This document shows positions 1 through 64,000 of a stretch of DNA of 64,000 nucleotides, in pieces. The DNA is taken from the NCBI RefSeq assembly GCF_042100115.1, contig NC_091278.1, positions 2,666,001-2,730,000 on the forward strand. The letters run 5' to 3'. The position numbers were made by a program, and so were the translations under genes. Each line of letters opens with the position of its first letter. Within the stretch, counting starts at the first letter, position 1. Source of the DNA: Alternaria dauci. Taxonomy: Eukaryota > Ascomycota > Dothideomycetes > Pleosporales > Pleosporaceae. The notes beneath the pieces were generated by a model. It did not search any database. It saw only the letters and a program-made list of their open reading frames with translations, and had not been told where the DNA came from.

Positions 1-1790
1 ACATACCTATCCCAACGGCCGCAGAGCCTACTATGCGGCGCTGTCCTATTGCTGGTAAGTTCCTGGCTCTTTTTTTCTACAAGTTATCAGCTATCTGTTA
101 CGCTGTCAGATGTATCGCTCTGTCATGGTCAGTCTAATGTTTTACATTTAGGGGACCCTCGCAAAATCTGCGCCTACTAACGACGACACTCGAAGCCTTC
201 AAAAATCGAATCACGGAAGACATGCTTCCTCGCACGATTCTCGAAGCTGTTTTTATCGCCCGTCGTCTCGGGCTTCTATTCCTTTGGGTCGATGCTCTTT
301 GCATCATCCAGGATTCCACAGATGATTGGAAAGCTGAATCCATGCTCATGGCGTCAATATACCACAATGCTTGGGTAACTATCGGTGCCGGCATAGCTAG
401 CAGCGTCCATGAAGGCGTCATTGTCTCCTCTCCACCCGCCTTGGAGCTAGAGTTGGCTCAACTACCCTCCTTTGATCCAAACGGTACTCGTACCGCTACA
501 GCATTCATAGGACTTGAGCCGGACAAGGAGTTCGTTCCCATCAAACTGCGAACTCGAGGTTGGTGCTTCCAAGAAGAGCTTCTATCGCCACGATTCCTGC
601 TTTTTGATGACGAGAACTGGGAACTCTGTTGTCAAAACCGTAAGGTTGAGAATCGTCATGACCAGTCACGTCTCGCGCACGCCTTCTTCGGCACGCACGA
701 CCCAGACGAGGAGCACTGGGAGGCCTTTCGTCAGGTTGAGCATAACATTCACCATAATTGGTGTGCCTTGATGGAGCGTTATAGCCTCCGCAGCTTGACA
801 GTCGCATCGGACAAGCTCGTCGCCATCTCAGGGCTAGCGAAGCGATTCCAAGCAGTTACGCATGATACCTACGTAGCTGGCGGGTGGGCAAAGAGCATCG
901 CGCACGATATCATGTGGGAGATGCAACGGGCCCCTGTCCGAGAAGATGATCCGAGAAAGGGAGAAGCAAAGTTTCTCGCCCCGAGTTGGAGCTGGGTCAG
1001 CGTCGACGCCGGAGTCATCTGGCCGTACAATAACGAAATGGAGGACAGTGATATAGTCGTTACGAACATCAGTATCAGCCTGACGTATGAGAATCTAAGC
1101 ACGAGCGAGTATGACCCTTTTGGTCCGCTGTTGGGTGGGCACGTGAACATGCAGGGAAGGATGAAAGAGGGCAGGATATCATGCGTCCGATCCGTGGGGC
1201 GCTCAGGTTTCGAAAGCTTTGATTTCAGCTTTGAGGCTTCCACGCCGGAAGAAGGGGGTAAGTCTCCCGTCTCATCTCCCAATCCACTGTGATGAGTATA
1301 CTGGGCTTCCTTGGAGGCCTACATCGTAGAACCAAGGCTAAAATCCATCCTAGAGCCACCTCAGTCCCTGCGTGAATCGAAGCCTAGAATCAAGCTAGAT
1401 TACCTATCCGCAGCCGCCTTACCGAAGACGGAACAGCTCAATGGTACCGATTGGGTAACAGGGACCGTATACGCACTGGAAGTGCTCAAGACAGCTGGGC
1501 TGATTATAGAGTCCGTAGAGGGTCATGCGGGAATCTATCGTCGGATTGGACGGTACTCTTTGCCTCAGACGTTGGCATCCATGTTTGCCTCTACGTCCGC
1601 ATTTCGGCTTTTAGGACCTAAGAGCAGCGGCCCGAAGCCCCCGACGTATAAGGTTCTCCAAACAAACCTCGATGGGTCTGTTGTGATTGACGCAAGTAAT
1701 CCAGTTTACGAAGAGAGCGAGGAAGATCTGCAGAGAATGTACGCAGATTGGTGGTTCGGTAGAGCCGTAACAAATATCGTACTTGTATAG
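1..1790 (+). CDS. HET-domain (heterokaryon incompatibility) protein, 5' end outside window
   Basis: The 3' part of a fungal HET-domain gene; the family acts in non-self recognition and cell-death signalling after hyphal fusion. Proposed exons are 1-54, 152-1257 and 1330-1790. Intron 1 (55-151) starts GTAAGT, ends TTTAG and joins ALSYC to WG in frame. Intron 2 starts GTAAGT at 1258; the AG at 1328-1329 keeps the frame (72 nt), whereas the AG at 1315-1316 does not. HET landmarks appear in order: YAALSYCWG, LPRTILEAV, RRLGLLFLWVDALCIIQD, NAWVTIGA, RGWCFQEELLSPR and APSWSWVS. The last exon carries the GIYRRIGRY element common near HET protein C-termini. No partner domain such as ankyrin or NACHT is seen in this part. 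The gene is not RIPed and converges with the next gene about 160 bp downstream. Family call is secure; the acceptor of intron 2 is inferred. Confidence 0.9.
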
Positions 1791-1946
1791 AAGTCAGTAC
1801 AATATAGGGAGAGCTTCTTCGGCAGACTCGAAATATAGCTGGAATTGCAAGTAGTTGGCATGAAGGATTGAAATGCCTGCGCATCGGCTGATAGTTGCAG
1901 GTCAGGTCAGGTAAGTAGCACTTCAGAATCACTATACAGACCTCGC

Positions 1947-2844
1947 TCATAGCCTCCGCCTCTTCCTCATCTGACGCGGCGGCATATGAACTGTCCACCA
2001 TATGTCATCCAGCCCGTCGTCATCATGGCCCGGCTCCTCAGCCTGTCCACGACCAACATCAACCGCCTCACCTCCGTCTCCTTGCCTCTCTTCTTCCGTC
2101 GTCGTGTCATGCTCCTCAGCCACCGTCGCGCCCCGAACGAACCTCGTCATTCTGCCCAGCGTCGTCATCTGCTCCGCAACCACCCACCAGAGCTCATCCA
2201 CCAGTACCTCGGCGGCCGCTTTAAAAACGGGCTTGAACCAGCTCCTTTCCCCACCGCCAACCTTGGTTTCTTCTCCTTCGTCGTCGTCGTCGTCTTCCTC
2301 GACGATCCCCTGCTCCGTCTCCGCGGCCGCGACCAGCAGGAACGGGACGTCGCCGCGTCGCCAACGCGGCTTCCCCTCGTGCGCCTCATTCACTTCCGCC
2401 AGCGACGTCCGCAGCACCGAGGCCACGGCGGCGGGTGATGCGCAAAGGAAGACGGGCAGATCGAGACCCGACGGGAGGGCGCCAGACGCGCGCATGGTGC
2501 GATAACTGGCGCGCGCCTTCTCAACCCAGTCTCCTCCCATCCCTGCCTCCCCTTTTCCTTGCTCGCCCTTGGCGTCTTCGTCGTCGTCGTCCACCTCGAC
2601 CCAGCGGATCTCGAACGAGCGTCGCGCCTCGGCGATCTCGTCGGCCGGCTGCCCTTCCTCCTCCAACGCCTTCTGGATCGGCATCACCGCTATCTCCCAT
2701 GCGCGTGTGTAGAATTGGGCCACGTCCGACTCCGGCATGGCGGCGACGGCATTGCGAGTATAGAACGCGACGAAGCCCCAGGCCCCGCCGCCCGCCCGTT
2801 TATGCCAGGTCTTGAGCCAGTCGGGGGGGGATGGCGGAGGCCGT

Positions 2845-2885
<41 letters not shown>

Positions 2886-3167
2886 TTGCGCAGACGACGA
2901 TGACAACGTGGGGGCGGCAGAAGAAACCTCTTTCTCGAGCTTCATGCGGCGCAGCTGCTCCTGCCACACGACGCGAGCCATCTCCATAACGCCGTCCTCG
3001 CCGAGCGCGTCGCGGAAGCCGGCCTGCATCTTGGCGCGCTCCTCGTCCGACAGCGCGGCGTTGTCAGCGGGCGTGGCGTGAGCATACCGCTTGAAGTTCC
3101 AGCCGGGCGGCCAGTAGGTGCTGGCGGCGTTGGTATAGGAGGTGAACGAGCTGGACGGTTTCGACAT
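1947..3167 (-). CDS. Hypothetical fungal protein with polyglutamine tract
   Basis: An intronless 406-residue reading frame on the minus strand. The frame is open to 3251, but the first 28 residues are low-complexity and Pro/Cys-rich, so the Met at 3165-3167 (MSKPSSSFTSY) is the likelier start. From the N-terminus: a conserved-looking segment with YWPPGWNFKRY; a charged helix; a run of 13 or more Gln near residues 95-110, encoded by a CAG/CAA microsatellite at about 2842-2885; then WLKTWHKR and WGFVAFY; two acidic Asp/Glu runs near residues 195 and 290; and a basic C-terminus (RKRRRL). The WGF(V)xxY segment resembles an uncharacterised family often found near HET genes, but this is weak recall and no function is claimed. 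There is no signal peptide or TM segment. Opposite-strand ORFs at 2002-2903 are GC-rich shadows. Confidence 0.7.
2842..2885. repeat. CTG/CAG microsatellite encoding polyGln
   Basis: Near-pure GCTGCTGCT triplets with a few GTT interruptions, read as Gln codons on the minus strand inside the hypothetical gene. The length is likely polymorphic between strains. Confidence 0.85.
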
Positions 3168-3387
3168 GGCTCTGGGCCGGAGGCGGGGTGGACAAGGTGA
3201 GTGGTGAGGTGGTAGGGTACAACAAGGCGAGATTGATTGAGTGCTCCTCAAGATCCAACTGGAAAAGATGCACTACTCAATTGCGAGTTCATACCAAGGA
3301 ACCATTTGAAAGGGATAGTCTGGTTCAGCGCTACGGCTTCGCAATAGTCTCTTCAAACACATTCAGCCTCGCACGTTAGCAGTAGAG

Positions 3388-3700
3388 CTAAGCCAGCACC
3401 TCTCCTAGATGGGAACTGTCTTTGCTGGAGCAAAAGGGCGGAAACCAGGCGCCACTTGCCGGCTGTACAAAATAGTCGCTAAAGTCGCTCAAAGAGGGGT
3501 TGCTTGAGGCATCGGGCGAGTTGGAGTCAGGGAAGGGAACGTTCGTGGGCTCATCTTCAGAACTGCTATCAGAGTCGCTAGAGTCGCTGCAATCGCTGGA
3601 GGATATTGCGGAGGACGTTCGAGTGGTCTTGGGCTGTCGGAGGAGCTTCGACCGAAGTAGATATACTAGAAAGAGGGGGTTCGCGAGAGTCTGGCAGCGA
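3388..3700 (-). pseudogene. Ser/Asp-rich minus-strand reading frame, possible last exon or gene remnant
   Basis: The minus strand is open for about 100 codons up to a TAG at 3388-3390. Its last 70 residues look coding-like: a Ser/Asp/Glu cluster (SSDCSDSSDSDSSSEDEP), then alternating Pro/Ser, then SDFSDYFVQPASGAWFPPF. No good Met heads the frame. An intron acceptor-like TTTCTAG lies just upstream near 3670-3680, so it could be the final exon of a gene whose 5' exons have decayed. The plus-strand frame across the same bases (3500-3778) encodes SLESLQSLED-type low complexity and is the poorer choice. Product unknown. Confidence 0.3.
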
Positions 3701-4699
3701 GAGTACAGGTACGGTCATTTGAATCAAACACTGTCAAAAACGATCTCACTACCGTGGACCTGTATTATTTGTGCCTGACAGTTGACTGTCTTGGACCGGT
3801 GGAAGAGCAAAAAACATACAACAGCGGGGATTCGCTAGTAGTCACCCACCTAACTACTAATCCGCCGGTACACTGCTTGTATATAGCTGAGCGCACGGGA
3901 AGCCTAATTGTCTCCTGTCCGGTAGTCACAAGTGTCCTCAAATTTTTTTTGTTTACAGTAAGTGGGTAGCTGGCTGCGTCATCCCTGGACGCCTTAATCA
4001 GTCAGGCCAATGTGCAGCAGGCATTTCGCGCTAACAAGCACGCCATGCATGTGTACCTTTTGTCAGCGCGTGATGCCTGCTGTGTATTGGCGCACCCCCT
4101 TAGGCGCCCAGCGATAATGTAGCTAATGAACGCGAAATGCCATGTTAGCACATTGCTGATTCCCCGTCATGTATCGGGAGATACCAATATTCGTATCAGA
4201 CGTTCTGCGTACGTCAACTACACGCACAGACAATACATAGCCAGTTGTAAGACTGCGTTTACCGCCGGCAGTAATGCCACACCTTCGCGGGCGGCGTTAC
4301 TGCATCTGTCTCGCAACTACAAGTGTTCCCTGCACTAGCATCGTTACATAAGTAGCTAGCTATCGCGCATAGTATTTCACTTGAGTGATCAGAGTATGTA
4401 GAGTGTGCTTTCTTTAGCCAAAGTCTAAGACTGGTCTTTTGTCTTTCACTACCTATAGTGCCAGGTCCCATGCAAGATAGAATAGATAAGTACAATCTCA
4501 GCCTTCACTTCGCTATGCAGCGAATCATGCCGCCTTTGATCTGCTTACCTCAGCGAGGCTGAGTGCGAGGTCTGACGTCGGTGGGCGTTACCATTCTGAA
4601 CGGTAACCGATACAAGCTTAGCTTTCCGCTCAACCAAACAGTATAAATCCTACGCTCTTCTTCCTACTTTTTGCTGTTACAGAGGCGTAAAACCAGAAA
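3701..4699. other. Intergenic, no gene recognised
   Basis: Normal base composition with CA and TG present, so it is not RIPed. Only short unconvincing ORFs. It should contain the promoter of the interrupted membrane-protein gene starting at 4700; an AGTATAAATCC TATA-like motif lies at about 4640-4650. Confidence 0.4.
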
Positions 4700-4846
4700 A
4701 TGACGAAGGGGCACCAGTCGTTCTTCACGTACCCTCTGACGCGACCGTTACCGTTCAAATGGTACACGCCGACAGTTGTTCTTGGTGGTTTAATCTTCAC
4801 CGTGATTTTCACTTTTCTCAATCTTGCCTCTAGCGGTTACAACCTA

Positions 4847-4885
4847 CAGTGTCTGTGCGCGTAATGCCTAGGTTCGCGTAATGCC
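4847..4885 (+). repeat. P1 left terminal inverted repeat
   Basis: 39 bp, a perfect reverse complement of 6904-6942. It contains a duplicated decamer (GCGTAATGCC), a plausible bipartite transposase-binding site. CpG-rich and barely mutated compared with the interior. Confidence 0.95.
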
Positions 4886-6903
4886 CGCCCCTAACACTAT
4901 AACACTATAACTTTAGCGCGATATAACTCTACTAATATAGATCTAATTTAAGAAGTAATTAAAGAAATTAAATTATATAAGCTAGGAGATAATTTCTTAT
5001 ATATAAAAGTTGCTGCTAAGTTTAATATTAACTAGCGTACACTCGCTTAAAGATATTAGGGTAAAATAAGACCCTATAGCGTTAGCTATTAATCCCTCTA
5101 CCTATAATACGAAGCTAAGCTTATATAATACATTAAGACGCTTACTAAGTAACGTTTACTACCTATAAGGATAATAATATATTAATTTACTTTATCTTTA
5201 GCTAGAAAAGAAGTTTTAGATAGCTAGGTTATACGCTTTATAAATAGGTATTTAGATAACCTTATTACTTAGTATAGTTAGGGGATAGACTAGTTATACT
5301 ATAAAGCTAATTTAGGGGAGAAGTATAGCTTATATTTTAAGCTCTTATATAATAAGATAGAAGAGTATAACCTTATACTAACCTATATATTTAATATAGA
5401 CGAGAAGGGATTTTAACTTAGAATACTTAATAGAATAAAGTAGGTATTTAATAAGGTACTCTATAACTAAAAAAAAGTAACTTAGGCTCTTTAAGATAGC
5501 TTAACTAAGTAGATAACTATCTTAGCTTATATTTATTTAGATAGCTTAGTTCTAAGTCCTTTACTTATCTTTAAAGGAGCTAATAGAGCTATTTAATCTA
5601 GCTAGATAGATACTATTAAAGTAGGTAACTACTTAGTCTTTATTACCTTATCTCCCTCTAGTTAGAGTAATAATAATATTAGGTTAACTTAGCTTAAAGA
5701 AGTCTTTAAAAGAGAGACTAGAAGGTATACTTTAACTAGCTATTACTTACTACTCCTTAATAGCTATAGATCTTATATAATAATAGATTTTATTAATTAT
5801 TACTATAATAATAAGATCCTATTAGCTATATTTCTATCTTATACTACCTATACACTTTAACTACTTAATATTAAGATATTTAAGCCTCTCTTAACTACTT
5901 ATTTATCTAAACTAATAAACTTTCTTTAATTAAGCTATAGTTTACTTAATATTAGTAAAGGAGACTTCTTCTTACTCTTTTAGAGAGCTTAGAGTAGTAC
6001 CTTTAAACCTCTACCTATTAAAAGATTATTTAAAGTAACTAGTATATACTTACCTAACTTAGATACTATACTTAAGAAGTTTACTAAAGAAGTATTAGAT
6101 TTAGATAAAAGCTTAACTTCTATACTTAGTAGAGAAGACTAGCTTAAGATTAAGTCTATTATATACTATATAGTAAAAGATTAAAGTAATAAGGATATTA
6201 AGAAGCTTTAATAAAGTTTATACTATATTATAGCTTAAAATAGTATCCTCTAAAGAGAGATTAGGGGCCTTAGGGAGTCTTTAGCTATTAAAAAAAGGTA
6301 TAATAATAAGTCCTATACCTTATAGCTTAAGAGTACTTAGGGGTATTATAGAGGAGCTATTTTTTAGTTACCTAAGCGTGTTTAATAAGCTTAGGATAAT
6401 AAAGTATTATAATAATAATAAGCTATATAATAATAACTTTAAAAAGTAGAGAGGAGATAGCTAAAGGAGTAAACCTACTATTATAAGCTTTAATTACTTA
6501 AGGTAAGGCGTATTAAATAAGAGAGATATTAGGAGGTATAAAAGAAAGAGTTAGCTAAAAAGATAACTAAAAAGTAATATTAGAAAGCGCTTTATAACTC
6601 TTAAAAAGCTATATAACTATCCTAAAAGAGTAAGTATAAAGCCTTATAAGCTCCTAAGATAGCTATAAAGTGTTAGAAGTATATTAGTAATACTATAGCT
6701 TTTATATAAGCCTTAGTAGTTATACTAGTAGCTCTACCCTAAAGAACTAAAATATAGTTAATCTACACCCCTAAAAAATATTCTAAGTAAGCTAAAACTT
6801 CTATAAGGCTATATATAGTATAAATCTAGCTTTATATAACTTTATTATAATTTTTAGTAGTATTATAGCTTCTTTTCTTATAAGGTTATAGTGTTATTAC
6901 CTA

Positions 6904-6942
6904 GGCATTACGCGAACCTAGGCATTACGCGCACAGACACTG
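6904..6942 (-). repeat. P1 right terminal inverted repeat
   Basis: Perfect inverted partner of 4847-4885, ending CAGACACTG and followed by the duplicated TA at 6943-6944. Confidence 0.95.
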
Positions 6943-8314
6943 TAGTTTTGCAATCAACACTTGACTCAAACACAACAATCTCGCAGAATCAGTGGCTACG
7001 ACAATGGCCATCCTATTTCACCTCCAAAATAAAACCATTATGCCAGTCTGTCGATCTGCCCGTTAATGGAAAGTTTTTACAAATCAGACCGCGCTATCGT
7101 ATGGACTGATGGCAGTCTGGCAACAACACGATGGGCATAGAACCCTCCTACCTTCGTTGACCTATCACAACAACATCCTACAAGATTGTTCTATCAACTC
7201 TATCGGAGTAAAATTTCAAGCTCTGGACCAGGGTGGAAACCAAATATCGTATTCTGAATGGAACGCTATCGTTCGCACATATGCGACGTGTCAAATTCTC
7301 AATGCGCTCGGCACCGTTTTCTTCAATATTACGCAAACATACACTTACGTCCCATCAAAAATATCATTCTCATGGGTCAAAAATGGATTTCTCGGAACGG
7401 AATTCCTCTCCCGTCACAAACAAGCACAAGGCAGCCTTTGGTGGGGCGAGTCGTTGATGGCAAACTATTGGGCCTATTCGACGCGGTTGATGCAAGACAT
7501 CCGCGCTAACATGACAGCTGTTGGTCGACTGGGAATCCGAAAGGGCTTTATATATTTCACACCCATGGGACTTCCAACGGACCTGGCCAATCTGGACTTT
7601 TTAATCCCCGACTACCGGTTCATCGTGGATCTAGGCGGCGGCAACTTCGATGTCATCGCACCAGACAGTGCCCTAAAGAATGCGACAATCGGCCGGCTGG
7701 GACAGAAAAAAATATATCCCAATATATGGATACCCGTGGATACCTTGGCCAAGTCTGCATACTCTACGGTCCTCGCGGACCTCGGACAGGTTAACAAACC
7801 AAACATCCTGACCAACACGACAGCACTTGAATACTTCACAGCCAACTTCACCGCCATGAAGAAGCACATGGCAAACGCCGAGCCTGGACCGGAGCGAGAT
7901 CCCTTTGATGCCCAGCAGCGCGCTATTACAGGGCCACTGCGTGTTCTTCCCTCTGTTATTTCGGCAAGATACCTGTGTCAGGTGCCGCAACTAAAGTCCA
8001 CCGGGAATCTGATCGTGGCTATTCTCGTTGCCAATCTGGTTTTTCTGCGGACAGTATGGCAAATATTCAAATTATGCATTGAGGCATATTTAGTGCGTAA
8101 GCATCCAGACGCAATGAAATGCAAAGGCTGCGCAGGCGATTTATCGGATGATGAATTGCTAGGGCTTCGGACATTCTCGATGGGATCTGGGGAGGTAGAA
8201 GGGTCGCGGAACTCCGAAGTCCGTCTCCACTCGGTTGATATCCCATCCAGTCTTCTATCAAGACCTGAGGACGGAGAATTTGGAGAAAACTCCAGAATGA
8301 TTCACGATAGGTAG

Positions 8315-8901
8315 ACGTCTGGCAGGGAGTGATAAGTTCAAAGACAATGAAAACATCAGGGGCCGGATTTAAGGAGAGCCTTGGGCGTTAAGGCTGATGG
8401 TGCGCTGGCCTGAACAACTTCGTATGGCCACTCTAGATTAGTTCCATAACTGAATAACTGCCTATTCTGCCTTAAAAAAATGTTCCACATCCTCCGCTAC
8501 TATATCCGTGCTACAGGGGCACTCTATAGCTCTAGTGCTTCACTTGCAAGGCGTTGCCACGGTTGTGCGTCGTCTACAAAGTTAGCAGTAACGTAGCCTA
8601 TCGAGTGTTTGCTAACAGGATTCGCCATGAACACTGCCGAGTTCCAACTAGATTCGAAGTTCATCAATTGTTTGTAAGTGGACCAGCACGCCGTGTACTC
8701 ACAAGAGGTGCAGTAGACCTGAACTCAGCATGAGAACCGCCTATAGGATCTGCCGCTTCCGTCTAACAGCGCGGAAGTTGCGAAAACTTTAGACACTAAT
8801 GTCGAGCTCTTGCAATTGAAAGTGTGCTTTGTTGATTTCTTCTTGGGTAGGAGCGAGCAGAAGTTGCGCATAGTAGTTGCTTGCCCTACAGTAGCGTGTT
8901 A
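8315..8901. other. Un-RIPed intergenic sequence
   Basis: Balanced composition with CA and TG present, downstream of the interrupted membrane-protein gene. No ORF, RNA gene or repeat recognised. Confidence 0.5.
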
Positions 8902-8952
8902 CAGTGCCCGTGCGCGGGTCGAGCTAGTTAGTGGGTCGAGCCACCCCACTAA
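8902..8952. repeat. GC-rich hairpin at the left border of the RIP block
   Basis: After a TA (8900-8901) the sequence runs CAGTGCCCGTGCGCGGG, then the direct repeat GGGTCGAG twice, then a palindrome with arms TTAGTGGG and CCCACTAA (8928-8952). Saturated RIP starts about 20 bp later. It could be the terminal repeat of a DNA transposon (TA plus CAGTG start) or a Helitron-type subterminal hairpin. No matching far end was found by eye. Confidence 0.4.
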
Positions 8953-9889
8953 TATCAGACAATTACAAATATAAGGTTATATAGCTACACTAAATAGCTA
9001 TTATTATAAGATTTTTTAGAGTATTAATATATTAAAGCCTCTAAAGCTTTTATACTAGTTATTTCTTACTAGTATCTTAATTTAGTAGCTACGCGCGCTA
9101 TTTTTAAGTAGGTAAGATACTACTAGTAAACTAGTATTAACTTAACTTAATATAGTTATAATATAATAATACTTTATTAGATTCTTTACTACTTTATATA
9201 AAGCTATTTACTTATATTTTTCTACTATATTATGACTTTTTTTAGTAGTTATAGCTTATAATTATAATTTTTTAAGTAGTTATTATATAGCTAGTTCTTT
9301 AGTATACTATTAAACTTTATAAGTATACTTAATTCTAGCTTATTATAAAGCTACCTTTATAGTTTCTTAAACTTACTTTTTATAAACTATTACTACTACT
9401 CTTACCTCTTTATTATAAGTTTTTTAAAGTTATAGTTATATAAGTTTATTTAGTTTAGTAACTTTATATATATACTTATTAGTAAGCTTTTATAAACTAT
9501 AGAATATAGTATTACTATACTAGTTATTATTATCTTATATAGCTAGTATTATTATAAAGTAAGCTTATAAGTAAAGTTATATATATATAGTTTAAAAATT
9601 AAAACTATAAATAGGGGTCCTTTATTTTATCTAGTATATATTTCCCCTTTTAGTATTCTAATATTCTACTAAAAATTAATCTTTTTTTAGCCTATATACT
9701 AAGCTAATACTAACTAATACCTATTTACCCCTTTTCTAGCCTAGTTACTATATTACCTTCTTACTCTAAACTATAACTATTTATATACCTATTTTACTTA
9801 TTATACCTCTTATAATACTACTACCTAAGTACTATAAGTATAGTAAAGTACTAAGTACTATAATAGATATATTTTAGTTTAGGAAATAG

Positions 9890-12800
9890 AAGTAAAACTA
9901 TACTACTTACTTTCTACCTATATATATATACTAATATAATAATATATATATAACTTTAAAGTATTAGAGCTTTATAATATATATCTTAGCCTCTACCTCT
10001 ATTCTACCTTTACCCCTACTAGTAAATCTAGATATTATATTATTTATACTTATTTACTTAAACCCTCTATTATTATTACTTTATACCTAAGTACCTCTAC
10101 TTATACCTCCTCTACTTTTATTTACTATAACTATATCTATATCTTATCCTAATTTAATACTATAGCTTAATAGTATATTTAGAAATATAATATCTTTACT
10201 ATTAGTTAACTCTATAGTAGCTAGTATAGGTAGTATAAGATATATACCTATACTATCTACACCTATAAGGTTTATACCTAGTAATATAAACTTATCTTAT
10301 AGTACTACTTCTATCTTTATATCTTAGCTAGATTAAGAAATATAAGAGTATAATAATAAGAGTAGTAGTAGTAAAGGTATTAAGTAAGGTATTAGTCTTA
10401 CTAAACTTAAATTAGTAGAGCGCCTTATATATAATATACTTTAAATACTACTGCTTATAAACTTAGAAGACTTAGTATTCCTAGAAACTTATACTCTAAT
10501 AAACTCTAAGAAGGTCTTAATTACTAAGTTTTATTATAAGATTTTAAAGATTTATCTTAAGATATATAATACTTATAACTATATATAGTTTAGGATAGAT
10601 ATTATTTACTATAAATATTTAGCTTATTTAAAAGATTATATAAACTACTCTAGTATAAATAAGTTTATACTACTTTTTAGTTAACTTAATAATATTAATC
10701 CTAGGCTTATACTACCTAAGTTACCTACTTTAATTTATATTAAGGAGATACTTCTTAAATATATCTATATCTTTATAGAGGTCTACTAGTATTATAGTCT
10801 TTAATATAAGTACTATAGCTATATATATAACTTTATAGTTAATACTATAAAGGTCTTTAGTTAATTACCTCTTCTTCTATCTTATCTTAATATTATTATT
10901 CTAAAACCTCTACCTTTAGTAGAGGATAATCCTAATATAGTTAATTAGTAATTTAAGAAAGACTATAAAGGCTAAAGAGTAGTTATTATATAGTAGATAT
11001 ACTTTCTAAAAGATAACTACTTTAGTTACTCTAATATTATTATTAATAAGTCTACGCTTAACGCTCTCCCTATTAATAATTATATTAATAACTAGCTTAT
11101 AACTATTATCTAAGATCCTACTACCTAAGTTAACTAAACTATATAATCTTCTTCTATATTACTAATAAGTAACTAATATAATATAATAGAAAGGTTTATA
11201 TAAGAGTATAATTTTAGTCCTATAAGTAGCTATAAGGCCTCTATATAAAATAAGGTTAATAAGGATAGAGATCTTCTACCTAAGGTTATAGTAATTCCTA
11301 ATATTATAATTAATATTAGTAAGTTTAAAGTACTATAAGAGTAAATATAGTCTAATACTTAGGATATATTTTTATTTATAGGACCTATCTAATATATACT
11401 AATATTAAAGTTTAATACTAAGGAAAAGTATTTATCTCTTACCTTCCTATCCTTATACCTAACTAGGTAAGTAGACTTTATATAGCCTTAACTATAAGAG
11501 ATTAGCTATACCTTATATATTAAGCTTATAATCTACTATTAGGATAGAAGGTTTACTTACTACTTATATTTTTAGTATACTATATTTAATACTTTAATAT
11601 ACTACTAGTTAAGGGATAAGATAAGCTTTTTTATAAAGTATTAAGCTAGTAGTAACTAAATATTATTAGAGGATATCTAAGTAGCCTTTAATAGTAATAA
11701 TAAAGGCTAGCACCTTATAGACTTTATTATCTACTAGTTAGTAATAGTTTATAGGACTAGAGCCTTCTAGAATACTAAAAGAAATAAATTAAAAGTAATA
11801 GTAAGTAACTAATACTAACTAATACTAACCTAATACTATTACTAATATATACTAATAGTATATAGGTCTACTAGTTAAAGGCTTTATATCTCTTTATTAT
11901 ACTCTCTACTATAGACTACTACTAGAATAACCTATTATACTTTATACCCTAATATAAAGAGTAGAAGATAGTAATATCTATAAAGTAAGCTTATCTAGTA
12001 TAAGACTATATATAAGATAATCTTTATATTATTACTTATTACTTCTATTAGTAGTTTAAGTTATTTAAGAAGTATATTATTATTCTTAAGTTTAAGGTTA
12101 CTAACTCTTAGGATTACTATAAGTAGTAGGCCTATAGTAGTACTTATAGTTATAGCCTTTACTATTATAATAGTATTCTTAACTTAGATAAAGAACTTAG
12201 TCTTAATAGTTCTATATTTAGTATTACCTATACTATAAGGTTCTAAAGGTACTATATTTTAATTATATACTTAGACCCTAATCTATAGTCCTTACTTAAT
12301 AAAGGGTTAGCCCTTATACTACTATTTAAGGAAATAAAGTTAATATTTAGAAAGTTATTATCTATCCTTACCTACTACTATAAGTACTTTTACCTTATAT
12401 TATACTATCTCTATAAAGATAAAACTACTAGTATAGAGGTTTACTACTTTAATATACCTTAGTTTATTTACTTAGAGCCTACTTTTAAATAACTACTAAC
12501 TAAATTATTTTTATACTTCTATACTATATATAATTATCCTTACCTTAATACTTATATATAACTATTACCCTTAGCTTAATAGGCTAATACTAATATTTAA
12601 GTTTATATAAGTATAGCTAAGGTTATATAGTATATAAGTATTTATACTATAAAAGATAAGGTCTAGTCTTAATCCTTTAAAGATATTACTCTCTAAGTCT
12701 TACCTTATATTAAGCTAAATTATTCTCTACTTTCCTTTATATTATATATTATAAATAAGTTAATTAGTAAGTAGGATTATAGCGCTTAGGAGGTTATATA

Positions 12801-15800
12801 TATACTATTTAGTTTACTATTAGTATATTACTCTTATACTATTATTAATATTAACTACTACTTAAAAGATACTTAGTTAACTTTATATACTATCTATAAA
12901 GGTAATATAAAGAATCTAGACCTAAACTTAGAGAATATACTAACTATTATATAATATATATCTCTTTATATAAAGTATAAAGGTTAGCTAAACTATATAA
13001 AAGATATATAATATTTAAATTTCTTACTATACTTTATATATATTAGTAAAGATTATAAGTATTAACTAAGAGTTAAGCCTTATATACTAAACTATATACT
13101 ATAGTATAATACTATTATAAATCTAGAAGAGTTTACTTAAGTAAAGTTAATATTATATTATTTATTTTAATATATCTAAGATATCTAGATCCTATATAGA
13201 TAGGTATTTAACTCTTATATAGCTATCTACTAGGCTTACTAAGAAGAATATAAATATAAGGAAAAAAACTTATATACTAATCTTAATCTTAGAGTTAAAG
13301 AAAAAAACCTTAATTTAAAGCTTATATAACCCCTAAATAAATCCTCTTTTAATAAACTAGTAAATAGGAGACTAAGCTTAGTAGAAGAATTAGTAGATAA
13401 GGATAAGATTAGTAAGTAACTTAGTAATAGAGTAAAGGACTAAGGTACTACTAAATATATAAACTCCTTTAGGCTAAATATAAAGAAAGACTACCTTATA
13501 GTAAGGCCTAATACTAAGCCTAATACTAGGCTTAATACTAAGCCTAATACTTAACCTAATACCTTAGCTAGTACCTTATAAGAGAAGTAGTATATACTAT
13601 ATAATTTAGTTATTAATTACTTTTAGGTTACTCTTAATAGCTACTTACTAGTATAGTTATTTATCTAGTTAGATAAGTAAGGGGGTACTAAGAAAATATA
13701 CTTAATTAAGTATATCTCTTATACTTTAGAGTACCTAGTATTATTAGTTAGGCTAGAGTCTCTTATTATATACTATACTCCTCTTAGTATTACTACCTTC
13801 CTTATCTCTAGGTATACTATTAATATACTCTTTTAAATACTTATAATATTTATATATAAGTAGTTAGATCTACTTAATACTACTAGGTAATAGTATATCT
13901 AAGTAGTATTTAAATATATTTACTACCTTATTATTAATAAGAAGTTAATAGTTAGTCTACCTATACTTAGCTTTATCTATAGCTATTATAGTTAGATTTA
14001 GCTAAGCTAAGTATATATCCCCTTTACTAGTCTTAATATTATTTTTTTAAGTAATTACTACTAGCTCCTACTTATTAGATATTAAGTACTATATAACTAC
14101 TCCTTAAGGAAAGATCTTATTAAAGTTTATATCTAATACTTATATTATATATTTAAGAGGACTATTATCTTAAACACTATTATATATTAATAGGGTATAG
14201 TATAAGCCTAGTTTTATAATACTTTATAGTAACTTTAACTTATCTATTCTAATTATAATAATTAAGTATTATTTATAATATAATATAGGGTTAATCTCTT
14301 ATATCTTAACTATACTTTATTCTAGGATACTATTTACTTATATAGCTACTATATTAATATATCCTATATTAACTATAAAAGTATACGCGATTATAGTAGT
14401 CTAGTATTAGTTATATTAGCCTAATATAACTAAGCTATATAGGCCTCTATATCTATAGATAAAGCTAGTAATCTACTAAACTAACTCCCTTTATATATTA
14501 GCGTAAGAGTTATATTAATAACTAATATCTAGACTAAATAAGGACTAGTTAATAGTACTACTAGTATTATTAATAATATTCTATAGGATACTAGTATAAT
14601 TATTTTATAATTTTTTATTTTCTATAAGTAGGGGGGTATTATTAAAATAAAACTTTAAAAAAGTAAAAAGTAGCTATCCCTCTACTTATTAGTTATAAAA
14701 GTTAATAAAAAAAAAGATAAAGTAATAATATAATTTAAACGCTAGACTAATTAGTATTTTAGGGTAGTAAAGCTCTAATATCTATATATAAAAACTAAAG
14801 TTAAAAAAATTTACTAAAGGTAACTAAAAAGATACCTATTAAACCTTAGTAGGCCTAATAGGGATTACTAGTATTAGCTAGTAATATAATTATAATATAT
14901 TATAAAGGGAGGAGGATATAGTATCTTTACTATAGTTAAGCTTATCTAGAATTTTATATATTTCTATAAAAGCTTAGCTACTTCTAACCTTTATACTAAT
15001 ACTAACTTTAAGTATCTTACTATATATAATTAAATTATACTATATATAAATATATATATTTCCTCTTTATCCTTATCTAGGAGGTCTTCTAGCCTAGCCT
15101 AAAAACCTTAGCTAGATAGGTACTAATTAATATATCTATAAGTATATAATATACTTACCTTATATATACTAAGAAGCTACTTAGAGTAGTCCTTAATAAG
15201 TTAGATAAGTAATTACTTAAGTTCTACTACCTTTTATAAACTAAGATAGTAGATAATATTAATATTATTAATACCTCTAATATTAGTAATATTAAAGTAG
15301 AGGAGATAGTAAAGAAGAGTAGAATATAGATACTAAAAGATATAGAGGAGGTTATCTATAAGGCCTTAATTAATAATACTAGTAGTAGTAAAGTCCTTAT
15401 AGTTAGCTATCTTACTATCTTAGTATTAGGAAAAGGATTAAGCTAAGAGACTAAGACCTAGCTATAATAGTAAATAAGTAATATTAGGAGGGTAATTAAT
15501 AATTAATATCTTAGGCTTAAGGAGAGGGAATTTAAATAAATACTATAGAGATAAGAGAATAAGGTATAGATTATATTAGTATTAATATTCCTCTAACTAA
15601 AGCTAATTATTAGATAATAGTAGCTATACTATAAGTAGCTAGTTAGTTATTCTTAAGAAGGGGTAGTAGAGGTAGTAGTAGTAGAGGCGATAGTAGTAGA
15701 GGTAGTAGTAGTTATAAAGGGTAGCTACGAAGGTTATAAAGGGTAGAAATAGTAGAGGATAGTAGAGGATAGTATATATATTAGAAGGTTACGTCTTATA

Positions 15801-16400
15801 GTCTCTAGTTTACGTAAAATACTATTATATATCTTTAGTATCTAGCGTTTATAATATACTATATATACTAGTAGTACTAAATACAGGCTTATATAAGCCT
15901 AGAGTTACCTAGTTAACACTTTATCTTAAAAAAAGTCTCTAAATATACTATAATAATAAAAAAAGTCTATAAAGGCTAAAGCTAAATATAATTTATAAAA
16001 AGAGATACTTAAGGCTATTCTTATTACTTTATTAGAATATACTAGTCTAAGCCTTTATATATATACTAATAGTTAGGCTATTATATCTATCTTTCTTATT
16101 TTATATAAGTTTTATTAAAATAAGATATCTTATTCTTAACTATAATTTTTATTATTATTTACTTAGACTATTATTATTTATAAGTCTTAAGGTATAAGTC
16201 TTAGCTAAGTAGTAGTATAGTATAAAAGAAACTTTATCTTAAGTTTACTATATATTACTATTTCTTAAGTTAAAAGTTTAGAGGGTTTAGTATTTAAGGA
16301 GCTTATATCCTTTAATTATTTATATAGAAAGGAGGGTAAGGTAGTATAGTAGTAGAAGAAGGATAAGGAGTAGTAGGCTAAAGAAATTATTTCTTTATAA
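9890..16400 (+). mobile_element. RIP-degraded Helitron (Rep/helicase gene), interrupted by an R1 copy
   Basis: Reading TAA/TAG as former CAA/CAG gives a near-continuous plus-strand polyprotein. About 10.5-11.2 kb matches the region before the Rep domain (like LPKLPTL.YIEEILL and LNALPINNYI). About 11.5-12.5 kb matches the Helitron-like N domain (FNTLIYYQL, TRAF, later QQAYSSTYSYS where families have EWQARGSPHVHG). About 13.6-14.6 kb is a Pif1-type helicase: Walker A GGTKKIYLIKYIS at about 13,680-13,718, a Walker B-like LIINKK, and LPLYISVRVILITN before the break at 14,610. After the R1 insertion the helicase C-terminus resumes (TIIIYKSQGISLS, LYITISQVKSLEGLVF) and ends near 16,390. A candidate intron lies at 11,801-11,858 (GTAAGT to TAG). 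Both Helitron termini are undetermined. Coding capacity is destroyed. Confidence 0.8.
14611..15984 (+). repeat. R1 repeat copy 1
   Basis: Starts with the T-rich end (ATTTTTTATTTTCTATAAG) and ends AAAGGCTAAAGCTAA, the two R1 borders. It splits the Helitron helicase gene. Flanks TATAATTATTTTATAA and TATAATTTATAA suggest an imperfect target duplication. Confidence 0.75.
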
Positions 16401-19400
16401 GAGATAAGCTTTTTTTAAGCTTATCCTCTATAGTAGGCCTAATACTAGCTATATTAATCCTTTATTATATCCCTTACGTCTACTAACTTATTATAGTAGT
16501 TCTAAATACTTTATATTTAGTCTTCTCCCTCTTTATTAGAGTTATCCTAAGATTCCTTTTAGAATTTATAGTCCCTAAAGTTAAGCTCTTCTTTAACTAT
16601 ATTAATATTTAATTCCTCTAGAATCTTAGTTAGTTTAACTTAATACTTAGCTAATACTTTACTTACTTAGCTTATCTATAATTTATTACTCTAGTATAGT
16701 TCTGTTATTTATATTAATTACTTCTTCTTCCTCTTCTAAGTTCTAGTTAGTATTAAGGCTAGACTCTACTTTAGCTTATAAATTATCTATCTTTTATTAA
16801 TAATTATTAGCCTATACCTTCTATATAAACTTACTAAGATTAGGCTTAGGCTTATCCTCTATTAGTATATTATTATCCTTATTATCTATTACCTATATAT
16901 TAGTTTATAGGCTAATACTTAGCTAATACTACTATACTTAAGCTATATCCTAGCTTAAATTCTAGTCTTAGTTACTCTAACTTAAACTAGTTATTTATAT
17001 TCTTAGGTAGCCCCCCTTTAGGCTCTCCTAATTCTAGTAGTATATATATAGCTTCTTTACTATTAATATACTTATATAGAAACTTCTTACTAGAGAATAC
17101 TTATTTATTAAATAGTAGAGGTAGGTAGTATAAGCTATACTAAGTAATAAGGTAAAGGTAGTTATTTTCTTAGAAGTATCTTTATATTTATATAGTAATA
17201 ACTATAGCTATAATAATCCTCTCCTAATATTAGAAAAGTAGTATAAATAGGGGGATTAGTAGGCTAGTATTATTATTAATTTTAATTAAAGGTATATAGC
17301 GTTTAATATAGTTCTAGTAGGCTTCCTTAATAAGGTTAACCTAATATTATTAGCTTTAGCTAATACTAGACTAATACTAGTATATCTAATATACTTTATT
17401 ATAGTAAGTAGGTAACTTAGTATATAAAGAGCTTTCTAATAAATATAAGTAGGCTTAAGGAGTATAAGTTAGTATAATTTATATTATAGTAAGTAGTTAT
17501 AAATATACTTTAAACTTAGCGCCTATTATCTACTTAATATATACTCTAAAGTCTATATTATATAGTATATTAATCTTAGTAGTAGTATTCTTAGCTATTT
17601 CTATCTAGAAATCTTTAATATATAACTAGTACTTAAGGTTATAGTCCTTATTATACTAGCTATTAACGTAGTTAAGGTATACTCTAGCCTTATACTTAGG
17701 TATAACTATTATATAGTATTAGTATAGGCTAATACCTACCTAATACTATACTTATACTTAGTATTATTTATATCTCTTTTTATAATTAGTTCTTACTCTA
17801 CTTTTATAAAGGTACTATTAGCTTCTATATAGACTACCCTTAATACTATATATATAATCTAATTAGGAGGTATTAGACTATCCTTTAGTTAGTAAATAGT
17901 TTATTATTTTATAAAGTACTTATTCTTCTCTTTCTATATAGTAGTATTTCTAGTTTATACCTTACCCTCTTAGCTTAAGTACTTATTCTAACTAAACTTA
18001 TAACCTCTTAGTAAGGCCTAATACTTACCTAATACTAATATACCTAATCTCTATAGTAATATTATTACTTTAGTAGTAGAAGCTATCTTTAAGATACTTT
18101 CTCTTAGTCTTATCTTTTTTTATATCTAAGGCGTTTTAGATAGTAGGCTTAAACTTTTTTAACTAAAATATTAATAAGGCCTAATTAATATAAGCCTATA
18201 TTAGTTAGGGTAGTATTATATACTTACCTTATTAGTAGTATTATTTAATAGGATCTCTATAAGCTTAATACTTATAGCCTTCTTATATTACTCTCTATTC
18301 TTAATAGTATATAGGTTTATAAAGTATATAGCCTTAGATAAATCTACTATAGTAAGTAGTTATAGTAGTATTAGTTTAGTATACTTAGTATTAGGCTCTA
18401 TAAGTCTATAGGGCGTAAGTAAGGTATAAGAGGTAAAGAGGGAGTAGAGGAGATATTATTAGTATAAGTAATATTAGTATAGACTTACTATATTTAAGGC
18501 CTACTTTTAATCTAGGATAAGTATTCTTAATTAGCTATAATCTTACTATTACTTATACTAGTAGGATTAGTAGTAAAGGTAAAGGTAAAAGTAAAGGTAA
18601 AGTTTAAATATATATTTCTTCTTCTATACTTTAATCCTCTTCTTTTTATATCCTCTTCCTTTTATATCTATCTATTATTACCTAATACTATACTAATACT
18701 CTTATTAGTATATTATCTTACTTTCTACTTACTTATATACTATATAGTACTTATAATATCTATTAGCTCTAATATATTAAGTTTACCTTTACTTTTACCT
18801 TTACTTTTACTTTTACCTTCTACTCTTACTTATTATAATAGTTACCTAAAAGCGTTTACTATTAATATAGTATTATTTACTCTTATATTTAACTTTTCTT
18901 TTACTTCCTATTTACCTCTTATACCTATAACCTAAGAACCCTAATTACTACTACTATAATAATAATAATACTACTACTACTTCTCTTAATATAGTTAACT
19001 ATACGTATTAGCTAGTATTAGTTAATATTAGTCTATATCTTATACTTACTTAAGGTTTAGTATTACTTATCCTTTACTTAATATAACTAACCCTAAGGGT
19101 ACTTAAGGTTATCCTACTATTACTTATAAAGCTCCTTACCTTATTATCTTAATAATAAGTATATATATTCTTAACTATTACCTCTTACCTATTAATCTAA
19201 GTACTTTACTTAGTTTACTTACTCTAAGTTCCTTAATAGTATAGCTACTTAGTATTACTCTAGATACTTTACTTACTACTACTCCTACTAGTAATACTAG
19301 TAGTAGTAGTTAGGATCTAACTTATATAGTTATTAATAGCTATATTTATAAGAGTACTAGTAAGACTTTATATATATAGCTTAGAGTTAAGATCTAATAT

Positions 19401-20126
19401 AACTTTAAGGTAGAATAAGTTCTAGTCTTCTATAGTAATATAATAGGACTTAGGAAAATTACTTAATAAGGTTAGTCTAATACTACCTAATACTAACTAA
19501 TACCTTACTTTACTAATAGTATTATATAGCCTATATAGTAGAGGAGATCTAGTACTATTAGTAATATTAAAGTTAAGTACTACTAAAGCTTATTATCCTA
19601 TATTATATTAAAGAGTTTATAGCTATAAAGATTAAGGCTCTATTCCTTAACTACCTAAATCTACTTAGTAAGATAAGTATATTTACCTTTACTACTATTT
19701 ATAAGGCTATTAAAGAAATATACCTTTAGCTCTAAGTTAGTATATATAGTTATAGTATTAGTTTAGTATTAGACTAACCTTCTTAGCTATAAAGGTTATA
19801 GTTAATTATTAAAGTACTATTATTACTACTCTTAAGGATATAGCTAATACCTTTAAAGTAGCTAAGTTACTAAGCGCCTACCTAAAGCTCTTAGAAAACT
19901 ATATCCTCTAATATACTTAGGTTATTATAAGGTATTATAAGTTTTTAAGTTTATAATATATAGTTCTTATAAGTATTTATACTATTTACTTTTAGTTTTA
20001 TAGTCTAGCTCTTAGTTAGTAATAAGAATAAAAAAGATATTTTATAGCTTTAAATAATTTAGCTTACTTTATATTACTATTTTATTTTTTTATAAAATAG
20101 AAGGTTTATACTTAGTATTAGTATTA
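16401..20126. other. RIP-degraded, unclassified
   Basis: AT-rich with no CA/TG. Fragments of open frame appear on both strands once RIP stops are ignored (a Glu-rich stretch on the minus strand near 16,730; a Ser/Leu-rich plus frame at 18.5-20.0 kb), but no domain was recognised. TAATACTA-type units recur often (16,440, 16,910, 17,370, 17,720, 18,020, 18,680, 19,480). Probably one or two further transposons. Confidence 0.4.
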
Positions 20127-20250
20127 TATAAGAGATTACTATACTTCTCTATACTTAGTCTATACTATAGTAAGATAAGATTAGGTAATAGTTTATAAGG
20201 TAGTATATAGAATAATTAAGTAAAAAAGAGTTATTATTATAACTAAGTTA
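20127..20250 (-). mobile_element. LTR fragment of the gypsy B family
   Basis: Contains TTACTATACTTCTCT and the following about 100 bp that also open the gypsy B LTRs at 30,230 and 47,253. Truncated, with no internal region attached. Confidence 0.7.
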
Positions 20251-20259
20251 GTAACACTA

Positions 20260-22620
20260 AACTAGTATACTACCTACGTATAATAATTACGTAATATCTT
20301 AACTATAATAATCCTAAAAGATATATACTAAAGCTAACTTATAGATTACTATCTCTAATATTAAAGTATAATATATATAAAGTATTAACTAAGCTATAAT
20401 AATATATAATATACCTAAAAGTATACTATTAACTATTATACTAGAAAGTATATATAATATAACTATAAAGTAAACTTAAAGCGCCTAATAAAACTAGAAG
20501 AGGAGGCTATAGTCTAGAGGGTTCTTAAGTAGTTTATATAAAGTCTTATACCCTTAAGGTCTATTATATAAAAAATAGTAAATAAACTCCTCTAATTATA
20601 TAGTAGTAACCCTATTAGTAAGAACTAAGTTAATAACTTTATTAAGTAAACTCCTAAGCTCTAAAAGTATTAGAGCTAACTATATAACTACTAGTATACT
20701 ACCTATAAGGATCCTATAGCTTTTAAGTACTAGTTTAACTTAATATAAGTAATAAAACTAAAATAGAGGATTATAGATAGAAATATCTATAACTTTAATA
20801 AGACTAGGTTAATAATAAGTAAGATTTTATTATAGATAGTAATTACTAGCTTAGAAGGATTAAGGAAAAAGAAGATAATCTAGCTAGGTAACTATAAGTA
20901 GATTACTATTATCTAAGGTATTAGGGCTATAGGTTACTTACTCTTACCTTTTATAATTTTTTATTTTATAATTTTTTATTTTCTATAAGTAGGGGGGTAT
21001 TATTAAAATAAAACTTTAAAAAAGTAAAAAGTAGCTATCCCTCTACTTATTAGTTATAAAAGTTAATAAAAAAAAAGATAAAGTAATAATATAATTTAAA
21101 CGCTAGACTAATTAGTATTTTAGGGTAGTAAAGCTCTAATATCTATATATAAAAACTAAAGTTAAAAAAATTTACTAAAGGTAACTAAAAAAGATACTTA
21201 TTAGAAACCTTAGTAAGGCTAATAGGGATTACTAGTATTAGCTAGTAATATAATTATAATATATTATAAAGGGAGGAGAATATAGTATCTTTACTTTAAT
21301 TAAGCTTACTTAGAATTTTATATATTTCTATAAAAGCCTAGCTACTTCTAACCTTTATACTAATACTAACTTATAAGCTTTAAGACTTCTTTTAAAACTT
21401 ACACTATATATAAACCTATATATATAATATATTTCCTTTATATTATCCTCTAGGAGGTCTTCTATTATAGCCTAAAAACCCTAACTAGACTAGTACTAAT
21501 TAATCTATCTATAAGTATATAATATACTAGCCTTATATATACCTAGGAGCTACTTAAGGGGGTCTATAATAAGTTAAATAAGTAATTACTAGAGTTCTAC
21601 TATATATTCTAAGATAGTAGAGTATCTAAGAGGGATTAGATTAATACCTATATTAGTAATATTATTATAGAAGAGACTATTAAGGAGAGGAGGATATAGA
21701 TATAATAGAAGGTTAGGGAGCTTAGGTATAAGGCTTAGCTTAATAGGCGCTATAGCTATAAGCTCCTTATATTTAGCTATATCTTTCTCCTTAACTAAGG
21801 GGGCTTTAGCTAGGAAACCTAGGCCTAGCTATATAGGTAAGTAGTTAATATTAAGAGGGTAATAAAGGATTAATATCCTAGGCTTAAAGAGAGGGAATTT
21901 AAATAAATATTATAAGGATAAGAGAATATAGTATAGATAGCGCTACTATTAATATTCCTTTAGTTAAAGTTAAAAGTATAGTAGTAACCCTAGGTAGTTA
22001 TTCTTAAGGAAAGAACTAGGTAGTAGTTATAAAGAGTAAAAATAGTAGTAGAGGATAGTATATAAGTTAGAAGGTTACGTCTTATAGTCTCTAGTCTATA
22101 TATAATAGTATTATATATCTTTAGTATCTAGCGTTTATAAGATATATAGATACTATATAATATATAGAAGATTAAGGCGTAGGCTATGCTTATTTAATAA
22201 AGGATATAAAACTATTATAGGTCCTCTATAAGCTTATTAGATAAAAAGATTAGGTAGCTAAGTAAAGGCGTATAGTAGATTATATATAATATAGTATTAT
22301 TATAGGAGGGATAGGTATATATATAAAATATAATTAATAAGCTTATAAAGTATTAGTTAAGAAAATATAAGTATATTTAGATAGAGGAGACCTTAATAGT
22401 AGAGGAAGTATAAGACTTAATTACTAAAAGGGTAGGTAAGAAGTATAATACTAGTAAAGGGCCTATAGGTAAGGTATATAGCGTAAGGTACTATAGATAT
22501 TATAGTAAAAAAGGATATAACTCCTATATCTATAAGGTAGAAATAGATAATACTAAGGATAGTAATAAGTCTAAAGAATAAATTAGTTTACTAACATTCT
22601 TAATAAGTATATTATATACT
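20260..22620 (+). mobile_element. P3: pogo-like transposase relic, interrupted and centrally deleted
   Basis: About 20,470-20,960 reads as a Fot1/pogo transposase: LTKLEEEAIVQRV-like HTH region, NNFIKR.PKL, YNYQ, then IYNFDKTGL (first Asp of the DDE triad) and GNYKQITIIQGI before an R1 copy interrupts. After R1, about 22,240-22,590 gives the usual tail: KGPIGKV, a Cys/His-type motif region (HYSKKGHNS, where families have CSxCGxxGHN) and an acidic end. The segment between (second and third catalytic acids) is missing, so a deletion accompanied or followed the R1 insertion. Termini not found. Confidence 0.65.
20971..22150 (+). repeat. R1 repeat copy 2 (right end divergent)
   Basis: T-rich start, partly duplicated (ATTTTTTATTTTATAATTTTTTATTTTCTATAAG). 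It follows the other R1 copies through the TTAGTATCTAGCGTTTATAA segment, then diverges about 200 bp before the usual end. It interrupts P3. Confidence 0.7.
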
Positions 22621-22917
22621 TTATAATATAACTAAACTAATATACTCTCTTTTTAGTATTAACCTTTTTACTCCTCTTTTATAGTCTACTTACCTTTTAG
22701 GTAAAAGTAATAATATTAATAGTAATAGTAATTCTTTTTTTAAATAAGTTTTATATTTAATAAATATAGTACTTAAGAAGTTAAGTTAGAATTTACTTTA
22801 CTTTAAGTATTCTAAGTATATAATAAAAGGTATTTAGTATAATTAAGATTAATTTACTTTTTAATAAAAATCTTATACTTATTTCTATAAAAAATATATC
22901 TTTATATTCTAGTAAGT

Positions 22918-24005
22918 TTTTTTTTTTTTTTGTTTTCTAAGCTTTCTCTTAACTATCTACTTAGGCTACTAGTAAGAAACTAAAGTAAATTAAAAACTTA
23001 ATTTATTAGTATAATAATTACTTTACTAGTAATACTATATATTTACTTAAAGAGCTTTAAATATTTAATTATAAGATTAACTATATTATTAATAATAGTA
23101 AAGCTATAACTTATACTACTTAAGTAAATAAGAGTTATAGTAAATAGGCTATATATATAGAAGAGAATTTTAAAATAGCTTTAAGTAGTATTATTTAATA
23201 AGTTAAGAGAAGGGAAGTAAGTATTTAAGAAGAGGCTTAAAATATTATAAAGCTTAAGATTATTATTATTTAAGTTAATTTAATCTTTAGTATACTAGTA
23301 CTTTATATTTATATTAGTATTAATATTAAGTATAGTCTATAATTCTAAGAATAGCTACTTAATACCCTTAATATAATTATATATTATAAAGTGTATAGTA
23401 TTAAAGAAAGTATTTCTTTTTAGTATATTAAAGTAGAAGTTAAGAAATAGAAATTTAAAGAATAGTTATTTAAATATTTCTATAGCCTTAAGTACTATTA
23501 TTATAAACCTAGAGTTAAGCTATAAACTATAGTTCTTAATTAAAAAAACTCCTCTTCTACTTTAACTCCTCTTCCCCTTACTATTACTATTATAATATAT
23601 AGGATATAGCTTAGCTAGAAGAGTACTAAGGTTTTAATATAATTACTTCTCTTATTATCTCTATAGATAAGGAACTTACTCTTAACTTATACTTTACGTG
23701 TAGGAAGACTAGTAAGAATTATTATTATTACTTCCTTAGTATACTATTAGAATATAAAGCTATCCCTTACTATTCTCTTCTAGTATAAAGTAAATACTAT
23801 TACTTATAACTACCCCTTATAACTATAACTTCTTAGAACTACTTAAAGTTTAAATCTTTAGTATTTACTTATTTATTATTAAACTATATATAGCTATATA
23901 TAATAAAAATAAGTATTTAAGAACTATACCTTTACTATAATTTACTATAGTATCTTTTCATAGTATTATACTTACGTTTATTACTAGTATACTTATTATT
24001 TAAAT
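22918..24005 (+). repeat. R2 repeat copy 1
   Basis: Begins with a run of T and GTTTTCTAAG, and ends ACTAGTATACTTATTATTTAAATA. The last about 550 bp recur inverted at 29,580-30,220 and direct at 48,540-48,841. No recognised protein. The T-rich start resembles R1's. Confidence 0.6.
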
Positions 24006-24780
24006 AAATACTTTAAATATACTATTATACCTTTTAGGTTTATAAATACCTTAGTAATATCTTAGGAACTTATAAATAATATATTAAGAGTATACCTAGA
24101 TATCTTTATTATTATATACTTAGATAATATTCTTATCTACTTTAAAAATATAAAAGACTGTATTAAATATATCTATTTAGTACTAAGGTACTTAGAAAAG
24201 TTAACCTCTAACTAAAGCTAAAGAAGTATAAGTTCTATAAGAATAAAGTTACTTTCTTAGGGTATATAGTAGGAGCTAAGAGAGTATTAATAAGTAAAGA
24301 TAAGATTAAGATAGTTAAAGATATATAGTCTTTCCTTAGATTTCTAAACTTTAATTAACAGTTTATTAAAGACTTCTTAAAGATTACTATCCCTTTAATT
24401 AGACTTAGAAAGAAAGATATACCTTTTAAGTAGAGTAAGGAAGTAAAAAATATCTTCTAGATACTTAAGAAAGTAAGTATTAAACTACCCTACTTCTATA
24501 TATATATAGTAGGATATAAGCTATACTTTAAGATAGATATATTAGACCTTATATTAGGAGGATACATTAATATATATATTAATAGGAAATAGTAGTATAT
24601 TACTAACTACTCCTATAAGTTTACTGTAGCTAAAGAAAACTATAACGTTTATAATAAGGAGCTACTAGCTATTATAGTATACCTTAAGTATTAGAGAGTA
24701 TACGCTAAAAGCTACTTAGAACTTATAATATTTATAGATTATAAGAACTTAGTTAACTTTATAATAACTAAAGTACTTAA
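24006..24780 (+). mobile_element. Gypsy A-type RT/RNase H fragment
   Basis: Nearly identical to 38,090-38,876 of gypsy A: the YLDNIL catalytic region of reverse transcriptase, the connection, and the start of RNase H. It lacks a 20-odd-bp insertion seen at about 38,386 in gypsy A. It ends abruptly at 24,780, where un-RIPed sequence begins. Confidence 0.8.
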
Positions 24781-24953
24781 CCGACGCGCTGATAGAGAAA
24801 AGGCTGCAAAATATTATACATTAATCACGGATCTGTGTACTTGAAGCAAGCGATGGAGAAACTCCGAAGTGCAAACCCATTCCGGGACGCACGGCGTCCC
24901 GGCTCGCTTGGATTGACGTTAATCCTCAATGCAATTTACTGCTGTACGTCTCC

Positions 24954-26010
24954 TTACTGCTTCCTCTTCATCTCCAACTTCTCTCCCCTGACACGCTGAT
25001 CCTTCTCCGGCTCCCTCATCCTCGCCATCCCCCTAGTCGGCGCATTCACCAGACTTGCTAACGTAAGATGCACACTCCTGGGCGCCATCTTTATTATTAG
25101 TATATTCGCTATAGCGTTCTAACTACTAAATACCTCTCTCTTACCCTAGTATAAGCCCCTATATCCTACTATAGCTATAGCCTTTAGATCCTCTAAGGCG
25201 CTAGGACCTATTACCCCTATTATAACTATCTTATTAGCGTACGTACGCGTAATAAACTACGTATATATAGGGCTAGGTATAAGCTACGTGTTAGTAATAC
25301 TAGGATAGGCGCGTAGTTCAATGGAGAGGGCTTCTGAGAAGGCGCGGACGTAGTGCTTGGTTGCGTGATAGATGTTTTGGCCCGGGGAAGCCATCCATCC
25401 TAGGATCCTTGGTTAGTACATGTTCACTGTGTATATATCGGGCGTGAACTTACTACTAACGCTAGAGATCTAGAGTATCTATCCCTAACCTTATTTAATT
25501 ATATCTCTACTAAAGAGCTATAAAAGTATAACTAGACTTATATAATTAAGGGTTATTATACCCTCTACTAGCTTAATAGATTATTTAAAAGTATTACCTG
25601 CGCCTCCTAGGGCTGCGCCGTTTACCAGGACATCCACGACGAAACCTTTCTCGGTGACATGGTCATAGAGCTTTTGGGCTGCTCCTTGGATGGAGAGATC
25701 GGAACTGATCGTATAAGTCTTTCTCGCATACTTCTCCGAGATATTATTCTTAACCGCCTCAAGTTGCTCCTTATTCTATCCTACTAAGATTAGATTATAA
25801 CCTCTCTCTATAAAGATATAGCTAAGCTCTACTCTAATACTACTTAAGGCTCCGGTGATCAGGACGAGACCCTTGGGTGGTTTGGGTCTGGGAAGGAAAA
25901 GGCGCAATAGTAGGAGGAAGGCCGCTGCCACCGGAAGGGCTAGAACAGCCGGAAGACCGAAGAAGAGAACGGAGGCTACGATAGTGATGAGCGCGAAGTA
26001 GGAGATAAGG
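24954..26010 (-). pseudogene. SDR1: short-chain dehydrogenase/reductase, mosaic RIP
   Basis: Minus-strand SDR of about 345 codons, stop TAA at 24,954-24,956; the start lies in RIPed sequence near 26,010 or beyond. In order: a hydrophobic N-terminal anchor (VLFFGLPAVLALPVAAAFLL), then LVLITGALSSIR where the Rossmann motif TGxxxGIG should be, a clean stretch VDVLVNGAALGGAG, the catalytic YHATK with VRAFSEALSIEL, and a clean C-terminus (SLVNAPTRGMARM, ending KRKQ). Overall it resembles membrane-anchored fungal SDRs of the hydroxysteroid-dehydrogenase/Dhs-27 type. RIP stops occur only in the mutated tracts (about 25,090-25,315, 25,456-25,595 and 25,770-25,850); between them CA and TG are intact. 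Not functional as it stands. The plus-strand hydrophobic frame from 24,863 is a shadow. Confidence 0.8.
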
Positions 26011-26553
26011 TTAATATTAATATTATTAAGTACTAGCTATATAGGTTTATAAATAGTTAGGTTACTATTATTAATTACGTAATAGGAAAACTATTAATTA
26101 CTATTATCTTTAATAGATATATAAGTATCTACTATAATAATTAGTAGTTTTAGTTTAGTCTTTATAAATTATTATTAAGCTAGGTTATAAGGTGTAGTAA
26201 GGGAATATTATAAGATTAAGGGGCGTAAGAGGTATAGTTATAAAGGAAGATAGTACTATCTAACTACTTTACGTAATAGTAACGTAAGTAGTAGTATAAG
26301 CTAGAAAGTACGTATTAAATTAATATAGAACTAATAAATTATTTAGTCTCTAAATTAATTTTCTATTAGGATATAGACGTAGATAAACTTAAGGCTACTA
26401 TACGTATAGATATAGTATATAATAACTATGGGGTGGCTCAGGACAGATCATATCAGGAAAGAGTTTGCATTAAGATAATTTAGCTTTGAGCGGACATACT
26501 AGGACAGCCAACGTCCGTTGATGGGCTTGAAGAAGGGAGTAACAGGCCGTAAC
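26011..26553. other. Spacer between SDR1 and SDR2, RIPed then clean
   Basis: 26,011-26,425 is fully RIPed, probably SDR1 upstream sequence. 26,428-26,553 is normal sequence, the 3' flank of SDR2. No further gene seen. Confidence 0.5.
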
Positions 26554-27775
26554 TCACGAAGTAGCATTCCAGTCCACCAATGCATCATCACCGACCTTGT
26601 CCTTGATGATCCGAGTGCTCAGGTCCCATAAGGCAGCACCTAGAGCTGGATCAGAGGCTTGCTTCGTCTCCTTACCAGGCTGGCCAGGATTATTAAAGTA
26701 GTAGCCATTCCAGCCTTTCTCCTCAATCTCAGGGCTGGTCGCAGCGTATAATATACTATAAGAACCTTACTTAACGTTATATCTACTAGTAAGTATAATA
26801 GTAGTTACTATCTTACTAAATAGACTAGGGTAAGTATCTTTCTATCTATTATTATAGTGTTAGTTAGTAAATATATATAATAACTACTAAGCTTAGGGAT
26901 ACGTACTATTACTATATAGTAGTATTTACCTGAGATCATGATTAGCGACACCTGTTATATCAAACCAGAGAGACGTCGCTTACTACGCTTAGATAAACTA
27001 AGAGAGCGTAGATATTATTATTATTTAGCTTAATAACCTAATCGAGTAGACTATACTTAACGCTAAGGATAATAGCTAGCTTCGTCCTACTATACACTTC
27101 TAGATTACTAATCTCTAGGTTATTAATCTTATTAAGTGAGCTAAAATAGACTATAGAAGGAGCTATATAATACTACTCTAATAACTTAAATACGATATAG
27201 GGTGTAGGCGTATTAGGTATCTTAGATATCTTCTAAAGTAGGGGGTATAGTAGGTTAACTATATAGAACTATCTAAGCTAATTAATTTAGAAGTAGTAGT
27301 TAATGTAATTATTAGTCTCTCTATATTAGTTTATATTAATACTAGTAGAAAGAATAAGCTATATTACCTATTAGCTAAATAGCTAAATTACTTATTATAT
27401 ATAAACTTACTAAGTTAAGTTACTCCTTATACTCTTATATCTTTATAAAGACCTCTTTAACCTCCTTAAGTATACCTATATTATATCCTTCCCATTCGAT
27501 CTTCGCATCCTGACCGTACTCTTCCTTGATCTTCTTGATAGCCTCTTCACCTTGCTCTTCCTTATAGTTAACTATAATCACTCGCACTCTATTCTAAATA
27601 AACGCTTTAGTAATTTTAAAGCTACGTTATAGTTAGTTATTAAATATTACTATAGACTATAGTCTTTCGTATCTTACTCTATACCTATAGCACTACTAGT
27701 AATAAGAGTAACTCTACTATTAAGATTATGTATTTCCTTTTTCGGGCCAATGACGGGATGTAGAATGGACTGCAT
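26554..27775 (-). pseudogene. SDR2: short-chain dehydrogenase, mosaic RIP
   Basis: Starts at the ATG 27,773-27,775 (MQSILHPVIGPKKEIHNL) and stops with TGA at 26,554-26,556 (DALVDWNATS). After the N-terminus comes VTLITSSAIGI, the mutated TGGxxGIG cofactor motif, then a candidate intron (GTAAGATACG to AACGTAG) and VRVIIVNYKEEQGEE with IKEEYGQDAKIEWEG in a pristine island. A fully RIPed middle still reads NLLYPLL and VYSRTKLA, the catalytic YxxxK, near 27,080. The C-terminus (EEKGWNGYYF, ALWDLSTRII) is again pristine. It fits NAD(P)-dependent SDRs of the retinol-dehydrogenase-like group. SDR2 lies upstream of SDR1 on the same strand. RIPed tracts are about 26,750-26,930, 26,970-27,480 and 27,590-27,725. 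Confidence 0.8.
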
Positions 27776-27939
27776 GGCTACTGAGGCGTTAACGCGTGAG
27801 TAATTACTGTGTAAGTTTGGTTGTGTAGGTAGTAGTAGGAAGAGTTCTAAGGTTGCAGCGTTGGTGAGGTCTTGACGTGGGATAAAGACGCGTCGTATTT
27901 GCTTAGTATATATAGCGTTATTATAATTTTATTACGTTA

Positions 27940-29020
27940 TAGTACCTATGCGCGTAATAAGCTAGTTCGCGTAATAAGTTACCCTACTATCTTAATATTA
28001 TATATTATCTTATCTTTAATATATTATAACTTAACTACTATAACTATAATTTAAGAAGTAATTAAATATATTAAATTATATAAAGCTAGAGATAATTTCT
28101 TATACTACTAAGTTATAAAAAAATTTAGTATTAATTAAATGACGCTGTCGCGGTAGTGTAAGGGCGTGTAGGCTTCCTATAACACTAAATTATAATAATA
28201 ATAAAAACTCCTTAGCCTATAATAAGAGGAGGAGTTAATAAAGTATATAGAGTAATATATAAGGGATAGTATACTACCTATATAAAGTATTTTAAAAAAT
28301 TTTAGCACTATAGTTACGTAGTTAGAGGTATCTAATAGCTAGATTATATAATTTTAATACTACTATTCTAACTAGCTTACTACTAAATAGGACACTAGTA
28401 TTAATTATAAATATTACCTAGCTAATAGTAAGTATAAATATAAGTTATACTTTAACTTACTATACTCTAAGATATAAGAATATAGTATTAATATAGATAA
28501 TCTATATAATATAGATAAGAAAGGCTTCTTTATTAGTATAATAAACTATACTAAAAGGATCTTCTCTAAAGTAGTTTAGGAGGTAAAAGAGTACACTATA
28601 GTATTAAGAGATAGTAATAGGGAATAGGTTACGCCATTAGCTTATATATACACTTCTAGTAATATATTACTACCTACTCTTATCTACTAGGGCACCTCTA
28701 GGGTTTAATTAAGCTAGGTTTATAACCTTTTAGCTAAATAATACTAGATTTTTATCTCCTACTTAGTAATAGGATAGTTAAATAATACCTTAAGACTTAC
28801 TTAGCTTTAGTAAGTATTTAAGTACTATACTACTACTAAAGCTTACTAGTAATAATATCTTCTACTTCTTAATAGCTATAGTATATCCTTTATATTTAAC
28901 CTATAGCTTATATTATACTAGTGTATAGAGTAAGAAAGGAGGTTTCCCTATAAGTACTCTTTCTACTCTTTATTAAAGGAATTATTAATTAGTTGTCTAT
29001 CTATTATTAAACCTTTATAG
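27940..29020 (+). mobile_element. P2: pogo-like transposon related to P1
   Basis: After a TA (27,938-27,939) the left end runs TAGTACCTATGCGCGTAATA, a RIPed form of the P1 terminal repeat including both GCGTAAT decamers. Plus-strand reading gives a pogo transposase: MTLSR.CKGV.ASYNTKL, KLLSL..EEELIKYI, then DNLYNIDKKGFFI (first DDE Asp) and LLNSYSISF, a RIPed form of the GHGSH-type second motif. The short tract 28,139-28,170 inside it is un-RIPed. The right terminus was not found. Confidence 0.75.
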
Positions 29021-29579
29021 AACTTTTTATAAGTTTTTCCTTTAATAGTATAGAATACACCTACTACTCTTCTTATAATAATTAATTACTTCTATCTACT
29101 ATCTACCTACGAACGCATTACTAGCTATATAGAGGATAAAACTTTAATACTAAGATATTAGTATCTTTATACACTATAACACTTATATAATAGCTATTAG
29201 ATATTATAATCTTCTTACTACTTTTAAAGTACTATACTAAATAGTTTACTTAGTACCTTTAGTAAACCTAAGGCTTCTTAAAGATTACTAAATATAATTT
29301 CTTTAATAACCTTTAGTTAGTATAAAGCTCTATAATAACTTATAATCTTATATTAAAAAGTTTTTAAGCTATAGGTATATAGCTAACAGATATAGAGGTT
29401 ATTCTAAAATACTTTAATAACTACTTATAATAATAAGATAATAACTTAAGAATTAAGAAGTAAAGTAATAGGAATACTTAGCCTTAGCTATAAAAATTTT
29501 TTAAAGCTATAGTAGGAGATAAGGCTAAAGTTAAAGCTAAATAGCTATTATAAAGCCTATACTTACTATAAATTAATAA
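29021..29579. other. RIP-degraded, probably P2 3' part
   Basis: AT-rich, no domain recognised; lies between the P2 transposase and the inverted R2 copy. Confidence 0.3.
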
Positions 29580-30229
29580 TAAGATTCTATTTAAATAATA
29601 AATATACTAGTTAAAGATATAAGTATAATACTATTAAAAGATACTATAATAAATTATAGTAAAGGTATAGTTCTTAAATACTTATTTTTATTATATATAG
29701 CTATATATAGTTTAATAATAAATAAGTAAATACTAAAGATTTAAACTTTAAGTAGTTCTAAGAAGTTATAGTAATAGTAAGGGGAAGAGGAGTTAAAGTA
29801 GAAGAAAAGTTTTTTAGTTAATAACTATAGTTTATAGCTTACCTCTAGGCTTATAACTATAGTACTTAAGGCTATAAAAATATTTAAGTAACTACTAGCT
29901 CTTTAAATTTCTATTTCTTAACTTCTAATTTAATACTCCATCCTAAAGCTTACTACTAAAGAGAAATACCTTCTTTAATACTATATACCTTATAATATAT
30001 AACTGCGTTAAGGGCGTTAAGTAGCTATTCCTAGAGTTATAGACTATACTTAATATTAAAATAAATATAAAGTACTAGTATACTAAGGATTAAATTAGCT
30101 AAAATTATAATAATCTTAAGCTTTATAGTATCTTAAGCCCCTTCTTAGAGACCTACCTCTCCTCTATTAACTTATTAGATAATACTACTAAGGACTAATA
30201 TAAAATTCTCTTCTATATAGATAGCCTAT
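29580..30229 (-). repeat. R2 copy 2, left part, split by gypsy B
   Basis: Reverse complement of the 3' part of R2 copy 1. It stops exactly at the CCTAT target duplication (30,225-30,229) and resumes after 49,108 with CCTATTTACTATAACTCTTAT, matching R2 copy 1 around 23,130-23,150. Gypsy B therefore landed inside a pre-existing R2. Confidence 0.7.
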
Positions 30230-30705
30230 TATTATATAGGGGTTTACTATACTTCTCTAAGCTTAGTCCTTACTAAGGTAAGATAAGTTTAGGTAATAGT
30301 CTATAAAGTAGTATATAGAATAATTAGGTAGAAAAAAGTTATTATTATAACTAAGAGAATAATAATACTAATCCTATTAATAATAGAATAACTAGTTAAT
30401 AATCTATATAAGAGATAAACTATTTAAGTTAACTATAATAAGTATAATAATAAGATCTAATATATTCTTATACCTATTACTTTAGGTCCTATCTTTCTTA
30501 CCCTCTCTTCTAAGAGGGAGGCCTAAGAGGGCTAAGGCCTCCTAATCCTTACTAGCCTCTTAGAGGCTAGGTCTTAGTAAGATACTATTCCTTTTATATA
30601 ATCTAGGCCCTACCTTAGATCTACTTTTATCTATTATATCTACCTAATAGTCTTCCTTTATATAACTTATATAAAAAGGAAGTAACTCCTTATTACTTTA
30701 TAATA
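30230..30705 (-). repeat. Gypsy B 3' LTR
   Basis: 476 bp. It reads as the RIPed reverse complement of the intact 474-bp LTR at 62,648-63,121, including the GAGGGAGGCC-type palindromic centre. Confidence 0.9.
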
Positions 30706-30999
30706 TTACTCCCCCTCTTAGGTATATTATCTTAATACCCTAGATTATAGTTTTCTTACGCCTAGTCTAGTAGTAGTAGTAAAGGTATAGCTACTCTAGT
30801 AGTATTATATCTTCTTTTTCTTTTTTTTCTTACTTTCCCTAACTATACTTAAGGTTTAGACTTCTTAATATATTTATACCTAGAACTTAACTTAATAGTA
30901 CTAGGCTTATACTAACTATATCTACTAGTAAAGGAATAAGATAACTTTTTATTATAGTTAGTATAAGGAAAAGAACCTTTATTATTTTATAAATACTAT

Positions 31000-32698
31000 A
31001 ACTAGTTATTATATAGGCTATATTTTAGTAAAAGCTAAGTATAGCTTATTTATAACTAAGGAAGAGTAAGAGAAGGTTAAAACTAAAAAGTATAAGAAGT
31101 ACTTAGTACTTCTTTAATCTAAAGCTAATATTACTTAACTTTAGCTAGAGGTAGTAGAGACTTATATATAATAGTAACTATTTACTAGTTAAGATTATAC
31201 TATTTTAAGTCTTTAGGATTATATAAAAGAGTAAGTTTAAAGGAATTCTACCCTTAGTATAGACTTCTTAATAACTAAACTATTACTACTTAGACTATTA
31301 ACTAACTTAGGCTTATTATAGACTAATACTTCTTTTACTCCTTTTTTTAAGTTCTTTTCTTCTTTTAAGGACCTATTCCTCCCTTCTCTAAGTATCTTTA
31401 ATAGTACTTATATACTTATAACTTATAGTTTATTAAATTTTCCTTTAGTTCCTAAGTATTCTAGCTCTTTAGCTATCTTAGCTACCTAACTAAGTAATTT
31501 TACTAATAACTAATTTTTTTCTAAATCCCTAATTTCTTTAACTTTATACTTCTTATCTTTAAGCTTTATATTAGTAGCTAGCTTAGTATCTAAGGGTACT
31601 CTTTCTAAGAGTTTCTTATAAAAGATAAGGTAGATATATATACTTAGTAAGAGTTAGAGTTTATAGTTTATATTACTTATTTCCTCTAAGATATTAAATA
31701 GTTTTACTTAAAAGTTATTTAGTTTCTTACTTAGTTACTTAGTTTTTAAGTTCTATTATAATAAAAAAACTTTATCTTTTTTCTTAAAGGTTAGTCCTTT
31801 AGTCCTTTACTTATTAGCTACCTTAGCTATTATAAGGTTCCTATAAGCTATATTCTTACTTAATTCTTTATATAGTCCTTATATTAAGTAGGCTTTATTA
31901 TCTATACCTACTATAATACTTTCTGTATCCTTTAGATCTTAATAAGTAACTAGCTTATATCTATAGTTTACATAGTATAGTAAGTACTTTATTATTATAA
32001 ACCTAGTACTATTATAAGCTAATTATACTATTAGTAAGAGTTTAACCTAGTTATCCTATAGCTTATTAGTATATATCCTTAGATACTACTTTAGTATTTA
32101 GTTTATTCTCTCTATTTAGCTCTCTATTTTAGGGTATAAGCTTATTAATAACTTCTTCTTTACACCTAACTTTACTAGGAATATACTCTAATATTTAGAA
32201 GTAAATAGTTTATTATAATTAGTAATAAACTCTTTAGGTATTTTATATCTTAATATTAGTACCTTACTAACCTTATACGTATATTCTTCTACTATAATAG
32301 TCTTTTTAGTAGGTATAAACTTTACTCCTTTTATATATTAGTATATAATAACTAAGACTATATTATATAATCTTCTAGATCCTAGTTCTAATAATTTTAG
32401 GAGCTTTACTATAAAGTCTATTATTACGCTACTCTATAGTCTTATTAGTAGTAGTAAAGGTTATAATAGGCTATAGGGCTTATATCTCTTAAGTTTATTC
32501 TAGTAATAAGCTAAATAGTTACTTAGGATATCTTATATCTTTACTTATAAGTATAGTATTATAAATACTTTTATTAAATAATTAAATATCCCTTTAAGTA
32601 ATATATCTCTATATTCTAAAGACTTATATAGTTCCTTAATAAGATTTAATCTTATATATAGAGGTATATATATTTAATTACTTTATATTATATCTTAG
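31000..32698 (-). mobile_element. Gypsy B integrase region
   Basis: Minus-strand reading through RIP stops gives FIPTKKTI, EEYTYKV, IPKEFI, LAKLGVKKKLS-type and ERINQILKQYLRIY, typical of the gypsy integrase catalytic core, then DKVFLL and LLERVPLDTKL of the C-terminal domain. A RIPed chromodomain-like stretch (YKVKEIRDL) follows near 31,560. Interrupted upstream by R1 at 32,715. Confidence 0.8.
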
Positions 32699-32714
32699 TA
32701 CTCTTATTTAACTT

Positions 32715-34061
32715 TAGCCTTTATAGACTTTTTTTTTATTATTATAGTACGTTTAGAGACTTTTTTAAGATAAAGTACTAACTAAGTAACTATAGGCTTA
32801 TATAAGCTTATATTTAGTATAGTTAGTATATATATAGTATATTATAAATACTAGATACTAAAGATATATAATAGTAGTAAGTTATACGCCTACTAGAGAT
32901 AAGATATAACTTTTTAACTTATATACTATCCTCTACTATCTTCTACTATCCTCTACTATCCTTTACTATATCTACCCTTTATAGCTACTACTACTACCTC
33001 TACTACTACTACCTTTACCCTCTCCTAAGAATAACTAACTAGCTATTTATAGTATAGCTATTACTACTACTTAATAATTAGCTTTAGTTAGAGAAATATT
33101 AATAGTAGTATAGCCTACGCCTTATTCTCTTATCTCTATAGTATTTCTTTAAATTCCCTCTCCTTAAGCCTAAGATACTAGTCTTTAAGTACTCTTTTAA
33201 TATTAATAGCTTAGTAGTATAACTATCTCTTAGTCTCTTTACTTTACTAACTAAAGGTTAAGTAAGTAAGGTAGCTAAATATAAAGAGATTAATAAGGTA
33301 GTAGGTATTAGTATAGATAATCTCCTTACGCTTTATAACCCTCTTTAGATACTATATTCTAGTCTACTTATAGGTTACCTCTATAATAATATTACTAACC
33401 CTAGACCTCTTAATAAGGTACTAGCTAATAGATTTACTATTACTAAGGATTTAGAGTATTAGAGGTAGTTACTCTTCTAGCTCTTTATAAACTACTAGAT
33501 TTAGCTCCTAGGTATATATAGTAGTAGGGCTTATATTATTTATATTTAATAAGTTAAGGGGCTCCTTACTAGAGAGGGTATACTAGCCTAGCTAGATAGC
33601 TATAATAAGTTACCTTAAGGGATATATAGTATTTATATATAGTATAATTTAATTATATATAGTAGGATACTTAAAGTAAGTTAGTATTAGTATAAAGGTT
33701 AGAAGTAGCTAGGTTTTTATATAACCCTTCTTAGTTATAGTAAATATACTATATCCTCCCCTTTATAATATATTATAATCGTATTACTAGCTAATACTAG
33801 TAACCCTTATTAGATCTCTGCTAAGGTTTAATAGGTATCTTTTTTAGTTACCTTTAGTAAATTCTCTTTAACTTTAGTTTTTGTATATAGATATTAGAGC
33901 TTTACTACTATAAAATACTAATTAGTCTAGTATTTAAATCGCGTTATTACTTTATCTTTTTTATTAACTTTTATAACTAATAAGTAAAGGGATAGCTACT
34001 TTTTACTTTTTTAAAGTTTTATTTTAATAATACCCCCCTACTTATAGAAAATAAAAAATTA
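32715..34061 (-). repeat. R1 repeat copy 3 (inverted)
   Basis: R1 in the opposite orientation: begins TAGCCTTTATAGAC and ends CCCCCCTACTTATAGAAAATA plus A-rich. Flanked by TACTCTTATTTAACTT (32,699-32,714) and TACTTTTATTTATCTT (34,062-34,077), a 16-bp duplication with two differences. It interrupts gypsy B integrase. Confidence 0.85.
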
Positions 34062-34319
34062 TACTTTTATTTATCTTATAATACTTTATTAGAGCTATTC
34101 TTTTTAGGCTTAAACTACTAGCTAGCTACTCTCTACTACTATTACTATTAAAGTATCTCTACCTACTTAGTTACCTTAGCTATCTTAGCTAATTCTAGCT
34201 AGTTATAATATAAAGTACTATTAGGTATCTTTCTAAATATAGTATTATATAGTTCTTTATAACTATCTTTATATATATTAAATCTCTTACTTAGAGTATC
34301 TATAGCTCTATTAAGTATT

Positions 34320-34794
34320 TATTATAAACCTAAAGGAAGGGAACCTATAAGCTATATATAAAAAGGATAATAGGAAATACCTAAGTAGGTTAGCCTAGAG
34401 GTTAGTACTTTAAGGACTAATAGATAATACTACCTTATAGCTAAGACGTAGTCCTATAGTCTTAGTAGAAAGCCTTTATAAGATAAGTTATATACGTCCT
34501 ATAATATCTTACTAGGTCCTAAATTATACTATTTATAAGATAATATAAGACTTATAAGATAACTATAATACTTATTAAGTATATAGCTTAGGTACTAAAC
34601 CCTTCTAGCTTAGTATATTTAACTTAATCTTAGTATAAAACTCTAGTAGTTAATCTAAGGATTCTACTTTATTCTTATATAACCTCTTATAATATTATAT
34701 TAATCTTCTAATTATACTATTATACTAACCTTATCTATTATACTTACTTATTCCTAAGAACTAACTCTTAAATTATTTAAAGATAACCTTTATA
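34320..34794 (+). repeat. Gypsy A 5' LTR
   Basis: About 475 bp, starts TATTATAAACC (from TG...) and ends CCTTTATA. Aligns with 42,812-43,292. Confidence 0.85.
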
Positions 34795-37700
34795 CTTTAA
34801 ATACCCTTAAGATAAGTAATACTATAATAGATACCCCTACTAATTCCTAGATCTCTAAAGGAACTAATATTTACACTAATAAGCCTAATACCTATTATAG
34901 TAACTATAATAAGCTTAAGGTATATTTACTCTAAGTTAACTAATACTTCTACCTTAAAGGAGATAAGATTAAAGAAGAGGATTAAGTTATTTAAGCCTCT
35001 ACCTTCTTCTAAAAAGATATAGAAAAATAAGCTAACTTATTTATCTAACGCTATATAGATAATACTATTATTAATAGTAGAAATAAAGACTTTATTAAGG
35101 ATTAGGCTATATTTAAGATAAAGATATAAGAAGTATTCTTACTATTTAAGGAATCTATAATTACTAAGTAGAAGATTTAGAAGTTATAATAAACTTACTC
35201 TACTACTAACTATATAACTAAATTCTAGTAGGATTAGATAGTTATTAAATAGGATAATAACGCTTTAATATAGATATACTAATAAGGTCTTAAACTAACT
35301 ATACGTAAAGAACTAATAAGAAGTAGAGCTAGTATTTAGATACTTAACTAACTTATAGCTAAGGCTATTTAAATAGATAATAAACTTTATAAGTTAGTAC
35401 TAGAAGAATAACTCTTTACATAAAGGATTTACGTAACCTATAAAATAAACACTTAATAATAATAACTATTTTAATATTTATACCCTAACTAGGGATATTA
35501 ATAAAGCTATATACCTTAGATCCTAAGTTAATATAAGACTAATAGGCCTAAGCCTATATACTTAGATAATATTAATAAAGGACCTAGAAAGCTAAAGTTT
35601 CTATATAATAAGGGTAATAAGAAGAAGATTACTTATTATACCTATAGTAAAGAAGGTTATATAAAATAAGACTACTAAAGCTAAGGTAAAGTAACTTAAT
35701 AAATTAATATTATTTACTATATAGTACCTAGTAATAACTTAGAGGAAAAATAGAACGTAATTACCTAACTTATAATAATTAGGGTTAAAGGAGAAAACTA
35801 AGACTTTATTAAAGGACTTAATAACCTAATAATTACTAAACTAGAAAATACTTCTTTAGATAATAACTCTAACTTAGAACTCTATAAAGATATAGAGGTA
35901 GTTAATACTAACTAAACTAAGTATAAATATATAGCTATATTCTAGGTAAGGAACTAACTAGTAATACTATATATACTAGAAGAATAGATAAAAACTCTAG
36001 CGTCTTAGATTAACTAGCTACTCTAATACCTAAATAAGCTACCTATTAAGTATACTTATAAAATACTAGATATTATAGTAGCTATATAATAGAACTTTTA
36101 CTATCTCTTATAGTAAGTAGAGTAAGATAAGGAAAACCTTCTAGCTAAGATAGTAAGGTTCTTACCTATACTTAATAAATTAGAATAGATTAATAAGGTA
36201 ACTAAAGCTAAGGTTAGATATAATAACTTAAGTAAAAAGGTTAATACCTTACTAAGGTAGCTTAGTAAGCCTAAGGTTACCTTTAATTATACTAAGAATA
36301 ACTTCTATAATTAGTTTAAGAAGTATAGTTAGTATATAAACCTATATAAGGAAGCTAATATAAGAGGCTTTAACCCTAAAGCTCTTATCTAATAGGAAGT
36401 AGAAGCTAAAGTATTATAAAATAAACCTATATATTAACTCTTAAAGGAAGAATACCTAGCGTTCTATAAAGAAGTTAAATAATATAGTAGCTTACGTAAG
36501 GTACTAATAATAAAATAAGAATAGGACCCCTATTACTTCTAGAAGTAAGACTTAGACCTAGAAGAATAATAGAAGTATAATAACGCTAAAAGGAAGTATA
36601 ATATTAAGATATACTACTAGCTTAACCTAAGGAACCCCTTATATAATAAAATAAGTTAGATAGTATATCTATATAACTTATATATAATCTATTACTTAGA
36701 TAAGGCTAGTTTAGGATTCTTTCTATATAAGTTCTTAGGAATACTAATCTATATATAGTAATAGTATAACTATCTAAAGGATATGTATAATTTACCTATA
36801 GGATAAAAGATATAGCTTATACTTCTATAGATATAATAATCTATAAGAGACCCTATAGATATATATAATATAGTAGATAACTATAAAGGATAGACCCTAT
36901 ATATAAGAGTATAACTAGCCCTTATAGTATACGTACCTTAATATTAAATATAAATAATATATTATTATAAAGTAGTTCTATAGATATAGCTAGTAGTCTT
37001 TTTTAGATAAGCGCCTAATATACCTAGAACTACTAAGGAGATTAATAGCGTAAACTCCTTAATACTCCTTAAGCTTATTATATAGCTTAATAGATACTAG
37101 AGATAGGCATTAATAGATTTAGGATCCTAAGTAAACTATATTTTTACTTAAGTAGTATCTTTAGCTAGACTAAAGCTACTAAGGAAAAATAATAGCTATA
37201 TATTATATATTACTAATAGTTAGCTTATACTAGGTAAAACTAAGATTATATATAAGGTTACTAGAGTAACACTTAGTATCTAAGATTACTAAGAGAAGAT
37301 AAACCTAGACGTCTTTAGATTAGCTACTTATAATATTATATTAAGACTTCCTTAGTTATAAGAATATAACTTATATATTAACTAGAAGTTAAAGATATTC
37401 TTATTTAAGTACTATAGAATAGACGTAACTATAAGCTAGCCTACGTATCTAATAACTATAATAGTAGATAAGAGGAAGATTAATAATATTACTAGAGGAA
37501 AGTAAACCTTATATAAGAATAGCCTTAAGAAATAAAGGTTTAACTTAATAGATACTAGTAAGGTACCCTTAGATTACTAAGTTAGAGTTTTAGAGAAATA
37601 TATAACTTTAGATATTTTATAAGAGTATAAAGAATTTTAGTACCTCTTTATAGAAGTAGTAGATAGTAAAGCCTTACTAAAGTATTAACCCTAGGACTAT

Positions 37701-39763
37701 AAGATTATCTTAGAAGAAAGGAAAACTCTACCCTTTAGGCTAATATATTAACTATTAGAGGTAGAACTTAAGATACTAAGAGAAAAGCTAGACTAAGACT
37801 TAAAGAAAGGCTATATAAGACCTTCTATATTACTAGTAGGATTCCCTATACTCTTTATACTAAAGAAGAGGGGACTACTAAGGATATATATAGACTACTA
37901 TAAGCTTAATAATATTATAGTAAAGAATTAATACCTACTACTAAATATTACTAAACTTTAGGATTAATTATCTTAAGCTAAGGTCTTTATAGTACTAGAC
38001 TTTTAAGATAGATACTACCTTATTAGGATTAAGAAAGGTAAAGAATAGAAGATAGTATTCTATATAAGATATAAATACTATAAATATACTATTATATTAT
38101 TTAGGTTTATAAACACCTTAGTAATATTTTAAGAACTTATTAATAACGTATTAAGAGTATACCTAGATATTTTTATTATTATATACTTAGATAATATCCT
38201 TATCTACTCTAAAAATATAAAAGACTATATTAAATATATTTATATAGTGCTAAGGTACTTAGAAAAGTTAACCTCTAACTAAAGCTAAAGAAGTATAAGT
38301 TCTATAAGAATAAAGTTACTTTCTTAGGGTATATAGTAGGAGCTAAGAGAGTATTAATAAGTAAAGATAAGATTAAGATAGTTAAGGAAATAACCTAAGA
38401 TAGTTAAAGATATATAGTCTTTCCTTAGATTTCTAAACTTTAATTAACAGTTTATTAAAGACTTCTTAAAGATTACTATCCCTTTAATTAGACTTAGAAA
38501 GAAAGATATACCTTTTAAGTAGAGTAAGGAAGTAAAAAATATCTTCTAGATACTTAAGAAAGTAAGTATTAAACTACCCTACTTCTATATATATATAGTA
38601 GGATATAAGCTATACTTTAAGATAGATATATTAGACCTTATATTAGGAGGATACATTAATATATATATTAATAGGAAATAGTAGTATATTACTAACTACT
38701 CCTATAAGTTTACTGTAGCTAAAGAAAACTATAACGTTTATAATAAGGAGCTACTAGCTATTATAGTATACCTTAAGTATTAGAGAGTATACGCTAAAAG
38801 CTACTTAGAACTTATAATATTTATAGATTATAAGAACTTAGTTAACTTTATAATAACTAAAGTACTTAACTAATACTAGGTAAGATAGTTAAAAGAACTA
38901 AGATAGTATAAGTTTAAGATTATATATATACTAAGAAAAGATAATAGTAGAGTAGATACTCTTAGCTACTAATATAATATTATAGGAACTAAGTTAATTA
39001 CTAACTCTATATTACTTAAGATTAATAAAGATAGATTACTAAGACCTACTAAGATACTAAACTAAATTATAAAGATTACTAGTAAAGTACTAAAAGAATT
39101 ATAAGAAGTAATTATTAGATAATACTATAATAACCCTATATATAGTTACCCTAGTATTATATAAATAATAGAACTTATTAAGTAAAATTATAAGTTTCTA
39201 AGTATAAAGAATAAGATTACTACCTTTATTATAAAGTGCGTAAACTATTAGAAGAATAAGTATAGTACCTATATACTATATAGAGAAATATAAGTAATAG
39301 AACTACCTAATATACTATAGTTAGATATCTTTATAGACTTTATTATAGGCCTACTAGTCTTAAGAGACCTTATTACTAAAGTATCTTATAATATAATTCT
39401 TATAGTAGTAGATAGATTTACTAAGTAAGTAGAGTATATTACCTTTAGAAAAGACTATATAGTAGTATAACTTATATATTATCTATAACTAAATTATTTA
39501 ATATTATAGTATATTAAAGTTAATTATTAGTAATAAAGATAAGCTCTTTATATTAAACTTTTAGATAATATTACTTACTATAATTAGAACTAAGAAAAAG
39601 CTATTAATAGCTTACTATCTATAGATAGATAGATAGATAGAATAAATAAACTATATAATAAAAGCCTACCTATAGATTTATATTAATTATTAGTAAGAAA
39701 ACTAGGTATTATTACTACTTATAGTATAAATAGTATATAATAATTAACTCTTAGAGTTTATAA

Positions 39764-40175
39764 TTTTTTGTTTTCTGTAAGTAGGGGGGTATTATTAAAA
39801 TATAACATTAATAAAGTAAAAAGTAGCTATCCCTCTACTTATTAGTTATAAAAGTTAATAAAAAAGATAAAGTAATAACGCGATTTAAATACTAGACTAA
39901 TTAGTATTTTATAGTAGTAAAGCTCTAATATCTATATATAAAAACTAAAGTTAAAAAAAATTTACTAAGGGTAACTAAGAAAAACACCTATTAAACCTTA
40001 GTAGAGATCTAATAGGGATCGCTAGTATTAGCTAGTAATACAATTATAATATATTATAAAGGGAGGAGGATATAGTATATTTACTAAAACTAAAAGAGGG
40101 TTATATAAAAACCTAGCTACTTCTAACCTTTATACTAATACTAACTTACTTTAAATATCCTACTATATATAATTG
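39764..40175 (+). repeat. R1 repeat copy 4, truncated to 412 bp
   Basis: Only the T-rich-end portion of R1 (ATTTTTTGTTTTCTGTAAG onward). Flanked by a 16-bp duplication, CTCTTAGAGTTTATAA (39,748-39,763) and CTCTTAGAGTCTATAA (40,176-40,191). Inserted in gypsy A integrase. The truncation is at the end away from the T/A-rich terminus, as in 5'-truncated LINE-type copies. Confidence 0.85.
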
Positions 40176-41337
40176 CTCTTAGAGTCTATAAAATAAACTC
40201 TATTCTATATAAATTATAGGAGATACCTAAATCTCTTTATATAAATATTTCTAAGTTAGAAGATAGAAGTAGCTATTACTATAGCTAATAAGCTAAAGAT
40301 AGGATATAAGTAACTTAAATAAGTACTTAAGAAGGCTTAACACTAAAGTATCTTATATATTAATAAGAAATAAAAAATAGTACCTTAGCTAAAGAAGGGG
40401 GATAAAGTTTATTTACTTATAAAGAATCTCTATACTAAGTAACTAAGTAAGGGCCTTAATAATATTAAGGTTAGACTATTTTTAATTCTAGACTAAAAGG
40501 GACTAGTTACTTATATACTTAACCTTCTAGCTAATATAAAAATCTACCTATATTTCTATATTAATATATTAGAACTAGTAGACCTAGAAACGCTACTATA
40601 AAAAACCTTTTATTTTAAAATAGAAGAAGATAATATCTTTAAAGTTAAGAAGATTCTTATATACTATAATAGTAATAATAATATAGAATACTTAGTTAAA
40701 TAGTTAAGCTATCTAAGTAGTAATAATACTTAGGAACTAGATATAAACCTTATAAATTATTAACACTTATTTATATAGTATATAAAGTACTAAATACCTT
40801 ATTAAAGCCTAAATTACCCTTAAGAATAGATAGTATAAAAATACTCTAATTAAGTACTAGAGTACTAGGTATTATACTATCCTTAAGAAGGCCTATTTCC
40901 TAATTAACTATATTAATTACTTCTAGAGCTTTAATTTCTTCTATAAACTTCCTAAACTTATTAACCTACTATTATTTATAATACTTTAATACCTTTTATT
41001 ATTTATAAAGATAATCCTTTTTTATATAAGCTACTAATAGAGTATCTAACGCGTCTACCTTAGCCTAATTAGTATCTATCTCCTATTACTCTAAGTAAGC
41101 TAGCTCTTTATCTAATTTTAAGAAATCTAGTAAAGGAACCTCTACTAAAATATATAGACTCCTTATACTATTCTAATAATAGTTCCTATACTCCTTCTTT
41201 AAAGTTAATATCTAATACTCTAAATTCTTCTTTACGTAATATTAATAAGTAACTATTATAAGTTTTCTAATATAGTTTATATAATTACTTATAGTATAAT
41301 AATAAGTAGTACTATAAGAAACTATTAGGTTAGTTTA

Positions 41338-42768
41338 ATTTCTTATTTTCTATAAGTATAGGGGTATTATTTAAATATAACTTTAAAAATATAAAAAGTA
41401 GTTATCCCTCTACTTATTAGTTATAAAAGTTAATAAAAAAGATAAAGTAATAACGTAGTTTAAATATAAGACTAATTAGGGTTTTATAGTAGTAAAGCTC
41501 TAATATCTATATATAAAAACTAAAGTTAAAATATTTTTACTAAAGGTAACTAAAAAAAGATACCTATTAAACCTTAGGAGGGTATAATAGGGATTACTAG
41601 CTATTAGCTAGTAATATAATTATAATATATTATAAAGGGGAGAGAGGATATAGTATATTTACTATAACTAAGAGGAGGTTATATAAAAACCTAGCTACTT
41701 CTAACCTTTATACTAATACTAACTTATAAGCTTTAATACTATATATAATTATTTTACACGATATATAAATACTATAGTAATCCTTAATATATTATACTAT
41801 AAGAATAATTAAACCTTAGTAGGGGAGGCCCTATATATACTATTAAATAATATAAAAGATCTAAGTATTATATATATTAGTAAGCTACCCCTAAAAGTCT
41901 TCTAGGAGTTAGAGGAGTATAAACCTAAGGTCCTTTAGTACTATTACTATACTAAACCTAATAAGGATCTTATAAGAGAGTCTAGGGTTAGCTATATTAT
42001 AATAAAGGAGAAGGTAGAGGAGACTATAATAATAATCCTAAAGAGGAAGGGGTTTAAGTTAATATTTATTATATATACTAATACGTATTACCTTATTAAG
42101 CTTATTAGGTATAGCTACTTAGCTATAGTAGCTTTAGGCGTTAGTAAGGAGACTAAAAAGTAGCTATACTAATAAATCCTAGATATTAATAAGGTAGTTA
42201 AGGAGAGAGATCTAAGTATTATAGAGAGGGAGTTTAAATTTATACTATAAGGAGAGTAAAATAAGGTATAGATAACTATACTACTAGTATTCCTCTAGCT
42301 AAAGTTAATTATCTAGTAGTAATAGTATTATAGATAGCTATATTTAAATAAAGCTATAACTATAAATATAGAGGTAGTAAAAGGCTCTAAAGTATATTAG
42401 CTATACTTAGTATACTAGCTATATAATTATTTAACTTATAAGTTATAGTTAGTAGTAATATAAGTATTATAAGGAAGGGATATAGTAGGGGTAAGAGTAG
42501 GAGTAGCTATAGAGGGTAGCTATAGAGGGTAGAAATAGTAGAGGATAGTAGAAAATAGTATATATATTAGAAGGTTACGTCTTATCCCTAGTAGGCGTAT
42601 AACACTATTATATATCTTTAGTATCTAGTATTTATAATATACTACGTACATACTAGTAGTACTAAATATAGGTATAAGCCTATAGTTACCTAGTTAACGC
42701 TTTATCTTAAAAAAAGTCTCTAAATTTACTATAATAATAAAAAAAAAAGTCTATAAAGGCTAAAGCTA
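41338..42768 (+). repeat. R1 repeat copy 5, full length (1,431 bp)
   Basis: The best-defined copy: a perfect 14-bp duplication ATTAGGTTAGTTTA at 41,324-41,337 and 42,769-42,782. T-rich left end; right end GGCTAAAGCTA. With CAA/CAG restored for RIP stops, the plus strand holds a long frame at about 41,840-42,310 (including LPLEVF, KPNKDLIRESRVSYI and LGVSKETKKQ). The family is not recognised. Confidence 0.85.
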
Positions 42769-42811
42769 ATTAGGTTAGTTTATAAGGATATAAATATAGA
42801 TAGGGGGATAG

Positions 42812-43292
42812 TATTATAAACCTAAAGGAAGGGAACCTATAAGCTATATATAAAAAGGATAATAGGAAATACTTAGGTAGGTTAGCTTAGAGGTTAGTAC
42901 TTTAAGGACTAATAGATAACGCTACTTATAGGGTATATAATCCTATAGTCTTAGTAGAAAGCTACTATAAGATAAAGTTATATATATCCTATAATATACT
43001 ATAGAGTACTATAATATACTACGCGTAGGATATATAAGATATATAAGATATATAAGATATATAGGATACTTATTAAGTATATAACTTAGATACTAAACCC
43101 CTTTAGTTTAGTATATTTAACTTAATCTTAGTATAAGACTCTAGTAGTTAATCTAAGGATTTTACTTTATTCTTATATAACCTCTTATAATATTATATTA
43201 ATCTTTTAATTTTACTATTATACTAACCCTATCTATTATACTTACTTATTCTTAAGAACTAACTCTTAGGTTATCTAAGGATAACCTTTATA
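42812..43292 (+). repeat. Gypsy A 3' LTR
   Basis: About 481 bp, preceded by a purine tract (ATAGGGGGATAG). It differs from the 5' LTR by a local tandem array of an 11-bp unit (GATATATAAGA) at about 43,019-43,075. Confidence 0.85.
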
Positions 43293-43299
43293 GTATTCT

Positions 43300-44720
43300 A
43301 GTATAGTAAGTTATTTTAAAGTTAAACTAAGTTACTATTTTAGTTTATTAATCTTATTATTAGTTTAGTTTTATTATTATTATAAAACCTCCTAAGTTCT
43401 AGTAATTAGTAAAAGCCTTAATCTAGTGTAGAAATCCTAATAAATAGACTTCCTACTATTTAAAGGAATTAACTACTCCTAGAACCTCCTTAATATAAAT
43501 ATTATAGTTAAGTTCTACTTTAGAGAACTTCCTTAAATAGTAGAATACTAGTCTTTACTTCTTATCTAGGTACTACTATAATAATATAGCTCTAAGTATA
43601 TAATCTAATATATTAGTCTTAACTTATATCTCTTATTTTAAGTTATATATCTCTAGTATAGGTACCTTAAGGAATATCTACTTAATTTAATTAAAAGCCT
43701 CCTAATATTCCTTATTTTATTTAAAACTAATTTCTTTCTTTATAATCTTAGAGAGGGGTATTATAATCTTTAAGTAATCCTTAATAAACTTTTAGTAGTA
43801 GTTAGTAAATCCTAAAAAGGATTATACGTCCTTAACTATTTTAGGTATTAGCTACTCCTATATAGCTACTATCTTCTTTAGGTTTATCTTTACTTCCTTT
43901 ATAAATATTATAAAGCTTAGGTATTCTATTTCTTTTATATAGAATTCGCACTTCCTTAGCTATAAGTATAGTTTATATTCTTTAAACTTCCTTAGTACTT
44001 TCTTAATATACTTTAAATATTCTTTTAGTATCTAGCTAGTATATACTAGTATATTATTAATATATACTATAATAAAGATCCTAAGGTATTTATAGAGCGC
44101 GTTATTAATAACTAACTAAAGTATTACTAAGGTATTTATTAACCTAAAAGGTATTACTATATATTTAAATAGTTTATATTTTATCTTAAAAGCTATTATC
44201 TATTTATATCCTTCCTTAATCCTAATTTAGTAAAATTCTTCCTAAATATTAAACTTTATAAACTACTTAGCTCCTTAGCGTTAATCTATAAGCTTTATAA
44301 TTAGTAGTAAAGGATATTAATTCTTCTAAGTAATACTATTTAACTAATAGAAGTTAATATATAGTTACTACTTCTTATTAAGCTTCTTTATAAATAAGAT
44401 AGGTAAGGCTATTAGGTCTAATCCTAGTTAGATAACTTTTTTCTTTAGATTCTTTTAAATATAATCCTTTAGCTTAGTATTATACTTAGGTAATATAGGA
44501 TATATTAGTCTTAGGCTTAACTTTACCCCTTTATTTAAGATAATCTTATAATCCTAATCCTAAAAGTCTACTAAGTCTATAGCTTTATTTTCTTTAAAGA
44601 GTTCTCTAAACTTATTAGTCTAAAACTCTCTTAGTATCTTTAGTAGTAAGGGTCCTTCCTTTATAGTTATAACTTATTTTATTTATATAACTCTTATTTT
44701 TTAAAAGTCTTTCTTATAGA
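43300..44720 (-). mobile_element. Gypsy B reverse transcriptase and RNase H region
   Basis: Minus-strand reading through RIP stops gives YINFY.LNSIT, QYPLL, KQFIKFNI, YQIRIKEGYKQITAF, YKLFKYIVIPF and VYINNILVYT (YLDD altered to YINN by RIP), followed by KCEFYIKEIEYL and SFLGFTNYYQKFI, all Ty3/gypsy hallmarks, then an RNase H-like segment. Confidence 0.85.
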
Positions 44721-47252
44721 TTCTTCTAATCTTATAAGGTAAGATCTTACTAAACCTCTTATCCTAGGTTAAGCTTTAGTCCTTTAGGCTTACTCTTTAA
44801 TATACTCTAGTAACCTTATATATAAGTTCTCTTCTAAGTATTATCTTTATTTACTAGTTAATAGTAGGGTTATAAGTATCTAGCTAGTTATAACTAATTA
44901 ATATATTTAGTCCTCTTAGCTCTATTATATTAATATTTATTTAGTACTCTATACCTACTATCTATAAGTTAGTTAATTTAGTCTCTAACTTTATTATACT
45001 ATTTTTATATTCTATAGGTTTCTTATTAACTAGTACTACTAGTACTAAGTTCTTCTTAACTTAGTAGAGTACTTTATACTTTTCTACTACTTAAGGTAAG
45101 ATTATTATTTATATAGCCTTACTATTTATAAGCGCCTTAATATTCTATCTCTATATAGATATAGTTATAAGTAACTACTTTACTTAACTATTAGTATCTT
45201 ATACCTTCCTAAAGGTTATTTTAAGTATACCTTTACTAGTAAGACTTTATCCTTAGTAGTATTTTAGTTTTTTAACTACTTCTCTTCCTTATACTTAGGG
45301 AAATAGCTTATATTATTTTTTAAGCTATAGTATATTAAGTACTTATTATTATAATAGAAGCTCTAATAGATATTCTAATAAGAGATCTCTTTCTTAGTAA
45401 TCCTCTCTCTTAGTTAAACCTTCTTAGCTTAATATATTAAGTAATCTATAACCTTATTGATATTTAATAATAATATAGTATAGTAGTAATTATCTACTTA
45501 TTATACTTTATTAAGTTATTCTTAATAGAATATATATCTTTTTTTATATTACGTTTATAAGAGTTAGTAGTAAATTCCTACTTTCTTTAGCTTATATAAG
45601 TAGTAGTTATTTACTAAATACTTATCTACTTAGAGGTTTATGTAATAGTACTAATCTTAGTCTATCTTATACTTTTCTTTATCCTCCTTATAGAACTTAT
45701 AATTAGTCTTATAATTATACTAATATAAATCTTTATATTCCTTAGTATCTTCTACTTTAGAAGCTTCTTAGTCCTTAACCTTAGCTAATAGGTCTCTAAA
45801 GTAAGGTTATTAGTATACTACCTAGTAACTAATATCCTTAGTATTCTTACTAGTAATAATAACTTATCCTTAGATATTATAGTTATTAGTATAGTATATA
45901 TTACTACTATAAATCTAGTATTAGTTATTAGCTAGTTAGTTTAATATAGCTTAGCCCTTAATCTTCTAGTTATTATTCTTTAATTTATCTTTAGCTAAAG
46001 CCTTAGGCTACTAAATTATTATAAATCTTTCTTTAGTTACTTAGCGTACCTTATTATAAAGGTCTAAGTTACTTAGGTTATTATCTAGTTCTAATAAAGT
46101 TAGGTAAGGTATACCCTATCTAATTATTTAGATCTTAATAGCTACTTACTTTACTTATTCTTCCTTATAGTCTTAGGTAAAATATCCTATTTTACTATAT
46201 TAGAGATATACTTTAATATTATAATACTTCTAGTATTCTTCCTTAGAGAGACTATACTATCTCTATCCTTAGGTCTTCTTATCTTTAGCCTTTTCCTATA
46301 CCTTACTAGTTATATTAGTATTACTATCCTTATTATATTTTCTATATTACTACTTTATATTAGGTAGGTTAGGATAGAGATACTTCTTCTAATTATTCTA
46401 TTCCTAAAGTCTATTATCTATATATATAGTAAGCTTAATTAAAGCGTATAGTATTCTAAGTTTATTATAGTATATAAGGCTATCCTTAATATTTTCTTTA
46501 AGGCTAGCTTTAAATACTATTTAAAGTACTATATTATCTTAATTAATCTATACTTATAGTTACTTAAATTCTACTATATATACTAATACTAATATAGTTT
46601 ACCTTAGGTAAGTAATCTTCTTTTCTACTTAGTTCTAAGTATCTACCTCTCTAAAGATATATCCTATCTCTTATTTAAACTCTATCTAACTTATAAATAA
46701 AGTATATATTCTTTCTTTAGTTTCTATATATTCTATATCTAGTAAGTAGTTATCTATATAAGGTTATATTTAATTAGAAGCCTTATCTTTTATATATATA
46801 CTAGTTATAAAGATCTTTTCTTAGTTATTAAGTATCTTATTATCCTTATAGTATAAGTTAATATAAGTAAGAAATATTTATAGCTTTTCCTACTCTCTAC
46901 TATATTTCTCTACTAATACTATCTTAGGTTTCTTAGTAGAAATAGGTTATTTATTAAGGGTAGCTATTAGCTAACTTATAAGTTAATTAATTATATTCTA
47001 TATCTTAGCTATCTACTAAGCCTAAATAAAGGCTTATTACTTAAGATTTTATAGCTCTCTATTACTAAGGTTCTCTACTAAGTCTAAGTTAGATATATTA
47101 AGTATCTTATTATTAGTTAGTATAGCTATTAGTAGTAAAGGGCCTTAACTCTAAGCCTTATTATTTTATACTACTCTTAGGGATACTATATTAAATTTTA
47201 ATTAAATAGTTCTATTAGTTAAAATATTTACTAATATCTAAGGTAGTTAAAG
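44720..47252 (-). mobile_element. Gypsy B gag and protease region
   Basis: The rightmost part aligns with the intact element's leader and gag start: after the LTR, ACTTTAACTACCTTAGATAT corresponds to ACTTTGACCACCTTGGATAT at 63,121. The rest is fragmented by RIP stops. Confidence 0.75.
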
Positions 47253-49108
47253 TATTATATAGAGGTTTACTATACTTCTCTAAGCTTAGTCCTTACTAAG
47301 GTAAGATAAGCTTAGGTAATAGTTTATAAGGTAGTATATAGAATAATTAAGTAGAAAAGAGTTATTATTATAACTAAAGAATAATAATAACTATTCTATA
47401 AATAATAGAATAACTAGTTAATAATATATATAAGAGATAAACTAGTTAAGTTAACTATAATAAGTATAATAATAAAATTTAATCCCCCTTAGGCCTTATA
47501 GATAGGGCCTATAGTATTATCTTATATTATATTACTAAGAAATTTTAAAACTAAGCCTAAACTATCCTAGTATATCTAGAATTCTCTTTTTACCTATAAT
47601 ACCTTTCTATCTACCCTACCTATATTATACCCTATAATACTTTAATATCCCTATTATTATTATAACTACTACTAATACTACTTATAGATTAAGCTCTATT
47701 ATATTATAGTAATTATAGTAATTATAGTAATTATAGTAGTTATAGTAATTATAGTTATAGTTATAGTTATAGTTATAGTTATAATTATAATTATAATTCT
47801 CTATAAGTAGCTATAAAGCCTATATATTAGTAGTAGTAGTACCCTTATATATTACTACTATAGCTATTATAGCTATTATAGCTATTATAGCTATTATACT
47901 ATACTTATTACTATTATATACCTAAATCCTATCGCGTTATATCCTAAGCCTTCTATATTATTAAATTAATTATTTACTACCTATACCTATCTTAGCTCCT
48001 TAATAATATCTATAATATATAGTAGCTAGTCCTTAAAGTCCTTATTATAGACCTCCTCTAAGTACCTATACTACTTATTAGTTATTATAGTACTAGTAAC
48101 CTATATATTATATATACGCTAGACCTATATATCCTAAAGAAGGGTATATAGCTTATTAGCTTTATTTATACCTTTACTAGCTAGTATAATAGTAGTACTT
48201 ATAAGGAGGACCTTAGTAATAAATACTAAGTCCCTAAGTATATAGTTAAATTCTTTTTTAGTAAACCTATATAATAGGCTAAGGGATTAAATATAAGTCT
48301 AGAACTTATACTTAAGGTTACTTTTAAAAGGGTTAATCTTAATAATAACTTTATACTTACTATACTACTTAATAGTAGCTACTATAGTTACTAAGAGGGT
48401 TACTAGGCCCTCTAAAACTAAGCGCTTTATACCTATAATAATATTATATATAATAACCTTTATATTAGAGATACTAGAGTTACTAGAGTTACTAGATATA
48501 CTAGATATATTAAAGTATAGTAGTTAAGAGAAGAAAATTTAAGTAGTTACTTAAATATTTCTTTATTCTTAAGTACTATAGTTATAAGCCTAGATATAAG
48601 CTATAGACTATAGTTTAAAAACTCCTCTTCCCCCTAAACTCCTCTTCTCCCTAATATTACTATAACTTTCTAAAACTACTTAAAGTTTAGGGCTTTAGCT
48701 TTAACTTATCTATTATTAAATATATATAGCTATATATAGTAAAACTAAGTATTTAGGAAATATACCTTTACTATAATTTATTATAGTATCTTTTAATAGT
48801 ATTATACTTATATCTTTTACTAGTATATTTATTATTTAAATAAGTATATATAATAAGATCTAATATATTCTTATACTTATTAACTTAGGTCCTATCCTCT
48901 TTACCCTCCCTCCTAAAAGGGAGGCCTAAGAGGGCTATAGCCTCTTAATCTTTACTAGCCTCCTAGAAGCTAAGTCTTAGTTAAATACTATTCCTTTTAT
49001 ATAATCTAAGCCCTACCCTAGATCTACTTTTATCTATTATATATACTTAATAGTCTTCTTTTATATAACTTATATAAAAGAGTAGTAACTCTTTATTACT
49101 TTATAATA
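47253..49108 (-). repeat. Gypsy B 5' LTR, split by an R2-like insertion
   Basis: 47,253-47,475 and about 48,842-49,108 together equal the 3' LTR at 30,230. The insert's flanks AAGTATAATAATAA and AAGTATATATAATAA indicate a target duplication of about 14 bp. Confidence 0.85.
47476..48841 (+). repeat. R2 repeat copy 3
   Basis: About 1.37 kb inserted in the gypsy B LTR. The last about 300 bp match the other R2 copies and end TTTATTATTTAAA. The middle has expanded TTATAG/TTATAA and GCTATTATA microsatellites at about 47,700-47,805 and 47,860-47,900. The 5' part differs from copy 1. Confidence 0.6.
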
Positions 49109-49285
49109 CCTATTTACTATAACTCTTATCTATCTACTTAAGTAGTATTACTTTACTAGCTAGTACTAAGATAAATATAAAAGTAAAGTTATTTATTACT
49201 ATAGAGTAGAATATTTATATTAAGAAGCTAAGTAATATAATAATAACTAAAAGTATACTTATAATAAAGTAAGAGGTATATATTA
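49109..49285 (-). repeat. R2 copy 2, right part
   Basis: Continuation of the R2 copy split by gypsy B; begins with the second CCTAT. Homology to copy 1 is clear for the first tens of bases, then weakens before the R1 insertion at 49,286. Confidence 0.55.
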
Positions 49286-50641
49286 ATTTTTTATTTTCTA
49301 TAAGTAGGGGGGTATTATTAAAATAAAACTTTAAAAAAGTAAAAAGTAGCTATCCCTCTACTTATTAGTTATAAAAGTTAATAAAAAAGATAAAGCAATA
49401 ACGCGATTTAAACACTAGACTAATTAGTATTTAATAGTAGTAAAGCTCTAATATCTATACGCAAAAACTAAAGTTAAAAAAAATTTACTAAAGGTAACTA
49501 AAAAAGATACCTATTAAACCTTAGTAGAGATCTAATAGGGATTACTAATATTAGCTAGTAATATAATTATAATATATTATAAAGGGGAGGATATAGCATA
49601 TTTACTATAACTAAGAAGGGTTATATAAAAACCTAGCTACTTCTAACCTTTATACTAATACTAACTTTAAGTATCCTACTATATATAATTAAATTATATA
49701 TAATTAAATTATACTATATATAAATACTATATATCCCTTAAGGTAACTTATTATAGCTATCTAGCTAGGCTAGTATACCCTCTCTAGTAAGGAGCCCCTT
49801 AACTTATTAAATATAAATAATATAAGCCCTATATATACCTAGGAGCTAAATCTAGTAGTTAGTAAAGAGCTAGAAGAGTAAATACCTTTAATACTTTAAA
49901 TCTTTAGTAATAGTAAATCTATTAGCTAGTACCTTATTAAGAAGTCTAGGGTTAGTAATATTAATATAAAGGTAACTTATAAGTAGACTAGAATATAGTA
50001 TCTAAAGAGGGTTATAAAGTATAAAGAGATTATCTATACTAATACTTACTACCTTATTAATCTCCTTATATTTAGCTACCTTACCTACCTAACCTTTAGT
50101 AAGTAGAGTAAAGAGACTAAGAGATAGCTATACTACTAAGCTATTAATATTAAAAGAGTACTTAAAGACTAGTATCTTAGGCTTAAAGAAAGGGAATTTA
50201 AAGAGATACTCTAAGGATAAGAGAATAAGGCGTAGGCTATACTACTATTAATATTCCTTTAACTAAAGCTAATTATTAAGTAGTAGTAGTAGTAGTAGCT
50301 ATACTATAGGTAGCTAGTTAATTATTCTTAATAAAGGGTAGAGGAAGTAGTAGTAGAGGTAGTAGTAGTAGTAAAGGGTAGAAATAGTAAAGGATAGTAA
50401 AGGATAGTAGAGGATAGTAGGAGATAGCGTATAAGTTTAAAGGTTACGTCTTATCTCTAGTAGGCGTATAATATTATTATATATCTTTAGTATCTAGCGT
50501 TTATAATATACTATATATATATACTAGCTATACTAAATATAGGCTTATATAAGCCTGTAGTTACCTAGTTAGCGCTTTATCTTAAAAAAGTCTCTAAACT
50601 TACTATTATAATAATAAAAAAGTCTATAAAGGCTAAAGCTA
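49286..50641 (+). repeat. R1 repeat copy 6
   Basis: T-rich start through GGCTAAAGCTA, close to full length. Inserted between the R2 remnant and gypsy C. Target duplication unclear. Confidence 0.75.
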
Positions 50642-51718
50642 AATATATAAGAATATAGAAGTAAATTTACTAAGACTAATAAAGGATTAAGTAATTTATA
50701 CTAAAGAGATAATAGACTTATACTTAGATTTAGTTATATACCTTAAAGAATAGCTCTAATAGGCTAGTTAAGAATAATTAAATTAAGTAAATACTAAATA
50801 ATATATAGTTCTATACTATAGTCTAGGTAATAAAGTTTAGATATCTACTATTAATTAGAGTATACTATAAAACTCTAAGAAGCTTACTAACTGCTAGGTA
50901 GGACCTTTTAAAGTTAAGTAAATTATTTATAATAAATAAGTATATAAACTTAACCTCTCTAAGGAAATAATTAAGAATAGGACCTTTCTTATCTTTTACT
51001 TTAAACTTCTTTAGCTAGTAGCTACTAAAGCCTTTCTAAACTAAGTACTAGCTAGACTACTCTTAGTAAAAGTTATAATAAGTAATAAAGATACTTATAC
51101 TAAGTAGCTAGTAGATAAGTTTATTAATATAGCCTCTCTATAAACTAGTAAGGTTAAAGGAAAATAGGTATATAAAATTAAATAGACTAACTATCTAAAG
51201 CTAACTTAGTATAAAGCTAGTAACTATCTTAACTATTATAATACTAAATTATTCTATTAGAAATACCCTAATAAGCTAAAACCCCTAAGACTTACTATAC
51301 TAAATAGCTAAAGACTACTCCTTAAAAACACTAGTAATTACCTTAATAAATACCTTAGTAATAATAAGGTTATAGTATAAGCTACTAGTTTAGCTTAATA
51401 GCCTAGCTATTCTATAAGTATAGTATATACCTAACCTATAGTAACTAGTTAAATTAAATATCCCTTATATAGTCTAGGAATACTAATTAGCTTAGTTTTT
51501 ATATCCTAGGGTTAAGGTAGTAGAAAATAGTTTAGAGATATACTTTTTTATATAGGAAACCTTATAGATATATATAGCCTTATATAAACTATACTTAGTT
51601 TTTAAAAAGTATAAGGTTTAGTAGTTTTATACTTTTAATATACTTTTTTAACTTTAAATTACTTTCTCTTCTTTACACTAGCTAGAGGACTAGCTAAGCC
51701 TCTTTTTTAGGGGGGGAG
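50642..51718 (+). mobile_element. Gypsy C: integrase C-terminal fragment
   Basis: Plus-strand reading gives LYYSLGNKVQISTIN, SKKLTNCQVGPFKVK and VYKLNLSKEI, the SH3-like GDxVWL/GPFxV region following gypsy integrase cores, then an unrecognised tail. A purine tract (AGGGGGGGAG) immediately precedes the putative 3' LTR at 51,719. The left part is absent. Confidence 0.65.
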
Positions 51719-51920
51719 TATATATAAGGGAGTATTACTACTTAGAGGATACTAGGCCTAACTAGGCCTAGCTCCCTTCTTAGCTCTTTCTCCTCTTACT
51801 ATATCTTCTTCTCTTCCCTCTTCCTCTCTTCTAGAGGTTATCTACTATTCTCTATTCTAAATATAAGCTACCTTTATAACTAGCTTACCCTTCTATATAT
51901 AATATCTACTTTATAATAGT
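51719..51920 (+). repeat. Putative gypsy C LTR, left arm of an inverted pair
   Basis: Starts TATATATAAGGGAGTATT directly after a polypurine tract. Reverse complement of 52,081-52,278 over about 200 bp with few differences. Confidence 0.65.
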
Positions 51921-52080
51921 AATAAAAAATTTAGTTTTTTATAATCTAAAAGTACTAGACTTAGCTAAGAGCTAGCTACTAAGACTACTCTTCTATATAA
52001 TAACTAAGAGTAAGTAAAGACTACTTACTTTAATCTAAGCTAGAAGCTTATAGTAAGCCTTATTAGCTTATAAGGTCTAC

Positions 52081-52278
52081 TATTATATAAAGTAAATATT
52101 ATATATAGAAGAGTAAGCTAGTTATAAAAGTAGCTTATATTTAGAATAAAGAATAGTAGATAACCTCTAGAAGAGAGGAAGAGGGAAGAGAGGAAGATAT
52201 AGTAAGAAGAGAGAGAGCTAAGAGAGGAGCTAGGCCTAGTTAGGCTTAGTATCCTCTAGGTAGTAATACTCCTTTATA
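52081..52278 (-). repeat. Inverted copy of the gypsy C LTR, abutting rDNA
   Basis: Right arm of the roughly 560-bp inverted structure. Its outer end coincides with the point where 18S homology begins (about 52,279), so this LTR or a rearrangement through it truncated the 18S copy. Confidence 0.65.
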
Positions 52279-53794
52279 ATTACTTAATTCTTTTTAATAA
52301 AGAAAAGAACTTATTAGCTCTATTAGTATAGTATATATATAGCCTAGAATATCTAAGGGTATTATAAACTTATTATTATTTTAAGCTTCTATTAACTTAA
52401 GTTAATAGTCTCTCTAAGAAGCTAGCGACTAGCTAAAGCTAGCTTAGCTATTTAGTAGAGTAAGGTCTTACTTATTATTATAATTAAGTAGATAAGTTAC
52501 CCTATAAACTAAGAATAGCTATATACTACTACCTAAAAAATTAAGAAAGAGCTCTTAATCTATTAATCCTTATTTTATCTAAACCTAGTAAGTTTCCCTA
52601 TATTAAGTTAAATTAAGCTGTAGGCTCTACGCCTAGTAGTAACCTTCTATTAATTTCTTTAAGTTTTAGCCTTATAACTATAATCCCCCTAGAACCTAAA
52701 AACTTTAATTTCTTATAAGGTGCTAAGTAAGTTAGAAAAAGAATATTACTTAATCCCTAGTTAGTATAGTTTATAGTTAAGACTATAATAGTATCTAATT
52801 ATCTTTAATCCCCTAACTTTTATTTACTAATTAATAAAAATATCCTTAGTAAATACTTTCGTAGTAGTTAGTCTTTAGTAAATCTAAGAATTTTACCTCT
52901 AATAACTAAATACTAATACCCCTAACTATTCCTATTAATTATTACAGCGTCTCTAGAAACTAATAAAATAGAAACGTACGCCCTATTTTATTATTCTATA
53001 CTAATATATTCGAGTAAAGGCCTACTTTAAACACTCTAATTTTTTTAAAGTAAAAGTCTTAGTTCCTTAGTATACTTAGTAAAGGGTATAAGGTTCGCTA
53101 AAAGGAAGGTCTAGCTAGATAAGTGCACGTAGTAAGGTAGACCTACTAGCTAGACCTAAGTTTTAACTATAAGCTTTTTAACTATAATAACTTTAATATA
53201 CGCTATTAGAGCTAGAATTACTATAGCTACTAGCACTAGACTTACCCTCTAATTATTCCTTATTAAGAGGTTTAAATTATACTTATTCTAATTATAAGAC
53301 CTAAAAGAGCCCTATATTAGTATTTATTATTACTACCTCCCTATATTAGGATTAGGTAATTTACGCGCCTACTACCTTCCTTAGATATAGTAGCCGTTTC
53401 TTAGGCTCCCTCTCTAGAATCAAACCCTAATTCCCTATTACCTATTAAAACTATAGTAAGCTAATACCTTACTATTAAAAGTTAATAAGGTAGAAATTTA
53501 AATAAACTATTACTAGCGTAAGGCTATATAATCTATAAAGTTATTATAAATTACTAAAGAGCCCTAAAGGGTATTAGTTTTTTATCTAATAAATATATCC
53601 CTTCTAAAGTTAGGATTTTTAGTATATATTAGCTCTAGAATTACTATAGTTATCTAAGTAGTAAGGTATTATTAAATAAATAATAACTAATTTAATAAGC
53701 TATTTATAGTTTTATAGTATAATTACTTATACTTAGATATATATAGCTTAATCTTTAAGATAAGTATATAACTACTAGTAGAATTAACTAGGTA
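52279..53794 (-). rRNA. RIPed 18S rRNA relic, copy 1, 3'-truncated
   Basis: Antisense to the 18S gene. The 5' end (from TACCTGGTTGATCC) lies at 53,794, read here as GAATTAACTAGGTA. Aligns to 59,707-61,222 at a constant offset of 7,428 bp; the last about 283 nt of 18S are missing. CA/TG sites are almost all TA, so it cannot form functional rRNA. Confidence 0.95.
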
Positions 53795-54620
53795 ATAATT
53801 ATTTACTACTAGTGCTAGGGCGCTAGGGCTAAGCCCCTAAAGGAGCGGAATTATACTAAGAAGGGGATTACTAAAGTAATCCTAATTACCTACTATAAAT
53901 ACGTATAGGGCGTAATTACTATAGGTAACCTATTTATTTACCCCTACTAAGTTCCCTAAGGCGTAGTCTACTATAAAGCCTAATTAGCGTTACTACTAAT
54001 AATAAGCCTATAGTATATACGCCTTAAGAGGAGAAAGCCTATATCGCCTTATATATATAAAGCGCGGATAGGTGGCGTAACTATCCCTAAAGAGCTAGTA
54101 AAAAGATTAGTAAAGCTATTAATCTATAGACCCTAAATTAGCACCTACTTATAGAAGTAAGTAGGACTTTAGGCGTTAAGCGTAAGTAAGGGTGTAGCGC
54201 TAGAGTACTACTTTAGTATATAGGCTTTTACTTACCCCTATAAGCACCTAATAGTCGCTAAGTCCTAGGTAATATACTAGGTAGAGTTAATATCCCTAAC
54301 TACTACCTAGGTAATAAGGCTTATAAATATAAAACTAAATATAGAATATAGAAGATATAGCTACCTTAAGGGGCGACCTACTATAATAAAGTAACTAGTA
54401 TAGCCTAATAGCTAACTATCTATAAAGGATTAATTCTAGGTAGTTAAGATCTAAAGACTTTAACTACCCTCTTTATATAGTCTAGGAACACCTTTCTACC
54501 TAATTTTTAAGTTATAGGGTTAAGGTAGTAGAAAATAGCTTAGAGGTGCACTTTTTTATATAAGAAATTATATAGATATATGTAGCCCTATATAAACTAT
54601 AAACTAATTTTAAAAAATAT

Positions 54621-55020
54621 AGAGTCTAGTAGTTTATACCTAGAAAGTAATTCCGCAGCTAGTAATATTAAAAAAAGGTAGAAGATATAAAGAAAATAGC
54701 TAGAGTCTAGTAGTTTTAGAGAATATATAATAAAAAAAAACTAGAGTCTAGTAGTTTAGAGTAATAGTAAGAAAATAGCTAGAGTCTAGTAGGTTAGAAA
54801 AATACTAATAAGAAATCTAGAGTCTAGTAGTTTAGAGAAAAGCTAGAGTCTAGTAGTTTAGAAAAATACTAATAAGAAATCTAGAGTCTAGTAGTATAGA
54901 GAAAATCTAGAGTCTAGTAGTTTAGAGTAATAGTAAGAAAATAGCTAGAGTCTAGTAGTTTAGAAAAATACTAATAAGAAATCTAGAGTCTAGTAGTATA
55001 GAGAAAAGCTAAAGTCTAGT
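54621..55020. repeat. IGS subrepeats, array 1
   Basis: About a dozen units built on AGAGTCTAGTAGTTTAGA, separated by GAAAA- or AATACTAATAAG-type spacers. The second array at 62,049-62,392 is about 56 bp shorter. Confidence 0.85.
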
Positions 55021-55396
55021 ACTAAGTTTATTAAAAATATAAAAATAAAATCTAAAGTCTTAGAGTTTATATACTTTTATAAATAGTAGTTTTTATATAA
55101 TATACTTATTATACTATAATAAAGTAGATTATAAGTATAGGAATAAATCTTTTTAGATAAACTCTTACTTAAGTAAGTAGAATAGTAGATACTAAAGTAA
55201 AGAGAAGAAAAGAGAATACCTAACTAAATAGTAAGAGAGAATAAGCTAGTCTAGAGTGAAGCTAAATAAGTATAAGTCTAGATTAAGTAGTACTCTCTTA
55301 TAACTATTTCTAGAATAGGAGATAAATATCTAAACTATTATAACCTTATAAAGCTACTAGTTATATTTACTTAAGAAAAGATTTCCTATACTTATA

Positions 55397-55484
55397 AAAC
55401 TACTAGACCTTGGTTTGCTTACTTTGCTGCAAACTACTAGACCTTAGTTTACTTACTTTACTATAAACTACTAGACCTTGGTAG
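55397..55484. repeat. 34-bp tandem repeat, neighbouring units with and without RIP
   Basis: Units at 55,397-55,430, 55,431-55,464 and a partial third from 55,465, all starting AAACTACTAGACCTT. Unit 1 keeps TTGGTTTGC...TTTGCTGC; unit 2 reads TTAGTTTAC...TTTACTAT. Every TG, and the CA across the junction, has become TA. Confidence 0.9.
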
Positions 55485-55599
55485 TAATAGGCCAAGGTTT
55501 GCCATGGCAGAGCCACCCATTTCCCCTTCTATTGCCGCAGACTCTGGCTGCTCTTCAATAAACGGGGAGGGTATATATCCCAATTTCAACCAAGCTAGC

Positions 55600-58500
55600 G
55601 ACGGGCTTACACTTAATAGCTTATAATAATAAGGCTACTTAACTACTTATACGACCTAGCTAGATAACTAAGTCGTTTATAAAGGATTTAATCCTGCGTA
55701 CTATATAATTATAATACACTAGCGAATAGCCCTAACTTTAATAGGACTACTAACGCTAGCCTAGTAAGGTTCTAGGCTAAAGGCCTATTCGTATCCGACT
55801 AGTATAGGCGGAAATCACCCCGTTCTAGTATAGATTCTAACTTAGAGGCGTTTAGCTATAATCTAGTAGATAGTAGCTTCGTAGTAATACCTAGTTAGAT
55901 AGCTACAAAAACTAATTATCTAAAACTATAGTTCCTCTCGTACTAAGCGGTATTACTATTAGGGTAAGGTTATTAGTAGGGTAAAACTAACTTATCTTAT
56001 AATAGTCTAAACCTAGCTTACGTTCCCTATTAGTAGGTAAATAATCTAACGCTTACTAAATTCTACTTTAGTATAATAGGAAGAGCTAATATTAAAGGAT
56101 TAAAAAGTAATATTACTATAAACGCTTAGCTACTATAAGCTAGTTATCCCTATAGTAACTTTTCTAGCACCTCTAGCCTTATATTTTAAGGAACTCTAAA
56201 GGATTAATAGGCTATACTTTTATAGTTTATATTTACACTAAAAATTAAAATTAAGGGGACTTTTACCCTTTTACTCTACTAAAGATTTCTATTCTTTATA
56301 AGTCCCCCTTAGGACACCTACGTTATAGTTTAATAGATATACTACCTTAGCTAAACTCCCTACCTAATAATATCTTTAACCTAGATTAGCCTACGAAGGA
56401 CCTTAACACTAGAAGTTAGGTAGTAAAACCTAGCTCCGCTTTATTAAATAAGTAAAAAAATAATAAGGGTAGTAGTATTTTACTAGCGCTAAAGCTCCTA
56501 CCTATCCTACACCCCCTATATCTTTTTATAATATTAAATTAGAGTTAAGCTTAATAGGGTCTTCTTTCCCTACTAATTTAGCTAAGCCCGTTCCCTTAGC
56601 TGTAGTTTCGCTAGATAGTAGATAGGGATAGTAGGAATCTTATTAATCTATTTATACGCGTTACTAATTAGATAATAAGGTATTTAGCTACCTTAAGAGA
56701 GTTATAGTTACTCCTACTATTTACCTACGCTTAGTCGAATCTCTTTACTTTAATATTTAGAGCACTAGGTAGAAATTACATTACGTTAATACTACTTTCT
56801 AGCTATTATAATGCTATATTTTAATTAGATAATTAGATTCCCCTTATCTATACTAGTTCTAAGTTAGTTATTAAATATACACTAGACGGCTGAAGCCTAC
56901 TAAGGGTGTTAGCACCCTAGCGCTAAAAGGCGCCTACCTTATAGTTAGTACCCTTCTATACTAAAGGCTTCTCCCTAAGGCCTAATATACCTAACCCTTA
57001 GAGCTAATCCTTTTCCTAAAGTTATAGATCTATTTTACTAACTTCCCTTATCTATATTATTCTATTAACTAGAGGCTATTTACCTTAGAGACCTACTATA
57101 GTTATAAGTATAACCTAGCGTAAAAACTATTTCTTTAAGTAGATTTTTAAGGGTTATTAGGAGCGCACTAAACGCTATAAAAGTATAGCACTCTTCTAGC
57201 TATTAAACCCTAGCTCTAGATAAACTAATTTTAGGGTAATAAACTATTAAGAAGAAAAGAGAACTCTTCTTAGGGCTCCCGCTAACGTCTCTACTCTTAG
57301 TTATATTACTATAGAGAATCTATATCTAGATACTAGAATTTTAACTAGCTTCCCTTTTAAGGGCGTAGCGTAAGCGCTAATATTAAAACAGAATTACCTT
57401 ATCTCTTAGGATTAATTAACCTATGTCTAACTACTATTTATATAAAACCTTTCCCTACTTTAGTCCTTAAAGTTCTTATTTAAGTATTTACTACTACTAC
57501 TAAGATCTACACTAGAGGCCGTTCGACCTAGGGTTACCCCTAAGGCTTTATTATAGACCTCTACGCCTACCTACTTACTAGGGCGTAAATTTTACCCTAG
57601 TAGAGGGGTATAAGTAACACGCTTAAGCGCTATCTATTTTTAGGGCTAGTTTATTTAGTAGGTAAGTTATTATACACTCCTTAGTAGATTCTAACTTCTA
57701 TAGCTACTATCCTACTATCTAGATAAACTAACACCTTTTATAGTATCTAATAAGCGTATATTCTAGTACTTTAACCCCTTATTTAGTTTATCCCGTATTA
57801 CTAGTTCTACTTACTAAAAATAGCCTACTAATAATATTTTATTTAAATATCTACGTTTAATTAAGTAATAAGGACTTCTTATATATTTAAAGTTTAAGAA
57901 TAGGTAAAGGTTATTTTAACCCCTAGGCCTCTAATTATTTACTTTACCTTATAAAACTAAATACGTTACTACTATCCTAAGGGAAACTTTAGTAGGAACT
58001 AGCTACTAGATAGTTTAATTAGTCTTTCGCCCCTATACCTAAATTTAATAATTAATTTACACGTTAGAACTGCTATAAGCCTCTACTAGAGTTTCCTCTA
58101 GCTTTACCCTATTTAAGTATAGTTTACTATCTTTTAGGTCCTAATAGCTATACTCTTACTTAAATCCTTCTAAAGATATTAGGATTAGTTAATAGTATAC
58201 CCTTATAAGTTCCTACCTCTATTTACTTTTATTATACGCTTAGGCTTAACACCTAAACACTTATATAGATATTAGACTCCTTAGTCTGTATTTTAAAATA
58301 GGCCGCTTATAGCTATTACGCTAGTATCCTAGTAGATACGTAGACCTTAGTCTAGGCTAGTAGTATATTACCTCCCCTATAAGGCCTCCCTAAAAGGAAG
58401 TACGTAATAGAGACCTTTATCCTACTACCTAAACTAATACTAGCCTACCTATAGAAGAGTGTACTAGGTAAAAAGCCTAGATAAGTAACTATAAGTAAGT

Positions 58501-58935
58501 CTAGCTATAAGCGCTTCCCTTTTAATAATTTTACGTACTATTTAACTCTCTTTCTAAAGTACTTTTTATCTTTTAATTACTCTACTTATACGCTATTAGT
58601 CTCTAGCTAATATTTAGCTTTAGAAGAAATATACCTCCTATTTAGAGTTATATTCCTAAATAACTTAACTTATTAAAGGGGCTTTATATAGTAATAGCTA
58701 GTAACTATATATAGGATTCTTACCCTCTATAATATCCTATTCTAAGGAACTTAGACTACTACTAAAGCTAAAGCGCCCTCTATAAATTATAACTTAGACT
58801 CTAAAAGAGCTAGATTTTAAATTTAAGCTATTACTACTTTACTTACTATTACTAGGGTAATCCCTATTAGTTTCTTTTCCTCTACTTATTAATATACTTA
58901 AGTTTAGTAGGTATCCCTACCTAATCTAAGGTTAA
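55600..58935 (-). rRNA. RIPed 28S rRNA relic
   Basis: Antisense to 28S. The 5' end near 58,935 shows the CTACCTAATCTAAGGTTAA form of the TTGACCTCGGATCAGGTAG start. Internal landmarks include the sarcin-ricin-side CCTCTCGTACTAAG near 55,937 and CTCTACTTATTAATATACTTAAG (ITS4 region) near 58,880. The 3' end is approximate, near the GACGGGCTTACAC segment. About 3.3 kb, a normal fungal length. Confidence 0.93.
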
Positions 58936-59098
58936 AAGTTAAAAAAAAGGCTTATTAGATACTAGACCTTAGGGCTAGAAGAGAGCGCGACTTATACTAC
59001 GCTCTAAAACTAGTAAGCTAGCTACTAATAACTTTAAGGTAAGTCTCCTATAAGGAGAGATAAAAAGACGCCTAACACTAAGTAAAGCTTAAGGGTAT
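58936..59098 (-). other. ITS2, RIPed
   Basis: About 160 bp between 28S and 5.8S with hairpin-like GTCTCCTATAAGGAGAG. Too mutated for taxonomic use. Confidence 0.75.
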
Positions 59099-59255
59099 AA
59101 ATAATACTCGAATAGGTATACCCTTTAGAATACTAAAGGGCATAATATACGTTTAAAGATTTAATAATTTACTAAATTCTATAATTTATACTACTTATTA
59201 TATTTTACTATATTCTTTATTAATACTAGAACTAAGAGATCTATTATTAAAAGTT
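59099..59255 (-). rRNA. RIPed 5.8S rRNA relic
   Basis: Antisense to 5.8S, about 157 nt. CCCTTTAGAATACTAAAGGG and GAACTAAGAGATCTATTATT correspond to the conserved CCCTTTGGTATTCCAAAGGG and AATGGATCTCTTGGTTC. Confidence 0.93.
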
Positions 59256-59423
59256 ATAATTATTATATAGTTACTAACACTAATTACTATTATAAAAAGG
59301 TTTATAGATTAGTCCTTATAGTAGGCGAGCCTATTAAGGAAATAAGAAGTACGTAAAAGATATAGGTAAATAATTTAGTAAGGCTACTACCCTAAGAGGT
59401 GCTAGCCCGCCTTTATATTTATA
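59256..59423 (-). other. ITS1, RIPed
   Basis: About 168 bp between 5.8S and the 18S 3' end. Confidence 0.75.
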
Positions 59424-61222
59424 TAATAATCCCTCTATAGGTTTACCTATAGAGACCTTATTATAACTTTTACTTCCTCTAAATAACTAAGTTTAACTAA
59501 CTTTCTAGCTTAAGGTAGTTATTACTAACCTCCTTAAGCTAGTCTAAAGGCCTTACTAAGCTATTTAATTAGTAGTAGCGATAGGTAGTATATATAAAGG
59601 TTAGGGACGTAATTAATATATACTAATAATACACGCTTACTAGGCATTCCTTATTAAAAAGTAAAAATTATAATACTTTATCCCTAGTATAATAGAGTTT
59701 AATAAGATTACCTAATTTTTTTAAATAAGGAAAAGAACTTATTAGCTCTATTAGTATAGCACGCGTATAGCCTAGAATATCTAAAGGTATTATAGACCTA
59801 TTATTACCTTAAACTTCTATTAACTTAAGTTAATAGTCTCTCTAAGAAGCTAGCGACTAGCTAAAGCTAGCTTAGCTATTTAGTAGAGTAAGGTCTTACT
59901 TATTATTATAATTAAGTAGATAAGTTACCCTATAAACTAAGAATAGCTATATACTACTACCTAAAAAATTAAGAAAGAGCTCTTAATCTATTAATCCTTA
60001 TTTTATCTAAACCTAGTAAGTTTCCCTATATTAAGTTAAATTAAGCTGTAGGCTCTACGCCTAGTAGTAACCTTCTATTAATTTCTTTAAGTTTTAGCCT
60101 TATAACTATAATCCCCCTAGAACCTAAAAACTTTAATTTCTTATAAGGTGCTAAGTAAGTTAGAAAAAGAATATTACTTAATCCCTAGTTAGTATAGTTT
60201 ATAGTTAAGACTATAATAGTATCTAATTATCTTTAATCCCCTAACTTTTATTTACTAATTAATAAAAATATCCTTAGTAAATACTTTCGTAGTAGTTAGT
60301 CTTTAGTAAATCTAAGAATTTTACCTCTAATAACTAAATACTAATACCCCTAACTATTCCTATTAATTATTACAGCGTCTCTAGAAACTAATAAAATAGA
60401 AACGTACGCCCTATTTTATTATTCTATACTAATATATTCGAGTAAAGGCCTACTTTAAACACTCTAATTTTTTTAAAGTAAAAGTCTTAGTTCCTTAGTA
60501 TACTTAGTAAAGGGTATAAGGTTCGCTAAAAGGAAGGTCTAGCTAGATAAGTGCACGTAGTAAGGTAGACCTACTAGCTAGACCTAAGTTTTAACTATAA
60601 GCTTTTTAACTATAATAACTTTAATATACGCTATTAGAGCTAGAATTACTATAGCTACTAGCACTAGACTTACCCTCTAATTATTCCTTATTAAGAGGTT
60701 TAAATTATACTTATTCTAATTATAAGACCTAAAAGAGCCCTATATTAGTATTTATTATTACTACCTCCCTATATTAGGATTAGGTAATTTACGCGCCTAC
60801 TACCTTCCTTAGATATAGTAGCCGTTTCTTAGGCTCCCTCTCTAGAATCAAACCCTAATTCCCTATTACCTATTAAAACTATAGTAAGCTAATACCTTAC
60901 TATTAAAAGTTAATAAGGTAGAAATTTAAATAAACTATTACTAGCGTAAGGCTATATAATCTATAAAGTTATTATAAATTACTAAAGAGCCCTAAAGGGT
61001 ATTAGTTTTTTATCTAATAAATATATCCCTTCTAAAGTTAGGATTTTTAGTATATATTAGCTCTAGAATTACTATAGTTATCTAAGTAGTAAGGTATTAT
61101 TAAATAAATAATAACTAATTTAATAAGCTATTTATAGTTTTATAGTATAATTACTTATACTTAGATATATATAGCTTAATCTTTAAGATAAGTATATAAC
61201 TACTAGTAGAATTAACTAGGTA
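59424..61222 (-). rRNA. RIPed 18S rRNA relic, copy 2, full length
   Basis: 1,799 positions. The 3' end shows TAATAATCCCTCTATAGGTT (from the conserved GGATCATTA end); the 5' end is GAATTAACTAGGTA at 61,222. No group I intron. Stretches common to copy 1 are essentially identical, including the rare surviving CA/TG sites. Confidence 0.95.
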
Positions 61223-62647
61223 ATAATTATTTACTACTAGTGCTAGGGCGCTAGGGCTAAGCCCCTAAAGGAGCGGAATTATACTAAGAAGGGGATTACT
61301 AAAGTAATCCTAATTACCTACTATAAATACGTATAGGGCGTAATTACTATAGGTAACCTATTTATTTACCCCTACTAAGTTCCCTAAGGCGTAGTCTACT
61401 ATAAAGCCTAATTAGCGTTACTACTAATAATAAGCCTATAGTATATACGCCTTAAGAGGAGAAAGCCTATATCGCCTTATATATATAAAGCGCGGATAGG
61501 TGGCGTAACTATCCCTAAAGAGCTAGTAAAAAGATTAGTAAAGCTATTAATCTATAGACCCTAAATTAGCACCTACTTATAGAAGTAAGTAGGACTTTAG
61601 GCGTTAAGCGTAAGTAAGGGTGTAGCGCTAGAGTACTACTTTAGTATATAGGCTTTTACTTACCCCTATAAGCACCTAATAGTCGCTAAGTCCTAGGTAA
61701 TATACTAGGTAGAGTTAATATCCCTAACTACTACCTAGGTAATAAGGCTTATAAATATAAAACTAAATATAGAATATAGAAGATATAGCTACCTTAAGGG
61801 GCGACCTACTATAATAAAGTAACTAGTATAGCCTAATAGCTAACTATCTATAAAGGATTAATTCTAGGTAGTTAAGATCTAAAGACTTTAACTACCCTCT
61901 TTATATAGTCTAGGAACACCTTTCTACCTAATTTTTAAGTTATAGGGTTAAGGTAGTAGAAAATAGCTTAGAGGTGCACTTTTTTATATAAGAAACTATA
62001 TAGATATACGTAGCTTTATATAAACTATAAACTAATTTTAAAAAATATAAAGTCTAGTAGTTTACTCCTAGAAAGTTATTCTATAGCTAGTAATAATAAA
62101 AAAAAGTAGAAGATATAAAGAAAATAGCTAGAGTCTAGTAGTTTAGAGTAATAGTAAGAAAATAGCTAGAGTCTAGTAGTTTAGAGTAATAGTAAGAAAA
62201 TAGCTAGAGTCTAGTAGTTTAGAAAAATACTAATAAGAAATCTAGAGTCTAGTAGTTTAGAGTAATAATAAAAAAAAACTAGAGTCTAGTAGTTTAGAGT
62301 AATAGTAAGAAAATAGCTAGAGTCTAGTAGTTTAGAAAAATACTAATAAGAAATCTAGAGTCTAGTAGTATAGAGAAAAGCTAAAGTCTAGTACTAAGTT
62401 TATTAAAAATATAAAAATAAAATCTAAAGTCTTAGAGTTTATATACTTTTATAAATAGTAGTTTTTATATAATATACTTATTATACTATAATAAAGTAGA
62501 TTATAAGTATAGGAATAAATCTTTTTAGATAAACTCTTACTTAAGTAAGTAGAATAGTAGATACTAAAGTAAAGAGAAGAAAAGAGAATACCTAACTAAA
62601 TAGTAAGAGAGAATAAGCTAGTCTAGAGTGAAGCTAAATAAGTATAA
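61223..62647 (-). other. rDNA 5' ETS and spacer, copy 2, cut by the fresh retrotransposon
   Basis: Parallel to 53,795-55,268. Ends at GTATAA (62,647) where the intact LTR begins; in copy 1 the spacer continues past the corresponding point. Confidence 0.85.
62049..62392. repeat. IGS subrepeats, array 2
   Basis: Same CTAGAGTCTAGTAGTTTAGA units as array 1, with fewer copies. Confidence 0.85.
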
Positions 62648-63121
62648 TGTTACAAGGTAATAAGGAATTGCTTCCCTTTCATGCAGGTCGCATGAAGGAA
62701 GACCATCGGGCGGACACGTTGGACGAAAGTGGATCTAGGGCGGGGCCCAGATCACGTGAAAGGAATGGCATCCCGCCAAGACCTGGCCTCCGGGAGGCCA
62801 GTGAGGATCGGGAGGCCACGGCCCTCCCAGGCCTCCCTCTTGGAAGGGAGGGCAAGGAGGACAGGACCTAAGGCAAGGGGTCTAAGAATGTGTTGGATGT
62901 CATTAGTACACGCGTTGTGGTCCAATCAAATCGTTCATCTCTTACACAGATTGTCAACTAGTTATTCTATTGTTATAGAATTGGTAGCGTTATTCTTTGG
63001 TTACAACGATAACTCTTTTCCACCTGATCATTCCATATCCTACCTCACGGACTATCGCCAATATCTATCTCGCCTTAGTACGGACCGAGCTTAGAGAAGT
63101 ATAGCAAACCCCCGTGTAACA
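62648..63121 (+). repeat. 5' LTR of the intact retrotransposon
   Basis: 474 bp with TGTTACA...TGTAACA inverted ends (TG...CA). The centre holds GC-rich inverted motifs (CCTCCGGGAGGCC, CCCTCTTGGAAGGGAGGG). If the 5-bp duplication rule holds, the upstream target is TATAA (62,643-62,647). Short ORFs here are chance. Confidence 0.9.
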
Positions 63122-63184
63122 CTTTGACCACCTTGGATATCAGTGGACGTTTAACCAACAGGACAGCCCGATTAAGATTCAACA

Positions 63185-64000
63185 ATGGCTCATCAGGGAA
63201 ACGCGCAGAACAACAGGGCTCAGGGTCAGGGACCCTCGACGCCAGCACGCCCTACCCCAGAAAATGATGAGATGCTGGAAGCATCCGATGACGAGGGAGA
63301 GAACCCTAACGTCACCGAGCTCAGGAATCTTAGGCAACACACAACCACGCAGGCTCAGCAGATTGCTGAGATGCAGGCAATGATCAATCAGCTTGCAGGG
63401 CAACTGATGATGACCCCTAACGAACGACCCGTTGCTACAAAGAAACCCAAGATAGCGTCACCAGAGAAATACGGTGGAGAACGAGAAAAGCTACGAGTAT
63501 TTCTCACCAACATCGACCTGTACTGCGAGTACAACGAGGTACCCAACGACCAGGAAAAGATCCTCATGGCCAGTACATACATGAAGGATAAGGCTTCCAA
63601 TTGGATGCAACCCTATGTGGACGATTATCTGCTGGATGCAGAACACATGGGCACCAAAGAAGGAACCCGTACCTTATTCGCAAGTTGGACAGAGTTTAAG
63701 CAAGAGATGGGACGCATCTTCGGAGAAGTAGACGCTCAGAACCAGGCAGAGAAGAAGATCACTCGCCTGAGGCAGACCTCGTCAGTATCGGCATACACGG
63801 CGGAATTTAAGCAACTACAAGCACGGATCGATTGGGATGATGCGGCACTTCGAACGGTATTCGAAGCAGGCCTCAAAGAGAATGTCAAGGACGGCCTTGT
63901 ACACCACGATAAGCCCGGGACGCTACACGCTCTGATCGAGCTAGCCACGCGTATCGACAACAGGTTGTGGGAACGAAACGATCAGAAGAAATACTTCCGA
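63185..64000 (+). CDS. gag: gag polyprotein of the gypsy-type retrotransposon (3' end outside window)
   Basis: Starts at ATG 63,185 (MAHQGNAQNNRAQ) and stays open for 272 codons to the window end. The first 40 residues are polar and Gln/Pro-rich, followed by a short coiled-coil-like stretch (TQAQQIAEMQAMINQLAGQL). A retrotransposon gag capsid domain follows: KYGGEREKLRVFLTNIDLY, ASTYMKDKASNWMQ, ASWTEFKQEMGRIFG, KITRLRQTSSVSAYTAEF, LHALIELATRIDNRL. This order is typical of Ty3/gypsy capsids, which package the element RNA into particles. No RIP stop is present. The zinc knuckle and pol are expected beyond the window. The minus-strand ORFs at 63,179-63,960 are shadows. Confidence 0.9.
   Translation, partial: MAHQGNAQNNRAQGQGPSTPARPTPENDEMLEASDDEGENPNVTELRNLRQHTTTQAQQIAEMQAMINQLAGQLMMTPNERPVATKKPKIASPEKYGGEREKLRVFLTNIDLYCEYNEVPNDQEKILMASTYMKDKASNWMQPYVDDYLLDAEHMGTKEGTRTLFASWTEFKQEMGRIFGEVDAQNQAEKKITRLRQTSSVSAYTAEFKQLQARIDWDDAALRTVFEAGLKENVKDGLVHHDKPGTLHALIELATRIDNRLWERNDQKKYFR

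What the first reader, a model, noticed from the sequence alone, without database searches (positions are those of the whole stretch)
24780..28170. Mosaic RIP: pristine and saturated tracts alternate with sharp edges across two SDR genes
At least six short islands (roughly 24,780-25,088, 25,316-25,446, 25,597-25,765, 25,855-25,990, 26,428-26,745, 27,490-27,588, 27,727-27,885) keep normal CA/TG content, while tracts of 80-500 bp between them have lost nearly every CA/TG. Switches occur within a few bases inside single exons, and protein homology runs straight across them, with stops only in the RIPed tracts. Simple RIP usually mutates long stretches. This pattern suggests gene conversion between a RIPed copy and a clean paralogue, RIP footprints protected by bound factors, partial-homology-triggered RIP, or an assembly chimera.
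Basis: partly seen in the sequence, partly recalled or inferred. Interest (0 to 1): 0.8.

Follow-up and report, generated by a model that had tools for sequence, protein, structure and literature searches.

The report
Patchwork of mutated and untouched DNA
Two dead enzyme genes of a fungus consist of alternating stretches that the fungus's own repeat-mutating defence either mutated almost completely or left almost untouched, which suggests that this defence works patch by patch, although an exchange of pieces with a healthy copy cannot be excluded.

Summary
Between two RIPed transposon fragments (one cut off at 24781, one starting near 27926) lie two SDR pseudogenes on the minus strand. Eight islands (1,407 bp, 164 CA/TG) alternate with seven tracts (1,715 bp, 8 CA/TG); edges resolve to 2-15 bp. 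SDR1 keeps one frame through seven switches. All 24 stops counted lie in tracts.

The assembled genome shows no clean copy of SDR1 and no second copy of the segment, so conversion from a surviving paralogue is not supported; conversion with another strain's allele is not excluded. Tracts do not follow exons, introns or intergenic DNA, and do not grade away from the transposons. Coding conservation is slightly higher in tracts (P = 0.043), weak support for homology-limited RIP.

Elsewhere in this genome the state is also nearly all-or-none: in an LTR-like repeat, 117 scored sites mutated and none unmutated in four RIPed copies, at most one mutated in each of five clean copies. Short saturated tracts also occur in single-copy DNA beside RIP blocks. 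My best reading is patch-wise, unfinished RIP of single-copy DNA caught between repeats; confidence is moderate. Reads or a second strain would decide. Partial precedents exist: a new variant of a known kind.

The parts
24004..24781 (+). RIPed fragment of a Ty3-like pol gene, cut off at 24781; other copies of the element continue beyond this point
   Evidence: weak Pfam RVT_1 match of one 49-residue piece, E = 0.0021, below Pfam's cut-off (the Ty3-like label is recalled); copies at 38071-38869 of the window and on C9, C2, C7; continuation in L048 and L049
24954..26135 (-). SDR1 pseudogene (short-chain dehydrogenase), one frame without indel, one inferred intron about 25456-25398
   Evidence: Pfam adh_short E = 1.3e-27 on the read-through
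26554..27775 (-). SDR2 pseudogene, five inferred exons; relatives P0098 and others are SDR proteins; the broken read-through itself has no Pfam match
24781..25089 (.). clean island 1
25090..25307 (.). RIP tract 1
25308..25449 (.). clean island 2 (SDR1 exon 2 and most of the SDR1 intron)
25450..25599 (.). RIP tract 2
25600..25770 (.). clean island 3
25771..25851 (.). RIP tract 3
25852..25995 (.). clean island 4
25996..26429 (.). RIP tract 4 (SDR1 5' end and about 290 bp of intergenic DNA)
26430..26746 (.). clean island 5 (SDR2 3' end)
26747..26931 (.). RIP tract 5
26932..26979 (.). clean island 6, coincides with an SDR2 intron (26983-26930)
26980..27486 (.). RIP tract 6
27487..27589 (.). clean island 7, with a 17-bp RIP micro-tract at 27562-27578
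27590..27729 (.). RIP tract 7
27730..27902 (.). clean island 8 (SDR2 5' end)
27926..28826 (+). start of a multi-copy RIPed element; holds a clean 45-bp patch at 28141-28185

Best explanation
The locus is an unfinished RIP product. Two ordinary SDR genes were caught between closely spaced repeats (or were briefly duplicated). RIP then mutated them patch by patch: each patch of about 20-500 bp of duplex was mutated at nearly every CpA/TpG on both strands, while the neighbouring patch was hardly touched. Sexual cycles or the trigger ended when about 55% of the segment was done. Shown: the bimodal state, both strands affected, sharp edges, one ancestral gene across the switches, no partner found in the assembled genome, similar short single-copy tracts beside other RIP blocks. 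Inferred: that the patch is the unit of RIP action, that the repeats on either side were the trigger, and that chromatin may set the patch limits.
For: Bimodal, sharp, both-strand switching. Same genes across switches; in tracts the differing codons are RIP-explicable in 34 of 35 (SDR1, close relatives) and 78 of 79 (SDR2) cases. No second copy of the segment found; no SDR1 paralogue above 29%. In an LTR-like repeat, four RIPed copies have 117 mutated and 0 unmutated scored sites, five clean copies at most one mutated each. Seven short RIP tracts in 27.9 kb of single-copy DNA within 1.5 kb of RIP blocks against one in 130.4 kb farther away; six of the seven were checked against the whole genome and have no second copy, apart from a 4-bp overlap of one with a short repeat. 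A clean 38-bp patch in a RIPed transposon copy has no second copy within 3 mismatches, so no extant donor. A micro-tract and a stray RIP hit inside islands. Junctions show no excess of shared sequence. The flanks hold homologous inverted repeats. RIP of single-copy DNA between close repeats is reported for Neurospora (PMC4858203, section 11).
Against: Both islands touching the transposons are clean, the reverse of a spread from repeats. The 2.06-kb segment 6904-8967 between two RIP blocks is clean throughout, though its gene may be under selection. Independent hits on the two strands should leave single-strand zones; none is evident. Tracts are slightly more conserved in coding, which favours homology limits. 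LTR-like copy L007 is intermediate, 3 mutated and 26 unmutated. The control for single-copy tracts rests on about 0.3 Mb, and repeat cover was judged from that sample only.
Confidence: 0.42

Rival explanations
1. Gene conversion or patchy mismatch repair between a saturated RIPed allele and a clean allele of the same locus (from another strain, or a donor since lost) built the mosaic; the islands are converted patches.
For: Explains nearly pure states and edges shared by both strands. Precedent: RIPed Podospora pseudogenes NWDp1 and NWDp2 keep clean WD repeats, explained by concerted evolution with active genes (PMC1805685, section 6). A clean multi-copy retroelement suggests that RIP is not acting now, so converted patches would persist.
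Against: No donor found in the assembled genome. Eight separate patches of 48-317 bp are needed. No excess identity at junctions (mismatch repair would not need any). A RIP micro-tract and a stray RIP hit lie inside islands. The clean transposon patch has no extant donor.
Confidence: 0.27
2. Homology-limited RIP: the segment was RIPed against a diverged partner, now lost, that matched it only in the tracts.
For: [quoted passage not shown] Coding conservation is higher in tracts than in islands: 0.739 against 0.638 in SDR1 and 0.821 against 0.758 in SDR2, combined circular-shift P = 0.043. One island equals an intron and another starts near a splice site.
Against: About 290 bp of intergenic DNA and three of five inferred introns are mutated, the well-conserved island 25397-25310 is clean and the poorly conserved SDR1 5' end is mutated. 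Each gene alone is not significant (P = 0.115 and 0.141). No partner found.
Confidence: 0.16
3. Assembly or polishing chimera of a RIPed and a clean copy.
For: No reads could be examined. Partly RIPed 28S copies in L. maculans were left open by their authors as possible assembly errors (PMC5555474, passages).
Against: SDR1 keeps one frame without indel through seven switches. 34.9 Mb in 10 contigs. No clean copy in the assembly from which stray reads would come. Smaller mosaics occur elsewhere.
Confidence: 0.07

Closest known systems
RIP leakage into single-copy DNA beside or between repeats (Leptosphaeria maculans AvrLm region, PMC2973834, passages; Neurospora single-copy regions between close repeats, PMC4858203, section 11)
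   Same: Single-copy genes next to RIPed repeats carry RIP mutations and stops without a second copy.
   Different: There RIP was proportional to the proximity of repeats (a gradient); here fully mutated and clean patches alternate and the DNA touching the repeats is clean.
RIPed Podospora pseudogenes NWDp1/NWDp2 with clean WD repeats (PMC1805685, section 6)
   Same: A clean block inside a heavily RIPed pseudogene.
   Different: There the clean block is a tandem-repeat domain with active donors in the genome; here eight short blocks and no donor found.
Partly RIPed 28S rDNA copies in L. maculans (PMC5555474, passages)
   Same: RIP present in, or absent from, parts of one copy.
   Different: Multi-copy target; its authors could not say whether it was real or an assembly error.

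Membership tests
Repeat-induced point mutation (RIP) | CpA/TpG depleted and TpA raised on both strands | tested here: met
   tracts 8 CA/TG in 1,715 bp with 21-28 TA per 100 bp; islands 164 in 1,407 bp
Repeat-induced point mutation (RIP) | changes are C to T / G to A | tested here: met
   34 of 35 and 78 of 79 differing tract codons RIP-explicable with close relatives; 54 of 60 with more distant SDR1 relatives
Repeat-induced point mutation (RIP) | target is duplicated | tested here: not met
   no second copy of the segment found in the assembled genome; a lost partner or one missed by the word filter is possible
Repeat-induced point mutation (RIP) | RID or DIM-2 type cytosine methyltransferase in the genome | tested here: inconclusive
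   PF00145 matches at three places, all over the cut-off; types not assigned
RIP leakage from repeats | single-copy DNA next to RIPed repeats is mutated | tested here: met
   locus lies between RIPed repeats and has no second copy
RIP leakage from repeats | mutation declines with distance from the repeat | tested here: not met
   islands touch both repeats; tracts lie inside
Gene-conversion mosaic | a clean donor exists in the same genome | tested here: not met
   76 for the transposon patch
Gene-conversion mosaic | shared sequence at junctions beyond chance | tested here: not met
   mean interval 6.4 bp against 7.6 bp for random cuts, P(sim <= obs) = 0.20
Gene-conversion mosaic | clean and fully RIPed alleles in the population | not testable with these tools
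   no other strain is held
SDR protein family | match to Pfam adh_short | tested here: met
   SDR1 read-through E = 1.3e-27; the SDR2 read-through has no Pfam match of its own, its relative P0098 E = 4.3e-24

The most novel reading that the evidence does not exclude
The unit of RIP is a short duplex patch that is mutated on both strands or not at all, with limits set by premeiotic chromatin rather than by sequence homology; this locus is a fossil imprint of that chromatin, frozen after few rounds.
Probability: 0.2. Interest if true: 0.82.

Novelty: new variant of a known kind. Interest (0 to 1): 0.52.

Why it matters
How RIP delimits its target is not settled. A natural locus where mutated and untouched duplex alternate at 20-500 bp, with edges resolved to a few bases and no partner found, would mean either that the mutating step works in discrete patches or that conversion can rescue pieces of RIPed genes. 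RIP indices computed in windows of hundreds of bases would average such a locus to 'moderate RIP'. It also bears on partly RIPed rDNA copies that were suspected of being assembly errors.

Tried and rejected
Donor for the islands: searched twice by DNA and by protein for both genes. Only a distant SDR2 paralogue at C7:525278-526275 was found; its DNA matches are a handful of short blocks (one of 18 bp; the others 47-136 bp at 68-74%), too far to be a donor.

Simple spread of RIP from the transposons: rejected as the sole cause, because clean islands touch both transposons.

Exons mutated and introns spared: one SDR2 intron and most of the SDR1 intron are clean, but three of five inferred introns are mutated.

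Nucleosome phasing: island starts fit a period near 270 bp (P = 0.001), ends (P = 0.23) and midpoints (P = 0.64) do not; left unexplained.

The close-relative half of the conservation test is partly an artefact, because several close SDR1 relatives end before the second exon; only the result with 24 and 25 longer relatives is used. In one search part of the island differences listed against P0049 and P0055 come from the same cause.

Functional rDNA for comparison with the rDNA islands was not found with the query used.

Literature searches listed no paper that I recognised as describing this alternating pattern; I read only passages or single sections of seven papers, and the library lacks most subscription journals.
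Full report
WHERE IT IS. The window is C7:2666001-2730000 of an unnamed fungal genome of 34.9 Mb in 10 contigs. The gene at 7109-8314 is 90% identical, over 63% of its length, to a partial protein of Periconia macrospinosa, and 89% over its whole length to a metagenome protein, so the host is probably a pleosporalean fungus near Periconia. It is not the published P. digitata assembly, which has 15 contigs and 39.0 Mb (PMC10483032, passages). The window is clean at 1-4905, 6904-8967 and from 62649 on; apart from the islands discussed here the rest is RIPed, mostly with 0-1 CA/TG per 100 bp against about 13 in clean DNA.

THE OBSERVATION. Between 24781 and 27902 a two-state dinucleotide model finds eight islands and seven tracts. 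Islands hold 164 CA/TG in 1,407 bp, tracts 8 in 1,715 bp. The islands are stable over a 20-fold range of switching cost, apart from a few extra short sub-segments. At p = 0.01 the model makes no RIP call in 70 kb of clean DNA. In 50-bp bins the locus is bimodal. Fifteen scored edges resolve to 2-15 bp. Retained CA and retained TG both reach within about 25 bp of most edges; at a few edges one of the two stops 40-50 bp short, so that the strands switch together as far as the sites allow, which is not a fine resolution.

ONE ANCESTRAL SEQUENCE. SDR1 (minus strand, about 26135 to 24954) reads in one frame through seven switches, apart from one inferred intron. SDR2 (27775-26554) has five inferred exons. 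Against close relatives, differing tract codons are RIP-explicable in 34 of 35 cases in SDR1 (89 codons aligned) and 78 of 79 in SDR2 (207 codons), while islands carry 3 and 6 RIP-type and 4 and 1 other differences in 105 and 113 codons. With five more distant SDR1 relatives the figures are 54 RIP-type and 6 other in 156 tract codons, 7 and 17 in 173 island codons. Stops: 11 and 13, all in tracts (all). So islands and tracts are parts of the same genes and RIP is the main difference between them.

NO PARTNER FOUND. A search of the assembled genome at E <= 10 with 24781-27905 returned itself and a 64-bp self-match only. The best SDR1 paralogues are 26-29% identical. SDR2 has one distant paralogue, with blocks of 43-80% amino-acid identity and short DNA blocks of 68-74%. 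The DNA search skips very common words, so a heavily RIPed partner could be missed, although RIPed transposon copies were found readily with other queries. Stretches that are withheld or unassembled were not searched.

SURROUNDINGS. On the left, a pol-like fragment is cut off at 24781, while other copies of that element continue. On the right, a multi-copy element starts near 27926. Parts of the two flanks (23143-24006 and 29588-30230) are homologous to each other in inverted orientation. Both islands next to these elements are clean.

HOW RIP BEHAVES ELSEWHERE IN THIS GENOME. In a 468-bp LTR-like repeat, four RIPed copies have 46, 18, 31 and 22 scored sites mutated and none unmutated; five clean copies have at most one mutated site each; a further copy (L007) has 3 mutated and 26 unmutated. 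A 7.18-kb element with this repeat at both ends is repeated yet clean, so RIP has not acted on it. Single-copy DNA within 1.5 kb of RIP blocks holds seven short RIP tracts (32-95 bp) in 27.9 kb, against one in 130.4 kb farther off. That call listed 15 near rows: two are the same places seen in an overlapping locus and six lie in repeats. The overlapping loci also inflate the 27.9 kb; L044 and two parts of the window were left out; repeat cover was judged from about 0.3 Mb. Six of the seven tracts were checked against the whole genome: none has a second copy, apart from a 4-bp overlap of one with a short repeat. In the right-hand transposon the window copy keeps a 45-bp clean patch where several other copies are mutated; a 38-bp piece of it has no second copy within 3 mismatches. 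Conversely the first 46-86 bp of that element are called clean in five other copies, up to the equivalent of about 28010-28023, and mutated in the window copy (positions compared by hand).

WEIGHING. Conversion between clean and RIPed alleles explains the purity of the blocks and has a precedent in Podospora (PMC1805685, section 6). But no donor was found, there is no excess junction homology, and a RIP micro-tract and a stray RIP hit lie inside islands. Homology-limited RIP is weakly supported by higher coding conservation in tracts (combined P = 0.043, each gene alone above 0.1) and by one island that equals an intron, but intergenic DNA and three other introns are mutated. Graded leakage, the behaviour reported in L. 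maculans (PMC2973834, passages), is not seen. Patch-wise, all-or-none RIP of single-copy DNA caught between repeats accounts best for the whole set. RIP of single-copy DNA between close repeats is described in PMC4858203 (section 11). The strongest objection is that the DNA nearest to the repeats is clean, and that the 2.06-kb segment 6904-8967 between two RIP blocks is untouched.

LIMITS. No reads, no second strain and no nucleotide orthologues were available. The regularity of island starts near 270 bp is unexplained and rests on eight points, three tests and a scanned period.

Noticed in passing
52329-53791 and 55585-61222: RIPed rDNA outside a recognisable array: one LSU, 5.8S, SSU unit and a second partial SSU. 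Clean islands 55412-55434, 55490-55612 and 56880-56934 lie in or beside the RIPed LSU, a second, sparser mosaic.
   Followed up: partly
62645-63112; L032, L033, L008, L040: A 468-bp LTR-like repeat, clean and 92-98% identical between copies, sits right at RIP-block edges, while older copies inside the blocks are fully mutated.
   Followed up: yes
L032-L033 (C7:2621840-2629021): A clean, repeated 7.18-kb element with that repeat at both ends: a young retroelement that RIP has not touched, although PF00145 methyltransferase matches are present at three places.
   Followed up: partly
27926-28023; L002-L006: The first 46-86 bp of the right-hand transposon are called clean in five other copies, with edges within about 13 bp of each other, but mutated in the window copy.
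   Followed up: partly
6904-8967: A clean 2.06-kb segment with an open gene (7109-8314, no Pfam match) survives between two RIP blocks.
   Followed up: partly
222-1292: HET-domain (heterokaryon incompatibility) gene, Pfam E = 6.1e-18.
   Followed up: no
24781-27902: Island starts fit a spacing near 270 bp (P = 0.001 in one of three tests); unexplained.
   Followed up: partly
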